DNA from: Bacteroidota bacterium
GTDB lineage: Bacteria > Bacteroidota > Bacteroidia > NS11-12g > UBA9320
DNA: 64,000 bases
Direction of reading: 5' to 3'
NCBI GenBank assembly: GCA_947468275.1
Contig: CANIKO010000019.1
Coordinates: 1 to 64,000 of the forward strand
Shown: positions 1-64,000 of the stretch, piece after piece
Position numbering within the stretch: the stretch's first letter is position 1
Layout: each line of letters opens with the position of its first letter
Translations under genes and position numbers: made by a program
Notes under the pieces: model-generated
What the model saw: the letters and a program-made list of their open reading frames with translations, nothing else
Databases searched by the model: none
Told to the model about the DNA's origin: nothing

Positions 1-320
1 GATTGAGCCGCTTCAAAACTGTTTTTATAATCCAATACATTTACACTTGAAGTTTTAATCTTTGTTTTCTCAAACTGAAAAGCAACGGCAACTAAGGTGT
101 TATCTTGTACATGGGTCTCTATAATTTCGCCACTTGTAGAACACATAGCGATTTGAGGAGAACTGAATTGAGTTGATATATTTGAATAAAGAGTAGGTTT
201 GCTTAATATTTGTTTTGATCCAAAACAAAGAACCAGGTCAGCACTAATTTCATTGTGAATGACTTTGCCATCACTATTAGTCCAAGTTATACCGTCGTAA
301 TTTAAAAATGTAGATTTCAT
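1..320 (-). CDS. FIST-domain sensory protein, N-terminal part (runs off the window)
   Basis: The reverse strand reads open from an ATG at 320 to the window edge, about 106 residues. The stretch DLVLCFGS, then IAMCSTSGEI, then a run like LVAVAFQFE is the pattern of the FIST N-terminal domain, a predicted small-ligand sensor usually found beside or fused to histidine kinases, GGDEF proteins or methyl-accepting proteins. No signal peptide is visible, so it should be cytoplasmic. A good promoter lies about 70 bases upstream. The FIST C-terminal domain and any output domain lie outside the window, so the full architecture is unknown. The family call is fairly safe; the role is not. Confidence 0.75.
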   Translation of the reverse strand, partial: MKSTFLNYDGITWTNSDGKVIHNEISADLVLCFGSKQILSKPTLYSNISTQFSSPQIAMCSTSGEIIETHVQDNTLVAVAFQFEKTKIKTSSVNVLDYKNSFEAAQ

Positions 321-392
321 GTTAATTTAATTATTATAAAATATATTCTTTTTTTTGCTCATTTAAATCTAAATTGACTTAATCATGTATGG

Positions 393-422
393 CGAATATA
401 AATTTTATTTTTAAATTACCAA
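393..422 (-). promoter_or_regulatory. Predicted promoter of the FIST gene
   Basis: On the minus strand a TTG (422-420) is followed after exactly 19 bases by TATATTCG (400-393). This matches the Bacteroidota pattern TTTG-N19-TAnnTTTG with one mismatch in the -7 box. The start codon lies about 70 bases downstream. Confidence 0.45.
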
Positions 423-549
423 CTCAAAAGCCACTTTCTCTTCATAAATTTAGAAGTGATTACGATACTGTTACTTAGTTCAACAAAATAGCAGTGTATT
501 AAAGAGGTTGAATTAGCCGATATTTTTAAATATTGGCCGTTTAAAATTA

Positions 550-963
550 TTAAATATTGGTTTCGGTATAATGTTTGAAATTATTTAGGATATTTTGCCA
601 CCCGGCACTTTGCATGTCTATATGGTTTTCGTTCTCCGCATCAAATGTTTCAATAACTTGGGTTGATTTTCCAACTTCTGTAAAAGTGATGGTCACTTTT
701 CTCTCATCGATTAAGGTATAGGAAATAAGTTCGTTTGTTTTTACTAATTCATACCTTCCTTCAAAATCAAATCCAAAACTTCCATCTTTTGCTTCCATTC
801 TAGTAAGAAATTTTCCTCCAGTTCTAAAGTCATTTTCAGCTTTTGGCGCATGCCAATCCTCACTAGCAAAATACCATTGGGTTATGTGTTCTGGCGAGCT
901 CCAAAATTTCCAAACTTTTTCTATAGGGGCATTAATTGTGGCTTTTATTGTTATACTTTCCAT
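550..963 (-). CDS. AHSA1/SRPBCC-family protein
   Basis: A 137-residue protein with the START-like hydrophobic-pocket fold of the AHSA1 family. It begins ITIKATINAPIEKVWKFWSS, the usual first strand and helix, carries the WY.ASEDWHAP region and a GGKF turn, and ends in a long C-terminal helix with the W..IL..F pattern. Length is normal for the single-domain bacterial version. No signal peptide, so it is cytoplasmic. These proteins bind small hydrophobic ligands; some relatives are Hsp90 co-chaperone domains, but substrates of stand-alone bacterial copies are mostly unknown. It stands alone on the minus strand. The 154 bases upstream hold no clear promoter match. Confidence 0.85.
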   Translation of the reverse strand: MESITIKATINAPIEKVWKFWSSPEHITQWYFASEDWHAPKAENDFRTGGKFLTRMEAKDGSFGFDFEGRYELVKTNELISYTLIDERKVTITFTEVGKSTQVIETFDAENENHIDMQSAGWQNILNNFKHYTETNI

Positions 964-1117
964 TAGGTTATTTAAAAAATATTTCTCAAAATATATGATT
1001 TTTTATGAAGGTGGAATTGCAATAAGCGAAACAGAGAAGTTAGAATTTCTAGTGAAAGCTTACCGGAATTTGCCGCAATGAACCTCAATTCTTAAATTCT
1101 AATTAATTATTCAATAC

Positions 1118-1696
1118 TTAATCATTTAACCCTTTACCATTTAGAATTTGAAACATACATTTTTCAACCCGTGACTCACGGGTTTTGGATTGTTTGGGTG
1201 CTGAAAAATGAAGCAGGTAGGCTCTTTGTCGGCCCGGCGTCAATGCTTCAAAAGCAGTTTTTAAGGCCGGTATTTCATCTAATTTAGTTTGAAATTCTGC
1301 TGCCATCTTAAATTCTGTTGGTTTTTTTAGTTCCACTTTCAATCCTGCCTTTTCCACTTCAATAGCCTCATTTATATACGCCTTCAAAATGGGTTGTATT
1401 TCCTTGATTTCACGAACATTGGTGAATCTCATCTGCCTTGCAGCCTGCACATTTTCAGTTTGTTGGACCAATATGCCATTGGTATCATTTAACAAAGCCC
1501 CTTTGAAAAATAATACCGCACAGTATTCTTTAAACACATGGATTAAAACAATATTACTTTTTTGAAATGTGTAACAAGGACATCCCCACTTCAATTCCTC
1601 GGTGAGGCCACAATTAAGAACGATTCCTCTTAATTGCTCCAGTTCTTCCTGCCAGTTTTTGGCTTTATTAAAATAAAAATCAACTTTTGGATTCAA
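1118..1696 (-). CDS. DUF1801/YdeI-OmpD-associated family protein
   Basis: A 192-residue protein with two recognisable parts. Residues 1-120 match the DUF1801 (YdhG-like) fold, with the KWGCPCYTF motif and the FFKGALL strand. The C-terminal 60 residues carry the segment ALTPGRQRAYLLHFS followed by a KSRE-rich stretch, diagnostic of YdeI/OmpD-associated proteins. The E. coli relative YdeI has been linked to bacteriocin and antimicrobial-peptide tolerance, but the biochemical activity is unknown. It is cytoplasmic and has no signal peptide. Length is normal for the family. It lies downstream of, and in the same direction as, the T9SS protein at 1734-2444, 37 bases away. Confidence 0.85.
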   Translation of the reverse strand: MNPKVDFYFNKAKNWQEELEQLRGIVLNCGLTEELKWGCPCYTFQKSNIVLIHVFKEYCAVLFFKGALLNDTNGILVQQTENVQAARQMRFTNVREIKEIQPILKAYINEAIEVEKAGLKVELKKPTEFKMAAEFQTKLDEIPALKTAFEALTPGRQRAYLLHFSAPKQSKTRESRVEKCMFQILNGKGLND

Positions 1697-1733
1697 CTGT
1701 TTTGAGGTGGATATATAGGGTTAATTAAACTAT

Positions 1734-2444
1734 TTACTCCTTCACCAACTTCACTCTTTTAGTAAAAGTTCCATTGTCAAAACTTATCCAATACAATCCC
1801 TTAGGGTAACTAAAGGAAATAGATGATTCTTGACCTTCTAGTTTTTGCGAAGCTATTAACTGACCTTGGCAATTGTAAATAGACAATAAAGTGCCTGGAA
1901 ATACCGCATTTGAATTAATGGTAAGTTTATCGGCTTTTAAAGGGTTGGGATAAACAATCTTTGAGTTACTAATTATTTCTTGGGTTACTGCGGTGCCAGT
2001 TACCACTATTGAAAAGTTTTTGATACTATCGGGTTGTGATACTGCAAAGGATCCTAATTTGGCATAAATTTTTAATATAATTTGAAGTTTAAAGGTTCCT
2101 GCTTTGGCAGGAATGCCGGATATTAATGCACAACCAGTTTCGGCAGGAGTATAGGTTTTTCGGGGTTTGTTAAGCTGAAAAGTCAATCCGTCGGGCATTC
2201 CATTTACTTTTACAATAGTGGCCGAATCGATGGAGGCAGCCGTAGGGTTTCCAAAAAGTAGAACAGTGGTATCCTTTATTATTTTAAATTGTAATACCTG
2301 ATTATATGCAGTGCTTACTGCCGCGTCTGGCAAAGAAGAAGGATAAAATCCTGGTTGGGTAATTGAATTATCAGGAGTGCATTGTGCGTTAACTTTTAAG
2401 ACTGCTAAAAAAAATAGTGATAGTATAAGAAGATTTTTGGTCAT
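1734..2444 (-). CDS. T9SS type A sorting-domain protein, secreted, function unknown
   Basis: A 236-residue exported protein. Residues 1-20 form a signal peptide ending in NAQ. The C-terminal 75 residues are a type A T9SS sorting domain: a YPNP motif, then a strand with LLSIYNCQGQ, then a glycine-containing strand (KGLYWISF) and the final basic V.LVKE end. Between them is a beta-rich domain of about 140 residues that resembles an Ig-like fold of the putative-binding type (SGIPAKAGTF), but I cannot name it. It starts 14 bases from the divergent TonB-dependent receptor gene, so the two may share regulation. Likely surface-attached or released. Confidence 0.8.
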   Translation of the reverse strand: MTKNLLILSLFFLAVLKVNAQCTPDNSITQPGFYPSSLPDAAVSTAYNQVLQFKIIKDTTVLLFGNPTAASIDSATIVKVNGMPDGLTFQLNKPRKTYTPAETGCALISGIPAKAGTFKLQIILKIYAKLGSFAVSQPDSIKNFSIVVTGTAVTQEIISNSKIVYPNPLKADKLTINSNAVFPGTLLSIYNCQGQLIASQKLEGQESSISFSYPKGLYWISFDNGTFTKRVKLVKE

Positions 2445-2458
2445 TTGAAGAATTATTT

Positions 2459-4792
2459 ATGAAATACAATTTTAAACTATTTATAGGTGGTGTCAAAATT
2501 ATTTTGATAGCTGTTTTTATTTATGGAGGATTTTTACCTGCTCAAATTTTGGTAAGAGGAATTATTATGACTACCGATTCGGTAAATCGGCTAAGTAATG
2601 CAACAGTTAAAAACTTAACTACCCAAATAGGAACGCTATCTAATGATTCTGGTTTTTATAAAATTGTGGTTCAAAATGGCGACCAATTAGAGATTAGCAA
2701 AACAGGTTTTGTGACAAAGCGAATCCTTTGTAACGGCGAAACGGTTTTAAATATCGCCCTATCTGTTTCTGAAAATTTACTGGATGAAATTGTGGTTTCG
2801 GCCAGCAAAGGTGATCAATCTTTAAAAAACACTTCGGTATCAATGGAGATTATTAAACCGTATTTAATATACAATAAAAATCCTGCAACGGCAGAAAATA
2901 CTGTGGATCAGATACCTGGAGTGCAAACGCTAAACGGTCAAGTAGTGATACGAAGTGGAAGCGGCTGGAGCTATGGAACCGGCAGCCGGGTGATGGTAAT
3001 GTTGGATGGCATGCCAATGCTTTCGGGAGATGGAGGAGCGGTGCAATGGTCGTTTTTACCTGTTGAAAACATTGAAAATATTGAAGTGATAAAAGGAGCT
3101 TCCTCGGTTTTGTTTGGTTCATCAGCTCTGAACGGAGTAATAAATATAAGAACTAGTAAACCTAAAGCAGCACCCGAAACCAAAATTTCCACCTTTTATG
3201 GATTTTATAGTAATGCCGCCAATGATGGCTTAAACTGGAACAACTCTAAATTATTGTCAGTTTATGGTATACGGGCGTTTCACTCGCAAAAGGTGGGTAA
3301 AAATTCATTAGCAATTACACTCAATGGATTTAATGATGATGGTTATCGAATGAGTGATGGCGACCAGCGGATTCGCTTTGGAGCCCAGTACAGTCATGAC
3401 ATTAATAGGTTCAAAAATTATAAAATCAATGGATTGGTTGGACTAAATGGAAATATTCAAACGGGTAAAAGTAGCTCGTTTTTACTTTGGGAAAATAACA
3501 AATTGGCATATACTGCATTGGATAGCAACTTTACCAAAAGCAATACCTTTAGATTGAACATTGACCCATATTTAATAATTAATCCCCGCGGCATTAGAGG
3601 ATGGAAGCATTTAATACAAGGCCGCTATTTTAGGCTAGGTAATAGTATTGAAAATAATTCGGCAGGTAGCAGTAATCAAAGCAACTTTTCAAATACTTGG
3701 TTTGGCGAATATCAATTGTCAAAAGCGATTACTAAAAATATCAAGGTGATTGGAGGTATCACCGGAAATTATGCTGCAACAGAATCGCCGCTTTATCAGG
3801 GAAACCAAACGGCTACTAACAAAGCTATTTATTTGCAAGCTAACCAAAAAGCAGGAAAATGGAATTTAGATGCAGGAATACGGTATGAAAATTATAGGCT
3901 CAATAAATACAAAGAATCTAAGCCCGTGGTTCGGGCAGGAGTGAGTCGTGAAATAACAAAGGCTACATTTTTGAGAGCTTCATTTGGGCAAGGTTACCGT
4001 TTTCCAACTATAGCCGAGTCGTATATTCAAACCTCGGTAGGACCTATAAAAATTTACCCCAATAATAATTTAAAATCAGAAAAAGGCTGGAATGCAGAAA
4101 TAGGAGTGAAGCAAGGAATGAAAGTTGGAAAAATGAATAGCTTATTAGATGTGGCTGCATTTTGGATGCATTATGACCGTATGATGGAATTTACCTTTGC
4201 CCAATGGGAAACTAATTCAGGTCCTCCTTCTTACGGTGCTGGATTTAAATCATTAAATGTATCCGATGCTCAGATTCAGGGAATTGATATTTCATTTGCC
4301 GGTAGCCGTAAATGGAAACAAGCGGAGCTTAAATGGTTGGGAGGTTACACTTTTTCAAAGGCCATCGCCACTAAGCCAGATGAAGTTTTTTACACGGATT
4401 CAATGGGCCATCAACTTTCATTTAAATCAACAAGCAGCGATACAATTGGTAATTATTTGAAATACCGACCCAAACATTTGGTGCGAATGGATGTGCAATT
4501 TGAACATAAAGGTTGGGAAGCAGGAGTAAGTGGCAGATATAATAGTTATCTTCAAAATATTGATTTAGCCTTTGTCTCAATCCCTATTGCCTTAGCAGTG
4601 CCTGGTATTCAAGCCATGAGGGATAAAGGAAAACACGGCGATTATATTATTGATTTGCGATTTGCAAAAAGCTTTAAAAAAATAAAATATTCGCTATTAA
4701 TTAATAATCTTCTTAACAGACAATACATGACCCGCCCTTGCGATATGAGACCCCCAAGAACTATTATGCTTCAAATAAATTGGAAGATTTGA
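2459..4792 (+). CDS. TonB-dependent outer-membrane receptor
   Basis: A 777-residue outer-membrane protein. A signal peptide occupies residues 1-29 (LPAQ end). Residues 30-115 form a carboxypeptidase-regulatory-like domain, typical of Bacteroidota receptors. The plug follows, with IVVSAS at the TonB-box position, TVDQIPGVQ, and VMLDGMPM...GVINI. The rest is a beta-barrel ending in a C-terminal strand that closes with an aromatic-basic end. There is no SusD partner nearby, so this is more like a siderophore, cobalamin or metal receptor than a SusC glycan importer, but the substrate cannot be read from sequence. The small T9SS protein is divergent, 14 bases away. Confidence 0.92.
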   Translation: MKYNFKLFIGGVKIILIAVFIYGGFLPAQILVRGIIMTTDSVNRLSNATVKNLTTQIGTLSNDSGFYKIVVQNGDQLEISKTGFVTKRILCNGETVLNIALSVSENLLDEIVVSASKGDQSLKNTSVSMEIIKPYLIYNKNPATAENTVDQIPGVQTLNGQVVIRSGSGWSYGTGSRVMVMLDGMPMLSGDGGAVQWSFLPVENIENIEVIKGASSVLFGSSALNGVINIRTSKPKAAPETKISTFYGFYSNAANDGLNWNNSKLLSVYGIRAFHSQKVGKNSLAITLNGFNDDGYRMSDGDQRIRFGAQYSHDINRFKNYKINGLVGLNGNIQTGKSSSFLLWENNKLAYTALDSNFTKSNTFRLNIDPYLIINPRGIRGWKHLIQGRYFRLGNSIENNSAGSSNQSNFSNTWFGEYQLSKAITKNIKVIGGITGNYAATESPLYQGNQTATNKAIYLQANQKAGKWNLDAGIRYENYRLNKYKESKPVVRAGVSREITKATFLRASFGQGYRFPTIAESYIQTSVGPIKIYPNNNLKSEKGWNAEIGVKQGMKVGKMNSLLDVAAFWMHYDRMMEFTFAQWETNSGPPSYGAGFKSLNVSDAQIQGIDISFAGSRKWKQAELKWLGGYTFSKAIATKPDEVFYTDSMGHQLSFKSTSSDTIGNYLKYRPKHLVRMDVQFEHKGWEAGVSGRYNSYLQNIDLAFVSIPIALAVPGIQAMRDKGKHGDYIIDLRFAKSFKKIKYSLLINNLLNRQYMTRPCDMRPPRTIMLQINWKI

Positions 4793-4896
4793 TTGTAAGT
4801 TAATGTTGGTATTAAATATATCTAAAAATTGAAATTTCACTTTTCATTATCAAAAATATTTACTTGCTTTGGACACAAATTCTTATAATAAACACA

Positions 4897-6348
4897 ATGC
4901 GATATTTATATTTGTTAAGCCTAATTCTATTAGCTTCCGTTACATATAGTAATAGTAAAGAAAATTCACCTTTGCCTAATGATAGCAAAGACAAGGTAGA
5001 TTTATTAAATGATAGAGCGGATAAGTTTTTAGCTAATCCCACCGAAGCTAGTTGTAATACAGCCAAATCAATTGCATTGGATGCGGCTGCAATGGCGGAA
5101 CGATTGGATTATAGGATGGGAATGCAGCGGAGCTACAAGCAGTTGGTAGTTATTTATAATACCTTAGATATTAAAGTTCAGGCTATTAAATATAAAACTA
5201 AAGCTACTATGGTAGATATTAGTAAAGAGGTAAAAGAAAAAAGCGATCAAATAGAAAAGCAAAATAGGGAAATTGAAAAACAAGAGGCCGAAATGAGACG
5301 CAAGAATGAGGAAATTTTAAAACAAAAGGCCAACGAGGAGAAAATAAAACAAGAAGTTCAGGTTTTAGAAAATGATAAGTCAGCCAATAAGGAGCTAATT
5401 GCCCAAAAACAAAAAGAGCTTTCAAAAACATCCGGACAGTTAATAGTGATGACCGAAGCTGCAGTAAAATTGGCTACTGAAAACAAACTTTTAGAACAAG
5501 CTAAACTTATTAAAGAACTTGAGGTAGAACAGCGAAAGCTCGAGAACATAAATTTAAAAAATCAACAGTATTATTTGCTGCTTTTTGTAGCAGTATTATT
5601 TGCCCTCGCTTCGGTTTTGTTTAATTTATATAAAACAAAACAACGAACCGCAAAGGAATTAGCCAAAAAAACAGAAATTATTATTGCGGAGAAAAAACGA
5701 TCAGATGAATTGCTTCTGAATATATTACCATTACAAACTGCCAATGAACTAAAAGCGAATGGCAAGGCTATAGCAAGAGATTATGAAATGGTGACCGTAT
5801 TATTTACCGACTTCAAAGACTTTACATTAGTAAGTGAAAAATTAAGTCCTAAAGATTTGGTAGACGTTATCGATATGTGTTACATAGAGTTTGATAACAT
5901 TACCGAAAAATTTGGTATCGAGAAAATAAAAACAATTGGTGATGCCTATTTATGCGCTCAGGGGTTGGCAAATGATGATTTACCTTCACAAAAACAGCAC
6001 GATCCTTCTAGGGTTATAAACGCCGCCCTTGAAATAATAGATTATATGTCCAAGATGTATGATCAGAGAATAGCGGAGGGAAAACCATTTTTTAGAATTC
6101 GTATCGGTGTTCATAGTGGCCCTTTGGTAGCAGGTGTAGTGGGGCGCAAAAAATTTGCTTATGATATTTGGGGTGATACTGTGAATACTGCTGCACGAAT
6201 GGAACAAAATAGTGAACCTGGAAAAGTTAATGTTTCAGCTAATACCTACAACATGGTTAAGGACCAATATAATTTTATTCATCGTGGTAAAATAGAAGCT
6301 AAAAACAAGGGACAAATTGATATGTATTTTGTTGAAAAAAAGTCTTAA
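4897..6348 (+). CDS. Membrane class III adenylate cyclase with coiled coil
   Basis: I start this at the ATG at 4897 (483 residues) because it opens with a good signal peptide; a TTG at 4864 would add 11 residues. After the signal peptide come a short helical region, a charged coiled coil (about residues 105-220), one membrane helix (about 226-246), the EKKRSDELLLNILP linker usual in Bacteroidota cyclases, and the catalytic domain. Metal-binding Asp305 (FTDF) and Asp349 (IGDAY) are present. Lys345 and Asp423 are the adenine-selecting pair, and Asn430/Arg434 (NTAAR) the transition-state pair. So it should make cAMP, not cGMP. The N-terminal region is much shorter than the long TPR arrays common in relatives. 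It converges on the L,D-transpeptidase gene. Confidence 0.9.
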   Translation: MRYLYLLSLILLASVTYSNSKENSPLPNDSKDKVDLLNDRADKFLANPTEASCNTAKSIALDAAAMAERLDYRMGMQRSYKQLVVIYNTLDIKVQAIKYKTKATMVDISKEVKEKSDQIEKQNREIEKQEAEMRRKNEEILKQKANEEKIKQEVQVLENDKSANKELIAQKQKELSKTSGQLIVMTEAAVKLATENKLLEQAKLIKELEVEQRKLENINLKNQQYYLLLFVAVLFALASVLFNLYKTKQRTAKELAKKTEIIIAEKKRSDELLLNILPLQTANELKANGKAIARDYEMVTVLFTDFKDFTLVSEKLSPKDLVDVIDMCYIEFDNITEKFGIEKIKTIGDAYLCAQGLANDDLPSQKQHDPSRVINAALEIIDYMSKMYDQRIAEGKPFFRIRIGVHSGPLVAGVVGRKKFAYDIWGDTVNTAARMEQNSEPGKVNVSANTYNMVKDQYNFIHRGKIEAKNKGQIDMYFVEKKS

Positions 6349-6365
6349 ACGATAGTAAATCGGTG

Positions 6366-8168
6366 TTATTCTTTTAATCTTTTAGCAACGGCATTATTTT
6401 TTCTATAGATGTCTTTTAAAAATAGCATACTTCCATCCTCATTAAAAACTATGGTTTTATAATCAATATAAACCGGAATAGTATTTTTAAGTCTTATACT
6501 TACTGTAGTCTTAATCGGTTTTAATAAAGAATCTTCAATTTGTAAGGAACTGTCATAGGGCTGCAATCCCATCTTTAATCTAAAATTATCAACCAATAAA
6601 CTGTCGTTTTGGAGTCGTAATAAAAACTCTGCCATTTCCACTGGATAATTTAATCGAACACATCCATGACTGACGGATCTGTTAGTTTGGCTAAATTTTC
6701 CTTTTTCAGGAGTATCGTGCATGTAGATATTATGTCCATTCGGAAAATTAAATTTCAGATTTCCCAATGAATTAGCATTACCCGCTTTTTGCCTTATTTT
6801 AACAGGCACTTCATAAGGTTTGTATTTTTTCCAGTTAATACTAGATGGGGAAACAACTTTTCCATCCAGCAGTACTTCAAATCCTTTACGGGATAAATAG
6901 TTTGGATTACTCACTATCTGATGATACATTTCTTTGCCTATAATGCTATTAGGAACCGTCCAGGTGGGGTTTATGATTATTTCCCGTATTCGAGAACCAA
7001 TAACAGGTGTTTCTGTATTAATTGGTCTTGTCCTAGCATTTCTAGTTTTTAAATATTCTTTATATTTTTCATCATAATTTTCAGCTTTGCTTTTACCTAC
7101 ACACACCTTCATTATTTTAGTACTATCATTTTGAAGAATAGCCTTAAATTCCGTAAGGTTCACATAAACGAATTGGCCTGAATCTGGTTTTGAAAACCAA
7201 CGTTCACGCTCTAGACTAACCAAAACATTATCCACCAAATTGGAGACAGGGCCGCAAACAGTTTTAATAAATATGGAATCTACTTTTCCAGGTGTTAGGC
7301 TAAAAACTTCACGGGTTTTAGATATATATTTTTCGCGATTAGATGCAATTTGCACTTTAATATTTTCAGTTAAATCAGTTTGTGCTAGCCATATCATTTC
7401 CATTCGTTGGTCAACTACCCTACTGTTATAATCTGAACTTATATTTTGAGATGTATCAATATTAATAATGGTATTTTTTTTTAAATATTCACAATAGCTT
7501 TTATATACTAATTGAAGGGAATGGTATTTAATAGACCAAGGCCTTTTTAAAATAATAGAATCATGGAAAGTTCGGGGATGCTGCAATACTGAGAATAAAT
7601 TGAATGACTTTGCACGAACAAGAGGCATTTCATAAAAAGGTTTATAAAATCTATGTGGGTCAATTCTTCCTAAGGCTAAGTCATTATAAATACTGATAAC
7701 GGACATTGAAATCAGATAATCCAAATCCGAAAGAAATTGATATTCAACATCGGAATTAATTTCTTTGAGGCGGTCAAATCTTTTTAAATGAATTTTTATT
7801 AATTCACCATTATAAAATTTTGAAGGTAATCCATGTTCCTCAGTGGAGAATAGTACTTCGTTTAAGTGCACTCTAACCATTGAATCTTTTAAAAAACTTA
7901 ACCAAACAGGAAGACCATCGTGTTCGATGTAAAACTTTTTTAGGGTGTCAGCAAATCTTACATCGTATATTCCCTTTGGTTTATATGATGAGTCTTTTGC
8001 TTTTATTATCATTAAATCAGAAAGTTTTTCAGGATTTAATCCTTTAAAAATTTCTTCAACGGGGATTCCTACATCTTCGGTAAGTTTTTTTTTACATGAA
8101 TAAATACTTAACAGAAGTAATCCTGAAAAAAAAAGTGCAGATAATTTTAAGTTAATTTTAATGCCCAA
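6366..8168 (-). CDS. Lipoprotein L,D-transpeptidase with scaffold domain (YcbB/LdtD-like)
   Basis: A 600-residue cell-wall enzyme. The N-terminal segment ends in a lipobox (IYSC, Cys25) followed by lysines, so it is a lipoprotein. Residues 30-330 form the helical scaffold/inhibitor region seen in YcbB-like enzymes. The YkuD catalytic domain holds His484 (YMHDTP) and the SVSHGCVRL motif with catalytic Cys503 and Arg505. It should form 3-3 cross-links in, or attach proteins to, peptidoglycan. The first codon is TTG; no in-frame ATG precedes the signal peptide, and a TATTTTTG box sits 11 bases upstream, which supports this start. A second, unrelated-type L,D-transpeptidase lies just upstream. 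Confidence 0.88.
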   Translation of the reverse strand: MGIKINLKLSALFFSGLLLLSIYSCKKKLTEDVGIPVEEIFKGLNPEKLSDLMIIKAKDSSYKPKGIYDVRFADTLKKFYIEHDGLPVWLSFLKDSMVRVHLNEVLFSTEEHGLPSKFYNGELIKIHLKRFDRLKEINSDVEYQFLSDLDYLISMSVISIYNDLALGRIDPHRFYKPFYEMPLVRAKSFNLFSVLQHPRTFHDSIILKRPWSIKYHSLQLVYKSYCEYLKKNTIINIDTSQNISSDYNSRVVDQRMEMIWLAQTDLTENIKVQIASNREKYISKTREVFSLTPGKVDSIFIKTVCGPVSNLVDNVLVSLERERWFSKPDSGQFVYVNLTEFKAILQNDSTKIMKVCVGKSKAENYDEKYKEYLKTRNARTRPINTETPVIGSRIREIIINPTWTVPNSIIGKEMYHQIVSNPNYLSRKGFEVLLDGKVVSPSSINWKKYKPYEVPVKIRQKAGNANSLGNLKFNFPNGHNIYMHDTPEKGKFSQTNRSVSHGCVRLNYPVEMAEFLLRLQNDSLLVDNFRLKMGLQPYDSSLQIEDSLLKPIKTTVSIRLKNTIPVYIDYKTIVFNEDGSMLFLKDIYRKNNAVAKRLKE

Positions 8169-8178
8169 TTATTTTAGG

Positions 8179-8186
8179 CAAAAATA
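8179..8186 (-). promoter_or_regulatory. -7 box (TATTTTTG) of the lipoprotein L,D-transpeptidase gene
   Basis: The minus strand carries TATTTTTG, a perfect TAnnTTTG, in the 25-base gap before the TTG start at 8168. It suggests the gene has its own promoter as well as any read-through from the gene at 8194. No TTG lies at the ideal -33 spacing. Confidence 0.4.
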
Positions 8187-8193
8187 ATGCTTC

Positions 8194-9027
8194 CTACATA
8201 TTTTGGTAGAAATCTTTCACGGGGTAATTTGAATTAATTAACTCCGACTTTTTAAGATAATTTTTATCAGGATAATAGATGAATAAGCAAGATCCACCTT
8301 CGATAATATTGATAACCCATTTGTTTATTTTTTCAGAAACAGCTGGGCAGCCCTGACTACGACCAAGTCGCTTGTTTGAACGGATATAGCGACTGTTTAC
8401 ATAATCAGCGCCGTGCATCACGATTCCTCTATCAAAAGCATTATCATTAAATCCTTCTTCTACGCCGTGCAATCTCAATGAAAAATCATTTTTACCAATA
8501 TAATCGGTTCCTGTAACATAAAAACCAAGGCTGCTTTTAAAACTCTCGGCTTGATTAGAAAAGGACCGAGCGTATTCCTCTCCACTATTTCGGCCATGTG
8601 AAACCAAATCATGAACTACGATTTTATGTTTAACAAGATCAAGCACCCACATGCGGCGTTGAGCAGAGGATAATTCAAAATCCATTACGGTAAGATAACG
8701 CGAATTGGAAATCATGCCTTCACTTTTCATTATTAAATATCCTTTATAAGCTTTTTCAAAAACATCATAATTGAGTTTGTTCCATTTTTTGAAACCTAAT
8801 GAGTTATAAAGTTCAATAGAAGAGTGTTCATAATAATTGAAGGATGAGTCACCAGAGGCTTCATTGTTTATAATCTGTGAAGATAATTGTTCTGCAAAAA
8901 TTTCATTATTATCAATGGATTTGTTTCCTGTTGATAATCCTTTGAAAGTAGTAGATTGGAAAGAAAGAAATATCAATGATACTAGTACCACTGTTACCGC
9001 TTGATTTATAATCCATTTATTTTTCAT
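8194..9027 (-). CDS. Murein L,D-transpeptidase catalytic-domain protein (YkuD_2 type)
   Basis: I place the start at the ATG at 9027 (277 residues) because it opens directly on KNKWII and a hydrophobic signal/anchor segment; an ATG at 9054 would add nine residues. The C-terminal half has the YkuD_2 signature: IVMHGADY and GRSQGCPAVS with the catalytic Cys, plus the upstream SLRLHGVEEG segment. This subfamily is common in Bacteroidota and lacks the HGCVRL motif of classic YkuD enzymes. Expected role: peptidoglycan cross-linking or trimming in the periplasm. It precedes the lipoprotein-type enzyme by 25 bases in the same direction, so the two are likely expressed together. Confidence 0.85.
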   Translation of the reverse strand: MKNKWIINQAVTVVLVSLIFLSFQSTTFKGLSTGNKSIDNNEIFAEQLSSQIINNEASGDSSFNYYEHSSIELYNSLGFKKWNKLNYDVFEKAYKGYLIMKSEGMISNSRYLTVMDFELSSAQRRMWVLDLVKHKIVVHDLVSHGRNSGEEYARSFSNQAESFKSSLGFYVTGTDYIGKNDFSLRLHGVEEGFNDNAFDRGIVMHGADYVNSRYIRSNKRLGRSQGCPAVSEKINKWVINIIEGGSCLFIYYPDKNYLKKSELINSNYPVKDFYQNM

Positions 9028-9209
9028 TTTTTTGGAGATTGGCAAATAAAACATAATTATACGGAAATAAAAATTTTATAGTCTGCAAGGCTAACGCAAT
9101 TGTTATGCCTAAAAGTATAATTTCAACTTCAGTATTTTTTAAATATCTGAAAAACAGAGCATTAAAAATAATTTAGTAAAAAATCATTTAAAAAGGTTTG
9201 GTTTGAAGC

Positions 9210-10526
9210 ATGACAGTTGAAAAGAATAATCCTAGAGTAATGTTTGGATGGGCTATGTATGATTGGGCCAATTCAGTTTATAATCTTGTCATTACATCAG
9301 CCATATTCCCTATTTTTTATGGAATACAAACGAGTAGTGTCGATAAAATAACTGGGAAACTAATTGATACAGTTACTTTTTTTGGATATCAATTATCAAA
9401 TACTGTACTGTATAATTATGTGTTTTCGTTGGCCTATTTAATAGTCGTTTTTACGGCTCCGTTGCTTAGTGGTGTGGCTGATTACTCCGGCAATAAGAAA
9501 TTCTTTTTAAAACTCTTTTGTTATTTGGGGGCCATAAGTTGTATGTGCCTATACTTTTTTGATAAAAACCAGCTTGAATGGAGTATGCTTCCTGTAATGT
9601 TGGCATGTGTAGGATTTTGGGGAAGCCTGGTTTTTTATAATGCCTACTTACCTGAAATAGCCGATCCTCATCTGCACGATAAATTGAGTGCAAGAGGGTT
9701 TACACTCGGTTACATTGGCAGTACATTGGTTTTAATTCTTTGTCTGTTAGCTTTAAATATGTTTAAACCCGCTTTTAAAGCTCAACATATTTTTGTTATT
9801 GTAGGTTTATGGTGGGTTGGTTTTGCTCAGTTAACTTATAACAGATTGCCCAAAGCATTAACACGTAAATCTGGTGGTAATTCTTTATTCAATGGTTTTA
9901 AGGAATTATTAAAAGTTAATAAGGAAATAAGAAATTTAACAGTACTTAAAAAATTTCTTGCTTCTTACTTTATTTATAATTGTGCCGTTCAAACCGTATT
10001 AATTGTAGCAGTTCCATTTGCCAACAAATTGATTTTTACTGGTGCAAATAAATCTGGATTGATTGTAGCGGTAATAATTATTCAATTATTAGCAGCTGTT
10101 GGTGCTATTTTTATGAGTCGTTTGTCAAAACGAATAGGAAATATAAATGTGATAAAAATTACTGTATTTCTATGGGTAATTGGTTGTATTTGTGGTTATA
10201 TGATTAAGACTGAAGTTGAGTTTTATTTTTTAGCAGCTCTAATCGGATTCTTGATGGGAGGCATACAAAGTATGAGCAGAAGCACTTACTCAAAACTATT
10301 GCCTGAAACCCGCGACCATGCTTCCTATTTCAGCTTTTATGATGTTTCAGAAAAAATAGGTTTGGTAATTGGAGTGTTTTTGTTTGGATTTATTGAAGGT
10401 ATAACTCATGATATGAGACAAAGTATTTTACTATTAGTTGTATTATTTGTCTTTGGATTCTTATTGCTGCTGAGGATTAATAAACATGATTCAGCGACTT
10501 TAATAAGAGAGGAATTAGTGGCTTAG
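9210..10526 (+). CDS. MFS transporter, UMF1 (Atg22-like) family
   Basis: A 438-residue integral membrane protein with about 12 hydrophobic helices. The start MFGWAMYDWANS near residue 11 is the hallmark of the UMF1/Atg22-like branch of the major facilitator superfamily. The long insertion after helix 1 and the SMSRSTYSKLLP loop between helices 10 and 11 also fit. In yeast, Atg22 exports amino acids from the vacuole; the bacterial substrate is unknown. The stop codon overlaps the convergent uvrA stop by four bases, so the two transcripts must overlap at their 3' ends. Confidence 0.88.
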   Translation: MTVEKNNPRVMFGWAMYDWANSVYNLVITSAIFPIFYGIQTSSVDKITGKLIDTVTFFGYQLSNTVLYNYVFSLAYLIVVFTAPLLSGVADYSGNKKFFLKLFCYLGAISCMCLYFFDKNQLEWSMLPVMLACVGFWGSLVFYNAYLPEIADPHLHDKLSARGFTLGYIGSTLVLILCLLALNMFKPAFKAQHIFVIVGLWWVGFAQLTYNRLPKALTRKSGGNSLFNGFKELLKVNKEIRNLTVLKKFLASYFIYNCAVQTVLIVAVPFANKLIFTGANKSGLIVAVIIIQLLAAVGAIFMSRLSKRIGNINVIKITVFLWVIGCICGYMIKTEVEFYFLAALIGFLMGGIQSMSRSTYSKLLPETRDHASYFSFYDVSEKIGLVIGVFLFGFIEGITHDMRQSILLLVVLFVFGFLLLLRINKHDSATLIREELVA

Positions 10527-13339
10527 GAGAGTTTCTCCACCAAATACTTCCCTGTATAACTTTCCTCGCATTTTACCAATCCTTCAGGAGTTCCTTCATA
10601 CAAAAGGTTTCCTCCATGTTGACCGCCATCTGGACCAATATCAATTACCCAATCGGCACATTTTATAACTTCTACATTGTGCTCAATAATAAGAATGGTA
10701 TGGCCTTGAGCTATAAGGGCATTAAAGGAAGCTAACAATTTTTTAATATCATTAAAATGCAGCCCGGTGGTAGGTTCATCAAATATAAACAACACAGGAT
10801 CAGGATTTTTACCCATAGATAGAAACGAGGCTAGTTTTACCCGTTGGGCTTCGCCGCCACTAAGTGTAGCACTGCTTTGGCCAAGAGTTACATAGCCTAA
10901 GCCTACATCAAACAAGGGTTTTAGTTTACTAATGATGTTTGGTCTGCCATCAAAAAAAGAAATTGCTTCTTCCACGGTGAGGCAAAGCACATCGTAAATA
11001 GATTTGGTTTTATAGGTTACTTCCAACACTTCATCTTTAAAGCGATGGCCTTTGCACGATTCACAGGTTAGGTGTAAATCGGCCATAAACTGCATTTCTA
11101 CCAATTCTTCTCCTTCGCCTTTGCATTGTTCACATCGGCCACCTTCCACGTTAAAGGAATAATGCTGCGGCTTAAATCCTTTTTGCTTGCTGTGGGGTTG
11201 GTCGGCATATAAATCACGAATATGGTCCCAAGCTTTTACATAAGTTACTGGATTGCTTCGAGTCGATTTTCCAATAGGATTTTGGTCTATCAGTTCAACT
11301 TGTTTTATTTGTTTAATATCGCCCGAAATACTATCAATATCTCCGGTTCTAATAGTTGTATAATTTCCAATGGCTTTTTGTAAAGCGGGGTATAAGATGC
11401 CTTTTACCAATGAGGTTTTACCACTTCCACTTACGCCTGTAACACAGGTGATGATGTTTAATGGAAACTTAACATCAATATTTTTAAGGTTATTTAATCT
11501 TGCTCCTTTTATCTCAATAAAATTGCTCCACGAACGGCGTTGCAAGGGGACTTCTATTTTAACTTTTCCTGTTAGGTATTGTCCTGTAAGGCTTTCACTT
11601 TCATAGATATCTTTAAAATCGCCTTGGAAAACGACATGACCACCATGAGTTCCGGCCAAAGGACCAATATCAATTAACTGGTCGCTGGCAGCCATCATTT
11701 CTTCATCGTGTTCTACCACAACCACCGAATTGCCCATGTTTCGTAAATTTTGAAGTACACCAATCAGCCGCTCGGTATCGCGGGGATGCAAGCCAATACT
11801 AGGTTCATCTAAAATGTAAGTGCTACCAACTAAACTGCTTCCAAGGGATGTTGCCAAATTGATACGTTGCGATTCGCCGCCGCTTAATGAATTACTCAAT
11901 CGGTTAAGTGATAAATACCCAAGACCAACGTCTTTAAGGTAAAGCAGTCGGTTTTTAATTTCTGTTAAGAGACGAACCGATATTTTTTCGTCGTTGTCTT
12001 CTAATTTTAAGGAATCGAAATAATTATAAGCATTTTCAACCGGCAGTAATAAAATATCACTGATGGAGGCAAATTTATCCCTAAACTTAAACTCAGCACT
12101 TAATTTATTGGTATGCAAAAGTTTGATGTATTCTGCATCTTTGCGCAGCCTCACCCCACGGCATTCAGGGCAAAGAGTTTTACCCCTATATTTGGAAAGC
12201 ATCACTCTGTACTGAATTTTATAGCTTTGTTCTTCAATAAATTTAAAGAATTGGTTAATGCCTAAAATATGGTTTTTGCCTTGCCATAAGAGGTCTTTTT
12301 CTTCCTCGGATAATAAATAATAAGAGCGGTGAATTGGAAAATCAAGCTTGGCAGTGGTGGCAATAAAGGTTGCTTTCCACTCACTCATACCTTCGCTTCG
12401 CCATGGAGCCACAGCTCCTTCAAATACCGACATATTTTTATCAGGAATTACCAAATCCTCGTCAACTCCAATTACAGTTCCAAAACCTTCGCAGCGTTTG
12501 CAAGCCCCGTAAGGATTATTAAAACTCAAAAGATTTACCGAAGGTTTCTCAAATTTTATTCCGTCCTGTTCAAATTTATTGGAGAAATTGTGCCAACTGT
12601 CTTTATCATTTTCCCTCACCAAAATACTGATTTCGCCCATACCTTCATAAAAAGCAGTTTGCACAGAATCGGCCATGCGACTGTCTTGCGAAGTATCTGT
12701 ATTGTCTTTTACAAGTCGGTCAATTATTAAATACGAATTTTTTAAGGTTATTTTTTTCTCTTGTAAAATATCTTCAATTTTTACCAAGCCACCATTGTGC
12801 CAAAGCCGAGTAAACCCGTTGAGCATCAAAACCTTTATTTTCTCTTCGGCTTTTTTATCATCTTGCAGTTTTACACAGATGTAAAGTTGAATACCTTCAG
12901 GTTGTTCCACCAAAAAATTAACAACATCTTTAACTTCAAAACATTTTACTTCCTTGCCACTCACCGGGCTAATTGTGTGGCCTGCACGGGCAAATAAAAG
13001 CTTTAAATATTCATAAATTTCGGTACTGGTGGCCACCGTACTTCGCGGGTTTCGGGTATTTACTTTTTGCTCAATGGCAATGGATGGCGATAGGCCTTTG
13101 ATATAATCCACTTCCGGTTTTTCAAGCTTGCCCAAAAACTGACGAGCATAGGAAGAAAGACTTTCCACATAACGGCGCTGGCCTTCGGCAAAAAGCGTAT
13201 CAAAAACCAATGATGATTTGCCTGAACCTGAAACCCCGGTAACTACAACCAGTTTGTTTCGAGGAATATTAATATCAATATTTTTAAGATTATGAAGCCG
13301 GGCTCCTTTTATTTCTATGAATTTTTCTTTCGGGGTCAC
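10523..13339 (-). CDS. uvrA: Excinuclease ABC subunit A
   Basis: A 938-residue DNA-damage sensor of nucleotide excision repair, cytoplasmic, partner of UvrB. It has two ABC ATPase halves. The first Walker A ([10 protein letters not shown]) spans residues 35-44 and the second ([10 protein letters not shown]) lies near residue 640. Signature motifs LSGGESQR and LSGGEAQR are present. Zinc-binding cysteine pairs CKRC (near 278) and CPEC (near 387) bracket the insertion domain, and CEQC...CESC makes the C-terminal zinc module. Length is typical. The ATG at 13339 lies only eight bases after a TACCTTTG box, so the mRNA is probably almost leaderless. It converges on the MFS gene. Confidence 0.97.
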
Positions 13340-13346
13340 TAGGATG

Positions 13347-13354
13347 CAAAGGTA
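13347..13354 (-). promoter_or_regulatory. -7 box (TACCTTTG) of uvrA
   Basis: The minus strand reads TACCTTTGCA, a perfect Bacteroidota -7 box, ending eight bases before the uvrA ATG. Transcription would start only a few bases before the start codon. No TTG lies at the standard upstream distance. Confidence 0.5.
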
Positions 13355-13557
13355 ATATATGGTTAATGGTTAATTGTTACTTGTTAATCATTAATTCTTA
13401 ATAAAGGAGTTGAGATTTATTTATGATGCTAAAGGCTATTTGCCTTTTCATTTTTTAAAGTTATCTAAAAGGAACTGCAATGGATGTTTTCAGCTTTATC
13501 CATTGCCGTTGCGCTTTAGACAACGAAATTTTGATAGAGGAAACTTTTTGAATGTTA

Positions 13558-13668
13558 GAGATGCCTCGTTCCTCGGCATGACAAAATAAATTGGCTGCAA
13601 ATTGTCATCCCGACGATAGGAGGGATCTCATTTGAATTAGTAGAGATGCCTCGTTCCTAGGCATGACA
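13558..13668. repeat. Three 26-bp dispersed repeat units in +/-/+ orientation
   Basis: This sits in the 350-base gap between uvrA and the DegP gene. Unit A (13558-13583) reads gagatgcctcgttcctcggc then atgaca. Unit C (13643-13668) is the same but for one base. Unit B (13603-13629) is the inverse type, tgtcat...ggatctc. A pair of related units lies at 62967-63030. Neighbouring units in opposite orientation can fold into hairpins. The rest of the gap (13340-13557) holds AT-rich sequence with TTAAT-type short repeats and no gene I can support. Confidence 0.8.
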
Positions 13669-13689
13669 AAGGAAGGGATAATTAAAAGT

Positions 13690-15117
13690 TTAGTAAAAAT
13701 AAAACTGAGTCACACTTTTTTCACCACCCGGCGAAACCACTTCAATAATCATTCGTCCTTTCGAATTTTCAAGAATGCTTATTATTTCTTCAGCTGTTTT
13801 ATCTTTCTTTTGATTTACCGAAACAATAATATATCCTTCGGTAAAGCCCATTTGAGCTATACGACCCGGACGAACGGCCACAACTTTTATTCCTGTGGTT
13901 ATTTTAAACAGGTCTTTTTCTACTTTGGTTATGGGTTCAAAGTCGGCACCCAAATCTTCCGATTTCAATAATTGGCGTTTATAAACGGAAGTTCCTCCAT
14001 CTTCATTCACCAGTTCAATGGTTCGTTCCAATTGTTTTCCGTCGCGCAATAGCGTGAAAGTAACTTTATCACCCGGCCGGTAATAAGCCATTTGCTCATC
14101 AAAAATTGATTTGTTTTCAATTTCGTGGCCTTCAATTTTTAAAACAATGTCCGAAGCTTCTATATATTTCATAGCATCAGGGCAACTTTCAGAAACTGAA
14201 TTAACATACACACCGGTTTGTTGATCTTTGTATTTATCAGCCAGTTTTCCTTCAATGTCTTCAACACTCAGTCCTGAAAAGGCACGCTGTACGGTTCCAT
14301 ATTCTTTTAAATCTTTAATAATTTTAGCTACAATTTTGGAAGGAATGGCGAAACCATAGCCCACATAAGAACCGGTTTTGGAGGCAATTGCAGTATTTAT
14401 TCCTACAAGGTTTCCATCTAAATCTACCAAGGCTCCACCGCTATTTCCGGGGTTAATGGCGGCATCGGTTTGTATAAATGATTCGATAGGAAACTGGTCA
14501 CTAACGATGCTTATATTTCTTCCTTTGGCACTCACAATTCCTGCGGTTACAGTAGAAGTAAGGTTAAATGGATTACCAACTGCTACCACCCATTCGCCTA
14601 TTTTCAATTGGTCGGAATTGGCAAATTGGATAAAAGGAAGGTTCTCAGCATCAATTTTTAAAAGTGCTAAATCTGAAGAAGGATGTGCTCCAATCAATGT
14701 GGCTTTGTAACTCTTTTTATTTTTATTTAAAACCACTTCAATGGTTTTGGCTCCTTTTATCACGTGATTATTGGTAACAATGTAACCGTCTTTTGAAATG
14801 ATAACACCGCTGCCGGTACTGGCCACTTCACCAATACTGCCAAAAGGGTCGAAATCAAAAAACCAGCCAAAGCCGCTGCTACGTTGAACTTCTGAGGTGG
14901 TTTTAATAAACACCACACAAGGTGTGGCGGTTTCACTCGCCTTTACAAAATCTAAACTTGCACCATTGGCGGCCATATAGTTAACACTATGTGCTACATC
15001 TTTAAAATTACTGGAGGTGGACATTATTGGGCTGTCACCTAACTTTCCAAATATCCAGGCACCACTAATTCCGCTACACACTGAAACCGAAATAATTACT
15101 ATCCACTTTTTTACCAT
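13690..15117 (-). CDS. DegP/HtrA-family periplasmic serine protease
   Basis: Starting at the ATG at 15117 gives 475 residues. An in-frame ATG at 15210 lies upstream of the promoter box and is unlikely. Residues 1-24 form a signal anchor. The trypsin-like domain has the full triad: His118 (VTNNHV), Asp149 (SSDLALL) and Ser226 (NPGNSGGA). Two PDZ-like regions follow (about residues 275-370 and 385-475), the second divergent. It should degrade or refold damaged envelope proteins. Length matches the Do family. The C-terminal PDZ ends in a beta strand with QFYFY. Confidence 0.92.
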   Translation of the reverse strand: MVKKWIVIISVSVCSGISGAWIFGKLGDSPIMSTSSNFKDVAHSVNYMAANGASLDFVKASETATPCVVFIKTTSEVQRSSGFGWFFDFDPFGSIGEVASTGSGVIISKDGYIVTNNHVIKGAKTIEVVLNKNKKSYKATLIGAHPSSDLALLKIDAENLPFIQFANSDQLKIGEWVVAVGNPFNLTSTVTAGIVSAKGRNISIVSDQFPIESFIQTDAAINPGNSGGALVDLDGNLVGINTAIASKTGSYVGYGFAIPSKIVAKIIKDLKEYGTVQRAFSGLSVEDIEGKLADKYKDQQTGVYVNSVSESCPDAMKYIEASDIVLKIEGHEIENKSIFDEQMAYYRPGDKVTFTLLRDGKQLERTIELVNEDGGTSVYKRQLLKSEDLGADFEPITKVEKDLFKITTGIKVVAVRPGRIAQMGFTEGYIIVSVNQKKDKTAEEIISILENSKGRMIIEVVSPGGEKSVTQFYFY

Positions 15118-15143
15118 GATTATTTTTTTTAAAATTTGTTTTG

Positions 15144-15151
15144 CAAAGTTA
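15144..15151 (-). promoter_or_regulatory. -7 box (TAACTTTG) of the DegP gene
   Basis: The minus strand carries TAACTTTGCA, a perfect -7 box 27 bases upstream of the ATG at 15117. It lies inside the longer reading frame from 15210 and so favours the shorter start. Confidence 0.5.
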
Positions 15152-15240
15152 ATTACAATGATTTGGCTAAAAAAAGATGAATTAGCGAGAATCATTAAAA
15201 TCTTCGTCAAAAATTATACCTTCGTTCGCTATAATTAAAT

Positions 15241-15597
15241 ATGAAAAATAGTATTTACAGTTTCTTTATTGGCTTATTGTTCCTTACATCGTGTGGAGGA
15301 AAAACTGAAACTAGCCTAAAAAAAACATCGCCTAATGGTAAAGTTAATATTACTATAGAAGCAAAGCGGGCATCGGCTATTGAATCGTGGAAAGTGGATT
15401 TAAAAGTGAAAGCTTATAGCTTTAAAGAAGGAAAATTATCATTCGAAGTTTATGCCAAAGACCTCACAGATGAAACCGTATCCTTTGATTGGATTGATGA
15501 TTCGCATTGCACCATTATTTTTAAACAGCAGGATAATACCGTGCGAAAGTTTGAATTGATCGCTTCTCAGGAGCAACTGCAATTGGCAGAAATGTAG
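15241..15597 (+). CDS. Small lipoprotein of unknown function
   Basis: A 118-residue protein with a clear lipoprotein signal: hydrophobic core then LTSCGGK, lipid-modified Cys18. The mature part is about 100 residues of alternating polar and beta-prone sequence ending in a strand with CTIIFKQQ. I do not recognise a domain. It ends one base before the RDD-family gene, so the two are almost certainly co-transcribed and may work together in the envelope. A TACCTTCG box (one mismatch to TAnnTTTG) sits 17 bases upstream of the ATG. Confidence 0.75.
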   Translation: MKNSIYSFFIGLLFLTSCGGKTETSLKKTSPNGKVNITIEAKRASAIESWKVDLKVKAYSFKEGKLSFEVYAKDLTDETVSFDWIDDSHCTIIFKQQDNTVRKFELIASQEQLQLAEM

Positions 15598-15598
15598 G

Positions 15599-16330
15599 AT
15601 GGCTTCCATCTCCATTACCACCACCCAAAACGTCACCATCGACCATACTTTGGCTGATTTCAGGCAAAGGCTAGCAGCCTATTTTATCGATATTTTGATT
15701 GTTTTGGCTTGGGTAATTATTCATTCAGTAATTAAGTCGCTACTTTTTAGCAACTCAGGCTTGGGGGATGCTTATTTTTATGTGGTAATTATTTCATTTT
15801 TTTCATTCTACACCTTACTTATGGAATATTTTATGAATGGGCAAACTCCAGGAAAACGAGCCTTGAATATTAGAGTAGTAAAGCTGAATGGGAATGAACC
15901 TGCTTTTATGGATTATTTTATTCGGTGGAGCTTACGGTTTATAGAAATCTATTTATCTAGCGGTGTTTTGGCAACAATTATGATTAATACTACCAATCTT
16001 AACCAACGATTGGCTGATATTATTGCAGGAACTGTAATTGTTAAAATTCAGGGAAATCACTCTGTTACTAGTGACGACTTGTTAAAAATTAGTTCGCAAA
16101 ATAATTATGAGCCGTCTTACCCGGAAGTTACCATTTTTTCGGAAAATGATATGTTGACTATCAAAAAATTGGTGGACCGATATTTGTCGATTGGTAACGA
16201 AGCTCATCGCCTATTGGTAGTGGATGCGGCTAATAATTTATCTAAAAAAATGGGAGTGAATATAAAGGAAAAGAAGCCAGAATTGTTTTTAAAAACAATA
16301 ATCCGAGATTACGTGGTACTAACTCGTTAA
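15599..16330 (+). CDS. RDD-family membrane protein
   Basis: A 243-residue membrane protein. The RDD domain has the FRQRLAAYFIDILIV opening, where the conserved Arg and Asp sit on helix 1, a second helix pair, the GQTPGKRALNIRVV motif, and NQRLADIIAGTVIV at its end. Three to four membrane helices are expected in residues 20-165. A soluble C-terminal tail of about 75 residues follows. RDD proteins have been linked to ion or proton antiport and osmotic balance in a few bacteria, but most are uncharacterised. It forms a pair with the lipoprotein gene one base upstream. Confidence 0.87.
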   Translation: MASISITTTQNVTIDHTLADFRQRLAAYFIDILIVLAWVIIHSVIKSLLFSNSGLGDAYFYVVIISFFSFYTLLMEYFMNGQTPGKRALNIRVVKLNGNEPAFMDYFIRWSLRFIEIYLSSGVLATIMINTTNLNQRLADIIAGTVIVKIQGNHSVTSDDLLKISSQNNYEPSYPEVTIFSENDMLTIKKLVDRYLSIGNEAHRLLVVDAANNLSKKMGVNIKEKKPELFLKTIIRDYVVLTR

Positions 16331-16343
16331 TGAGAATTTTAAA

Positions 16344-16529
16344 TTAAATTTTTGGAATACTCTTTTTGGCAGCATAAATTCCAACTATCAAACCAATGTG
16401 AGAAAGAATTAAAAAAAATAGAGTATTGGTTGGTGATGATAATTTAATGAAAAGCATGTAGCCAATGGCGGAAAACCCTATTAATATTGCAAAAAAAACA
16501 ATTATTATTCTCAATAAAATCAACACCAA
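16344..16529 (-). CDS. Small two-helix membrane protein, non-ATG start
   Basis: An open frame of 61 codons directly after the mscS gene on the same strand. It encodes two hydrophobic segments (about residues 3-28 and 36-54) joined by a short polar loop and ending KKSIPKI. The first possible codons are TTG (16529) and GTG (16526); there is no ATG before residue 25. Gene-like points are its position ten bases after the mscS stop and the hydrophobic helix pattern. I recognise no family. It could be a small channel-associated protein or a chance frame. Confidence 0.45.
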   Translation of the reverse strand: MVLILLRIIIVFFAILIGFSAIGYMLFIKLSSPTNTLFFLILSHIGLIVGIYAAKKSIPKI

Positions 16530-16538
16530 TTTTTAATA

Positions 16539-17357
16539 TTATAAAGTAGCAAAGGCGGTTCTTTGTGCAAATTTAACTCCTTCGCTATCAAACCTTTTTT
16601 TAATAGAATAGTTAAGGTCACAATGCATTTCAAAAGCTTTTTCAGGATCTTCTGAACCTACCATTGTTCGAAGAGTTATGGTTCCGTTTTCAATTTTTGT
16701 TACCCTTACAATTAATTCAGAACTCTCCGGATTTTCGTTTTTTAATTCAAGATACCCTTTGTGATTAAGTATTTCCTCTTTAATGATTTTTGAAGCTTTA
16801 TCTATATCACTGTCTATGTCAATAATAAATTCAATTTTCTCTTTTTTTCGCTCATCATTCAAATGATAGTTTACTATTGTCTCCGAGTTTATTTTTGCAT
16901 TTGGAACAATAATCCGATTGTTTTGAATATCTCGAATTACTGTGTGGCGCAGGGTTATGTCTTCTACAGTTCCTCTATGTAAAAGGCTTAATTCAATATA
17001 ATCTCCTACACGAAATGGTTTGGAAATGACAATGAATATGCCACTGATTATATTAGAAAAGGCTTGTTGCGAAGCCAAAGCTATAATAGCTGCAAAAATA
17101 CCTGCACCTGCAAATAACGTTGCTCCCAATGCTTTTAAACTAGGAATAGAATAAAAAACCAAGGCAAATGCAATGCTGTATATAACGAAAGAAATGGTGT
17201 TTTTTAAAAAAGTATAATTTGTAGGGTCAACTTTTATTTTTGAACTATTAACCTTTGCTGCTCTTTTGATAATCCACCGCAATACTTCGGAAGTAACAAA
17301 AGCACCAATTAAAATAATAATGATGGAAATAACCAATTCAATATTTTTATTTCCCAT
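16539..17357 (-). CDS. Small-conductance mechanosensitive channel, MscS family
   Basis: A 272-residue channel with three N-terminal helices. The third is the pore-lining helix, rich in Gly and Ala (ATLFAGAGIFAAIIALASQQAFSN). The MscS beta domain follows, with FRVGDYIEL, GTVEDITLRHTVI and IIVPNAKI, and then the alpha/beta cytoplasmic vestibule. It opens under membrane tension to release solutes in osmotic downshock. Length is typical for the compact form. It begins five bases after the rfbC stop and is probably on the same message; the small membrane frame at 16344 follows it. Confidence 0.93.
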   Translation of the reverse strand: MGNKNIELVISIIIILIGAFVTSEVLRWIIKRAAKVNSSKIKVDPTNYTFLKNTISFVIYSIAFALVFYSIPSLKALGATLFAGAGIFAAIIALASQQAFSNIISGIFIVISKPFRVGDYIELSLLHRGTVEDITLRHTVIRDIQNNRIIVPNAKINSETIVNYHLNDERKKEKIEFIIDIDSDIDKASKIIKEEILNHKGYLELKNENPESSELIVRVTKIENGTITLRTMVGSEDPEKAFEMHCDLNYSIKKRFDSEGVKFAQRTAFATL

Positions 17358-17362
17358 GGTAT

Positions 17363-17908
17363 TTAATTAAACGGTGAGTTAAAATCTTTAAATTTTGGCA
17401 ACAACAAATCTTTTTCAGAAACTATTGGATTACTTACCTGCCAATTTAATCCAAGTTGCGAATCGTTATAAAGTAAGCCTCCTTCAGAAGTTTTATTGTA
17501 ATAATTAGTGCATTTATATTGAAAAATTGTATTGTTTTCTAATACTGAAAATCCATGAGCAAAGCCCGGTGGAACCCACAATTGCTTGAAATTTGTATCG
17601 GATAATTCAACCGTAATATTTTGACCGTAAGTAGGGGAGGATTTACGGATATCAATAATAATATCAATTACAGTTCCTCTTGAAACTCTCACTAATTTTC
17701 CCTGATCAAACGGAGGAGCCTGAAAATGCAAACCTCTTAAAGTTCCTTTTTGCGAAAGGCTTTGATTATCCTGCACAAATTCAAAGTCAATTCCATTTAG
17801 GGCAAAAAGTTGTTTTGAAAAGCTTTCAAAAAAATGGCCTCGTTCATCGGCAAATACTTTAGGCGTAATTAATAAAGGACCTTTAATATTAAATGTTTCT
17901 ACCTGCAT
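17363..17908 (-). CDS. rfbC: dTDP-4-dehydrorhamnose 3,5-epimerase
   Basis: I use the ATG at 17908 (181 residues, the family length), preceded by aggaag seven bases upstream and by a TAAATTTG box; an ATG at 17938 lies upstream of that box. The cupin enzyme has LRGLHFQ with catalytic His61, FQYKC with Tyr131, GTVIDIIIDIR and WVPPGFAHGF. It epimerises dTDP-4-keto-6-deoxyglucose on the way to dTDP-rhamnose for surface polysaccharide. The other rfb genes are not in this window, so rfbC is separated from its pathway here. It is followed by mscS after five bases. Confidence 0.95.
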   Translation of the reverse strand: MQVETFNIKGPLLITPKVFADERGHFFESFSKQLFALNGIDFEFVQDNQSLSQKGTLRGLHFQAPPFDQGKLVRVSRGTVIDIIIDIRKSSPTYGQNITVELSDTNFKQLWVPPGFAHGFSVLENNTIFQYKCTNYYNKTSEGGLLYNDSQLGLNWQVSNPIVSEKDLLLPKFKDFNSPFN

Positions 17909-17920
17909 TATTTCTTCCTG

Positions 17921-17928
17921 CAAATTTA
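17921..17928 (-). promoter_or_regulatory. -7 box (TAAATTTG) of rfbC
   Basis: The minus strand reads TAAATTTGCAGG, a perfect -7 box 13 bases before the ATG at 17908. It supports the 181-residue start. The aggaag that follows could act as a ribosome binding site, which is unusual for this genome. Confidence 0.5.
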
Positions 17929-17940
17929 ACATAACCAACC

Positions 17941-17961
17941 TACACTATTAAGAATAGTGTA
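17941..17961 (-). terminator. Hairpin after the DUF2490 gene
   Basis: A perfect 9-bp inverted repeat with a 3-base loop (tacactatt aag aatagtgta) lies 21 bases beyond the stop of the DUF2490 gene. It is the likely 3' end of the CotH/VTC operon, just before the rfbC promoter. There is no strong T run on the minus strand, so termination may depend on the hairpin alone. Confidence 0.45.
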
Positions 17962-17981
17962 AAATGAATTTTTAAGAACAT

Positions 17982-18665
17982 TTATAATTCATGTGAAAAT
18001 CCAATACCATAAATAAAATCACGATTGGTAGGATTAGATGCGTTTAACTCTTGCTGGTAAAGAAAATATAGCTCAAGTTGGGTATGCTTGTTTAAATTAT
18101 AATTTAAACCCAAAGCCGTTCTTGATTTACTAAATCCTTTATTTTTTGCTTGATAAAATGGGTAATAAAGTTCATAACCTATATATGGATTTATGAACTT
18201 ATTAAGATCGTATTTGATGCTTACTTTATTTCTTTCATAAAACTTTGGAATTTTGCCATCCACACTGCTGTAAATATCTTTCATTCGCATTTGCACCATA
18301 TTGCGGTATGAAAAATCCCAACGACCAATATTCTTTTTAAGAATCAAAGCCGTATAAAAGCGGTGTTCGTTGGTAAAACTATTATCTGGATTAGGGCGTT
18401 TCAGATAAACGTAATCGGCCATTAGTCGTATGTTTTTATTAAACCGGTAGGTTATTCCAAAGTCTATATTTCCACGGCCATAAGTACTCACATTTTCATT
18501 AATTCGGTTTTGCTGACTGAGTTGTAAATACACATGTTTGTTTATTTTTTTTTCAAGGTTAAAGCTTATCCAAACTGCGGCATCATCAATAAAATCTGCT
18601 TGTGCAAATGATTTTTTGCATGGCAAAATAAAAATAAAGCAAGCTATAAGGATAAATTTTGGCAC
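17982..18665 (-). CDS. DUF2490 outer-membrane beta-barrel protein
   Basis: A 227-residue protein with a signal peptide (residues 1-22, FAQ end) and alternating strands that alternate aromatic and polar residues, the pattern of a small outer-membrane barrel. The features AAVWISFNLEKKI, NRINEN and the regular YRFNKNIRL and YDLNKFINPY strands match DUF2490, whose members have no known function. The start is GTG in a TAGTG overlap with the stop of the DUF4956 gene, so translation is coupled. It is the last gene of the predicted ASST-CotH-VTC operon and may be its outer-membrane component. Confidence 0.8.
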   Translation of the reverse strand: MPKFILIACFIFILPCKKSFAQADFIDDAAVWISFNLEKKINKHVYLQLSQQNRINENVSTYGRGNIDFGITYRFNKNIRLMADYVYLKRPNPDNSFTNEHRFYTALILKKNIGRWDFSYRNMVQMRMKDIYSSVDGKIPKFYERNKVSIKYDLNKFINPYIGYELYYPFYQAKNKGFSKSRTALGLNYNLNKHTQLELYFLYQQELNASNPTNRDFIYGIGFSHEL

Positions 18666-19315
18666 TATTCGTAATAAAATATTTTTAAATAAGCGGCATC
18701 CTTCAAAAAATCTATTCTTTGTATTTCAATCTTATGGGCCTCAATTCCGGTACGGTTTTTAATATCCTGAATTAGTTCCATGCGTTTGTCGTTATGAATT
18801 AATTCAATGTTTTCATAAAGAATCAATTTCACAGCTTCAGTTCGCATAAACAGTTTTCCTTCTAATAAAAAGGTTATAAGAATTAATGCACCATTTACAC
18901 AAGCTAAAAATAATAGTTCATAGCTTTCTGTAGCATCTTTAATTCGGCTTACTGCGGCAATTAATCCCATGGCAATTACCAAAAAAAGATAAGTCATATC
19001 CTTTAAACTAATATCCTCTGTGCGGTAACGCAGCATACTGAAAACCGCAAATAATCCAAAAGCAGCCCCCATACTTAGTTCTACCTTGTTTAATAAAAAG
19101 CAGATGAGAAAAATGATACCGTTAAAAATAAAATAGGTGAAAAATAAATCACGCTTTTTATAAACCGGGAAATAAACAAATCGTATGAGTATAAAAACGG
19201 AGACAAAATCTATAAGGAACCTGAATCCTATTTTGGATAAAAGTTTTTGAAGCGCCATCATTCCTGTTTCAACAGGAATTTCTTCAATGGCTTGTAAAAG
19301 TATGGTGGCTATCAT
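18665..19315 (-). CDS. DUF4956 membrane protein
   Basis: A 216-residue protein with four to five membrane helices in the first 150 residues and a soluble alpha/beta tail of about 65 residues containing NRTGIEAHKIEIQRIDFLKD. The core FGLFAVFSMLRYRTEDISLKDMTYLF is the DUF4956 hallmark. Members are repeatedly found next to VTC-domain and CotH genes in other bacteria, but no activity has been established. Its start overlaps the VTC gene by 32 bases; an ATG at 19261 would avoid the overlap. I infer that it forms a membrane complex with the VTC enzyme, perhaps as a conduit, but the sequence does not prove that. Confidence 0.85.
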   Translation of the reverse strand: MIATILLQAIEEIPVETGMMALQKLLSKIGFRFLIDFVSVFILIRFVYFPVYKKRDLFFTYFIFNGIIFLICFLLNKVELSMGAAFGLFAVFSMLRYRTEDISLKDMTYLFLVIAMGLIAAVSRIKDATESYELLFLACVNGALILITFLLEGKLFMRTEAVKLILYENIELIHNDKRMELIQDIKNRTGIEAHKIEIQRIDFLKDAAYLKIFYYE

Positions 19316-20054
19316 TTATAATGTTGGTTATTGTTTTTAGTTTTTCTTTAAAATTATTTTTTTTCACATCACAGGTCATGGCTATTCCCATAGCATATTT
19401 ACTTATTGAGCCTTCGCGAATATTGTTTTCTTTCATGGCATTAAAAAAAACAGAACTTACTTTTTTGTCTTGTTTTACTTCGGCAATCACTAACGTTTCA
19501 AAACATAAGTTGGTGTCGCTTTTAATAAATTCAAGGTTTAAATCGATGGTTAATCGTTCAGCACTTTCTCTGCTTACCAGGGTTATTCTATTGTACTTTA
19601 TCCAAATGGCAGGAATTAAGGATTCGGAATTCAATGTAGATTTGGATTGAATAAAGGTATGAATGGTTTCATCAAATCCATCGGGTACTTCCTTTTGGTT
19701 TACCCGGCTTTTTATAGTTCTACCCTTGTTATTCTTAAATTTTACTTCAAAAAAACCGAGGTTGCTCTCCAAATAGGTTCTGTGTCGCACTTTATAACGG
19801 TTCAGTTTGCCATATAAATGCATTTTATACAAATTGAAATTAGCTGTGTCATAATACAAGGTTTTGTAACGGCTAATCCTGTTTTGCCCCACTTCCAATA
19901 TTTTATAATAGGGGTGTATTTTACTTAAAATAGCAGGCAATAAAGTGATATGAAAACAAAACTTTCGGTCGGTTCTGTTCATTAATTTCACACCGTCCAT
20001 CTCGGCCAGAGTAATGGGAGTAAAGGATTGCAATATATCGTTTAGAGGATTCAA
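19284..20054 (-). CDS. VTC-domain polyphosphate polymerase
   Basis: A 256-residue cytoplasmic protein with the VTC/TTM tunnel fold. Basic and acidic residues that line the yeast Vtc4 tunnel have counterparts here: R27 and K31 (MNRTDRKF), R62 (SRYKTLYYDT), R90/R92 (KVRHRTY), E103/K105 (FFEVKFKN), K116, E192/K194 (AEVKQ) and K219 (SKYAMG). The active site therefore looks intact and could make polyphosphate from ATP. No SPX regulatory domain is present. It is followed by, and overlaps, the DUF4956 membrane protein gene, as the membrane subunit would in a minimal VTC-like complex. Confidence 0.88.
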   Translation of the reverse strand: MNPLNDILQSFTPITLAEMDGVKLMNRTDRKFCFHITLLPAILSKIHPYYKILEVGQNRISRYKTLYYDTANFNLYKMHLYGKLNRYKVRHRTYLESNLGFFEVKFKNNKGRTIKSRVNQKEVPDGFDETIHTFIQSKSTLNSESLIPAIWIKYNRITLVSRESAERLTIDLNLEFIKSDTNLCFETLVIAEVKQDKKVSSVFFNAMKENNIREGSISKYAMGIAMTCDVKKNNFKEKLKTITNIINDSHHTFTSH

Positions 20055-20057
20055 TAA

Positions 20058-20534
20058 TTATTGGTAGCTGTAAATATATTTTTTTGAAGAAATAAGTTTG
20101 TTCCCTCCGTCATAGATTTTCTTTTCAGTTTTTAAACCTTGATTGTTGTAGGTGAAAACATGCTTTTTAGTCAGTTTTAAATCACTTCCGTAAAATATTT
20201 CTTCTGATTTTTCACCCAAACTGTTATACTTCACTTCCTTTTTTTCTTTCAGTTTGTTGGCTGCATCATATTCAGTTTCTTCAATCACATCTCTTTCTTT
20301 ATTTAGTTTGTATTTATGTATGGTTTTAAGCGAACCATCCTTAGTGTAGGTTATATCTTCCACTACTTCTCCGTTCTTGTCAAAAACTGTTTTTCCTTCA
20401 TTTACAGCAACTCCATCAGTTGTTTCGGTTACTGTTACCATCTTTATTTTAAATTTTTTAACCTCTTTTTTACTTTGAGCAATAAGATATGCAAACGAAA
20501 ATATTATAGCGGATAGAATAAATATTTTTTTCAT
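20058..20534 (-). CDS. Exported repeat protein (RHS-like beta repeats), function unknown
   Basis: The ATG at 20534 gives 158 residues with a signal peptide (KKIFILSAIIFSFAYLIAQ). The mature part is lysine-rich and built of short strands of the form tYd..gkLkekke.kYN..GekseE, similar to the YD/RHS-type degenerate repeats seen in periplasmic or surface proteins. No catalytic motif is visible. It starts one base after the stop of the lipoprotein gene and ends three bases before the VTC gene, so it belongs to the operon. A binding or spacer role fits best; the function is unknown. Confidence 0.72.
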   Translation of the reverse strand: MKKIFILSAIIFSFAYLIAQSKKEVKKFKIKMVTVTETTDGVAVNEGKTVFDKNGEVVEDITYTKDGSLKTIHKYKLNKERDVIEETEYDAANKLKEKKEVKYNSLGEKSEEIFYGSDLKLTKKHVFTYNNQGLKTEKKIYDGGNKLISSKKYIYSYQ

Positions 20535-20535
20535 T

Positions 20536-20937
20536 TTAGTTATAGATTGTGATTTTGTCAACGGTTACAGTTTGTTTTTTCTTAGTAATTTTAACATCCT
20601 TAATTATGGCTATTTGTCCTGATGGAGACTGCAACGATTTGTCTTTGGAATAAACATAAATTTTATAGTTTCCTTCTCTTAAAAATTTAAACTCATATTC
20701 GCCATTGTAGTTAGCCCGGGTTCTGTCAGAATAGCTTAAATTATTCCCATAAATAATATAAACATCCACATCAGCAGCGGCATATTCTGATTGTAAAACT
20801 GTAAATGTTGTGTTCCAGTCTTCAGTCCAAATACTTCCTTTAATGGCAGCTTTTCCACCTTCACCTTCCGGCTTCTCGCAAGCCATAAATAGAGTTGCTA
20901 TAAATAAGAAGAGTATTGATTTATTAAGTGTTTTCAT
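20536..20937 (-). CDS. Lipoprotein with carboxypeptidase-regulatory-like domain
   Basis: A 133-residue lipoprotein: signal peptide then LFMACEK with lipid-modified Cys20. The mature part is one small beta-sandwich resembling the carboxypeptidase regulatory-like or CNA-B fold, with AAIKGSIW at the first strand, NYNGEYEFKFLREGNYKIYVYS at the core and a last TVTVDKITIYN strand. Such domains often bind or stabilise surface proteins. It lies between the CotH gene (12 bases upstream) and the repeat protein gene (one base downstream), so it is part of the operon. Confidence 0.75.
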   Translation of the reverse strand: MKTLNKSILFLFIATLFMACEKPEGEGGKAAIKGSIWTEDWNTTFTVLQSEYAAADVDVYIIYGNNLSYSDRTRANYNGEYEFKFLREGNYKIYVYSKDKSLQSPSGQIAIIKDVKITKKKQTVTVDKITIYN

Positions 20938-20949
20938 CGTTTTCTTTAA

Positions 20950-23253
20950 TTATTTAATAACTGTTAAAACCCCGCGAGCCGACATAACTCCGTGTTTATC
21001 TTTTACCATATATACATAAATTCCTGAAGCCAATCCGTCCAAATTAATGGTAGATTTTTTATTGGTAAAGAGTGAATTTTTAACCAAAGTGCCATATCTA
21101 TTGTAAAGTTCAATTGTTGAAATATTAAAACTATTGCTGCTAAATGTTACTTGACCATTAGCTGGATTGGGATAAACAGTAATCAAATTTTTATAGGTTT
21201 TTGCTTCCTTGATACCAGCCGAACAGAAAAAATTATTTGATTCCTTAAACGTTGGTGTTTTTATATCAATAAAATTTCCGGTTGCATTGGGGCAGCGGCC
21301 TGTTGATACATCTTCTGATTGATTAAAATAGGTAACGCTATCTAAAATGGCACCATGTGAATTGCTTAAAACTACTTGACCATAAGTGCCGGATAAACTA
21401 AAACCACTGTGGGCATATTTGGCAGTAGTTTTTAAATCATCAGCCCAGATAATTAGGTAACTGTTTGGGGCTATGGTGGTATTTACATCAAAAGGATATT
21501 TTTTCAAACTGGTTACATTATCGGAAAGATAATAGCCGGTAAGATTTAATGTTTTAGAGGTCGTATTATAAAGTTCAATCCAATCGGTGTAAAGACCATA
21601 CTCATTGATATCACTTTCTTTATTATCAGCCAAAAATTCATTCACCACCAAATCTCCTTTTTTTATGGTATCTGTAGGTATACTTAATTGGTAAAATTCA
21701 TATTCAGCCCGTTCCGGCGAAAACATTCCGGCGTTTGCATTTTCAGCATAAATGTAATAGTAAAGATTAGCCAAAGCCATCGTTAACGAACCCCCGTAAA
21801 CATTATCGCCGGCAGCTCCGTCGTTATGGTTTCCGTCGTCAAACATTTGCAATTTTTCAAACTTTTTGGTTTCATCAAATTTGTATCCTAAAAAAACGGC
21901 ATCCGTTTTGGTATTGGTAACTAATGCGGTAATGCTAACAGGAGCGTTATAAGCAGGAACAGTAGGGGTTGGTGTAATGGCTGAAATAGTAGGAGCGGTT
22001 TGGGTAAAATCGGTAGTTGATTTGAGATAAGTAACTCGTGTATCCATCAAAGTACTGATACCGGGAACCGAATAGGAACCAACATTTACATTGGTTGTCA
22101 TTGCAGTTTTAAATTGTGAATAGCTATAAAATTTATTACTATCGGATTGAACTTTGGAGTCAATTAAATTTTGCATTTGCGAAGCCAGCGTAACATATTC
22201 ATTGTTGGTAAAAAAATCTTTCACAATAGTTCTTAAATGTGCTGTATACATCCGTTTGAATCTTGGATTTTGCATCACAGCATTAATCAATGGCCAATCG
22301 GTATGGGTATCGTGATAAAACGGAGAGAGTTGCTGCATATTTGAAATACTCAAAGTTCCCATTCCATTATTAGGACTTCCGGCAAATGGAAAACCCCCAA
22401 AAGCCATGTTTAAATCCCAAACGATGGGATTAAAAAGGCCATTGTTATCCTTGTATAAATAATAATTTTGGGCAAAAGCGCCATTATAACTATCAAGATT
22501 TATCAAAAGATTGTTAAAAGCCAGCATCCAAATTGCTTTATCAATATCTATTACTGAACTAACTCTGGCAGGAAAATTTGAAATTGTATCACACAATGTT
22601 ACAAGTTCGTTCCAGCCATTTTTTGATTTTTTTTCGTAGTAAGGTTTATACAATGAACTATCCGCCGAAATATATTTCAAATTACTTTTTACAGTAGGCC
22701 CCGGAGTAAGGTTTGGGTTGCATTTTATAAAGGTATTATTGGAGGAATAAAACTTATCGCTGCAAAACTTTTTATTGATACTTTCAGCATTGGAATATAT
22801 TCCCATGTATTTTCCATTAATGTATAATTCAGCAAAATTTGCACTGGGGCAATCCATATATTTTTTTAAAATATTATAGGCCAAAACCTCTCGAATCATA
22901 GATGGGTCAGAGTATGAGTTTCCCAATTTAATATCCACATAACCCTGATAGGATTGGTCTTTTTTATTATTCAATTCAAAATGAAACGCATTTTTTTTAT
23001 AACTGGAATCGTAGGAACTACTTCCTTTATATTTTATCCCTACACTATCGTATTCAACACCATTTATTTTTACCCAATCGGCCATTAAATACTTGTCGGT
23101 ACCCATTTTTAAAACATCAAGTTGATAATCCCAATCGGATTGAGAAAACTGAACTTCAATTTTTTGAATGGTATTTAAATCATAAAAATTTTGAGAGAAA
23201 CCTTGAAAACATAATAGGAAACTGAGAAGTAGAAGGGGAATTTTTTTAAGCAT
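20950..23253 (-). CDS. Secreted CotH-kinase family protein with lamin-tail and T9SS domains
   Basis: A 767-residue exported protein. Signal peptide 1-20 (GFSQ). The CotH domain (about 25-420) has the expected fold: VGIKYKGSSS, the SMIREVLAYN helix, NGKYMGIYSN, then Asp254 (LLINLDSYN) and Asp280 (VWDLNMAFGG), which match the two catalytic aspartates of CotH kinases. A lamin-tail-like domain (about 560-670, LVVNEFLADN...DWIELYN) and a type A T9SS tail (TVYPNPANGQ) follow. In Bacillus, CotH phosphorylates spore-coat proteins; here the protein should be on the cell surface. The target and phosphate donor are unknown. Confidence 0.9.
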   Translation of the reverse strand: MLKKIPLLLLSFLLCFQGFSQNFYDLNTIQKIEVQFSQSDWDYQLDVLKMGTDKYLMADWVKINGVEYDSVGIKYKGSSSYDSSYKKNAFHFELNNKKDQSYQGYVDIKLGNSYSDPSMIREVLAYNILKKYMDCPSANFAELYINGKYMGIYSNAESINKKFCSDKFYSSNNTFIKCNPNLTPGPTVKSNLKYISADSSLYKPYYEKKSKNGWNELVTLCDTISNFPARVSSVIDIDKAIWMLAFNNLLINLDSYNGAFAQNYYLYKDNNGLFNPIVWDLNMAFGGFPFAGSPNNGMGTLSISNMQQLSPFYHDTHTDWPLINAVMQNPRFKRMYTAHLRTIVKDFFTNNEYVTLASQMQNLIDSKVQSDSNKFYSYSQFKTAMTTNVNVGSYSVPGISTLMDTRVTYLKSTTDFTQTAPTISAITPTPTVPAYNAPVSITALVTNTKTDAVFLGYKFDETKKFEKLQMFDDGNHNDGAAGDNVYGGSLTMALANLYYYIYAENANAGMFSPERAEYEFYQLSIPTDTIKKGDLVVNEFLADNKESDINEYGLYTDWIELYNTTSKTLNLTGYYLSDNVTSLKKYPFDVNTTIAPNSYLIIWADDLKTTAKYAHSGFSLSGTYGQVVLSNSHGAILDSVTYFNQSEDVSTGRCPNATGNFIDIKTPTFKESNNFFCSAGIKEAKTYKNLITVYPNPANGQVTFSSNSFNISTIELYNRYGTLVKNSLFTNKKSTINLDGLASGIYVYMVKDKHGVMSARGVLTVIK

Positions 23254-23254
23254 T

Positions 23255-24244
23255 TTAGTGGTTTACTTGCAATTTTAATGTGGTATGAAAATTAGTGCCA
23301 TTGGAAATATTAAGCAAGTAAAATCCTGAATTTAATGAAGTTGTTTGAACAGTCACCGAATCTGTAACATTTTCATAGTTCATTAATGTTCGCCCAGTAA
23401 TGTCTTTTACCGAAATGGTAAATGTTCCGTTTGATGAATTAATATTTACAATTGAAACAGTGTTTGATGGATTTGGAGCAATACTAACCATATTTATAGA
23501 TGCCATTTTATTAATACTGGCTTCAATGCAATCGGAACAAGATTCAAAGCACACTTCGTTTATTATGGTATCACTTGTTATAGTAATTTGCCTGTTTCCC
23601 TTGGAGTTTTTGCAACTTCCTGTTAAGGTTTCTTCTGAAACTCCATTTGTAAACTTGTATTCACAATTTGCTGAATCAACATAGGCAACATATTCATGAA
23701 CTTTATTGCCAAAACTATACATGAAGGATTCATTCTTATTCCAGTTTTGAAAGTTCCCAATTACATGAACCCCGTCACTGTTAATGGCAAATTGAGATTG
23801 CATATCCACTTTAAATTTTACCATTTTTTTTCCTGCCGGGGCATTTCCTCCAAATAGTAATACAGGCATTAAGGTTACGTCATCGCTTAATGAATCGATA
23901 TAAATCCAGCGGCTATCATTAAAATCATAACCAACTCTCGATTTTTCAGGTACAAATTCAACTTCGTAAAATTTATCACCATTCACATACTTGTATTCGT
24001 ATTTACGAAATGCAGGAATGTTTACTACAATGCTGTAAATATCTGTTCCCGGTTCTTTGGTAAGTTCGGTTGTGTCAGAATTCCAATCTGAACCATAACC
24101 GGCTTCATCCTGAAAATCTCCTGAAACATGCACACCATTTGGGCTTATAGTTTGCCCTGTCATATCCACAGCAAACTTTACTCTTTTTGCAAATCCCATA
24201 TTTGCACAAAAAAGCAAGGAAAGTATTATGATTTTTTTTAGCAT
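23255..24244 (-). CDS. Secreted T9SS protein with two starch-binding-like modules
   Basis: A 329-residue exported protein. After the signal peptide (residues 1-19) there are two modules of about 110 residues with the same strand order, opening VKFAVDMTGQ...GVHVSGDFQ and VKFKVDMQSQ...GVHVIGNFQNW. This is the CBM20/CBM48-like or E-set pattern, and each contains a YEYKYVNG or YKFTNG strand. A cysteine-rich linker (CFESCSDC) precedes a type A T9SS tail with IAPNPSN. It ends two bases before the CotH gene. A glycan- or polymer-binding role is likely; the ligand is unknown. Confidence 0.8.
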   Translation of the reverse strand: MLKKIIILSLLFCANMGFAKRVKFAVDMTGQTISPNGVHVSGDFQDEAGYGSDWNSDTTELTKEPGTDIYSIVVNIPAFRKYEYKYVNGDKFYEVEFVPEKSRVGYDFNDSRWIYIDSLSDDVTLMPVLLFGGNAPAGKKMVKFKVDMQSQFAINSDGVHVIGNFQNWNKNESFMYSFGNKVHEYVAYVDSANCEYKFTNGVSEETLTGSCKNSKGNRQITITSDTIINEVCFESCSDCIEASINKMASINMVSIAPNPSNTVSIVNINSSNGTFTISVKDITGRTLMNYENVTDSVTVQTTSLNSGFYLLNISNGTNFHTTLKLQVNH

Positions 24245-24247
24245 ATT

Positions 24248-26395
24248 TTATTTAATCAAATTTAATTTTATGGTTCCAACGGAAACAGACTTAGTATAAA
24301 TATTTACCAAATATATACCGTTTTGAAACTCGCTCATATTAATATTTTCAAGGTTTTGAGTCTTTAAGATAGTTCTTCCGTAAACGTCATTAATTTTAAT
24401 TTCAATGTTTTCTAATTTACTGTCATTTTCGATTGTAAAATTTCCATGGCTTGGATTAGGAAACAAACGGAAAGAAAAAGGTGTTTTATAATTTTTTACA
24501 CCTGAAACAAAAAATGAAAAGGCATCTGAAAAATCAGATTCGCATCCGCTAGCATCCGTTATTTTTACGCGATATGCACTGCTTTTTGCAGGAGTGTAGG
24601 ATTGTGTAATAATGCTTGAAATAATTACGGTATCTTCATACCACTTATAAGTTATTCCGGTGCTTGATGTTAATGTATTGGCTGTTTGAGTAATTATTGG
24701 CTTATTAGGTTTTGGATTTACTATAACCAAAATAGTGGTTGAATCTTTAATACCATTATTTGTTGCCACTACTTTATAAGTAGTATTCACTGTTGGTGAT
24801 ACGGTAATATTTTTTGAAGAAGAAGAAAATCCGGCAGGTATGGAAGTCCAGGAGTAAGAGGTTGAACCAATTTCATTGGAAGCGGTAATATCTATTTGAG
24901 CGCTTTTTCCGAGGCAAATACTTGGTGCATTTATTGGCCCGGAAATTTTAAAAGTTGAGCCCGATGATTTAAATTTATAACCAGCAGAATATCTGTAAAC
25001 ACAGCCATTGTTGTCAGTAATTCTCACAACATAAATTCCATCCTTGGTTGGGGTGTAATTGATAGAATTTGCTCCGGTTATTAATTGCCCGTTAAAATAC
25101 CATTGATAAGTGGTTGCTGAAGAACTTTTGAGAACGCTTGAGTTGTCCGTAATTATTGGTATAGCTGGCGGTTCATTATCTGTAAAACATTTGTTATAAC
25201 GATGAGCCTGTTGGGCTGCACCGGTAATTGTTTTCGACCAGATAGAATTTCCTGTAGGATCTATTTCATAAATATATCCTGAAAGTGCTACACATACTAA
25301 CATGTTTCCGTTCGGTAACTGTTCCGAATTGCCGGCATTACTTGTATAACCATTGCATGCATGGCGAGTATAGGTTGAAGGCTCATATGCTGAACCCGTC
25401 GTCAAATCATAATTATAACCACTTATTGGAGTAACTATTTGGTCAACACTTGACTTTGTAGTGGAAACGCCCTGATTGTTAAAACCAACTAATCTACCTG
25501 CATTAGGCGAACCTTCGGGTATCCAATGGGCATCATGAGTAACTTTTAACACAGTGGTACCTGTGGCATTATAAGCCGCAGGGTTCCCCCAGCGGTATAA
25601 AAAATCACCACCTTTACCCGAGTTGCCACCGCTGTGCGAAGCAGCTTCAGCAGTATTGGTGCTATGGTCAATAATATACCATTCGTTAAGATTGTGCGAA
25701 CTAACGGCTATCTGGTCTAAAATTGGATTATAATCAATGCCATTCATGTGAATCCAATCTTTGGTTGCTTTGTAATTAACATTTAATAATTCAGGATGAT
25801 TGACTATTGACGCTTGATAATTAGGCTTATTAGCATCCTTATCCTGAACAATATGGTCCCAAATTTTCCATTCCCAAACTACTTCGCCGGTGGTTGCACC
25901 TGTAGGTTTTATTTCCACAACTTTATCAGGCCACATAATGTTTCCATATGTGCATCCAGCAGCAGTAACCTGAGCCGCCGTTTTACTTTCATAGGCAATT
26001 AATAAAACATTTCCATTGGGCATTGGGCAAATATCATGATGGGTACAATATTCGGTGGTGGAGTAAACGAAATCCCAAATTACATTACCAGCCCAATCTA
26101 CTTTTTGAATTTGTCCGTTTATTGGTCCGCCGGTAAATGAATTGCCTGTTCGGGCAACGCTTCTCCATAAATATCCACCTGGCATTAAATAGCATGAATA
26201 ACCTGATTTGGCAGTAGAGGCATGTGTCCATGTTTTGGCAACATTTCCATTGGTATCTAATAAATATGAGTTAGTGGCGTTCATTACACTGTAAAGCGTA
26301 TAATCGCCCCATTGTTGGGCTTTAGCAATCGGACTATAGAAAAAGAGACCAAATAAGATTAAAGAAAGAGATATAGTTTTTGTTTTAAAAATCAT
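24248..26395 (-). CDS. Arylsulfotransferase (ASST)-family secreted protein with T9SS tail
   Basis: A 715-residue exported protein. Signal peptide 1-27 (IAKAQ). Residues 30-400 look like the ASST beta-propeller: repeated GNVLL/GNMLV strands, TEYCTHHDICPMPNGN, WIHMNGIDYN, THDAHW and TRHACNGYTSNAGN, with conserved histidines at the positions expected for the catalytic centre. Two Ig-like modules (about 425-640) and a type A T9SS tail follow. ASSTs move sulfate between phenols without PAPS; substrates are unknown here. It heads the tight run leading to CotH and VTC, three bases before the next gene. Confidence 0.85.
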   Translation of the reverse strand: MIFKTKTISLSLILFGLFFYSPIAKAQQWGDYTLYSVMNATNSYLLDTNGNVAKTWTHASTAKSGYSCYLMPGGYLWRSVARTGNSFTGGPINGQIQKVDWAGNVIWDFVYSTTEYCTHHDICPMPNGNVLLIAYESKTAAQVTAAGCTYGNIMWPDKVVEIKPTGATTGEVVWEWKIWDHIVQDKDANKPNYQASIVNHPELLNVNYKATKDWIHMNGIDYNPILDQIAVSSHNLNEWYIIDHSTNTAEAASHSGGNSGKGGDFLYRWGNPAAYNATGTTVLKVTHDAHWIPEGSPNAGRLVGFNNQGVSTTKSSVDQIVTPISGYNYDLTTGSAYEPSTYTRHACNGYTSNAGNSEQLPNGNMLVCVALSGYIYEIDPTGNSIWSKTITGAAQQAHRYNKCFTDNEPPAIPIITDNSSVLKSSSATTYQWYFNGQLITGANSINYTPTKDGIYVVRITDNNGCVYRYSAGYKFKSSGSTFKISGPINAPSICLGKSAQIDITASNEIGSTSYSWTSIPAGFSSSSKNITVSPTVNTTYKVVATNNGIKDSTTILVIVNPKPNKPIITQTANTLTSSTGITYKWYEDTVIISSIITQSYTPAKSSAYRVKITDASGCESDFSDAFSFFVSGVKNYKTPFSFRLFPNPSHGNFTIENDSKLENIEIKINDVYGRTILKTQNLENINMSEFQNGIYLVNIYTKSVSVGTIKLNLIK

Positions 26396-26451
26396 TTGTA
26401 TGTTAAGTAATTGTTATGCAAATGTTACGTGCAAGGATAAACAAATGACGC

Positions 26452-26487
26452 TGAAATAAAAAATTAGTTACAGTTCTACTTCTGTAA
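26452..26487 (-). terminator. Intrinsic terminator after the ELWxxDGT gene
   Basis: On the minus strand a 6-bp stem (ttacag, 8-base loop, ctgtaa; 26487-26468) is followed by ctaattttttattt. It lies about 70 bases past the stop of the ELWxxDGT gene and before the ASST gene, so it would separate that gene from the downstream operon. Confidence 0.5.
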
Positions 26488-26555
26488 GAAATCAATAATT
26501 AAACAAAAAATAACGTGTAAGTTAGTACTGCCCTTATAAACAAGTTTAAAATTTC

Positions 26556-29500
26556 TTATTCTAGGATAAGTACAGATGATATTTCACCCTGAGAATTACT
26601 GATTTTTAAAACAAATATTCCTTTTGCTAATGAACTTACATCAACGCTGCGACTTAACTTTTCATCCGATTGATACCATTCATTTTCATACTTCACCTGC
26701 CCGAGAGTATTTATCAAGCTGATTTTATATGCCCCGGGTTTTGCTCCATCCAATTCAATAGTCACCATATTTTTTGTTGGATTAGGAAAAAGCTTTAAAA
26801 ATGATTTGTCAGACAAAAGTTGGATACTTCCCGATTTTTGTACAGTAACGGATTTGCTAACCTGACTACTTATACATCCGTATTTATCGGTCTCTGTAAC
26901 TTTTACTGAAGCGGTTATCGGGCCGGCATTCCATTTAACGGTTATTTGGTTTGTATTTCCTCCGCTTTGTTGCCCCCCACCAGTTATGGCCCAAGTATAT
27001 ACTGAACCTGTATTTTTGGTCACTGTCATTGTATCAATAAATGTGGCGTTGGTCACCGATTTTCCTATTATTATAGGATTGGAAGGTTTTGGCAAAACAG
27101 TAACGGTTTGAGTAGATGAATCAGAACACGACTTGCCAATGGTTGTAATTAGCTTAATATCAAAATTTTGAGAAGCGGTATAGGTTTTAGCACCAGTGGT
27201 AAGTGTGTCGCTGGTTCCATTTCCATATTTCCATTGGTATTTTTTTGGAGCATTGGAAGGAGTGCTGTTGTTTGTAAAAATAAACGAATTTGCTCCCAAA
27301 CACTGACTGTCGTTATTTATTGTAAAACTTGCTTTAGGTGAATCGTAAACCAAAATATTTTTGGTAGCTGATACTTCACAACCATCACTGTTTTTAATTT
27401 TTAAAGTAACTTTATAATTTCCAGCGGTATTAAATGTGTAATCAACATTGGAGGTAGTTGCGGAGTCGCCTTTTCCAAAATCCCAAAAACGGGTGGTTAA
27501 TGTTTTTCCAAACAAATCGCTTTTGTCTGCAAAATTTATAGCAGTTTCGGCGCAACCCACCGATGATGTAAAGGAAGGAGACATACATTGTGTAAATACC
27601 CACCATAATTCATTGCCATAGTCAGGATGGTTGGCGGTAAAGAAAAGTGTATCTCCTTTTAAAGTGAATAATGCAGGGTCTGAATTATTAATTCCTTCGT
27701 ATACTTCGGGCAACATCACAGTTCCGGCATTTGTTCCATTGGTTTTCCATAACTCCTGACCGGTGCTGACCTCAAAGGCTGAAAAATATAATTCATCACG
27801 CACTGCAATCATTCCTTTAATGTTGCTTCCGGCTGTTCCCGGATTAATATCTTTAACCAACTTTGTACCGGTGTCGGTTCCATCTGATTTCCAAAGTTCA
27901 GAACCGGTGGCACTGTCAGTTAACACAAAGTAAAGCGTATTGCCAACCATAGTTAGCTTTGTAGGATTTCCACTTTTTGGACCTGAAATAATATCTTTAA
28001 TCATTTTGGTACCTGAAGAAGTTCCATTACTGCTCCAAATTTCAGCCCCGTTAGTATTATTATTAGCTACAAAATATACCTTGCCTTTGGCAGCTACCAT
28101 ATTATTAATGGCCGGACTTGAGGCTCCGGCCACTATTTCTTTAACCATTACGGTAGAAGCATAGGTTCCGTTTGTTTTCCAAAGTTCTGGACCTTTAGAC
28201 CCGTCGTCAGCGGTAAAAAATAACGTTGTATCCATTACGGTAAGGTTGGAAGGGTTACTATTTTTATAATCTAAATAAATATCACGAACTACTTTAGTTC
28301 CTGAACTTGTTCCATCACTTCTATAAAGTTCATTGCCGGTGCTTGAGGTTTCACGAGCTGTAAAATATAAATAGCCATTCATTGACCTTAAATTGGCTAC
28401 TTCATCACCCAATCCGTTGTTGTTAATGGTAACCACCTTGCTTGCATTTGCACCTGATGTGTATTTCCATAATTCGGGATATAAACTAGAATACCAAGTG
28501 AAATAAACAGAACCTTTTACTTCGGTAAAATCACCCGGAGTGCCATAAAAAGATTTCACCCCAATTTTTGAAGTTCCGTTAGCAGTTCCATCACTATGAA
28601 AAAAGTCTCCATAACAATCATTGCCGGTTGCTGCAAAATAAACTTCATTTTTAAACGAGGCTAGTTTAGTGGGGGCTGCTGAGTTATTATTGGTTGTTCC
28701 TAAATCCTTAACCAGTTTGGTGCTGGCAGTATCACCATTGCTTTTCCATAGCTCGTCTTTTAGCACAGGGGTATTGGCATTAAACATTACACCGCCCGGA
28801 TAGGCAGCCATAGAGGTTATACCGCTACTCATGGTTGCAGGATAAATATCAGCCAACAGGTTGGTTCCATTTGCTGTTCCATCACTTATCCATACTTCAT
28901 CGCCATGCACAAGGTCGTTTACACTAAAAATTAATTTGCCGTTAAAAGCTGCAAGTTCATGAGGATTGCTGGCCGTTGTTCCTGCTACAATATCCTTAAC
29001 TTTTACAGTGCCCGAAGAAGTTCCGTTACTTTTATAAAGTTCAATATCTAAATAATCAGGACTTGAATGGGCTGTAAAAAACAAAGTGTTACCCACCGCA
29101 GTCATGTTGTTTATTTGGGCATCAGTTTGAATAGGGTACATATCTTTTACCATTTTAGTACCCGTTGAAGTTCCGTCGCTTACATGCAATTCGCGGCCAT
29201 TGTATCCGGTAGCTGTAAAAAATAAAAGGCCGTTCACATCCATTAATGTTAAAGGATTACTGCTGGATGTTCCCGATTCAATATCTTTAAGCAATGCTGT
29301 ACCCGCAAACGTTCCGTTACTTTTAAATAATTCATAACCGGTGGTGGAGGTGTAGGCAGCAAAAAAAAGTGAGCCATTACTTACGCAAAGGTATTGAGCA
29401 TTATCAAAGGCTGTGGCGATGCTTATTGCTTTTGTGCCGGTGTCGGTTCCATCGCTGCACCAAACTATGGTATTGCTACTACTGCCCCCTCTTGCCGAAA

Positions 29501-30215
29501 AATAAAGCTTTCCTTTGAAATTAGTAAAGTATCCAAGTGAACTGCCGGTGGTACCTTGATAAATATCTTTAACCATTACGGTTCCTGAATTTGTACCATC
29601 GGTTTTCCAAAGTTCCAGTCCATTGCTGCCATTATTTGCTGCAAAAAACAAAGTGTTATTTATTACCCTAAATTCCTTTGGATCTGACGAGGCAGTTCCT
29701 GCATTAATATCTTTTACCATTTTGGTGCCGGTATCAGTGCCATCGGATACCCAAAGTTCTCTTCCATCAGCAGTGGTTGCTGTAAAGTAAAGTTTACCAT
29801 TGAATGGCGTGAGATTTACCGGGCTGCTGTAATTGGATGTGCCTGCATATATATCTTTTACCAATACCGTTCCTGCAGTGTCGCTTTTCCAAAGTTCAAT
29901 GCCATTGATTCCGTCATTGGCTGCAAAAAAAAGAGTTTTGCCCAATGACCCGAAATTGGCAGGAGAACCGTAAGCTGCTCCTTCCCAAATATCTTTTACA
30001 AACTCGGTGCCCTTGGTGGTGCCATCGGTTCGCCACAGTTCGGTGCCTACACCGGCCTTAGCTCCTGCAAAATATAACCAGCCATTATGGGCATAATAAT
30101 TTGTGGGAGTGCCACTGATATAAACGGTATTGATATCTTTGGTTAAAACTGGTTTTTGTGCCTGAACCATTAGGATTGCCGCACAACTTAATACTGTAAA
30201 GAAGATTTTTTTCAT
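26556..30215 (-). CDS. ELWxxDGT-repeat T9SS protein
   Basis: The ATG at 30215 gives 1219 residues with a signal peptide ending VQAQ; an ATG at 30266 would put 17 odd residues before it. Residues 25-910 are about 17 repeats of roughly 48 residues, each with a motif like GxELWKSDGT followed by GTxxVKDI, the ELWxxDGT family, expected to form beta-propeller blades. Some copies are degenerate (IVWCSDGT, DFFHSDGT). Two to three PKD-like domains follow (about 930-1130), then a type A T9SS tail with FPNPTKN. Probably a large cell-surface adhesin or scaffold. A terminator separates it from the ASST gene 160 bases further on. Confidence 0.9.
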   Translation of the reverse strand: MKKIFFTVLSCAAILMVQAQKPVLTKDINTVYISGTPTNYYAHNGWLYFAGAKAGVGTELWRTDGTTKGTEFVKDIWEGAAYGSPANFGSLGKTLFFAANDGINGIELWKSDTAGTVLVKDIYAGTSNYSSPVNLTPFNGKLYFTATTADGRELWVSDGTDTGTKMVKDINAGTASSDPKEFRVINNTLFFAANNGSNGLELWKTDGTNSGTVMVKDIYQGTTGSSLGYFTNFKGKLYFSARGGSSSNTIVWCSDGTDTGTKAISIATAFDNAQYLCVSNGSLFFAAYTSTTGYELFKSNGTFAGTALLKDIESGTSSSNPLTLMDVNGLLFFTATGYNGRELHVSDGTSTGTKMVKDMYPIQTDAQINNMTAVGNTLFFTAHSSPDYLDIELYKSNGTSSGTVKVKDIVAGTTASNPHELAAFNGKLIFSVNDLVHGDEVWISDGTANGTNLLADIYPATMSSGITSMAAYPGGVMFNANTPVLKDELWKSNGDTASTKLVKDLGTTNNNSAAPTKLASFKNEVYFAATGNDCYGDFFHSDGTANGTSKIGVKSFYGTPGDFTEVKGSVYFTWYSSLYPELWKYTSGANASKVVTINNNGLGDEVANLRSMNGYLYFTARETSSTGNELYRSDGTSSGTKVVRDIYLDYKNSNPSNLTVMDTTLFFTADDGSKGPELWKTNGTYASTVMVKEIVAGASSPAINNMVAAKGKVYFVANNNTNGAEIWSSNGTSSGTKMIKDIISGPKSGNPTKLTMVGNTLYFVLTDSATGSELWKSDGTDTGTKLVKDINPGTAGSNIKGMIAVRDELYFSAFEVSTGQELWKTNGTNAGTVMLPEVYEGINNSDPALFTLKGDTLFFTANHPDYGNELWWVFTQCMSPSFTSSVGCAETAINFADKSDLFGKTLTTRFWDFGKGDSATTSNVDYTFNTAGNYKVTLKIKNSDGCEVSATKNILVYDSPKASFTINNDSQCLGANSFIFTNNSTPSNAPKKYQWKYGNGTSDTLTTGAKTYTASQNFDIKLITTIGKSCSDSSTQTVTVLPKPSNPIIIGKSVTNATFIDTMTVTKNTGSVYTWAITGGGQQSGGNTNQITVKWNAGPITASVKVTETDKYGCISSQVSKSVTVQKSGSIQLLSDKSFLKLFPNPTKNMVTIELDGAKPGAYKISLINTLGQVKYENEWYQSDEKLSRSVDVSSLAKGIFVLKISNSQGEISSVLILE

Positions 30216-30325
30216 AAAAATACAAAGTGGCGAAGATAAGTTTATTCTGGATTGTGGATTTGTCATAAAATCATCTGAAAATCATAATACGGTGTGCAAG
30301 GGTTGTGGACTGTAAAAGGGAACCC

Positions 30326-30440
30326 AATCCAGAGGGATTAAATGTTTGTAGATTTTTTTGAAGGTTTATGTGGTTCGACCCGGAAGGGGTCGCTACCTAA
30401 TTTTGATTTTTTTCTAAAAACATTTGAACCCTGTGGGTTC
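30326..30440. repeat. Composite palindromic element with three hairpins
   Basis: Between pcrA (stop at 30469) and the ELWxxDGT gene. Left hairpin aatcc-agag-ggatt (30326-30339) is followed by aaatgtttgtaga (30340-30352). The right hairpin gaaccc-tgt-gggttc (30426-30440) is preceded by tctaaaaacattt (30413-30425), the reverse complement of the left tag with one mismatch. A central hairpin (30372-30397) has a cgaccc/gggtcg stem. The whole is an inverted repeat built from two hairpin-plus-tag units. It may also terminate pcrA transcription. Confidence 0.8.
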
Positions 30441-30468
30441 ATTTTTTTAAAGCTTTTTGAATTAGTTC

Positions 30469-32748
30469 CTATACCAATCGCAACTTCGCAAATTTCAAAA
30501 CCAATTGCTTTTCTCCATATTCGTTAAATAGAACTGTAGCCTTCCTTGAATCGCCATCCCCTTCAATTTTTTTAACCATGCCTAATCCAAACCGCTGATG
30601 TTCTACATTCATGCCTTCTTTGAGTCCAGATGTATTATCGGGTACGAAGTTTTCTATGGCTTGAGGCAAAGGTTTTAGAGCAGGTTTGGTAAAAGGGGCT
30701 GGTTTATTAGCTGCGGTTTTCATCCATGCGCTGGGTTTTGAATAAGTATCCCCATTTTTATCTGAATTATTGGTAGATAGGGGAGTGGCGGTGGCAAAAC
30801 GTCGATCAATATCCAAAAATTCTTTGTCAATTTCATCTAAAAAGCGACTTGGCTCGCAGGGCAACAAGGTGCCAAACTTAAATCGCGATGTAGCGTAACT
30901 TAAATATATTTTCAGTTCGGCTCGGGTGAGTGCTACATAAAACAAACGGCGTTCTTCCTCAAGCTCCTTGCGATTTCCCAATGACATTTGTGAAGGAAAC
31001 AAATTTTCTTCCATACCCCCAATAAATACCACTGGAAATTCCAAACCTTTGGAGCCATGAATAGTCATTAGAGTTACCTTGTCTGCATTCGGGTCGTCTT
31101 TGTCTGTATCCGTTAGCAGTGCTATATCTTGTAAATAATTTTCAAGAGTTTTTTCCTGTTCGTTTGTATCATCTTCCACAAATTCTTTAATACCGTTAAG
31201 CAAGGCGACCATATTTTCATACCTGCTGATTCCTTCTATGGTCTTGTCTTCGTTCAAAAATTTCAATAAACCTGTTGCTTTAGCAATATAGGCTGCCAAT
31301 TCATAGGCATTATGGGTTTTTCGTAACTCTCCAAAACTTTGAATCATGATGGCAAAGTCAGTAATTTTGGAGGCAGCAGCTCTTAATTCAGGATATTCTC
31401 TAACTCTTTGAATCACCTCCCAAAAAGACAAATTATTTTGACCTGCATATAAAATCAAGCGATCGATGGTAGTTTGCCCGATGCCTCGAACTGGGTAGTT
31501 AATAATACGCTTTAATGCTTCCTCATCATTGTTATTTATAACTAATCGCAGGTAGGCAACAAAATCTTTTATCTCCTTGCGTTGATAAAATGACATACCT
31601 CCAAAAATCCGATACGGAACATTGAGTTTTCTTAAAGCTTCCTCAAAACTTCTCGATTGGGCATTGGTGCGGTAAAGTATAGCAAAAGCGGAGTTGGGTA
31701 ATTGCTTTTCCATTTTTTCATCAAAAATGGCTTGTGCTACAAAACGGCCTTCTTCATTATCGTTAATGGCTTTTAAAACCTTAATTTTATCCCCCGTTGC
31801 ATTACTTGTCCAAACCTTTTTTTGAAGCTGGTCTTTATTGTTTTTGATGATTCCGCCAGACGCATTTACAATTACCTGCGTGCTGCGGTAGTTTTGTTCC
31901 AATTTGAAAATTTTAAGGTCAGAATATTCACTTTCAAATGATAATATATTTTTGATAGTCGCCCCTCTAAATGAATATATACTTTGAGCATCGTCACCCA
32001 CTACACAAATATTTTGATGTACGGCAGCCAATTTTTTAATAATCATAAACTGGCAATGGTTAGTATCCTGATACTCATCCACCATCATATATTTAAACTT
32101 ATGTTGGTATTTATTTAGAACATCAGGAAATTTGGTAATTAATTGGTAGGTTTTTAGGAGTAAGTCATCAAAATCCATTGCACCGGCTTTAAAACAACGC
32201 TCTTCATAAACCTTGTAAATTTTGCCCAATTCAGGTCGGCCAGTAGAGGAGTCATAAGCATTTACTTCTTCATCCGTTTGGTACATTCCTGCTGTAATGA
32301 GGTTGTTCTTTGCATTGGAAATGCGTCCCAAAATCATTCCAGGTTTGTAAATTTTATCATCAATTTGCATTTCTTTCAAAATGCTTTTTATTAAACTTTT
32401 TGAATCGTCGGAATCATAAATAGTAAAGTGAGAAGGGTAACCCAATTTATCAGCTTCCATCCTTAAAATTTTTGCAAATATGCTGTGAAAAGTCCCCATC
32501 CATAGGTTTCTAGCTTCATGACCTACTACCGATTCAATACGGTTACGCATTTCCTTGGCCGCTTTATTTGTAAATGTTAGGGCAATTATATTAAAGGGAT
32601 CAACCCCTTTACGAATTAAATTGGCTATTCTATATGTAAGTACCCGTGTTTTGCCCGAGCCCGCACCTGCTATTATCATTACTGGCCCTTCAGTTTGCAA
32701 AACAGCTTGTTTCTGAGGATCGTTAAGTTGCTTTAAATAATTTTCCAA
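30469..32748 (-). CDS. UvrD/PcrA-type ATP-dependent DNA helicase
   Basis: A 759-residue superfamily 1A helicase. Walker A AGAGSGKT spans residues 27-34, motif II DEYQDTN lies near 224, followed by GDDAQSIYSFRGA (III), QNYRST (IV), TIHGSKGLE (V) and VALTRAE (VI). All helicase motifs are intact. The C-terminal 50 residues (GMNVEHQRFGLGMVKKIEG) form the Tudor-like domain that in PcrA/UvrD contacts RNA polymerase. Role: DNA unwinding in nucleotide excision repair and removal of stalled polymerases. The linker before the Tudor is rich in Pro, Ala and Lys. UvrA is encoded elsewhere in the window. Confidence 0.95.
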   Translation of the reverse strand: MENYLKQLNDPQKQAVLQTEGPVMIIAGAGSGKTRVLTYRIANLIRKGVDPFNIIALTFTNKAAKEMRNRIESVVGHEARNLWMGTFHSIFAKILRMEADKLGYPSHFTIYDSDDSKSLIKSILKEMQIDDKIYKPGMILGRISNAKNNLITAGMYQTDEEVNAYDSSTGRPELGKIYKVYEERCFKAGAMDFDDLLLKTYQLITKFPDVLNKYQHKFKYMMVDEYQDTNHCQFMIIKKLAAVHQNICVVGDDAQSIYSFRGATIKNILSFESEYSDLKIFKLEQNYRSTQVIVNASGGIIKNNKDQLQKKVWTSNATGDKIKVLKAINDNEEGRFVAQAIFDEKMEKQLPNSAFAILYRTNAQSRSFEEALRKLNVPYRIFGGMSFYQRKEIKDFVAYLRLVINNNDEEALKRIINYPVRGIGQTTIDRLILYAGQNNLSFWEVIQRVREYPELRAAASKITDFAIMIQSFGELRKTHNAYELAAYIAKATGLLKFLNEDKTIEGISRYENMVALLNGIKEFVEDDTNEQEKTLENYLQDIALLTDTDKDDPNADKVTLMTIHGSKGLEFPVVFIGGMEENLFPSQMSLGNRKELEEERRLFYVALTRAELKIYLSYATSRFKFGTLLPCEPSRFLDEIDKEFLDIDRRFATATPLSTNNSDKNGDTYSKPSAWMKTAANKPAPFTKPALKPLPQAIENFVPDNTSGLKEGMNVEHQRFGLGMVKKIEGDGDSRKATVLFNEYGEKQLVLKFAKLRLV

Positions 32749-32768
32749 CGCACTAATATTATATTTTC

Positions 32769-32776
32769 CAAAATTA
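32769..32776 (-). promoter_or_regulatory. -7 box (TAATTTTG) of the helicase gene
   Basis: The minus strand has TAATTTTG, a perfect -7 box, 20 bases upstream of the ATG at 32748. No -33 TTG at the ideal spacing. Confidence 0.45.
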
Positions 32777-32939
32777 GAGATTGGGCTTTAAAGACTTTGT
32801 AAAATCTTCTATTAAATATCAACATCTTTAAACATCATATTATTCCTTCTGAATGTTTTGTTAAACTCAATTATTCGGTAATAAAAGATTTTTTTATATA
32901 CTAAGCTCTTAATTAAACTAAATGTTCATTAAATTAATT

Positions 32940-32947
32940 TAATTTTG
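32940..32947 (+). promoter_or_regulatory. -7 box (TAATTTTG) of the universal stress protein gene
   Basis: TAATTTTGCA lies 23 bases before the ATG at 32971, a perfect -7 box with a short leader. The -33 region is not clearly matched. Confidence 0.45.
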
Positions 32948-32970
32948 CAGCCCAATTTTAAATACAAATT

Positions 32971-33870
32971 ATGAATACCATTATTCCAAATAACAGGGCA
33001 ATTATAGTTCCTATTGATTTTTCTACAACATCACACAATGCCTTAATGCATGCTGCTGATCATGCTATTATATTTGGTAATGATATTGTGATGGTACATA
33101 TTGTTGAGGATAATTACCTGTCAGGACTTTTTGGTGGAGGTTCTAGTCGCAATGAGTTGATTAAAGCTGGTGCTGAATTAAAAATGAATGAACTTAAAAA
33201 TGAAGTATTGGCAAAATACCCTAATTTAAAGGTTACATTCCTTATTTATGAAGGTAAAGTTTATAAAGCAATTGTAGAAATATCTGAAAGGATGGCCTGT
33301 GATAGCATAATTATGGGAACCAAAGGTGCCGAAGGAATTGACCAAATAATTGGAAGTACAGCTTCTCGCGTTATGAGTTATGCCAATGTTCCAGTAATTA
33401 TTGTTAATGAGTTCCCTAAAAAGGGGCGTTATGAGAAACTAGTTTTGCCAATAGATTTAACCAAGGAGTCCAAACAAAAAGTGTCTTGGGCTATTCATAT
33501 TGCTAAAAAATATAATTCAGAAGTTCATATCATTTCAGAAGTTGAAGATGATGAGTTTTTACACAATAAAATAAGAGCTACTATTTATCAGGTTAAAAAT
33601 ATTCTTGAACAAAACGGTGTAAAGGCTGTGATTTTTGAATTAGATGAGGAAAGATTCCCAGGCCATTTAGGGGTTGATACTTTAAAATATGCAGATGAAA
33701 TTCAAGCTGATCTTATTCTAATTATGACGCATCAGGAAAAAGGATTTACTGAATTTATTTTTGGTTCGGAAGCACAACAAATAGTAAATAGGGTAAGTAA
33801 AGTGCCAGTCATGTGCATCCACCCTAAAGAATCTGGATTTATCTATTCTGGAACGGAAGGATTTTATTAA
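32971..33870 (+). CDS. Tandem universal stress protein (two UspA domains)
   Basis: A 299-residue cytoplasmic protein made of two Usp domains (about residues 8-145 and 155-285). The first has the ATP-binding pattern MGTKGAEGIDQIIGSTASRV (G-x2-G-x9-G-S). The second has THQEKGFTEFIFGSEAQQI, in which the first Gly of the pattern is replaced, so it may not bind ATP. Each domain begins with a strand such as IIVPIDFS or LVLPIDL. Tandem Usps of this type are common in Bacteroidota and respond to stress and starvation. It is monocistronic and converges on the small barrel gene 23 bases away. Confidence 0.92.
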   Translation: MNTIIPNNRAIIVPIDFSTTSHNALMHAADHAIIFGNDIVMVHIVEDNYLSGLFGGGSSRNELIKAGAELKMNELKNEVLAKYPNLKVTFLIYEGKVYKAIVEISERMACDSIIMGTKGAEGIDQIIGSTASRVMSYANVPVIIVNEFPKKGRYEKLVLPIDLTKESKQKVSWAIHIAKKYNSEVHIISEVEDDEFLHNKIRATIYQVKNILEQNGVKAVIFELDEERFPGHLGVDTLKYADEIQADLILIMTHQEKGFTEFIFGSEAQQIVNRVSKVPVMCIHPKESGFIYSGTEGFY

Positions 33871-33893
33871 GATTTTTTAATTCATAAAAATTA

Positions 33894-34394
33894 TTAAAGG
33901 GCAAAATTAAAGCCTAATAAATAAATTTTTGAATTAACCACACCATTTTCTAAATACTTCATTGGTAAGGCTCTGTATTGAAATTCAATGCTAAAGAGCT
34001 TATTGATTTTGACTTGATAGCCAACTGCTGCAAAAATTCCCTTCGTGTTTGCTAATGATTGTCGAGTAGATGATATCATACTATTATAAGAATAACCAAT
34101 TTCCCCAATAAATCCCTGATAAGGATTAATTCTTGCGAAGGCAATGCCTCCTAAATTATCGTTATTTCCATACTTTCCAAAAAACTGAAAATAATTTACT
34201 TCAGCTCCTAATACTATTTTATTGTAAATAGGATATGTTGCTCGAAGAATACTGGTAAGAGTGACTTGTTTTTGTTTAGGGATGGAATAATTAAACAACC
34301 CACCGATTGTTATTTTTTTAGCGGTTTTAGCTTTTTGTGAATAAGAAACGAGAGAAAAACAAAGCAAAAAAATAAGGGTTAAGTTTGTCTTCAT
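33894..34394 (-). CDS. Small outer-membrane beta-barrel protein
   Basis: A 166-residue protein with a signal peptide (NLTLIFLLCFSLVSYSQ) and eight or so amphipathic strands ending in YLLGFNFAL, the aromatic C-terminal end of an outer-membrane barrel. I do not recognise a named family beyond the OmpA/OmpW-like small-barrel class. The start codon lies in the loop of a perfect 20-bp inverted repeat that also follows the porP stop codon, and a -7 box lies in the upstream arm, so expression is probably controlled at this site (see the terminator at 34369-34417). Confidence 0.8.
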   Translation of the reverse strand: MKTNLTLIFLLCFSLVSYSQKAKTAKKITIGGLFNYSIPKQKQVTLTSILRATYPIYNKIVLGAEVNYFQFFGKYGNNDNLGGIAFARINPYQGFIGEIGYSYNSMISSTRQSLANTKGIFAAVGYQVKINKLFSIEFQYRALPMKYLENGVVNSKIYLLGFNFAL

Positions 34395-34417
34395 AAAACA
34401 AACTTAACCCTTATTTT
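34369..34417 (-). terminator. Perfect 20-bp inverted repeat with the next gene's start codon in its loop
   Basis: The arms 34369-34388 and 34398-34417 are exact reverse complements; the 9-base loop is tttatgaag on the minus strand. On that strand the stem begins 11 bases after the porP stop and ends in ttattttttt, a textbook intrinsic terminator. The loop ATG is the start codon of the barrel gene, and the downstream arm encodes its residues 3-9. The upstream arm also holds TAAGTTTG (34406-34399). Confidence 0.9.
34399..34406 (-). promoter_or_regulatory. -7 box (TAAGTTTG) of the small barrel gene
   Basis: A perfect -7 box on the minus strand, ending five bases before the ATG at 34394. A transcript starting here would be leaderless and would lack the upstream hairpin arm, unlike read-through from porP. 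Confidence 0.45.
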
Positions 34418-34428
34418 AATATTTTTAT

Positions 34429-35727
34429 CTATTCAGCTATTTCCTTCACCCAAAATGTGTATTTTGAGTTTGGGTGACTTGTCATATATTTATGAGCCTC
34501 GTCACTTGTATTGAAGAGGCCAACTGATACATAAAACTGGTTAGTATCTTGTTTTTTAACTATAGAACCTTTGTAACCATCAACTTCTAATTTTTTAATT
34601 AATATTTTAGCATTACTTTCTAAGGAATATAAACCTGTAATGATATAGAAATGACTATTTAATGTTTTAGAAGCAGCAGGCTTTGTAACTGGTGCAGTTG
34701 GTTTTGAAGGTGCTTTTACTGTTTCTATTATTCGTGTTTCCTTTACTATAACTATCGTGTCAATTGTTCTAGCGATTTCAGGTTTTTTATTTTCATATTT
34801 TTCTTTGTCAATTGACTCCTTTTCTTTTTTTGCAGGAGAATATGAAATAATAAGTTCATGTGAGTTACCTAAAGTGTTTAATTTTTTAAAGAAAGCTTTT
34901 TCATACATATAGCCAACCTTTACATCTGGTAATACCCATATTCCGGCCATAACACCGTATCCTGATTTTGGTCTTAGCCAAGCTCCACCCCATAGTTTTC
35001 CTGTTTTTTCAGCTAATAAATTAATATCTACTCTTACCGGAATTGCTTTTTGAACTTGCCAAAATACTAAAGGTGTGATTTTAACGTTTTCACTTGGAGC
35101 AATTGTATATTTAACATGTCCGTTTGTGATCAAAGGATTGTTAAATACAAGATTACCGTTTACACTTTCTCCTAATGTATTTTTACTTTTGATAAGTTGT
35201 TGCATTGCAACACCTATTTCTAAATTGGAATTGCTGTAGGTAGCACCTGCCCTAAAATCAACAGAAGATCTTGTGTTATTTAATAATGCAGTATAAAATG
35301 GATCGTTATAGTCCGACGTTAATATGGAAGAGGTATTAGAGCTTATTGAAATAAAATCAAGACCTGCTCCAAATCTTAAATTATTATTTGCATCCATATT
35401 TTTAATACTGTACGCATAATTTAATCCTACAATTTGTTTACTTAATAGAGGGGATTTTTCAGACCAGAAGAATCCTCCAAAAGCTGATTTATATTGAGAG
35501 GGTGACATGGAGAATGTGCCTATAAAAGCTTCAGGACTTCCCTGTATTCCAGTCCAATATTTTCTACCGGCCATAGTTACATTAACAGGAGAAACACTGC
35601 GAGTCATCGAAGGATTTGAAACATTTAATAATTGAGAGGTAAAACCGAATAACGGAGTTTGTTGGGCATTTGACGTTAATGTCAGGCCACTTATTAATAC
35701 GAGTAATGATATACGAACTGATTTCAT
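34429..35727 (-). CDS. PorP/SprF-family T9SS membrane protein fused to a SPOR domain
   Basis: A 432-residue outer-membrane protein. Signal peptide 1-21 (NAQ). Residues 22-290 follow the PorP/SprF pattern: QLLNVSNPSMTRS (the usual NPA/G region), TMAGRKYWTGIQGSPEAF, then barrel strands to YMYEKAFFKKLNTLGNSHEL and ISYSP. A charged linker and a Pro/Lys stretch lead to a C-terminal SPOR-like domain (about 358-432: HFYIITGLYSLESNA..., FYVSVGLFNTSDEA), which would bind peptidoglycan. SprF-like proteins help secrete and anchor a partner adhesin with a CHU_C tail; exactly such a gene lies seven bases upstream. Confidence 0.85.
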   Translation of the reverse strand: MKSVRISLLVLISGLTLTSNAQQTPLFGFTSQLLNVSNPSMTRSVSPVNVTMAGRKYWTGIQGSPEAFIGTFSMSPSQYKSAFGGFFWSEKSPLLSKQIVGLNYAYSIKNMDANNNLRFGAGLDFISISSNTSSILTSDYNDPFYTALLNNTRSSVDFRAGATYSNSNLEIGVAMQQLIKSKNTLGESVNGNLVFNNPLITNGHVKYTIAPSENVKITPLVFWQVQKAIPVRVDINLLAEKTGKLWGGAWLRPKSGYGVMAGIWVLPDVKVGYMYEKAFFKKLNTLGNSHELIISYSPAKKEKESIDKEKYENKKPEIARTIDTIVIVKETRIIETVKAPSKPTAPVTKPAASKTLNSHFYIITGLYSLESNAKILIKKLEVDGYKGSIVKKQDTNQFYVSVGLFNTSDEAHKYMTSHPNSKYTFWVKEIAE

Positions 35728-35734
35728 GGTTTAA

Positions 35735-38700
35735 TTATTTAATAATGTTTAAAATACCTGTATAAACTTTGCTTTTACTTTTATTTTCTATTACATAAAC
35801 ATAATAGCCATCTGGTAATTGTGTGGACTCTCGTTTGCCATCCCAAGTGTTTTTATAAGCGATTTCTGAAAAAACCAGCAACCCTTCGCGTGTGAATACA
35901 TAAACATCACAATTGTCAAGTTCACTAATATCTTTTAAAACCCATGTATCATTATGGCCATCACCATTTGGTGTAAGTAGGTTAGGTACAAACAATTTTT
36001 CATCGCTAACAACGGTTACGATCATTGAATCTTTAGCTTCACAACCTTTTCCAAAAGTATTATATCCCCTTAAAACGTATTTGGTAGTAACGAGTGGTCT
36101 AGAAACAGGGGATAAGATGGTTGGGTCATTTAACCAAGTACTTGGCATCCATTCCATCATTGCATTTGAGCTTCCTTTTAAGGTAACAGGTATTCCTGGT
36201 AATGTCTTTAAATCAGCACCTGCATTTACTATTGGCCTGTCTTCAATTGTAAGACTCAAACTATCGGATGTAAAACATTGTTTAGATATAGATATAATTG
36301 CTTTTTTAAATGTGTTTGCTTTAAGAAGTAATGAATCATATGTATTACCGTCGTTCCATACGACTGTTCCTCCAAATGATTTATTTACCAATATTTTTAT
36401 ACTATCGCCTGAACAAATATGAATATCTCCGTGAGGAATCAGTGTAATTGTGGGAGTAACGGGTGAGGCAACAGAAACATTTATTGTATCAAAACATCCG
36501 GTATTAAGGGTTATTTTTAAATATCCTTTTTGAATGCCTGATATTATTGGAGTAAAGTTAAGATCGTAGGTTGAATAATAAGATGCATTTATTTTCCATT
36601 CAATATCAATAATGGATGTAGAAGGAGGAATTGTAGAGTTGTTTTTAAGATCAATTGCTAATGGGAAACATGGTGATTTTGAGGAGTAACTTAAAGTTGG
36701 AATATCATCAATTGAAATAGATTTTGTTGTGGTATCTGTAAATCCTAATTTATTCATTACTATTAGGGTTACTGTATAATCTCCAGCAACGGCTAAACTC
36801 TTTTTAATGGTAATAGTGTTTTCAGGACTTAAAATTGTAGAGGGTCCTGTAATTGACCATTTCCAAAAAACGATAGCTGAATCAGAAGAAGAATTTGTAG
36901 CTGAAAATATTATAGAATCATTACTACAATGTCCAACGGTAGTTATTAAAGCAATTGGCTCAACTGTCGATAGCATATTATTTCCTCCAAGTGAATTACC
37001 TGCAGTGTAAAATCCGAATCCTGATGAACCCGCATTACTTACTATTGATCCTTTTTTTGCGTTATTACCAAATCCACCAAGATCAATGGCTGTAGTTGCG
37101 TTTTTGTATATTACCCGAAGATTAGTTGGATCATTTACTAGGTCATTCGTAACTAAACTATCATATAAAAATCCTACAGAATTAAATGAAAAACTCGCTT
37201 TATTAAATGGGTTAGTAATTTCCCAATATCTAATATCCGAAATATGTGTAATTCCAGCAGGCATTGTTACTATTGGAGCTTTACCACTATAACTATTAAT
37301 ACCAATTACAGAATTTAATAATCCTGCAGGCCATTTAGCGTTAAGATATAAAGGTCGGTAATCCGCACCTAAACCAACAGGCATTGTATCATTTATTGTA
37401 TAGTTTGTAGCTAAGCTATTATATTTAATAAATAATATGCCTTTTACATAACTATTGCTATTACCTGGTTTTAATACTGAAGTTGTGCTATTTCGGCCAA
37501 CCAATAAAGTGTCCGTTGAGGTGGCTACTATATATCCATTTAAAAGTTCAACCCCTTGACTCAAATATATTTTGCCATGTAAAAATAAATTTTGGCTAGC
37601 ACCTTGCATTGTTATTCTGCCAATACTTGCAGCCTTATGCGGATAAAAATTAATAGTTTTATTCACTACTAATTTTTCAGTACTTACTATACTGTCCAAA
37701 TAAATGTTCCAATTATTACTTGCCACGAAAAACGCTGGGGTCAGTAAATCATTTCCATCATGAGTAGTTACATACAGGTTTTTGTCTTTAAACAATACCC
37801 AACCCATATTTCTTCTATCCAAATAGTGACGTATTTTATCCTCTGCTGTAGTCGATTGTTTATTCGTGAGGTTATTTCCTAAAACTCCTTCAAACAAGTT
37901 TGCAGTGGCATCTATTTTAGTAGTAGGTTTAAGTCCATTGGCTGATGAATCTAGGAAGTAGTAATACCTGTTGATTAAAGAAAAATCAGTGTTAGTTGAG
38001 TTTAAAGAAGTATTTCCCTTAATAATGATACCATTTGAAGATTTTGAAAGTTTCATATCCGCTAATAATAAGGATAGAAGCCCATTGTCAGAATTTGAAT
38101 AAATAGCTGTACTGTCAAAACCACTTAATTCTGACTTATTGAAGGTTAAACTAATTGGAGTGCTCAGGCTAGGCTGATTAATATAAATTCCAAAAATTCC
38201 GTTAGTAAACTTATTGTTCGTGAAATTTATTTTAAAACTATTAGTATGATTCTTAATTCTCATACCGGTAAATGAATTGTTAACCAAAGTATTTGAAAAA
38301 TTTGCATATCCTTTTGAAGAAAGGTTATTTAAATAAATTCCCGTAAAATCAATATTGGGATCAAATGGATTTAAAATATTGGAATCAAAAATTAGGTCAT
38401 CAGTAGTAACTGTGAAATTATTCAAAAAAATTCCAGTTACCTCAGATTTAATATTTAGGTATGAAATAGTATACGTTTTTCCATTATAGTCTGAATAATT
38501 ATAATAACTTAATCCTTTTTCAACAGAATCGATGGTTATATAATTTAAATCAGTATAAAAATTATCATTGAAAACAATCCCTTCGGCCCCATAATCGCCG
38601 GTTGTTATTTTGCAATTCGATATTTTACTTGAAAGACTTGCTACCACACCGCTCGAAAGGTTTATACCTGATATAGAAAAATTAGAAATAATAATATTTG

Positions 38701-39208
38701 AAAAATTCAAATAGTTATAAAGCCCAATTCCTCCTATACCGTAAGAAACTTCATATTCCAACCCATACTTTGTTGGCAATGGCGCTAATAATGGATTGTC
38801 TCCCGAAATTTTTATCCCATCCAACTCTATCCCACTCGACGTTATTTCAACGGCTGAATTGCCAGAAATACTAGAGCCAAGCGCAAAGGAAGGAGGAACA
38901 ATAATAGTTTCAGGTTTGCGTGTACCTGTTAGTGGACTAATTCCCCAGTTGTTACCTCTTATTATCAAAGGCCGGTCAATAACTACCATCTCTTGGTAAA
39001 TTCCTTTGGCGATATAAATAGTATCGAACCAAGATGCGGTGGAAATAGCATTATTAATAGTTTTTTTAGGTCCACTTTTTCCTGATACTATAGAATCAGT
39101 GCCATCTAACGTGTCGTTGCCGGTGGCAATGTTAACATACCATTTGGCCGCATTTGCAGTTGGTGCAAATGCCAGAACACAAAGAATAATAAGTATTTTT
39201 AGTTTCAT
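35735..39208 (-). CDS. Large beta-helix/PKD surface protein with gliding-motility (CHU_C) C-terminal domain
   Basis: The ATG at 39208 opens a signal peptide (ILIILCVLAFAPTANA) and gives 1157 residues; an ATG at 39322 would prefix 38 implausible residues. Residues 25-430 look like a right-handed parallel beta-helix of the pectate-lyase-like kind (WYVNIATGNDTLDGTD..., many short Asn- and Ile-rich rungs). Ig/PKD-like domains follow at about 770-1060. The tail LFVPNLLTPNGDGHNDTW through to GILNIIK is the type B (gliding-motility-associated) T9SS sorting domain. With the PorP/SprF-SPOR gene seven bases downstream this forms a SprB/SprF-style adhesin-secretor pair. The ligand is unknown. Confidence 0.85.
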   Translation of the reverse strand: MKLKILIILCVLAFAPTANAAKWYVNIATGNDTLDGTDSIVSGKSGPKKTINNAISTASWFDTIYIAKGIYQEMVVIDRPLIIRGNNWGISPLTGTRKPETIIVPPSFALGSSISGNSAVEITSSGIELDGIKISGDNPLLAPLPTKYGLEYEVSYGIGGIGLYNYLNFSNIIISNFSISGINLSSGVVASLSSKISNCKITTGDYGAEGIVFNDNFYTDLNYITIDSVEKGLSYYNYSDYNGKTYTISYLNIKSEVTGIFLNNFTVTTDDLIFDSNILNPFDPNIDFTGIYLNNLSSKGYANFSNTLVNNSFTGMRIKNHTNSFKINFTNNKFTNGIFGIYINQPSLSTPISLTFNKSELSGFDSTAIYSNSDNGLLSLLLADMKLSKSSNGIIIKGNTSLNSTNTDFSLINRYYYFLDSSANGLKPTTKIDATANLFEGVLGNNLTNKQSTTAEDKIRHYLDRRNMGWVLFKDKNLYVTTHDGNDLLTPAFFVASNNWNIYLDSIVSTEKLVVNKTINFYPHKAASIGRITMQGASQNLFLHGKIYLSQGVELLNGYIVATSTDTLLVGRNSTTSVLKPGNSNSYVKGILFIKYNSLATNYTINDTMPVGLGADYRPLYLNAKWPAGLLNSVIGINSYSGKAPIVTMPAGITHISDIRYWEITNPFNKASFSFNSVGFLYDSLVTNDLVNDPTNLRVIYKNATTAIDLGGFGNNAKKGSIVSNAGSSGFGFYTAGNSLGGNNMLSTVEPIALITTVGHCSNDSIIFSATNSSSDSAIVFWKWSITGPSTILSPENTITIKKSLAVAGDYTVTLIVMNKLGFTDTTTKSISIDDIPTLSYSSKSPCFPLAIDLKNNSTIPPSTSIIDIEWKINASYYSTYDLNFTPIISGIQKGYLKITLNTGCFDTINVSVASPVTPTITLIPHGDIHICSGDSIKILVNKSFGGTVVWNDGNTYDSLLLKANTFKKAIISISKQCFTSDSLSLTIEDRPIVNAGADLKTLPGIPVTLKGSSNAMMEWMPSTWLNDPTILSPVSRPLVTTKYVLRGYNTFGKGCEAKDSMIVTVVSDEKLFVPNLLTPNGDGHNDTWVLKDISELDNCDVYVFTREGLLVFSEIAYKNTWDGKRESTQLPDGYYVYVIENKSKSKVYTGILNIIK

Positions 39209-39461
39209 TTTCTGAATATTTAAGCGCAAATTAATGGTATATATCATATACATTTTTATAAATGCAAAAAAATAGTGTGGATAAAGTAGTCTTTTATTAT
39301 TTAAGGTATCCGAATGGTGCATTTTATACTAGCAATAGTGGTGTTTAAGGGAAGTAAACATTTTAGTAATATTTATTCAATGCCCACTTTTTGTTTATAT
39401 CTTTTGGATACAAAAATCGGTTTGGGATTTAATTTCGCGTTTCAGTAAAACAAAATCCCAA

Positions 39462-41345
39462 TTGGCGCAAGAAGTAAGATATGACGAAGACAGCATAAAA
39501 TCCCTCGACTGGAAGGAGCATATCCGTCTAAGGCCTGGTATGTATATTGGTAAGTTGGGCAATGGCTCATCTGCCGATGATGGAATATACGTATTGCTTA
39601 AGGAAATTATGGATAATTCCATAGATGAGCATGTGATGGGAAATGGCAAACACATCGATATCAAAATTGAGGAGGGGAAAGCCAGTATTAGAGATTTTGG
39701 ACGCGGAATACCTCTTGGAAAAGTGCTTGAATGTGTGTCAAAAATAAATACTGGTGGAAAATATGATTCCAAAGCTTTTCAAAAATCGGTAGGGCTAAAC
39801 GGGGTTGGAACAAAAGCAGTTAATGCCTTATCCAATTATTTCAGAGTACAATCCATCCGAGAAGGCAAAAGCAAAGTGGCGGAATTTGCCAAAGGTGAAC
39901 TTATTGGTGAAAAAAATCTAGATGTGGACCAACCTAATGGCACTATGATAGAATTTATCCCAGATGATTCAATTTTTAAGCATTACCGGTTTATTAATGA
40001 ATTTATTGACAACCAACTTTGGAACTATGCCTATCTTAACTCAGGACTTACCGTAAATTACAATGGTAATAAGTTTTTTTCCAAAAATGGTTTATTGGAT
40101 TTACTGCGTCGCAAAACAAATGAAGACGAACTGAATTATCCAATCATCCATTTAAAAGCGGATGATATAGAACTCGCATTTTCACATGACAATCATTATG
40201 GCGAAGATTATCACACTTTTGTAAACGGACAAAATACAACTCAAGGAGGAACGCATTTGCAAGCTTTTAAAGAAGCTTTTGTGAAAACCATTCGAGAGTT
40301 TTATAAAAAGGATTTTGACGCAAGTGATATTCGTTCGTGTATTACAGCGGCGCTGAGTGTTAGGGTTCAGGAGCCTGTGTTTGAATCACAAACCAAAACT
40401 AAACTTGGAAGTGCCGATATGGGTCCCGACGGGCCATCTGTTAAGTCGTTTATTTATGATTTTATTAAAAAACATTTAGACGATTACTTACATAAAAACC
40501 CAACGATTGCAGATGCTATGCTCAAACGTATTTCGCGAAGCGAAAAAGAACGTAAGGAAATGGCAGGTATTCGTAAACTAGCTAATGAACGAGCAAAAAA
40601 GGCAAATCTCCACAATAAAAAACTTAGAGATTGCCGCACTCATTTTACCGATGAAAAGGATGAAACGCGTTATAATACAACGCTTTTTATTACAGAAGGA
40701 GATTCTGCAAGTGGCAGTATCACCAAATCACGAAATGTAGATTTACAAGCTGTTTTTAGTTTAAGAGGTAAGCCACTAAATTGCTATGGGCTAACTAAAA
40801 AGGTGGTGTATGAAAATGAGGAGTTTAATTTACTCCAACATGCGCTTGACATAGAAGATGGTTTAGAAAATTTAAGGTATAATAATATTGTTGTAGCAAC
40901 GGATGCCGATGTGGACGGAATGCACATCAGACTATTGCTGATGACATTCTTTTTGCAGTTTTTTCCTGATTTGGTTAGAAATGGGCATTTATATATTTTA
41001 GATACCCCTTTATTTAGAGTAAGGAATAAGCAAAAAACAATTTATTGTTACAGCGAAGCTGAGAAACAAACTGCCATTCGCAAGCTGAAAGATAAAGTGG
41101 AAATAACTCGATTTAAAGGATTGGGAGAAATAAGCCCAGATGAATTTGGGTTATTTATAGGTGAAGAAATACGTTTGGATCCTGTAATTGTAACCCAGGA
41201 AATATCCATTGAGAAAATATTGGATTACTATATGGGTAAAAATACCCCCGAACGACAGGAGTTTATAATAAATAATTTAGTAATTGAATTGGATACGGAT
41301 TATGTTCCGGTGGAAGAAGAAGGAGTTGTAAATGTTGAACTGTAA
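39462..41345 (+). CDS. parE: DNA topoisomerase IV subunit B
   Basis: A 627-residue type IIA topoisomerase ATPase subunit. The GHKL ATP domain has LRPGMYIG (23-30), [16 protein letters not shown] and [12 protein letters not shown]. The transducer and TOPRIM domains follow, with TEGDSASG (near 411) and DADVDG (481-486). It decatenates daughter chromosomes with ParC. The start is a TTG at 39462: the next in-frame ATG falls inside the ATP domain and homologues begin with a similar MA.V.Y.EDSI segment. parC follows after 100 bases. Gyrase B and ParE are close relatives; the length, the SASG form and the pairing favour ParE. Confidence 0.9.
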
Positions 41346-41445
41346 ATGTTGAAAAAAGGAATTTAGAACAAGGACGAACGATTTTATATTTAGGATTTTA
41401 CAACTTTAAAAATCGTTAATCAAATAATAAAGTTTTAAGAAATTA

Positions 41446-44127
41446 ATGGACGAAGAATTACCAATAGAAAACGAAAATACTAATAATGAGATAAGGCATG
41501 ACGAACCTAAGGTTATTCCTGTGGCTGGTATGTACCAAAACTGGTTTTTAGAATATGCTTCGTATGTAATTCTTGAACGTGCCGTTCCTGCTCTAGAAGA
41601 TGGCCTAAAACCTGTGCAACGCCGCATATTGCACAGTATGTGGGAAATGGAAGATGGTCGGTATAATAAAGTGGCTAATGTAATTGGTAATACCATGAAA
41701 TTTCACCCGCACGGTGATGCTGCTATTGGCGATGCTTTTGTAAATCTTGGGCAGAAAGAGTTGTTAATCGATATGCAAGGAAACTGGGGCGATATCCGCA
41801 CCGGTGATAGTGCGGCGGCACCGCGATATATCGAAGCACGTTTATCAAAGTTTGCTTTACAGGTGGCTTTTAATCCGAAGACTACACTATGGCAGCGCAG
41901 TTATGATGGCAGAAATCGTGAGCCTGTAACTTTGCCAATGAAATTTCCTTTATTACTAGCGCAAGGTGTTGAAGGTATTGCTGTAGGATTAAGTACTAAA
42001 ATATTACCTCATAATTTTATTGAATTAATAGAGGCGAGCATTGCCATATTGAATGGGAAGAGCACCAATATTATGCCTGATTTTCCAACGGGTGGTTTGG
42101 CAGATTTTAGTAATTACCACGGAGGAAAAAGAGGTGGGAGAATCAGGGTAAGAGCCAGAATAGAAGAGAAAGATAAAAAAACACTTTTAATAAAGGAAAT
42201 TCCATTCGGGACAACTACCGGAAGTATTATTGACTCCATAATAAAAGCGAATGATAAGGGGAAAATAAAAATAAAAAAGGTTATTGACAATACCGCCAAA
42301 GATCTTGAAATTGAAATTCAACTGGCTCCTGGTATTTCAACGGATAAGACAATTGACGCACTTTATGCCTTTACGGATTGCGAATCCAGTATTTCTCCTA
42401 ATGCTTGTATCATATTTGGTGACAAACCACATTTTTTAGATGTAAATGATATTCTAAAACAGTGCACCGAATCAACACTAGAGTTACTGAAACTAGAACT
42501 TGAAATTAGAAGGGGTGAATTGGAAGAAAAATGGCATTTCAGTAGCCTTGAAAAGATATTTATTGAAGAACGCATCTATCGTGACATTGAAGAATGTGAA
42601 ACTTGGGAAGAAGTATTGAATGCAATAGATAAGGGTTTGGACCCATTTAAACCAAGCCTGAGAAGAGAAATTACCACAGAGGATATTACCAAGCTTACCG
42701 AAATAAGAATAAAGCGTATTTCGAAATTTGATGCTTTTAAAGCAGATGAATATATGAAAGGTTTGGAAACTGAGTTAGATGAGGTTAATAATCATTTAGA
42801 AAACCTTATAAAATTTGCCATCCGATATTTTGAATCTTTATTAAAACAATTTGGAAAGGGTAAAGAGCGGAAAACAGAAATTCGTCAGTTTGATAGTATT
42901 GAAGCCAACGTCGTAGCCGTGGCCAATCAGAAATTATATGCCAATTTGGAGGAAGGTTTTGTGGGATATGGACTCAAAAAAGATCAATATATATGTGATT
43001 GTTCAGATTTGGACGATGTGATAGCCATTCGTGACGATGGAAAGTATATTATCAGTAAAGTAGCCGATAAAGCCTTTTTGGGTAAAAATCTGATTCATGT
43101 AGATATTTTTCGCAAAAACGATGACCGAAAGGTATATAATGTCGTTTATTTGGAAGGATTAAGTCGTAAATATTTTGTTAAGCGATTTACAATTACGGGC
43201 ATTACTCGTGATAAGGAATATGATATAACTCAAGGAAAACTAGGTTCTAAAATTCTTTATTTTACCGCAAATCCAAACGGCGAAGCAGAGATTGTAAATG
43301 TTCAATTGAGTAATTTGAGTAAAGCTCGTATTAAGACTTTTGACTACAACTTTGCCGATCTTGCCATTAAAAATAGAAACAGTATAGGCAATACTTTAAG
43401 TAAATTTCAGGTACGGAAAGTTATCTTAAAAGAAAAAGGCAGAAGTACAATTGGTGGTAGAGCTATTTATTTTGAACCAGCCATTGGGCGTTTAAATTCC
43501 GATGGTAGAGGCGAATTTTTAGGGCGTTTTGATAATGAAGACAAAATACTTGTCATTTATAAAGATGGAAGTTATGGTATGACAGACTTTGAACTTACTA
43601 ATCATTACGAACCTAAGGATATAGAGTTAATAAGGAAATATAACCCCGAAATGGTGCTGAGTTGCGTACATTACGTTGCCGATGAAAAACATCATTATGT
43701 AAAACGCTTTAACATTGAAACCACAACTATCGGTAAAAAATTCATTTTTATTCAAGAGGGTAAGGGGAACCTGTTAACCTATATTACTGATAAATCAGAA
43801 CCGATATTGTTAATAAAAACCATTAACAAAAAAGCGGAGAAAGAAGAAAAGGAAATAAATCTTGTAGAATTTATTGGAGTAAAAGGCTGGAGATCACTAG
43901 GGAATAAACTAACCTATGATACTCTAAAATCTTTTGAAGATATTACTCCTGAGCCAGTTATTGAGGAATTAGAAATTCCATTAATAATAGAATCTACCAA
44001 TGATGAGATGGATGAAATTATGACGAATACCGATGAGGATGCTCCTGATGATGAAACTCCTGATGACGATAAGTTTACAAACGGCGACGATGACCCTGTG
44101 AAGCCAGTTCAGATAAATTTGTTTTAA
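41446..44127 (+). CDS. parC: DNA topoisomerase IV subunit A
   Basis: An 893-residue breakage-reunion subunit. The winged-helix domain has LKPVQRRIL, HPHGDAAIGDA and AAAPRYIEARLS with catalytic Tyr128. A coiled-coil tower follows (about 350-490). The C-terminal domain (about 500-820) is a degenerate GyrA-type beta-pinwheel without a clear GyrA box, as expected for ParC. The last 45 residues are strongly acidic and end in QINLF, which resembles the QL(S/D)LF sliding-clamp-binding motif. It forms a tetramer with ParE, encoded just upstream, and acts on DNA in the cytoplasm. Confidence 0.92.
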   Translation: MDEELPIENENTNNEIRHDEPKVIPVAGMYQNWFLEYASYVILERAVPALEDGLKPVQRRILHSMWEMEDGRYNKVANVIGNTMKFHPHGDAAIGDAFVNLGQKELLIDMQGNWGDIRTGDSAAAPRYIEARLSKFALQVAFNPKTTLWQRSYDGRNREPVTLPMKFPLLLAQGVEGIAVGLSTKILPHNFIELIEASIAILNGKSTNIMPDFPTGGLADFSNYHGGKRGGRIRVRARIEEKDKKTLLIKEIPFGTTTGSIIDSIIKANDKGKIKIKKVIDNTAKDLEIEIQLAPGISTDKTIDALYAFTDCESSISPNACIIFGDKPHFLDVNDILKQCTESTLELLKLELEIRRGELEEKWHFSSLEKIFIEERIYRDIEECETWEEVLNAIDKGLDPFKPSLRREITTEDITKLTEIRIKRISKFDAFKADEYMKGLETELDEVNNHLENLIKFAIRYFESLLKQFGKGKERKTEIRQFDSIEANVVAVANQKLYANLEEGFVGYGLKKDQYICDCSDLDDVIAIRDDGKYIISKVADKAFLGKNLIHVDIFRKNDDRKVYNVVYLEGLSRKYFVKRFTITGITRDKEYDITQGKLGSKILYFTANPNGEAEIVNVQLSNLSKARIKTFDYNFADLAIKNRNSIGNTLSKFQVRKVILKEKGRSTIGGRAIYFEPAIGRLNSDGRGEFLGRFDNEDKILVIYKDGSYGMTDFELTNHYEPKDIELIRKYNPEMVLSCVHYVADEKHHYVKRFNIETTTIGKKFIFIQEGKGNLLTYITDKSEPILLIKTINKKAEKEEKEINLVEFIGVKGWRSLGNKLTYDTLKSFEDITPEPVIEELEIPLIIESTNDEMDEIMTNTDEDAPDDETPDDDKFTNGDDDPVKPVQINLF

Positions 44128-44143
44128 AAAAAAAATTAATTGA

Positions 44144-44281
44144 TTAAAGAGCAAACTTCCGGCTACTCTCTATACGCTTAAAAAGGTTTGAAAGTGATGA
44201 CGAGTTTTGCTTCTTTTCATTGTCCTGATCAGAAACCTTAGAACCCATAGATTTATTAAGTTTTTCAACATTTTTTTTCAT
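44144..44281 (-). CDS. Small basic protein (45 residues), function unknown
   Basis: In the 358-base gap between parC and the VF530 gene, the minus strand holds an ATG (44281) open for 45 codons and then TAA. The product is Lys/Ser-rich, starts MKKNVEKLNKS and ends RIESSRKFAL, with no cysteines and no membrane segment. Gene-like evidence is a near-ideal promoter 54 bases upstream on the same strand (44335-44364). It could be a small regulatory or nucleic-acid-binding protein. It could instead be chance, as the frame is short. Confidence 0.45.
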   Translation of the reverse strand: MKKNVEKLNKSMGSKVSDQDNEKKQNSSSLSNLFKRIESSRKFAL

Positions 44282-44334
44282 AGATATTTAAAATTTAGGT
44301 ATTATTTAGTGTCGATTTACTGACAAAAAACAAA

Positions 44335-44364
44335 CAAATGTAACAGGAAAATTAAAGTATGCAA
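44335..44364 (-). promoter_or_regulatory. Promoter of the 45-residue minus-strand protein
   Basis: On the minus strand TTG (44364-44362), a 19-base spacer and TACATTTG (44342-44335) match the Bacteroidota promoter pattern exactly at the -7 box. Leader to the ATG at 44281 is about 50 bases. Confidence 0.6.
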
Positions 44365-44395
44365 GTGAATGTTTAAAAATACTAAAAAAAAATAG

Positions 44396-44445
44396 TTTCA
44401 GTTTTTTAGTGTTATGCTATAAATAACACTTTCATTATACTGAAA
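44396..44445. promoter_or_regulatory. Nested dyad between two divergent promoters
   Basis: An 8-bp perfect inverted repeat agtgttat/ataacact (44408-44415, 44423-44430, 7-base centre) sits inside an outer 7-bp one, tttcagt/actgaaa (44396-44402, 44439-44445). The block lies exactly between the minus-strand promoter at 44335-44364 and a plus-strand promoter at 44446-44475. It has the form of an operator for a dimeric regulator, or a structured leader. Confidence 0.5.
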
Positions 44446-44475
44446 TTGCAAGCTTTATTGAGCCTTATAGTTTAA
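44446..44475 (+). promoter_or_regulatory. Possible promoter of the VF530-family gene
   Basis: TTG (44446-44448), a 19-base spacer and TAGTTTAA (44468-44475). The spacing is right but the -7 box has two mismatches at its end. The ATG is ten bases downstream. Confidence 0.3.
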
Positions 44476-44485
44476 TTCTTAAAAT

Positions 44486-44701
44486 ATGAATCAGATACAA
44501 ACAAATAATCCTTTACATGGAGTTACACTAGAAGCAATATTGAATCACTTGGTAAATTATTATGGTTGGGAGCAATTAGGAATTCGAATTAACATCCGAT
44601 GCTTTAATGAAACCCCAAGCATTAAATCGAGTCTTGTTTTTTTAAGAAAAACAGCTTGGGCCAGAAAAAAAGTAGAGGAATTATATTTAGAAACGCTTTA
44701 A
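44486..44701 (+). CDS. VF530-family (DUF2132) DNA-binding protein
   Basis: A 71-residue protein that matches the VF530/DUF2132 family across its length: [57 protein letters not shown]. The Vibrio member VF530 has a small helical fold and was reported as a DNA-binding protein; its target and role are unknown. Basic residues in the C-terminal helix fit nucleic-acid contact. It is monocistronic. Its stop overlaps the stop of the convergent E2 gene by four bases. Confidence 0.88.
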
Positions 44702-46014
44702 ATCTCGCGGTTCACATCCCAATTTTCCAAATAATCAGCAACCCGTCTCACAAAACTGCCGCCTAAAGCACCATCAACAACTCGGTGGTCGTAACTATGG
44801 CTTAAAAACATCATATGGCGGATAGCAATTACATCGCCATATTCGGTTTCTAATACAGCAGGTTTTTTGCGAATGGCACCAGTGGCCATAATGGCTACTT
44901 GAGGTTGATTAATAATTGGTGTACCCATAACATTACCAAAAGTTCCCACATTAGTTAAAGTATAAGTTCCACCCTGAATATCATCCGGAGTTAGTTTATT
45001 TATTCTGGCTCTGTTAGCTAAATCATTAACCGCTTTAGCAAGTCCTAATAAATTCATCATATCGGCATTTTTGATAACCGGAACAATAAGATTGCCACTT
45101 GGCAAAGCTGCCGCCATACCAATATTAATATTTTTGCGTTTTATAATTTTATCGCCATCCAAAGAAATATTTATCATTGGGAAATCTTTAATAGCTTTAA
45201 CAACAGCTTCAATAAACAGAGGAGTGAAAGTTAGGTTTTCACCTTCACGCTTTTTAAAACCGTCCTTCATTTTATTGCGCCAATTTACCAAATTGGTTAC
45301 ATCGGCTTCAACAAACGAAGTAACGTGGGGAGAGGTACTAACACTCAATACCATGTGGTCGGCAATCAGTTTTCGCATTCGGTCCATTTCTATTATTTCA
45401 TCCCCATTATTTAAAGTTAAAGCTGGTTTTTGAGCAGGTTTTGCTGGTTCATTAATAGTAATTGCTGCAGCAGACTGACTTGCAGCTGCTAAAGGTAGTT
45501 TGCCTTTATTTTCAACGTATTCTAAAATGTCACGTTTGGTTACACGGTCATCTTTTCCTGTTCCGAGTATCTTTTCCAATTCGGTCATTCCAACTCCTTC
45601 GGCACGAGCAATATTTAATACCAAAGGCGAATAGAACTTGTTGCCGTTATTGGATGGAGCATCTGTATTTTCAATGGCTTTAGTCACAAAACTTTCGGCT
45701 ACTTTTACAGCTTCAGAATGTTTTATAGTATCATTTGCAACCTGAGAATTTACAGGAGCTGACGCTACTTCACCTTCCGTAAGAATTATTGCAACCGGAG
45801 CACCCACTTTTACTACATCTCCTTCCTTAAATAGTTTTTTGCTTAAAATTCCTCCCTTTGGAGTAGGAACTTCACTGTCTACCTTATCTGTTGCAATTTC
45901 CAAAAGAGCTTCATCCATTTCGATCTTATCTCCCTCGTTTTTTAGCCAACGTATTATTGTTGCCTCTGCAATACTTTCCCCCATTTTGGGCATCACTAAT
46001 TGAAATTCAGCCAT
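44698..46014 (-). CDS. 2-oxo acid dehydrogenase E2 (dihydrolipoamide acyltransferase)
   Basis: A 438-residue core enzyme of a 2-oxo acid dehydrogenase complex. N-terminal lipoyl domain with the modified Lys44 (ATDKVDSEV), an Ala/Glu linker, an E3/E1-binding domain (about 128-170, [20 protein letters not shown]) and the catalytic acyltransferase domain (about 205-438) with [10 protein letters not shown] near residue 408. Only one lipoyl domain is present. Whether it serves pyruvate, 2-oxoglutarate or branched-chain acids cannot be fixed here, since no E1 or E3 gene is in the window; the branched-chain/pyruvate type is most likely in this group. Confidence 0.9.
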
Positions 46015-46108
46015 ATTTTTAATTGTTTAAAAAGGACTGCAAAAATGCGAAAAAATGTTGAAGATTAGATTGGTTAATTGTTAAAATCAAATGCCATTTT
46101 TGCAATGA

Positions 46109-46660
46109 ATGAAAAACCTACTAAATTTACCTTCAAAAAGTGTCAATGGAAATTATCAAGCTATTGTTGAAATCCCTGCTGGAACCAATCGCAAAACAGA
46201 AATAAATAAAATAACAGGTAGTTTTGAAACAAGTTTAAGAAACGGTAATCCACGAATTATTGATTTTTTGGGCTACCCAGTAAATTATGGATTTGTCCCT
46301 AGTACCTTAATGACAAAAAGCAGGGGAGGAGATGGCGACCCAATTGATGCGTTGATTATTTGTGAAAGTTTGCCAATTGGAAGTATTGTTGAATTTATCC
46401 CGATAGCGTTATTGCGATTGAAAGATAGCGATGAATTGGATTCGAAAATAATTGGAGTACCTACCAATCCTAACTCTAGAACCATATGTGCAACCAATTT
46501 TAATGAATTAAAAACAATGTATCCTGCAATAATGGATATATTGGTGCAATGGTTTTTGAATTATGATAATAAAAATGATTTCACCGAATTTATAGGATGG
46601 GAGGATGAATTGAAGGCCTTGGAAGAAATTGAAACATGGAGGCAAAAGCTGTCTTATTAA
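46109..46660 (+). CDS. ppa: Inorganic pyrophosphatase (family I)
   Basis: A 183-residue soluble enzyme that splits pyrophosphate and so pulls biosynthetic reactions forward. The family I signature DGDPID has metal-binding Asp75, Asp77 and Asp80. YPVNYGFVP upstream and the IIGVPTNPN strand also fit. Helix 1 of the family is followed by an acidic W..WEDELKALEEIE C-terminal helix. Length is normal. A weak CATTTTTG box is seven bases upstream of the ATG. Divergent from the E2 gene. Confidence 0.93.
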   Translation: MKNLLNLPSKSVNGNYQAIVEIPAGTNRKTEINKITGSFETSLRNGNPRIIDFLGYPVNYGFVPSTLMTKSRGGDGDPIDALIICESLPIGSIVEFIPIALLRLKDSDELDSKIIGVPTNPNSRTICATNFNELKTMYPAIMDILVQWFLNYDNKNDFTEFIGWEDELKALEEIETWRQKLSY

Positions 46661-46743
46661 ATTTTGAAACAAAAAAATAAAATTGACAAATTCAGACATG
46701 GCAAATCCTTTAAAAATTCGCATTTTTGCATTGTAATTTTAAG

Positions 46744-47397
46744 TTGAGATATATAGTCTACAGTTGTTTGTTTTTCATTGTTAATGCGGTTTCGGCACAG
46801 GAAGGTCCGTTGCGAATAGCAAAGCTTAAATATGCCGGTGGGGGCGATTGGTATGCTGCCCGAACTGCACTTCCAAATTTAATTACATTTTGTAACCGTC
46901 AATTAGGAACTAGTATTGATGTGAATGATGCTGTTGTGGAACCATCTAGCAAGGAAATATTTAATTATCCTTATATTTTTATGACTGGTCATGGAACCTT
47001 TTTATTTAGCAATAATGAAGCCGATAATCTTCGCAATTACTTAATCGGTGGTGGTTTTTTGCACATTGATGATAACTATGGATTAGATCCTCACGTGCGA
47101 CCTCAGATGAAGAAAGTATTTCCAGAACTGGATTTTGTCGAATTACCTTTTAATCATCCAATATTTCATCAGAAATATGACTTTAGTAATGGTTTGCCAA
47201 AAATTCATGAGCATGACGGAAAACCTGCACAAGCTTTTGGATTATTATTTGAAGGAAGATTGGTCTGCCTTTATACATATGAATGTGATCTCGGTAATGG
47301 TTGGGAAGATTATGGGATTCATGGGGATGGTGAAGACAAGCGCCAACAAGCACTAAAAATGGGAGCTAATATTTTACAATACGTTTTCAGCCAATAA
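46744..47397 (+). CDS. DUF4159 exported protein
   Basis: About 217 residues with a signal peptide ending AVSAQ. No ATG precedes it. TTG codons at 46726 and 46744 are possible; I choose 46744 because CATTTTTGCA, a -7-like box, overlaps the first one. DUF4159 features are LRIAKLKYAGGGDWYA, YIFMTGHG, LRNYLIGGGFLHIDDNYG and GNGWEDYGIHGDGEDKR. The fold is related to class I glutamine-amidotransferase-like domains, but members are uncharacterised and usually found near MoxR/BatA-type clusters. Here it is followed by the lipid kinase gene after four bases. Confidence 0.85.
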   Translation: MRYIVYSCLFFIVNAVSAQEGPLRIAKLKYAGGGDWYAARTALPNLITFCNRQLGTSIDVNDAVVEPSSKEIFNYPYIFMTGHGTFLFSNNEADNLRNYLIGGGFLHIDDNYGLDPHVRPQMKKVFPELDFVELPFNHPIFHQKYDFSNGLPKIHEHDGKPAQAFGLLFEGRLVCLYTYECDLGNGWEDYGIHGDGEDKRQQALKMGANILQYVFSQ

Positions 47398-47401
47398 AAT
47401 A

Positions 47402-48283
47402 ATGCCTAGTACACGACGATTTTATTTTATTATTAACCCAATTTCGGGTGGCCGATCCAAAAAAGAAGCTGTTAAGTATATTAATGAAGTAATGAACGAA
47501 AACCAGTTGGAATTTGGTATAGGTTGGTGGGAAACAGGGGTAAAAGTAGCTGACTTGGTAAAAGATGGTATAGCCCTTGGATTTAATACTATGGTAGCAG
47601 TGGGTGGAGATGGAACTATTAATCAGGTGGCCAAAGAAATTGTAAATACAGATATAGCTTTAGGAATAATTCCATTTGGTTCGGGCAATGGATTTGCAAG
47701 GCATCTTGGGATAAAAGGTCACATCGATGATCAGATGCAAATACTGCTTAACGGACATATTAAAACTATTGATACAGGTACTTGTAATGGTCACTTTTTT
47801 TTAAATGTATCAGGCATTGGATTTGATGCCCATGTAAGTCATTTATTTGCTAATACGGAAGGAAGAGGAATTATAAATTATGCTAAAGTATCACTAAAAG
47901 AAGCGCGGTTATACCCTGAAGAAACTTACCAATTAATTATAGATGGTAAAGCATCGGAAGAAACCGTTTTTTTGATAAGTGTGGCCAATGGTTCCCAGTG
48001 GGGCAATGAATTTTATATAGCTCCTGATGCTGAACTTAATGATGGTCAATTAAGATGTTGCTTATTAAATAAACCTCCATTAATGGCCATTCCAGGCCTT
48101 ATAAAACGATTTTTAACCGGTGAAATAGCCGAGAGCAAATATTACAAGGATATTCCATTTCATAATATGAAAATAAAACGCCAAAAAGAAGGACCTGTTC
48201 ATTTGGACGGTGAACCCATTTGGCTCAAAGAGGAATTGGAATTTAAGGTGGTAAAGGATTCGTTGAAGGTTATTAGTTTTTAG
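47402..48283 (+). CDS. Diacylglycerol/lipid kinase-family protein (DagK/YegS type)
   Basis: A 293-residue cytoplasmic or membrane-peripheral kinase. N-terminal INPISGG motif, then [10 protein letters not shown] with the nucleotide-binding G68-G-D-G-T72, and [13 protein letters not shown]. The C-terminal beta-sandwich has DGQLRCCLL and ends with a DGEPIW segment, the usual substrate-side region. It phosphorylates diacylglycerol or another lipid with ATP. Its final 11 bases overlap the 3' end of the convergent ornithine aminotransferase gene. Confidence 0.92.
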
Positions 48284-49514
48284 GGAATTGCATACCATAC
48301 TCCAAAATGGTCCTTTCAATAATATCAGCAGCCTCATTTATTTCAGCTTCGTTAATAATTAATGGAGGAGCAAAACGGATAATATGGTCGTGGGTTTGTT
48401 TGGCCAACAATCCATTGTCTTTCAAAGCAAGGCAAACATCTAAAGCTGTTTTATTATCACCAAAAGGTTTTATAACTGCAGCATTAAATAATCCTTTGCC
48501 ACGGATGGTTTCAATAATTGGAGATTTTATTTTATTTAATCTTGCCCTAAAAATTTCACCCATTTTGAATGAATTTTCTGAAAGATTTTCATCTTTAATA
48601 ACCTCTAAAGATGCTATGGCTACTTTGCATGCCAATGGATTTCCGCCAAAGGTAGAGCCATGTTGCCCAGGCTTAATAGTCATCATTATTTCATCATTAC
48701 ATAGCACGGCAGAAACTGGCATTACACCCCCGCCCAAGGCTTTGCCCAATATTAAAATATCCGGTTTTACATCTTCATAATCACAGGCCAATAATTTCCC
48801 GGTACGGCCCAATCCGGTTTGTATTTCATCGGCTATAAATAATACATTTTTAGATTTACATAAATCGTACGCTTTTTTTAGATACCCTTCATCCGGAATA
48901 ACCACACCGGCTTCACCTTGTATAGGTTCCACCATAAATCCTGCTACGTTTGGGTCTTCCAATGCTTTTTCCAAGGCTAGAATATCATTGTAAGGGATCA
49001 CTTCAAACCCAGGCATAAAAGGTCCGAAGTTATTATAACTGCTTGAGTCAGAAGATGAAGAAATTGCCGACAAGGTGCGACCCCAAAAATTACCTTCCAC
49101 AAAAAGTATTTTAGCCTTATTGGCTGGCACACCTTTTACTTCGTAAGCCCATTTACGGCAAAGTTTTAAGGCAGTTTCTCCACCTTCTACACCAGTATTC
49201 ATTGGCAAAACTTTGTCATACCCAAAATATGAAGTTATGAATTTTTCATATTCACCAAGAATATTATTATGAAAAGCTCTTGAAGTAAGAGTTAATTTAC
49301 GAGCCTGGTCGGTTAGTGTATTAATTATTTTTGGATGGCAATGACCTTGGTTAACTGCACTATAGGCCGAAAGAAAATCAAAGTATTTTTTACCATCAAT
49401 ATCCCATAGATAAATTCCGTGTCCACGCTCTATTATTACTGGAATTGGATGATAATTATGAGCTCCAAATTTGTCTTCAAGTTCTATTGCAGTTGGTTTT
49501 GCTTTTGCCATCAT
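48273..49514 (-). CDS. rocD: Ornithine-oxo-acid aminotransferase
   Basis: A 413-residue PLP enzyme of fold type I, class III. Residues [37 protein letters not shown] and PLP-binding Lys258 ([15 protein letters not shown]) are typical; Asp229 contacts the PLP ring. The close fit to ornithine aminotransferases (FGAHNYHP, N-terminal half) favours this over acetylornithine enzymes. It converts ornithine and 2-oxoglutarate to glutamate semialdehyde and glutamate. The start could be ATG 49514 or 49511; a TACCTTTG box five bases upstream implies an almost leaderless message. Confidence 0.93.
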
Positions 49515-49518
49515 AACA

Positions 49519-49526
49519 CAAAGGTA
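49519..49526 (-). promoter_or_regulatory. -7 box (TACCTTTG) of the ornithine aminotransferase gene
   Basis: The minus strand has TACCTTTG, a perfect -7 box that ends five bases before the ATG at 49514. No TTG at the ideal upstream distance. Confidence 0.5.
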
Positions 49527-49675
49527 AGTTAATCCTTTCGAAATGCCTTTTCAATTTAGAGTAACTATGGTTTAAATCATGGCAATCTCATCTAGTAAAA
49601 ATCTTGAAATAGATATTCAATTCGTATGAATGATTATTTTAGTAATTTTGTTAAATCACAAATAGGACCAATATA

Positions 49676-52597
49676 TTGCCTCTTTTATTTCTCTTGTTGT
49701 TCAGTATTTGTGTAAAAGCAAAAAATGAAAAGCAAAAGGTTATTAAATCCTTTAATTTTAAATTGTACTATACTGTAGGGGGCGAAAAAATTGCGAAGCA
49801 ATTAATAAACGAGGCTGAAAATAGTTTAGAATCTATTGAGAATTTTTTAGGAACTAGGTTGGTGGAACAAATTGATATTTTACTTTCCGAAACACCAGTT
49901 GCCGAGGAAATAAAAATGCCTCAGCGCAATGGTAACATAATTCTAGATAACTCTTCCATCTATCTTTATTACTGTGGAAATACCAAAACTTTAACGTTAA
50001 AACTTAAAGAACGATTGGCTGAAATATTGATAAATGGAATGCTGTATGGCAATAATGTAAGGGATCGTCTGAAAAATAATCGTGAAATAAATGTACCTGA
50101 TTGGTATGTTTCGGGTTTGGCAAAATATGTATCTGGCGATATTGAACCTAACACTAGTTGGATGGCTGATTATTATGAAGGTAAATTGAAACTAAATCTT
50201 AATTTGACCGATAAAAATGAACTAGCCGAATTTGGACATGCCGTATTTATTTATATAAATGATTCTTTCGGGATTAATAAATTGAGGCAGATATTATTTT
50301 ACACAAAAATATCCGGAAAAACGGATTATGCATTTCAATATGTTTTAAATAAAAGCCTAAATTGGGTTATTGCCGATTGGTTTAAATTAGAAAAGGAAAA
50401 GTATTTAAAGGAAAGTAATAAACGACTGCCCAACGATCCTGAACTTATTTCCAATAAACTGAAGACTTCTGATTTAATTGATATTAAATTTTCGAAAGAT
50501 GGAAATAAACTCAATTTTTTGATACGAACCTTTAATGGCATTGAATTATGGAGCTATGATATTATTAGCCATAAATCTGTGAAAATATTTAAAGCTATTA
50601 CAGTAAATAAAAAAGCGCTTTGGACTTTCGAGCAATTTGGTAACAAGTATATAATTACGAAAAGCAATGGTTTGCAAAGTATTTTGATGGTGGTAGAAAA
50701 TGGTAAAATGGAAAGAAAATTAAATTTGGACTTTAATTATATTTTATCCGTCAAGGCTCATCCGGATTCAGGTTTAGCCATTTTGGTTCAAACCAATTAT
50801 CGAGTTGATATTTTTCAGTTAAAATTAAATGAATATCCTCAATTAGTTAATTTAACTGATAATTTTCTTGAGGAAACCGATTTTACATTTGCAAAAAATG
50901 GGAATCTTATTATTTCATTTACAGATAAAAAAAAATTTAGAATTCAAAATATAAAGCTCGGACAGAACCTTTATAATTCTATAAACCCAATTTACAAACT
51001 GAACTCCTATAAAAAAAATTATTTGTCATTTATTCAATCTGGAAGTGATAAAAATACTGGAATTATTTTAAATATGGAAGATACTAGCCAAACGTATCAG
51101 GTAACTAATTATACCCGTTCTGTGCTTCATTATGATTATAATTTGGCAACAAATAAGGTAATGGAAGGGTTGAAATATGGCAAGATAAATTATATAGTAA
51201 TTTCTGAAGCGTCAATTGATAGCATATTAAATAAGAACTCTGATACTTCCAAAAGTATAAAAATTATACCTCGAAAATCTGAAATAGATACTAACGAGAC
51301 AATCGTGTTTTCTTATAAATTTATTACGGGTTTTGAATATCTTAATAAGAAGCCTTTAAGTGTTAATTTACAGGTAATTAAAGAAAATAAAACGCAACCA
51401 AAAGTGAAGGAATATTCGGCTCCAAAATATGAATTTAAACCAAGTGTCATAAGATTTGGATATACAAACTCTCAATTTAATTCGCCATTTTTTGCGGGGT
51501 TTTTTCCAATTGGAGCTGGGCTTAATAATGGAGCCAATATTATTGCCGGTTGTAAAATATTGGATGTTTTTAAAAAGTATTCTGTAGCTGCTAATATAAG
51601 GCAACCACTAAATGGAAAAGGAACAGATTTTGATTTTTTAATTAAGGCAAATAGTACACGAATATCTTATGGCATTTTTATGTTCAATTCTATCTACCAA
51701 AAAGAACTTTATAATCAGGCCCAAAAAAATATATCAAAAGAAATGAAATTTTTTATAAAAGTAAATTGGCATCCTCAATTTACTACCACCACTCATATAG
51801 GTTATAGAGCAGATATATTATTACCTTTATCAATAAGTGCCGAAAATTTAAACAGGGATATTACCAAATTACTCCAACCCTTTATACAAAGCTCATTTAA
51901 TGGTATGGTTTGGAATAAATCAAACCTTAATTATTCTCAAAATATTTCTACAGGTTTTAGCTTTTTAGTTTTCAAACCATTTAATAAAACGGGGGTAAAT
52001 ACGAACCTATATTTCAATTTGAAATTTGATCAAACTTTTTTTAGAATCTTTCGTTTAAGCACGCGATTTAACTTATATAGTTCGGTTGGCCAACAAAAAA
52101 CAGTTTGGTTGATGGGAGGAGTTTCTAATTGGCTGAGACCTGTATTGGCTAATGCATCGGTTTATAATACAAATAAAATAGGTTTGTATTCATCTATGGA
52201 TGATTTTGCAGGACTGCCTTATAATTATAAAGCAGGTACATCGGCTGGAATTGCTAAAATGATTCTTTCAATACCTCTAAATCCTTTAATTTCCCAGCAA
52301 AATTTCAATCAGAATTTCTTTAAATATTTAACAATTCGATCGTATGCTAATATCGGTACAGCATGGTTTGGGCAAAATCCATTTTCAGTAACCAATCCTG
52401 AAAACAAAGATGTAATTGAAACTGGCAGTATGACCATTACAAATTATGTCGCCAAAAATCCATTAGTTTGGAGTTGGGGGGCAGGAGCCAATTCTGTATT
52501 GTTCGGGTATGAAATAGGTTTTGATTATGCCATAGGATACAATGAGCGGGGACGAATCGGCAAGTTTAGTTATTTAACAGTAGGGAAAGAATTTTAA
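49676..52597 (+). CDS. Large exported protein: peptidase-like, propeller and barrel parts, function unknown
   Basis: A 973-residue protein. No ATG fits the start; TTG at 49676 opens a hydrophobic signal peptide (FLLLFSICVKAK). Residues 25-240 resemble gluzincin-type peptidase-MA domains in pattern (VPDWYVSGLAKYVSG) but I see no HExxH, so it is probably not a peptidase. Residues 255-540 form repeated four-strand blades like a TolB-type propeller (DIKFSKDGNKLNFLIR). Residues 600-973 alternate aromatic and polar residues and end YLTVGKEF, like an outer-membrane barrel. It stands alone. I do not recognise a named family. Confidence 0.78.
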   Translation: MPLLFLLLFSICVKAKNEKQKVIKSFNFKLYYTVGGEKIAKQLINEAENSLESIENFLGTRLVEQIDILLSETPVAEEIKMPQRNGNIILDNSSIYLYYCGNTKTLTLKLKERLAEILINGMLYGNNVRDRLKNNREINVPDWYVSGLAKYVSGDIEPNTSWMADYYEGKLKLNLNLTDKNELAEFGHAVFIYINDSFGINKLRQILFYTKISGKTDYAFQYVLNKSLNWVIADWFKLEKEKYLKESNKRLPNDPELISNKLKTSDLIDIKFSKDGNKLNFLIRTFNGIELWSYDIISHKSVKIFKAITVNKKALWTFEQFGNKYIITKSNGLQSILMVVENGKMERKLNLDFNYILSVKAHPDSGLAILVQTNYRVDIFQLKLNEYPQLVNLTDNFLEETDFTFAKNGNLIISFTDKKKFRIQNIKLGQNLYNSINPIYKLNSYKKNYLSFIQSGSDKNTGIILNMEDTSQTYQVTNYTRSVLHYDYNLATNKVMEGLKYGKINYIVISEASIDSILNKNSDTSKSIKIIPRKSEIDTNETIVFSYKFITGFEYLNKKPLSVNLQVIKENKTQPKVKEYSAPKYEFKPSVIRFGYTNSQFNSPFFAGFFPIGAGLNNGANIIAGCKILDVFKKYSVAANIRQPLNGKGTDFDFLIKANSTRISYGIFMFNSIYQKELYNQAQKNISKEMKFFIKVNWHPQFTTTTHIGYRADILLPLSISAENLNRDITKLLQPFIQSSFNGMVWNKSNLNYSQNISTGFSFLVFKPFNKTGVNTNLYFNLKFDQTFFRIFRLSTRFNLYSSVGQQKTVWLMGGVSNWLRPVLANASVYNTNKIGLYSSMDDFAGLPYNYKAGTSAGIAKMILSIPLNPLISQQNFNQNFFKYLTIRSYANIGTAWFGQNPFSVTNPENKDVIETGSMTITNYVAKNPLVWSWGAGANSVLFGYEIGFDYAIGYNERGRIGKFSYLTVGKEF

Positions 52598-52664
52598 AGG
52601 TTAATTTAGAAACGCTAAAGTTTAAAATATGACCAAATCCTAACCTTTCTAATTTAACCTTTAA
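52594..52664 (+). terminator. Imperfect 19-bp inverted repeat after the large exported protein
   Basis: Arms 52594-52612 (ttaaaggttaatttagaaa) and 52646-52664 are reverse complements but for one base, with a 33-base spacer. The left arm contains the TAA stop of the upstream gene. The right half also contains three copies of taaccttt. Probably a weak terminator; it could also be a relic of repeat expansion. Confidence 0.4.
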
Positions 52665-52673
52665 CCTTTTAAG

Positions 52674-52681
52674 TATTTTTG
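52674..52681 (+). promoter_or_regulatory. -7 box (TATTTTTG) of ftcD
   Basis: TATTTTTGCA, a perfect -7 box, eight bases before the ATG at 52690. The -33 region shows only TTT near the right place. Confidence 0.45.
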
Positions 52682-52689
52682 CACCCATT

Positions 52690-54381
52690 ATGTCAAATCT
52701 TCCGATTATTGAGTGTGTGCCTAATTTTAGTGAAGGCTGCGATTTACAAATTATAAAACAAATTACAGATATTATTGAATCTGTGGATGGGATTACTTTA
52801 TTGGATGTGGATCCAGGAAAGGCTACCAATAGAACAGTTGTAACGTTTGTTGGGCATCCTGATGCAGTTATAGAAGCTGCATATCATGCTATAGTAAAAG
52901 CAGGTGAATTAATAGATATGCGACAGCATAAAGGAGAGCATCCTCGAATGGGAGCAACGGATGTATGTCCTCTGGTGCCTATAAGTGGAATTAGCATGGA
53001 AGAAACGGCTAAATATGCTAAAAAATTGGCTGAGCGGGTGGGGAAGGAAACAGATATTCCTGTATATTTATATGGTTACGCGCAACCCAACATCAATAGA
53101 AATGATTTATCAATTATTAGGGCAGGAGAATATGAAGGCTTTCCTGAAAAGATAAAACAACCCGAATGGAAACCTGACTTTGGGCCTTTGGTTTTTAATA
53201 CTAAAAAAGGTGCAACAGTAATAGGAGCAAGAGATTTTTTGGTAGCTTATAACATTAATCTAAACACTAAAAGCACTCGGATTGCCAATCGGATCGCATT
53301 TGATGTAAGAGAAGCCGGACGAGTTAAACGCATTGGAAATCCAATCTCGGGCGAAATTGCTCTGGATGAAAATGGCGAACCCATTCGTACCCCTGGGAAA
53401 TGTAAAGAGGTTAAGGCTATTGGTTGGTATATTGAAGAATATGGCGTAGCTCAAATTTCGGCCAATCTTACCAATTATAATATCACGCCGGTTCATGTTT
53501 TTTTTGATGAAGTAAATGAAAGTGCATTGTCACGCGGAGTGAGAGTTACCGGAAGTGAATTGGTGGGACTCATTCCATTAAAAGCAATGTTGGAAGCTGG
53601 TAAATATTATTTAGCAAAACAAGAACGAAGTGCTGGTGTCTCTGAAAAGGAATTGATAGAGATTGCTATCAATTCATTAGGTTTAGATGAATTGGCTCCG
53701 TTTGACCCCAATAAAAAAATAATAGAATATCAAATGCATGGAAAGACTAAAAATCTGATTGACATGACTTGTAGCGACTTTGCCGATATTACAGCAAGCG
53801 AAAGCACTGCTCCGGGCGGTGGTTCAATTGCAGCTTATACAGGAGCTTTGGGAGCTGCTTTGGCTACAATGGTTGCAAATGTTAGTGCTAATAAAAAAGG
53901 CTGGGAAGAACGCTGGGAATATTTTAGTAATGTCGCTGAAAAAGGTCAAGCATTAAAGGTGGAATTACTTAGATTGGTGGATGAAGACACCAATGCCTTT
54001 GCCGGAATTATGGAAGCCTTTAAATTACCCAAAACCAATGCGGAAGAAATAACACTTCGCAAAACCGCCATTGAGAGTGCTTCTTTGTATGCTACGCAAA
54101 TTCCATTGTTAACCATGAAAGTCGCCCATAAGATTTTAGAAATTGCTAAAGAAATGATTGAAAATGGCAATCAAAATACTTTATCCGATGGGGCAGCCGG
54201 AGTATTGTGTAACAAAACCGCCGTTCAAGCTGCTTATTACAACGTGATAATTAATGCCAAAGGTTTAACAAACCAAAGTTTGGCGATACAATTGGCGAAT
54301 GAAGCTAAAGCCTTATTGGATAAAAATCATTTGGAGGCGGAAGAGTTATTGCGAAAAGTGGAGTCTGGGATTGGGTTTTGA
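52690..54381 (+). CDS. ftcD: Bifunctional glutamate formimidoyltransferase / formimidoyl-THF cyclodeaminase
   Basis: A 563-residue fusion enzyme of histidine degradation. Residues 1-300 are the formimidoyltransferase (ECVPNFSEG, KGEHPRMGATDVCP with catalytic His84), which moves the formimino group of formiminoglutamate to tetrahydrofolate. The C-terminal 210 residues are the cyclodeaminase (FADITASESTAPGGGSIAAY), which releases ammonia and makes methenyl-THF. The fusion order is the same as in animals and other Bacteroidota. Other hut genes are not in the window. It is preceded by a good -7 box and starts at the usual Met-Ser. Confidence 0.95.
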   Translation: MSNLPIIECVPNFSEGCDLQIIKQITDIIESVDGITLLDVDPGKATNRTVVTFVGHPDAVIEAAYHAIVKAGELIDMRQHKGEHPRMGATDVCPLVPISGISMEETAKYAKKLAERVGKETDIPVYLYGYAQPNINRNDLSIIRAGEYEGFPEKIKQPEWKPDFGPLVFNTKKGATVIGARDFLVAYNINLNTKSTRIANRIAFDVREAGRVKRIGNPISGEIALDENGEPIRTPGKCKEVKAIGWYIEEYGVAQISANLTNYNITPVHVFFDEVNESALSRGVRVTGSELVGLIPLKAMLEAGKYYLAKQERSAGVSEKELIEIAINSLGLDELAPFDPNKKIIEYQMHGKTKNLIDMTCSDFADITASESTAPGGGSIAAYTGALGAALATMVANVSANKKGWEERWEYFSNVAEKGQALKVELLRLVDEDTNAFAGIMEAFKLPKTNAEEITLRKTAIESASLYATQIPLLTMKVAHKILEIAKEMIENGNQNTLSDGAAGVLCNKTAVQAAYYNVIINAKGLTNQSLAIQLANEAKALLDKNHLEAEELLRKVESGIGF

Positions 54382-54599
54382 CGATAAATAATAAGTATTT
54401 ATACTTTTTGAATTATTTTTCATTTAATACTTAAAATCTTTTTTGGTTTCTTTTTTTCTTTTGCCCCTTAATTATTTTGCCATAAAATATCTTCTACTTT
54501 AGTTAAATCATAGATATTCATAGATGAATATTTGGGTTAACCTAGTATTACTCTAAGTTTAAACTGATGGTAATAGCAGGCAATGCGATTTTTCGAGCC

Positions 54600-54607
54600 T
54601 ATATTTG
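54600..54607 (+). promoter_or_regulatory. -7 box (TATATTTG) before the PhnA-like gene
   Basis: TATATTTGCA, a perfect -7 box, 14 bases before the ATG at 54622. It lies inside the longer reading frame that starts at 54583, which argues for the shorter start. No -33 match. Confidence 0.45.
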
Positions 54608-54621
54608 CAGCAATAAATAAA

Positions 54622-54804
54622 ATGGAAACAAAAGAGACCAATGACGAAATTCTGTATGACGGGGATTCAGTAATTTTAAGTCAATGTCTTAAAATTAAAG
54701 TTTCACCAACAGCATTTAAAAGAGGAGCACTAGTGATAAAAACTTGGATTATAGATCATAGCGTTGGATTAAAAAACAAAGCCATGGCCAGCAAATGGAG
54801 CTGA
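54622..54804 (+). CDS. PhnA/YjdM C-terminal-domain protein, apparently frameshifted
   Basis: Open from an ATG at 54622 for 60 codons. The segment ILYDGDSVILSQCLKIK...FKRGALV matches the C-terminal domain of PhnA/YjdM proteins (DGD.V.LIKDLKVKG....KRGT.V). The frame then departs from the family after the A6 run at 54771-54776 and stops at 54804. If one A is added there, the frame reads on through GQQMELKAMCPKKIF to a TAA at 54834-54836, which restores the family end. So the gene is either a pseudogene, a sequencing error or, less likely, a slippage site. It lacks the zinc-ribbon N-terminus of full YjdM. Function of the family is not settled. Confidence 0.6.
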   Translation: METKETNDEILYDGDSVILSQCLKIKVSPTAFKRGALVIKTWIIDHSVGLKNKAMASKWS

Positions 54805-54918
54805 AAGCTATGTGTCCTAAAAAGATATTTGACTAAGTATTTAGGATCAACCCTCTTAAATAAAATACTAAATATCTTACATATTAAATCTAAAAATTTA
54901 ACAACCTATATTTAAATA

Positions 54919-56790
54919 ATGAATTGCATATCTGCCGAAGGGCTTGGAAAATCATATAATGAAACTTGGTTATTTACCGACCTTAATTTTGGAGTAAATC
55001 AAGGGGAGAAAATAGCCTTAATTGGTAAAAATGGAGCGGGGAAAAGTACTTTATTGCGTCTTTTGGCAAAAGCTGAACCTGCTGATAGGGGTGAAGTAGT
55101 GCACAATAATTCTGTTAAAGTTGTGTATCTGCCGCAGGAACCCGATATTAATCCTGAACTTACTGTTTGGCAAATTATTTTTGATGAAAGTAATCCATTA
55201 GCCAAGTTGGTAAGTGAATTTGAAATGGCACAATTAGATCCGGATTTTTCGCATGATAAAATGGCGGAAATAATGGGGGAAATGGATAATCAAAAAGCGT
55301 GGGATTATGAAAGTCAGGTTAGGGAAACCCTTGCCAAACTTGGCATTACAGAGCTTCAGCAAAAAGCAGGCTCACTAAGCGGAGGTCAAAAACGCCGATT
55401 AGCAATTGCAGCCATGTTACTTATGCAGCCTGATGTTTTTATTTTAGACGAACCTACCAACCATTTGGATATTGAGGCCATTGAATGGTTGGAAAATCTG
55501 TTGAATGGTAAAAATGTAACCATGCTTTTGGTAAGTCATGATAGGTATTTTATTGACAGAATTTGCAATAGAATAGTTGAATTGGAGCCTTCAGGATTAG
55601 TTTCTTACAAAGGAACTTACGCCTATTACTTAGAGAAAAAAGCTGAGCGGATGCAGATGGCGGCTGTAGAGCAAGGAAAGGCAAAGTTACTCATGCTAAA
55701 AGAACTGGAATGGATGCGACGACAACCACAAGCTCGAGGAACCAAAAGTAAATCGCGAATTGAAGCATTTTATGAGATAAAAGATAAAGCCAGCATAAAG
55801 GTTGATAACCAAAAATTAGAACTAAGTATTAGAGGAGCAAGGCAGGGAAGTAAAATTTTAGAACTTCATAACATTGAGCACAGTTTTAATAGTCATTTAT
55901 TGATTAATAATTTTTCCCATATATTTAAAAATAAAGAAAAGATAGGTGTTGTAGGGAAAAATGGCGCGGGAAAAAGTACACTTATAAATATTGCATGCGA
56001 ACTTTTGAAACCAACCAAAGGTTCAGTGGTAGTAGGACAAACCACTGTATTTGGATATTTTTCACAAAATAGTGCACCACTTAATCCAGAAAATCGACTA
56101 ATAGAAGAAGTAAGAGAAATAGCCGACAATGTGCAAATGGGGAATGGGAAAACAATCACTGCAGTTCAGTTTTTGGAGAGGTTCCTTTTTAGAAGAGAGC
56201 AACATTATACACCAGTTGGCAAACTGAGCGGTGGTGAAAAACGTAGACTTCAATTATTGAAAATATTAATGACCGCTCCTAATTTTTTGATATTGGATGA
56301 ACCTACCAATGACTTTGATATTGATACCTTAAATGTATTGGAAGATTTTTTAGAAGCTTTTGAAGGAAATGTAATGGTAGTAAGTCATGATCGTTATTTT
56401 TTAGACAAAGTTTGTGATCATATTTTTGCCTTTGAAGACAATGGGAAAATTAAGGACTATCCAGGAAATTATACAGATTACAGAGAATGGAATGCCAAAC
56501 CAAAGGTAATTATCAAACCAGAACCCAAACCGGTGGCCAATGTTCAGATAAAAGTTAAAGAGGCTAAGGCTGAAAAGAGCAAAATGTCTTTTAAGGAAAA
56601 GCATGAATTAGAACAATTAACCAAAGAAATTGAAAAATTGGAAACTGAAAAGGTGAATTTGGGAAATAAATTAAGTACAGGTGGATTACCGTATAATGAG
56701 CTTACATCAATAGCTTTTGAAATAGAAAAAATTGTAGCTCTATTGGGGAAAAAAGAAATGCGCTGGCTTGAATTAAGTGAAACGGAGTAG
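54919..56790 (+). CDS. ABC-F family ATP-binding protein (Uup-like)
   Basis: A 623-residue soluble protein with two ABC ATPase domains and no membrane part. First Walker A GKNGAGKST (36-44), signature LSGGQKRR (near 153), Walker B LDEPTNHLD (near 176); second Walker A near 347, LSGGEKRR and LDEPTNDFD. The linker has the ABC-F helical motif (ARGTKSKSRIEAFYEIKDKA). The C-terminal 70 residues form a coiled coil (ELEQLTKEIEKLETEKVN) as in Uup. ABC-F proteins act on the ribosome E site; Uup is linked to DNA-excision and ribosome functions. A resistance role is possible but not shown. Uup-like is the best fit. Confidence 0.92.
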   Translation: MNCISAEGLGKSYNETWLFTDLNFGVNQGEKIALIGKNGAGKSTLLRLLAKAEPADRGEVVHNNSVKVVYLPQEPDINPELTVWQIIFDESNPLAKLVSEFEMAQLDPDFSHDKMAEIMGEMDNQKAWDYESQVRETLAKLGITELQQKAGSLSGGQKRRLAIAAMLLMQPDVFILDEPTNHLDIEAIEWLENLLNGKNVTMLLVSHDRYFIDRICNRIVELEPSGLVSYKGTYAYYLEKKAERMQMAAVEQGKAKLLMLKELEWMRRQPQARGTKSKSRIEAFYEIKDKASIKVDNQKLELSIRGARQGSKILELHNIEHSFNSHLLINNFSHIFKNKEKIGVVGKNGAGKSTLINIACELLKPTKGSVVVGQTTVFGYFSQNSAPLNPENRLIEEVREIADNVQMGNGKTITAVQFLERFLFRREQHYTPVGKLSGGEKRRLQLLKILMTAPNFLILDEPTNDFDIDTLNVLEDFLEAFEGNVMVVSHDRYFLDKVCDHIFAFEDNGKIKDYPGNYTDYREWNAKPKVIIKPEPKPVANVQIKVKEAKAEKSKMSFKEKHELEQLTKEIEKLETEKVNLGNKLSTGGLPYNELTSIAFEIEKIVALLGKKEMRWLELSETE

Positions 56791-56878
56791 AGATAATTTA
56801 ATACTAAAGTATTTTAAAATTTTACGATTTCGATATACTTTTCATTCGGATAATATTTTATTTGGCATCAATTTAAAT

Positions 56879-56886
56879 TAATTTTG
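56879..56886 (+). promoter_or_regulatory. -7 box (TAATTTTG) of the Tudor-like protein gene
   Basis: TAATTTTGCC, a perfect -7 box, five bases before the ATG at 56892. The expected -33 site has only TTT. Confidence 0.4.
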
Positions 56887-56891
56887 CCTTA

Positions 56892-57428
56892 ATGAACAAA
56901 GCACTTGGTGTAGGTAGCCGATTAAAACACAAACAGTATGGCGAAGGCATTTTGGCCCGCATTACACTTGAATATTTTACAATCGCTTTTCATGGTCAAG
57001 GTTTTAAAGAAATACCTCATGGAAGTAGTGATTTAGAAGTTTTAGAAGCCATTGAACCTGAAAACAACCAAGTAACGTTTGATGAAGTAGAAGATGCCTT
57101 AATTCGCATTGTAAAACGCTATATTGAGCCCGAACAAAAGGTTGAACTTGGTAATAAATGGAAAGGTGGACTAATGGTATTGGAGCCATCAGATAAAAAC
57201 CAAAGCGTAAAAGAAATACCAATTGAAACGTTCTTTCATAAAATTGTGATGGTACGCGATAGGTTAAGAGTTTTGGAGCAAAATATTAATAGTCATAAAA
57301 TTTTAACAGATGAAGACAAAGTAAATCTTCAGCAATATATCACTCGTGTTTACGGCTCTTTAACCACGTTTAATGTATTATTTAAAAATACCGACGACCA
57401 TTTTAAAGGCGATGGCGGAAAGGATTAA
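56892..57428 (+). CDS. Conserved protein with PcrA/UvrD-like Tudor N-terminus, function unknown
   Basis: A 178-residue cytoplasmic protein. Residues 5-50 (GVGSRLKHKQYGEGILARI, then a FTIAFHGQGFKEIP strand) resemble the C-terminal Tudor-like domain of PcrA/UvrD helicases, which binds RNA polymerase. Compare the helicase in this window, which ends GMNVEHQRFGLGMVKKIEG. Residues 60-178 are mainly helical with acidic and basic patches and I recognise no domain there. There is no signal peptide. It stands between the ABC-F gene and a small exported protein gene. A role in transcription or repair is inference. Confidence 0.7.
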   Translation: MNKALGVGSRLKHKQYGEGILARITLEYFTIAFHGQGFKEIPHGSSDLEVLEAIEPENNQVTFDEVEDALIRIVKRYIEPEQKVELGNKWKGGLMVLEPSDKNQSVKEIPIETFFHKIVMVRDRLRVLEQNINSHKILTDEDKVNLQQYITRVYGSLTTFNVLFKNTDDHFKGDGGKD

Positions 57429-57484
57429 GGAAATCTGACCAAAATAATTTTCTGAAAATATGGAGGTTTTAAATATATTTTATT

Positions 57485-58228
57485 ATGAAAAACATAAAAC
57501 TGCATTTCTTTTTCGTTCTATTAATTAGTTTAAGTTCTTGCACCTACGTTTATTACCCAACCTATCCTGTAGTGCCAGATACCAAAGAAAAAGGTTTTGG
57601 AATACAAGGTACACTTGGATTCACTAAAGCCCAGCTTTCAGCTTGGTATGCGCTTGATAGCAATTTTTATTTTACAGGAATGGTTAATGGTGCGTTGAGT
57701 TCATTAAGGTCAGATACAACAAAGATTGGTAATGATGCTTATCATGCTATTTCTACAACATTTGGCTTGGGGTATAAAAAGAAATTATCTCCCAAATTGG
57801 AGTTTCAAATACAGGGAGGTGGAGGCGCCTCAAGAGGGTATTTTCACACAGATCTTTTTTCAAAAGATATTAATTTAGTTTTATTAGACGTAGATGTTCA
57901 AAGCTACCGAGCATACCTTCAGCCTTCATTCGGGCTATTGAATAAACACAGTACTATCTATTTTATTCCTCGATTTTCATATGAAAATTTTAATCATGTG
58001 GAACAAAGGGTTAATAAAAATTTCCAGCAAGGAATGTCGATGGTAAGCCAAAATTTTCTCTTTGGTGAAGGTTATATATTGGGGCGTTTTTTTACAAAAG
58101 CTGTTAATATAGATTTGTATTTTGGGCTATCAGGAAATCTAACAAAAAGTAATAGAGGAAATAGTGGAGATGCCTTTGTGGTTCAACCCGTAACTTTTGG
58201 TTTTGGATTAAGCAAAACTTTTTATTAA
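57485..58228 (+). CDS. Exported lipoprotein-like beta-barrel protein, function unknown
   Basis: A 247-residue protein. The hydrophobic start ends LISLSSCTYV, so it may be lipid-modified at Cys19. The mature part alternates aromatic and polar residues (FGIQGTLGF, YRAYLQPSFGLLN, IYFIPRFSYE) and ends VTFGFGLSKTFY, typical of an outer-membrane barrel. A glycine-rich turn GGGGASRGYF lies near the middle. I do not recognise a family. It follows the Tudor-like gene by 56 bases and converges on the J-domain gene. Confidence 0.75.
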   Translation: MKNIKLHFFFVLLISLSSCTYVYYPTYPVVPDTKEKGFGIQGTLGFTKAQLSAWYALDSNFYFTGMVNGALSSLRSDTTKIGNDAYHAISTTFGLGYKKKLSPKLEFQIQGGGGASRGYFHTDLFSKDINLVLLDVDVQSYRAYLQPSFGLLNKHSTIYFIPRFSYENFNHVEQRVNKNFQQGMSMVSQNFLFGEGYILGRFFTKAVNIDLYFGLSGNLTKSNRGNSGDAFVVQPVTFGFGLSKTFY

Positions 58229-58235
58229 ACTGAAG

Positions 58236-59072
58236 TTAGTATCCACTTATATATTCCCAGATTTCAGGTTCTTTCGTACTTATTCTGATTAATATTTGTT
58301 CCTTGTTTTCAAATTCTTTAGGAACATTGTAAATATCCATTAAAAAATATTCATCGTTATAAGAATAAGAAAGCTTGCCCCGTTCTTGGTCAAGATCAGC
58401 ATAAATTACTTTTCCGAAATTTTTAAGTTGACAAACCTTTTTTAATTTAATTAGGCTGAATGTTGTAAATACTCCCACTAAAAAAACTATTATAAAAATG
58501 GAATAAGCTTGTCGTGAGTATTTTTCTTCATCTTTTATAACTGATTTATACCAAAAATATTTATAAAGTTCATTCCATAAAAACAGAGATGAGAGTATAA
58601 AAAGAAAAATACCTAAAGCTATTTTATTTCCAGTTTGATACCAATCGTTAAGTATGTTTAAAATGCCTGTAAGGTGCACCAATCCTATAATAACAATGCG
58701 CCAAATAAAAGGCAAATTAATTAATGATTTCTCATACTTGGTAATATTTTCAACCTCTTGCATCTCTTTTTGATGCCTTCGTCTTTGGGCATATACCTTT
58801 TTTAGTTTATCGCTTGCAGATTCTTCAAATGATGATGGTATAACAGATTTGTCAAACCCGTTCTTTAGTCTGAAATCGTAGTTTTGCTTAAGAGTAGGGT
58901 TGTTTAAAATTTCATAAACTTTAACAATAGTTTTAAATTTTTCAGATACTAATGGATCTGGATTGCGGTCTGGATGATATTTTAATGCTAATTGCCTGAA
59001 CGATTTTTTTACCAAATAAATATCTGAATATTCCGGAATATTTAAAATTTGATATAAATTTTGGTCTGTCAA
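58236..59072 (-). CDS. Membrane protein with N-terminal J domain
   Basis: A 278-residue protein. Residues 3-65 are a J domain with the HPD motif (ALKYHPDRN, His33-Pro34-Asp35) that stimulates DnaK ATP hydrolysis. A charged stretch (KKVYAQRRRHQKEMQEVE) follows, then two to three hydrophobic helices (about 120-200) and a C-terminal soluble beta region (about 210-278). It lacks the glycine-rich and zinc domains of DnaJ itself, so it is a specialised co-chaperone anchored in the inner membrane. Its partners are unknown. It is monocistronic, convergent with the barrel gene. Confidence 0.85.
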   Translation of the reverse strand: MTDQNLYQILNIPEYSDIYLVKKSFRQLALKYHPDRNPDPLVSEKFKTIVKVYEILNNPTLKQNYDFRLKNGFDKSVIPSSFEESASDKLKKVYAQRRRHQKEMQEVENITKYEKSLINLPFIWRIVIIGLVHLTGILNILNDWYQTGNKIALGIFLFILSSLFLWNELYKYFWYKSVIKDEEKYSRQAYSIFIIVFLVGVFTTFSLIKLKKVCQLKNFGKVIYADLDQERGKLSYSYNDEYFLMDIYNVPKEFENKEQILIRISTKEPEIWEYISGY

Positions 59073-59259
59073 GAATATTATAGATTAGGAAATATAAAAA
59101 ATGGATTCATTTTTTATATAATTTACTTTTTGATTTTAAGGTTCTAAAATTTAATTTTGGTGAACTTTTATATTGCCAATTAAATTATTATTCTTTTTTT
59201 AAGGGACTTATAAAAAAATTAATGTGTTGTTTATTTGAATTGGATACTTATTTATTGGG

Positions 59260-59907
59260 TTATTTGGCTTCATCCAATTCCGCATTAATCGTAGTTAAAG
59301 CTTGCAAAAATACTGAAGTATCCTGAGCGCCACTTATAGTATATTTATCAATAAATAAAAAGAAAGGAACACCGCTAACCCCAATTTGCTGGGCTTCATA
59401 AATATCCATTCTAACAGCTTCTGAATAATCATCGCTTTCCAACATTTGCTTTATTTCAACCGCATCCAAGCCAATTTCTACACCTAATTGAATCAATGTG
59501 TCGAAATCAGCCGTATTTTTACCATCCGTAAAATAAGCTTTAAAAAGTTGTTCTTCCGCTTCATTTTGACAGTTGTGTTTTTTTGCCAAATTGGAGAAAC
59601 GGTGGGCATCAAATGAATTGGCAACTACAGATTTATCTAAATTATATTCCAACCCAACTTCCTTGGCTATTTTGGTAACATGGTCGTTCATTTGTGCGGC
59701 ATGTTCCAATGACCAGCCTTTTCGTTCAGCTAAAAATTGATTAACCGATTTGCTTGCATCAGTTACAATAGAGGGGGCTAACTGAAAACTTTTCCAAGTA
59801 ATTTCTACTTTGTCTTTACCTTCGAACTGATTTAAAGCCATTTCAAATTTTCGCTTTCCAATATAGCAAAACGGGCACATTACGTCACTCCATATTTCTA
59901 CTTTCAT
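59260..59907 (-). CDS. DsbA-family (FrnE-like) thiol oxidoreductase
   Basis: A 215-residue protein of the FrnE branch of the DsbA/thioredoxin superfamily: MKVEIWSDVMCPFCYIGKRK with the CPFC active site (Cys11, Cys14), the helical insertion, and the cis-Pro region ISGVPFFLF. There is no signal peptide, so it is cytoplasmic, unlike true DsbA. FrnE-type proteins have been linked to polyketide synthesis and stress tolerance. Its start overlaps the stop of the heme lipoprotein gene by four bases (ATGA type), so translation is probably coupled. Confidence 0.9.
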   Translation of the reverse strand: MKVEIWSDVMCPFCYIGKRKFEMALNQFEGKDKVEITWKSFQLAPSIVTDASKSVNQFLAERKGWSLEHAAQMNDHVTKIAKEVGLEYNLDKSVVANSFDAHRFSNLAKKHNCQNEAEEQLFKAYFTDGKNTADFDTLIQLGVEIGLDAVEIKQMLESDDYSEAVRMDIYEAQQIGVSGVPFFLFIDKYTISGAQDTSVFLQALTTINAELDEAK

Positions 59908-60239
59908 TTTTTTTGAGCGTTGGTCATGGTAACTAAATAGGCTAAAATGGAAGCCTCTTGAAGACTGTTGATGACTTGCTTGTGTGCTTTTTTATTTACA
60001 TTAACAACCATTTTAGGAAGAATTTTATTCCATTTGGCTTCGTTTCTTGCGCTTGGCGCTGTGTATGGATGGCAACTGACGCAATACTTTTTACAGAGAT
60101 TATGACCCTCGGTTAATGTGGCCAAAGTAGAACCAGGGAATTTAGCGGAAGCTCTTTCAACATCAGAGTTGGAGAAGGTTACAACCTTAGGGCTGCAAGC
60201 TACTATAGCTAAAATTAAGAGTATAAATAATTTATTCAT
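59904..60239 (-). CDS. Small c-type cytochrome lipoprotein
   Basis: The ATG at 60239 opens a lipoprotein signal (ILAIVACSPK, Cys15) and gives 111 residues; an ATG at 60260 overlaps the -7 box. The mature part has one CXXCH heme site (CVSCH, Cys53, Cys56, His57) and a possible axial Met in KILPKMV. The sequence around the site (GHNLCKKYCVSCHPYTAP) adds another Cys. It should carry electrons in the periplasm, anchored to a membrane. It is paired with the FrnE-like gene, overlapping by four bases. Confidence 0.82.
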   Translation of the reverse strand: MNKLFILLILAIVACSPKVVTFSNSDVERASAKFPGSTLATLTEGHNLCKKYCVSCHPYTAPSARNEAKWNKILPKMVVNVNKKAHKQVINSLQEASILAYLVTMTNAQKK

Positions 60240-60257
60240 TTGATATTTTTGCGGATT

Positions 60258-60265
60258 CAAAAATA
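60258..60265 (-). promoter_or_regulatory. -7 box (TATTTTTG) of the cytochrome/FrnE pair
   Basis: The minus strand reads TATTTTTG, a perfect -7 box 19 bases before the ATG at 60239. It supports the shorter start of the cytochrome gene. Confidence 0.45.
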
Positions 60266-60399
60266 GAACAACAAATGGTAATTATAGTTTTTTAGTTTTG
60301 ATTATAAAATCAATAACTCTTAAATAAAACCGGTGCAAGTTGTGGCATAATTATTAACTCAAAATACCCGAATTTCGCCTCTCACTCTTGAAAAACTGA

Positions 60400-62898
60400 A
60401 TGTTCAAAAAAATAATACTTCTATTCATACTTCCTTTTGGATTTCTTAAGGCTCAACCACCCAAATCTTGGTCATCATCCGAAATACTTTTGCAACTAAA
60501 AAAGTTGAATACCGTTGGTTCAGTACTCTATATTGCTGCCCATCCCGATGATGAAAACACTCGACTGATCGCTTATTTGGCCAATGAAAAATGTTTACGA
60601 ACCGGCTATCTTTCCTTAACCCGTGGCGATGGTGGACAAAACCTAATAGGCCCCGAACAAGGTGTGGAGTTGGGATTAATACGTACCCAGGAATTGTTAG
60701 CGGCCCGAAGAATTGACGGCGGGGAACAGTTTTTTACAAGGGCTTATGATTTTGGATTTAGCAAAACGCCCGAAGAAACCTTTGAAAAATGGAACCACGA
60801 TTCCATTCTATCCGATGTGGTTTGGGTAATCCGAAATTTCAGGCCGGATATTATTATTACCCGTTTTGCTACTGATGGAAGCGGGGGACACGGCCACCAT
60901 ACGGCTTCGGGCATATTAGCCGAAGAAGCCTTTGATGCGGCAGCAGATTCCACACGGTTTCCTGAACAGTTAAAATATGTAAAAGTTTGGCAGGCAAGGC
61001 GGTTGCTGCATAATTCCACCGCCCGTTTCCGTGACCCTAAGGCGGATATGAGCAAATTTATAAAGCTGGATGTGGGTGGATACAATGCCTTGTTGGGTAA
61101 AAGTTATGGCGAGATAGCCGCTGAAAGCCGCAGCATGCACAAAAGTCAAGGCTTTGGCAGTGCGGCACAACGGGGAGAATATTTTGAATATTTTAAACCC
61201 ATCAAAGGCGATACAGCTAATTTGAAAGATATTTTTGAGAGGATGGATTTTAGTTGGAAAAGAGTGAAAGGGGGGGGGGAAATAGGGAAACTTTGTGAAG
61301 AGGCTATTAGAAATTATGAAATTAGTAATCCAAGTAAAATTAGCCCAATCTTATCTAAGATTCATGACAATTCTATTTTTAATAATTTGTCAAAAGAATA
61401 TTATAGCTATAATAAGGTATTGGTTCGTAAGATTATTTTGGCTGTTCATGGTGTGGTTGTTGATATCAATTGTAATGAAATACAAATAACACCGCAGGCT
61501 AAAAATAAATATATTTTCAATCTTGTTAATCGTTCAAATAGTCAGATTGAAATAACAAGGGTAGGTTTCCCATTAAAAAAGAAGGAATCAAACAGAGAAT
61601 ATGATACTCTTATCAATACTCTAATTAACCCTAACAAGACGTTAAGTTTTAATAGTTATAGTGGTGATAAAATGGTTGCTTGGAAATATATTGGTCAACC
61701 TTATTGGTTGGAATCAATGCCTAATGGTATTTTTCATATTAATTATCAATATAAAATAGGATTAGCAGAAGATAAGAGTTTCTTCAATGATGCTGGTGTT
61801 ACTTTTAAAATTAACAATTCAAGTTTTCAAGTATTATTTCCCATCCAATACCGCTGGGTAGATCCTGAAAAAGGAGAACTCTACCGGCCTTTGGTTATTA
61901 TTCCTCCGGTTTTATTAACAATGGAAAATGAGGTGATTGCTTTTTCTTATAATTACTCCAAAGAAATAAAAGTGAAGGTTAAAGCAGGCAAAGACAGCCT
62001 GAATGCCAAAGTAAAGCTTCAAATCCCTGAAGGTTGGAAATTGGAACCTTCGGAAATAAATGTAAGTTTATTAAAAAAGAACGATGAGCAAACGGTGAGT
62101 TTTAATGTAACTCCTCCCTCAAATACAAGTCAGGGTATAGCCAAAGCAGTGGCGATAGTAGACGGTGAAACCTATACCAAAAGCATCCGTGAAATAAAAT
62201 ACGACCATATACCCATCCAAACTTGGTTTCCGGAAGCCGAAGCCAAATTATTGAAACTGGATATTAAAAAAACAGCCAAACGTATTGGCTATATTCCCGG
62301 TGCGGGTGATGAAGTTCAAAGTTGCTTAATGCAATTGGGTTATGAGGTAATTACAATTACCGACGCCATTCTGGCCAATGAGGATTTGAAAAACTTTAAT
62401 ACCATTATCACAGGAGTTCGGGCTTACAATACCAATCCACTTTTAACCACCTATAAACAAAAGCTGATGGATTATGTGAGCAATGGCGGAAACCTGATTG
62501 TGCAATACAATACCAATAGTTTTGCAGGGCCTTTCAAAGGGGATATAGGTCCCAAACCATTTAAACTAACCCGCGAACGAGTAACTGATGAAAATGTCAA
62601 AGTAAATTTTGAGCAACCCAATCACCCGGTTTTGAACAACCCGAATAAAATAACAGAGAAAGATTTTGAAGGCTGGATACAGGAACGGGGAATTTACTTT
62701 GCCGGAGATATCGATTCCACTTACGAATGTCCCTTGAGCATGAACGACAAAGGCGAAAAACCAAACAAAGGCAGCCTGATAATAGCCAAACACGGTAAAG
62801 GTAATTTTATCTATACCGGATTGGTTTTCTTTAGGGAATTGCCTGCAGGTGTGCCGGGGGCTTATCGGTTGATGGTGAATTTGGTGGAGATGAAATGA
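60400..62898 (+). CDS. Secreted PIG-L-family deacetylase
   Basis: An 832-residue exported protein. Signal peptide 1-18 (LKAQ). The PIG-L/LmbE zinc-dependent deacetylase domain spans about 25-270: AHPDDE (His48, Asp50, Asp51) and GHGHHTASG with His164-His167 as the metal and catalytic residues. A middle region (about 290-480) is poorly conserved; beta-sandwich (NEW3-like) domains and a ThuA/GATase-like domain (about 625-830, IPGAGDEVQSCLMQLGY) follow. It probably removes N-acetyl groups from surface or dietary glycans. A G9 tract encodes Gly291-293, and the DNA just after it is much more AT-rich than both flanks. Confidence 0.9.
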   Translation: MFKKIILLFILPFGFLKAQPPKSWSSSEILLQLKKLNTVGSVLYIAAHPDDENTRLIAYLANEKCLRTGYLSLTRGDGGQNLIGPEQGVELGLIRTQELLAARRIDGGEQFFTRAYDFGFSKTPEETFEKWNHDSILSDVVWVIRNFRPDIIITRFATDGSGGHGHHTASGILAEEAFDAAADSTRFPEQLKYVKVWQARRLLHNSTARFRDPKADMSKFIKLDVGGYNALLGKSYGEIAAESRSMHKSQGFGSAAQRGEYFEYFKPIKGDTANLKDIFERMDFSWKRVKGGGEIGKLCEEAIRNYEISNPSKISPILSKIHDNSIFNNLSKEYYSYNKVLVRKIILAVHGVVVDINCNEIQITPQAKNKYIFNLVNRSNSQIEITRVGFPLKKKESNREYDTLINTLINPNKTLSFNSYSGDKMVAWKYIGQPYWLESMPNGIFHINYQYKIGLAEDKSFFNDAGVTFKINNSSFQVLFPIQYRWVDPEKGELYRPLVIIPPVLLTMENEVIAFSYNYSKEIKVKVKAGKDSLNAKVKLQIPEGWKLEPSEINVSLLKKNDEQTVSFNVTPPSNTSQGIAKAVAIVDGETYTKSIREIKYDHIPIQTWFPEAEAKLLKLDIKKTAKRIGYIPGAGDEVQSCLMQLGYEVITITDAILANEDLKNFNTIITGVRAYNTNPLLTTYKQKLMDYVSNGGNLIVQYNTNSFAGPFKGDIGPKPFKLTRERVTDENVKVNFEQPNHPVLNNPNKITEKDFEGWIQERGIYFAGDIDSTYECPLSMNDKGEKPNKGSLIIAKHGKGNFIYTGLVFFRELPAGVPGAYRLMVNLVEMK
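61270..61278. repeat. G9 homopolymer inside the PIG-L gene
   Basis: Nine consecutive G encode three glycines (residues 291-293) of the PIG-L-family deacetylase. Such a tract is rare in an AT-rich genome and is prone to length change by slippage; a change by one base would stop translation in the middle of the protein. Confidence 0.9.
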
Positions 62899-62966
62899 TT
62901 TGAAAATTTGGAGATTTGGAAATGCCTTCGGGTGAAATTTCCACTTTACAGTGTGAGTTGGGATTA

Positions 62967-63030
62967 GAGATGCCTCGTGCCTCAGCATGACAATCAGTAG
63001 AGTTTGTCATTTCGACGAAGGAGGAATCTC
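62967..63030. repeat. Two dispersed repeat units in inverted orientation
   Basis: Unit 62967-62992 (gagatgcctcgtgcctcagc then atgaca) and the inverse unit 63005-63030 (tgtcatttcgacgaaggagg then aatctc). They belong to the same family as the three units at 13558-13668. The pair lies in the 180-base gap between the PIG-L gene and the symporter gene. Confidence 0.8.
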
Positions 63031-63078
63031 ATTTATATTTTAACCAATAACTTAATAATAAGTAACAATTAACCAAAA

Positions 63079-64000
63079 ATGAGCCTTACTGACTGGATAG
63101 TTCTTTGCCTAACACTTCTTGGAGTGTTGCTTTTTGGTGTTTATAAAAGCAAAGGCGAAAGAAACCTGCATTCCTACTTTAAGAGCAGTAATTCAATGAC
63201 ATGGTTCATTATTTTGCTGAGCATCATGGGAACTCAGGCCAGTGCCATTACATTTCTTTCAGCACCGGGACAAGCTTATACCGACGGGATGCGATTTGTG
63301 CAGTATTATTTTGGACTACCGCTAGCGATGATTGTATTGTGCATCACCTTTGTTCCTATTTATCATAAATTAAAAGTTTATACCGCTTACGAATATTTGG
63401 AGCAACGTTTTGATTTGAAAACCCGAACACTGGCTTCTTTACTTTTTTTAATTTCAAGGGGACTTTCCACCGGTATCAGCATTTATGCTCCTTCAATCAT
63501 TCTTTCGTCGCTGTTGGGCTGGAATATTTATTATACCAATATTTTTATGGGAGGTTTGCTTATCATTTATACCGTTAGCGGTGGTGCCAAAGCAGTGGCT
63601 TATACTCAAATGCAACAATTATTCATCGTATTTATCGGGATGTTTTTGGCGGGGTATATGGTTGTGAATTTATTACCCGAAGGAATGGGTTTTATGGATG
63701 CCATAAAAGTTGCCGCTAAAATGGGCAAAATGAATGTGATTGAAACCAAAATTGATGTGACGGACCCTGTTTGGTGGAAAGATAAATACAATATTTGGAG
63801 TGGAGTCATTGGTGGCTTTTTCTTGGCTCTTTCCTATTTTGGAACCGACCAAAGCCAGGTAGGAAGGTATTTAACGGCTACTAGCATTAAAGAAAGTAGA
63901 ATCAGTCTATTAATGAACGGATTGGTAAAAGTGCCCATGCAATTTGGAATTTTATTAATCGGAGCTTTGGTTTTTGTGTTTTATTTAAATTACAGTTCGC
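63079..64000 (+). CDS. Sodium:solute symporter family protein, N-terminal part (runs off the window)
   Basis: The frame opens with ATG at 63079 (MSLTDWIVLCLTLLGVLLFG) and is open to the window edge, about 307 codons. It has at least six hydrophobic helices, the SSxSMTWFIILLSIMGTQASA region, FLSAPGQAYTDGMRF, TVSGGAKAVAYTQ and FGTDQSQVGRYLT, the SSS-family (SglT/PutP-like) signature positions. The substrate is not clear; sialic acid, sugar or amino-acid types all have relatives of this form. The location next to the PIG-L gene hints at use of an amino-sugar product, but that is inference. Confidence 0.88.
   Translation, partial: MSLTDWIVLCLTLLGVLLFGVYKSKGERNLHSYFKSSNSMTWFIILLSIMGTQASAITFLSAPGQAYTDGMRFVQYYFGLPLAMIVLCITFVPIYHKLKVYTAYEYLEQRFDLKTRTLASLLFLISRGLSTGISIYAPSIILSSLLGWNIYYTNIFMGGLLIIYTVSGGAKAVAYTQMQQLFIVFIGMFLAGYMVVNLLPEGMGFMDAIKVAAKMGKMNVIETKIDVTDPVWWKDKYNIWSGVIGGFFLALSYFGTDQSQVGRYLTATSIKESRISLLMNGLVKVPMQFGILLIGALVFVFYLNYSS

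Follow-up and report, generated by a model that had tools for sequence, protein, structure and literature searches.

A CotH, VTC and DUF4956 gene group beside outer-membrane barrel or export adaptor genes: a possible phosphate-polymer exporter

Genes for CotH, VTC and DUF4956 have already been published together beside Gram-positive Pel genes, where the available parts of two papers list CotH, a poly-phosphate polymerase, DUF4956 and DUF4832 as accessory genes of the pel operons (PMC7112168; PMC12345266). For S. intermedius, effects of CotH and of a DUF4956-like gene, two of the four additional genes, are given in the available part of PMC12345266, where none was found reported for the polymerase gene. 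That paper describes SIR_1592 as MgtC-like with an ACT domain, with Pel raised by deletion of SIR_1592 and lowered by deletion of CotH; we took SIR_1592 to be the DUF4956 gene because of the gene order in the available part of PMC7112168. Its authors further state there that their analyses found no such synteny beyond the Pel locus (PMC12345266). A second reference system is the yeast VTC complex, in which polyphosphate synthesis is coupled to the membrane (PMC10657179, in its available part). In B. thetaiotaomicron, BT3498-BT3499 encode DUF4956 and DUF2490, adjacent as in the locus described here, and share a single row in a table of the iron stimulon (PMC10434189, in its available part).

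The window, the whole 64,000-nucleotide stretch of DNA analyzed here, comes from a Bacteroidota bacterium and contains eight minus-strand ORFs at 17982-26395, so that the coordinates given earlier hold (Table 1). The original prediction described an operon packed with gaps of 1-12 bases or overlaps, and the measured spacings from the first gene to the last (3, 1, 12, -26, 3, -32 and -1 bases) agree with it. The whole eight-gene order was repeated in two further genomes of the genus (L079, L080). Sigma-70-like promoter sites in the operon were no commoner than in shuffled sequence, and no match to the Bacteroidota-type promoter consensus was found in the run's interior or just upstream. The run may be a single operon that extends into two further genes, whose products we take to be an RmlC-like dTDP-sugar epimerase and an MscS-like mechanosensitive channel. 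Similar proteins of 181-182 aa come next in L079, L080, L081 and L082 in the case of the RmlC-like gene, and MscS-like proteins follow in L079, L081 and, after an additional 319-aa gene, L080.

Table 1 Features of the predicted operon and its possible extension, in order of the minus strand.
Feature	Length (aa)	Coordinates	Strand	Matches or remarks
ASST-like secreted protein, T9SS type A tail	715	24248..26395	-	PF05935 5.8e-21; PF14269 1.3e-13; Por_Secre_tail 3e-12
Secreted CBM48/X25-like protein, T9SS tail	329	23255..24244	-	PF22058 8.6e-7; PF02922 5.2e-6
Secreted CotH kinase-like protein with LTD domain, T9SS tail	767	20950..23253	-	PF08757 2.5e-49; PF00932 4.7e-18
Small lipoprotein	133	20536..20937	-	Lipobox LFMAC read in sequence
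Protein with weak YD/RHS-like repeats	167	20058..20561	-	YD_repeat 0.076, below cut-off
VTC-domain protein, predicted polyphosphate polymerase	256	19284..20054	-	PF09359 2.3e-26
DUF4956 membrane protein	216	18665..19315	-	PF16316 7.9e-47
DUF2490 outer-membrane beta-barrel, candidate anion channel	227	17982..18665	-	PF10677 8.8e-28
RmlC-like gene, possible operon extension		17363..17938	-	43-base gap
MscS-like gene, possible operon extension		16539..17357	-	5-base gap

The window shares with the Gram-positive accessory group, as the available parts of those papers describe it, a contiguous CotH, VTC-type polymerase and DUF4956 with a CotH predicted to be secreted. The Pel accessory group is contiguous with pel genes, whereas PelG, the pel gene that we searched for, had no match in the window organism's own genome. 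Among 19 genomes chosen for the presence of the trio, none had PelG above the cut-off, with two weak matches below it; DUF4832 was present in 3/19 of them and absent from the organism's own genome. Beyond the Pel accessory group, the window operon includes DUF2490, T9SS cargo and a lipoprotein. These results show that the trio also occurs away from Pel loci, contrary to the statement in the available part of PMC12345266. What seems new here is the diderm company of the group, i.e. its adaptor or barrel partners.

Vtc4 is the polymerase of the yeast VTC complex. The window VTC protein scored 93.2 bits against PF09359 (gathering score 23), and its family profile matched yeast Vtc4 (3g3q, 9.9e-21), while the lone sequence had no match in the PDB. 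Twelve columns were invariant among 54 aligned sequences. In the profile alignment, K31, R90, R92, K105 and K115 fall on Vtc4 K200, R264, R266, K281 and K294, which we take to be the basic tunnel residues, and the earlier reading of an intact tunnel stands. The yeast and window proteins have homologous VTC domains with matching tunnel residues, and synthesis coupled to transfer across the membrane is our working analogy for the window. Against Pfam, the window protein contained a VTC domain alone above cut-off. It differs in this from the eukaryotic polymerase, which carries an SPX domain and its own transmembrane domain, and none of the searches run related DUF4956 to the membrane part of yeast VTC. 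A VTC-DUF4956 fusion was sought and not found in 139 loci, which include the best 80 of 471 relatives; L049 has a very long VTC ORF, rejected as a fusion since a separate adaptor frame overlaps it. For a paralogous VTC-DUF4956 pair in L033, a position beside a V-type ATPase was considered and dropped, as the neighboring genes are of ATP synthase beta type and delta/epsilon type.

In 40/43 sampled VTC hits, DUF4956 lay on the same strand no more than 1 kb away, and VTC preceded DUF4956 in all 135 pairs spaced <500 bases (135/135; loci including the best 80 of 471 relatives). Partners were counted if they lay on the strand of VTC and no more than 2.5 kb from it. Among 139 VTC loci (including the best 80 of 471 relatives), 98 had an HlyD-type adaptor, 30 a DUF2490 barrel, 11 neither and none both; the 133 non-redundant loci of the same set gave 92 with an HlyD/MacA-type adaptor, 30, 11 and none. 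Six contigs were duplicated between the phylum sample and the contig scan (L041/L103, L046/L157, L061/L129, L062/L105, L064/L102, L066/L174). The scan took the best 80 of 471 relatives of a query from the adaptor clade, and the neighbor-family models were trained on L033-L098 plus the window and used unchanged on L099-L178. The counts exclude 3/43 VTC hits on short contigs (G119:C213, G022:C91, G022:C160) and loci without a VTC hit (L053, L054, L083). Single proteins gave weak matches to the Pfam HlyD models (9 and 7 of 30), and adaptor identity rests on the family profile (MacA 3.8e-12, EmrA 1.2e-10). Relatives of the window pair adjoin adaptors of tripartite MacA/EmrA/HlyD plus TolC export, and one locus also has a TolC-type outer-membrane protein (L051, CotH-DUF4956-HlyD-TolC-VTC, OEP 4.3e-17); in the window operon, adaptor and OEP are absent and DUF2490 stands in their place.

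The VTC tree of these loci, again including the best 80 of 471 relatives, consisted of two clades, one with 91 adaptor and 5 neither loci and the other with 30 barrel and 6 neither loci. The two types therefore reflect one partner change, not many. Two of the five adaptor-clade loci with neither part were labelled Chloroflexi or Anaerolineae, and the monoderm comparison consists of these two Chloroflexota loci only; L052, L123 and L132 (Ignavibacteriales or Bacteroidetes) had neither adaptor nor barrel, though a part is expected there.

An outer-membrane barrel or HlyD/TolC as partner suggests export across the whole envelope. Our preferred explanation, held tentatively and at a little short of even confidence, is that VTC, DUF4956 and DUF2490 together export a phosphate polymer, as one machine spanning the Gram-negative envelope, and supply it to CotH at the surface and to other secreted proteins. 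The cytosolic VTC domain would build a phosphate chain in its basic tunnel, most likely polyphosphate from ATP; DUF4956 would pass the chain through the inner membrane; and the DUF2490 barrel, with its conserved strand arginines, would release it through the outer membrane, with HlyD/TolC as the outward route in place of DUF2490 in other loci. The data show the gene order, the protein families, the conserved residues and a regular pairing with either an outer-membrane barrel or a periplasmic adaptor, and they lend fairly good support to the geometry of export. We infer the polymer product, the direction of transport and a physical complex, as well as polyphosphate as the cargo and its use by CotH. 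The original prediction, that VTC and DUF4956 make or move a phosphate polymer across the inner membrane, gains support from synteny insofar as the two would belong to one envelope machine.

The AlphaFold2 model of DUF4956 (pLDDT 82.3, pTM 0.64) combines membrane helices with a beta-alpha-beta-beta domain at the C-terminus, and Y48 and R98 were invariant in 55 sequences. Sequence and structure searches gave no convincing fold match, and nothing was concluded about DUF4956 as a known channel: the profile had a single PDB match (E 2.9), Foldseek gave none at E <= 0.001, the best VIA-align hits (Z 6.2) were among unrelated helical proteins, and no ABC or RND pump family matched in Pfam. The C-terminal domain of the model, like the MgtC-like and ACT parts of SIR_1592 and its opposite deletion effect to that of CotH (available part of PMC12345266), would also suit a regulator. 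VTC and DUF4956 would then sense phosphate or polyphosphate, through an ACT-like domain and a membrane part of MgtC type, and adjust the metabolism of phosphate or surface polysaccharide, with CotH phosphorylating envelope proteins as part of the control. We consider this rather unlikely; it leaves unexplained the regular pairing with an HlyD adaptor or DUF2490, and TolC and Porin_O_P in single loci.

DUF2490 was modeled (pLDDT 88.7) as an N-terminal helix and 11 strands forming a barrel, with five near-invariant Arg, every one in a strand. By Foldseek E-value the top matches were mitochondrial VDAC at a TM of about 0.2, and NanC led only among similar small barrels (NanC 0.52/0.56, KdgM 0.44/0.56, other barrels close behind). 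NanC/KdgM-type acidic-sugar porins are 12-stranded barrels with a basic lumen, one strand more than the 11 of the model. DUF2490 was above cut-off in 17/17 DUF2490-clade genomes, including six whose VTC locus lacks it, and in 4/19 adaptor-clade genomes.

The cargo might instead be another anionic product, a short phosphorylated metabolite or a different polymer. The CYTH/TTM fold group, which includes VTC, consists of proteins that handle triphosphates and nucleotides. DUF4956 occurred with an adaptor and without VTC in 13/19 fetched VTC-less loci (11 of the 13 from one family); L185 also has an OEP above cut-off, and L190 one below it. L054, also without VTC, has the order DUF4956-Porin_O_P ('phosphate-selective porin', 2.5e-7)-CotH, accompanied by myo-inositol-1-phosphate synthase and a HAD phosphatase. 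We nonetheless favor a chain product, and judge another cargo unlikely, because the Vtc4 tunnel residues are conserved, as are the 12 invariant columns.

CotH kinases phosphorylate Ser residues of their targets. The window's kinase-like CotH scored 169 bits against PF08757 (cut-off 23.8), and its family profile matched B. cereus CotH (5jd9, 4.7e-43). D254 and D280, which we take to be the two conserved kinase-family Asp with known roles, align with B. cereus CotH and, across 30 CotH proteins (28 from VTC-bearing loci plus L053 and L054), reached a conservation of at least 90%, as expected from their reported integrity. The T9SS type A tails described on the ASST-like, CBM-like and CotH proteins all passed the NCBIfam TIGR04183 cut-off. 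Within DUF2490-type loci, CotH carried a T9SS tail in 5/20, a lipobox in 12/20 and neither in 3/20. CotH lay <=12 kb from 15/43 sampled VTC hits, against 1.05 expected, so the suggested recurrence of CotH at VTC and DUF4956 loci was confirmed, and none was found within 12 kb of the other 28/43.

The ASST-like protein scored 75.3 bits against PF05935 (gathering score 24.2) and partially matched a solved sulfotransferase (6.6e-4). Arylsulfotransferases have an active-site set of His, His-x-Asn, Arg and a catalytic His. The protein's HHD, HxN and late His align with the high-scoring homologue of G134, and the column expected to hold the catalytic Arg has His in the window, Lys in the G134 homologue and Arg in one L198 homologue; sulfotransfer is uncertain because of this His. 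Both CBM-like matches were just over cut-off, with relatives in L040, L079 and L080 and one fused to an ASST-like part in L053. The lipoprotein had no Pfam family above cut-off (SdrD_B 2.8e-4, below it) and relatives just upstream of VTC in L033, L076, L077, L079, L080 and L093. The 167-aa repeat protein had no Pfam family and relatives in L033, L079, L080 and L081.

The secreted half (ASST-like, CBM-like, CotH and lipoprotein) could be an unrelated T9SS cargo operon co-transcribed with VTC-DUF4956-DUF2490 by chance, which we think very unlikely. L053 has an ASST/CBM fusion beside CotH, without VTC, and ASST-like genes lay near VTC in just 4/43 sampled hits, in four families. Chance, however, would give 0.19 of 43, so the ASST recurrence proposed earlier was found, with relatives <=12 kb from VTC in L039, L040, L041 (same contig as L103), L079, L080 and L144. 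The six families ASST, CBM, CotH, VTC, DUF4956 and DUF2490 occur together in a different order in L040, from another family, and CotH was near VTC in 14/19 loci examined in the window organism's taxonomic order, where 20 of 42 genomes with VTC were sampled. Under the exporter explanation, the surface CotH, ASST-like, CBM-like and lipoprotein would act on, bind or anchor the polymer, or modify surface material together with it.

Several observations were counted against an exporter: the single partner split on the tree, the adaptor-clade loci that have neither part, DUF4956-HlyD pairs without VTC, PPK1 in the organism's own genome, the 28/43 VTC hits without CotH, the lack of a DUF4956 fold match, VDAC first for DUF2490, and, in the available part of PMC12345266, S. 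intermedius effects for CotH and the DUF4956-like gene only.

Polyphosphate has been reported outside bacterial cells, and our literature search, narrow in wording and reaching few subscription journals, found no dedicated bacterial polyphosphate exporter. A narrower proposal, which we regard as quite doubtful, is dedicated polyphosphate secretion in which the exported polymer would be the phosphoryl donor for, or be attached by, a surface CotH kinase, the two diderm variants differing only in periplasm and outer-membrane crossing. If true, proteins or glycans would be phosphorylated outside the cell, in surroundings poor in ATP. The familiar classes of export component found next to its relatives offer new evidence on the function of this gene group. 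If the proposed export is true, three genes in a clear order would make up a polyphosphate export route testable in laboratory Bacteroidota, which would also explain why CotH, a family of secreted kinases, accompanies a polymerase that works inside the cell.

The eight minus-strand ORFs were separated, from 26395 down to 17982, by 3, 1, 12, -26, 3, -32, and -1 bases, so their coordinates and spacings bore out the tight packing in the original prediction. Pfam and NCBIfam assigned, in operon order, an arylsulfotransferase (ASST)-like protein, a CBM48/X25-like protein, CotH with an LTD domain, a lipoprotein, an unassigned repeat-like protein, VTC (a predicted polyphosphate polymerase), the membrane protein DUF4956, and the predicted outer-membrane protein DUF2490. 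These calls, and the type IX secretion (T9SS) tails on the ASST-like, CBM48/X25-like, and CotH proteins, agreed with those made previously. Two further genomes of the genus had the identical eight-gene order (loci L079 and L080), and locus L081 retained the order repeat protein-VTC-DUF4956. Beyond DUF2490 were two more genes, which we take to be RmlC-like (gap of 43 bases) and MscS-like (gap of 5 bases), with counterparts in the own-genus loci. Promoter scans of the predicted operon were uninformative. The second VTC-DUF4956 pair of the same genome came with its own lipoprotein, its own repeat protein, and a divergent DUF2490, and had ATP synthase beta-type and epsilon-type genes ~156 bases downstream.

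Coordinates of the operon and of related features in the window and in other loci (L), genomes (G; G000 is the window's own), and contigs (C)
Location	Coordinates	Strand	Content
Window	17982-26395	-	Predicted eight-gene operon
Window	26556-30266	-	1236-aa T9SS protein (PKD domains; ELWxxDGT repeats in 15 stretches), separated from the operon by 160 bases on its upstream side
L033 (G000:C18)	10131-11521		Second VTC-DUF4956 pair of the genome
G000:C11	112349-119220		Cluster of four ASST-like genes
L053	9144-12368		ASST-like and CBM48-like parts naturally in one T9SS protein (CBM48 match below cut-off), beside CotH; no VTC nearby
L054	6403-11301		HAD phosphatase, myo-inositol-1-phosphate synthase, DUF4956, Porin_O_P, and CotH consecutively; no VTC
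G041:C7	26316-29048		DUF2490 and CotH, sharing a strand and ~1.1 kb from each other; the genome's VTC-DUF4956 pair is elsewhere, on C10, and the module may be split
L180	9763-12871		DUF4956 without VTC, then an unknown 341-aa protein, then a calcineurin-like phosphoesterase

As a single sequence, the window VTC had no match among solved structures. A profile of 54 VTC relatives matched yeast Vtc4 (9.9e-21), and Lys/Arg residues of the window protein aligned with Vtc4 K200, R264, R266, K281, and K294, upholding the earlier call of intact tunnel residues. Likewise, CotH aspartates D254 and D280, also noted earlier as intact, were at least 90% conserved in 30 CotH proteins (28 from VTC-carrying loci plus those of L053 and L054), the profile of which matched B. 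cereus CotH at 4.7e-43. The ASST-like protein retained HHD, HxN, and the late His, and had His at the column of the expected catalytic Arg; its only solved-structure match was partial and weak.

Among 198 sampled genomes of the phylum (Bacteroidota in the GTDB sense, judged by the titles of shared contigs), VTC occurred in 37 and DUF4956 in 59, and for 40/43 VTC matches a same-strand DUF4956 gene lay no more than 1 kb away. CotH lay within 12 kb of VTC in 15/43 cases vs 1.05 expected, and an ASST-like gene in 4/43 vs 0.19 expected, all on the same strand; expectations assume uniform placement, and the Poisson tails (6e-13 and 5e-5, respectively) overstate the association because the genomes are related and not independent. 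The ASST cases spanned four families (G000, G158, G196, and G019), and locus L040 had the order VTC-DUF4956-DUF2490-ASST-CBM-CotH. Chance co-transcription of the secreted half of the operon is, in our judgment, improbable.

Many loci encoded a ~355-aa protein immediately before VTC. A profile of 30 such proteins matched MacA (3.8e-12), EmrA, and AcrA, and on this basis we call it a periplasmic adaptor. Single members matched Pfam HlyD models only weakly (9/30 and 7/30). The 139 VTC loci formed three sets: the phylum sample together with the own genome contributed 40 (21 adaptor, 13 DUF2490, 6 neither), the own order 19 (1, 17, and 1), and genome_contigs the best 80 of 471 relatives (76, 0, and 4); the last set was retrieved with an adaptor-type VTC alignment, so its 76/80 indicates constancy inside that one clade only. 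Removing six contigs present in two sets left 133 loci (including the best 80 of 471), with 92 adaptor, 30 DUF2490, 11 neither, and none with both. Across the 139 loci (same inclusion), VTC was no more than 2.5 kb from 99/102 adaptor-model and 30/31 DUF2490-model matches. In a tree built from 132 VTC sequences, 91 adaptor and 5 neither loci fell in one clade (support 0.914) and 30 DUF2490 and 6 neither loci in another (support 1.0), and the two kinds therefore reflect a single ancient partner change. DUF2490 was above cut-off in 17/17 DUF2490-clade genomes checked, including those of the six loci without it nearby, vs 4/19 adaptor-clade genomes, a contrast that may be partly inherited since the clades also track taxonomy. 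Locus L051 was ordered CotH-DUF4956-HlyD-TolC-VTC. Eleven genomes of one family (f23; L186-L196) had DUF4956, then an adaptor, then a ~412-aa protein (TolC-type OEP match of 0.0019 in L190, below cut-off), and no VTC match.

An export machine with a phosphate polymer as cargo is, tentatively, the best explanation of this pattern. Five adaptor-clade loci had neither part. L131 (titled Chloroflexi) and L140 (titled Anaerolineae) we take to be from one-membrane cells; L052, L123, and L132 are two-membrane yet without adaptor or barrel, which goes against a strict rule and slightly lowers the strength of the phosphate-polymer reading. That the VTC-DUF4956 system is instead a regulator seems rather unlikely, and that it exports another anionic cargo seems unlikely.

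By pattern, CotH in DUF2490-type loci (n = 20) had a T9SS tail in 5, a lipobox in 12 (Cys-Lys-Lys-Glu or a near variant, which resembles a surface-export signal), and neither in 3. The adaptor-type tallies (n = 29; some proteins cut by contig ends, two contigs counted twice) were 23, 1, and 5, suggesting that the outside location was mostly kept while the export route differs.

The DUF2490 model (pLDDT 88.7) had an N-terminal helix and 11 strands. Foldseek ranked mitochondrial VDAC best by E-value (TM ~0.2); by TM-score among small barrels, NanC was first (0.52/0.56), with KdgM, PcoB, EspP, and PelB barrels close behind. Five arginines, present in 26-28 of 28 sequences, were all in strands; their neighbors at +1/-1 were mostly hydrophobic and those at +2/-2 polar, as expected of lumen-facing residues. 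PMC4827864 lists DUF2490 among putative porin families and gives no function for it. The DUF4956 model (pLDDT 82.3, pTM 0.64) combined membrane helices with a beta-alpha-beta-beta tail and had no convincing match in a fold search.

CotH, poly-phosphate polymerase, DUF4956, and DUF4832 adjoin Gram-positive pel genes according to PMC7112168. In PMC12345266, S. intermedius deletions of such accessory genes altered Pel for two, and the three-gene synteny was not found outside the Pel locus in its analyses. In contrast to that setting beside pel, 0/19 genomes chosen here for carrying CotH, VTC, and DUF4956 had PelG above cut-off (weak below-cut-off matches in 2). B. thetaiotaomicron BT3498-99 (DUF4956 with DUF2490) appears in a table row of PMC10434189, and C. 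perfringens NELoc-2 includes polymerase-domain and CotH genes. We found no description of the adaptor or barrel partners in the accessible text of literature on VTC, DUF4956, CotH, DUF2490, and polyphosphate export.

Under the phosphate-polymer export reading, VTC would act in the cytosol, DUF4956 would sit in the inner membrane, and the barrel, or the adaptor with TolC, would lie beyond it. The surface kinase-like proteins would mark the end of the export path. A bolder reading, in which exported polyphosphate feeds CotH outside the cell, is improbable.
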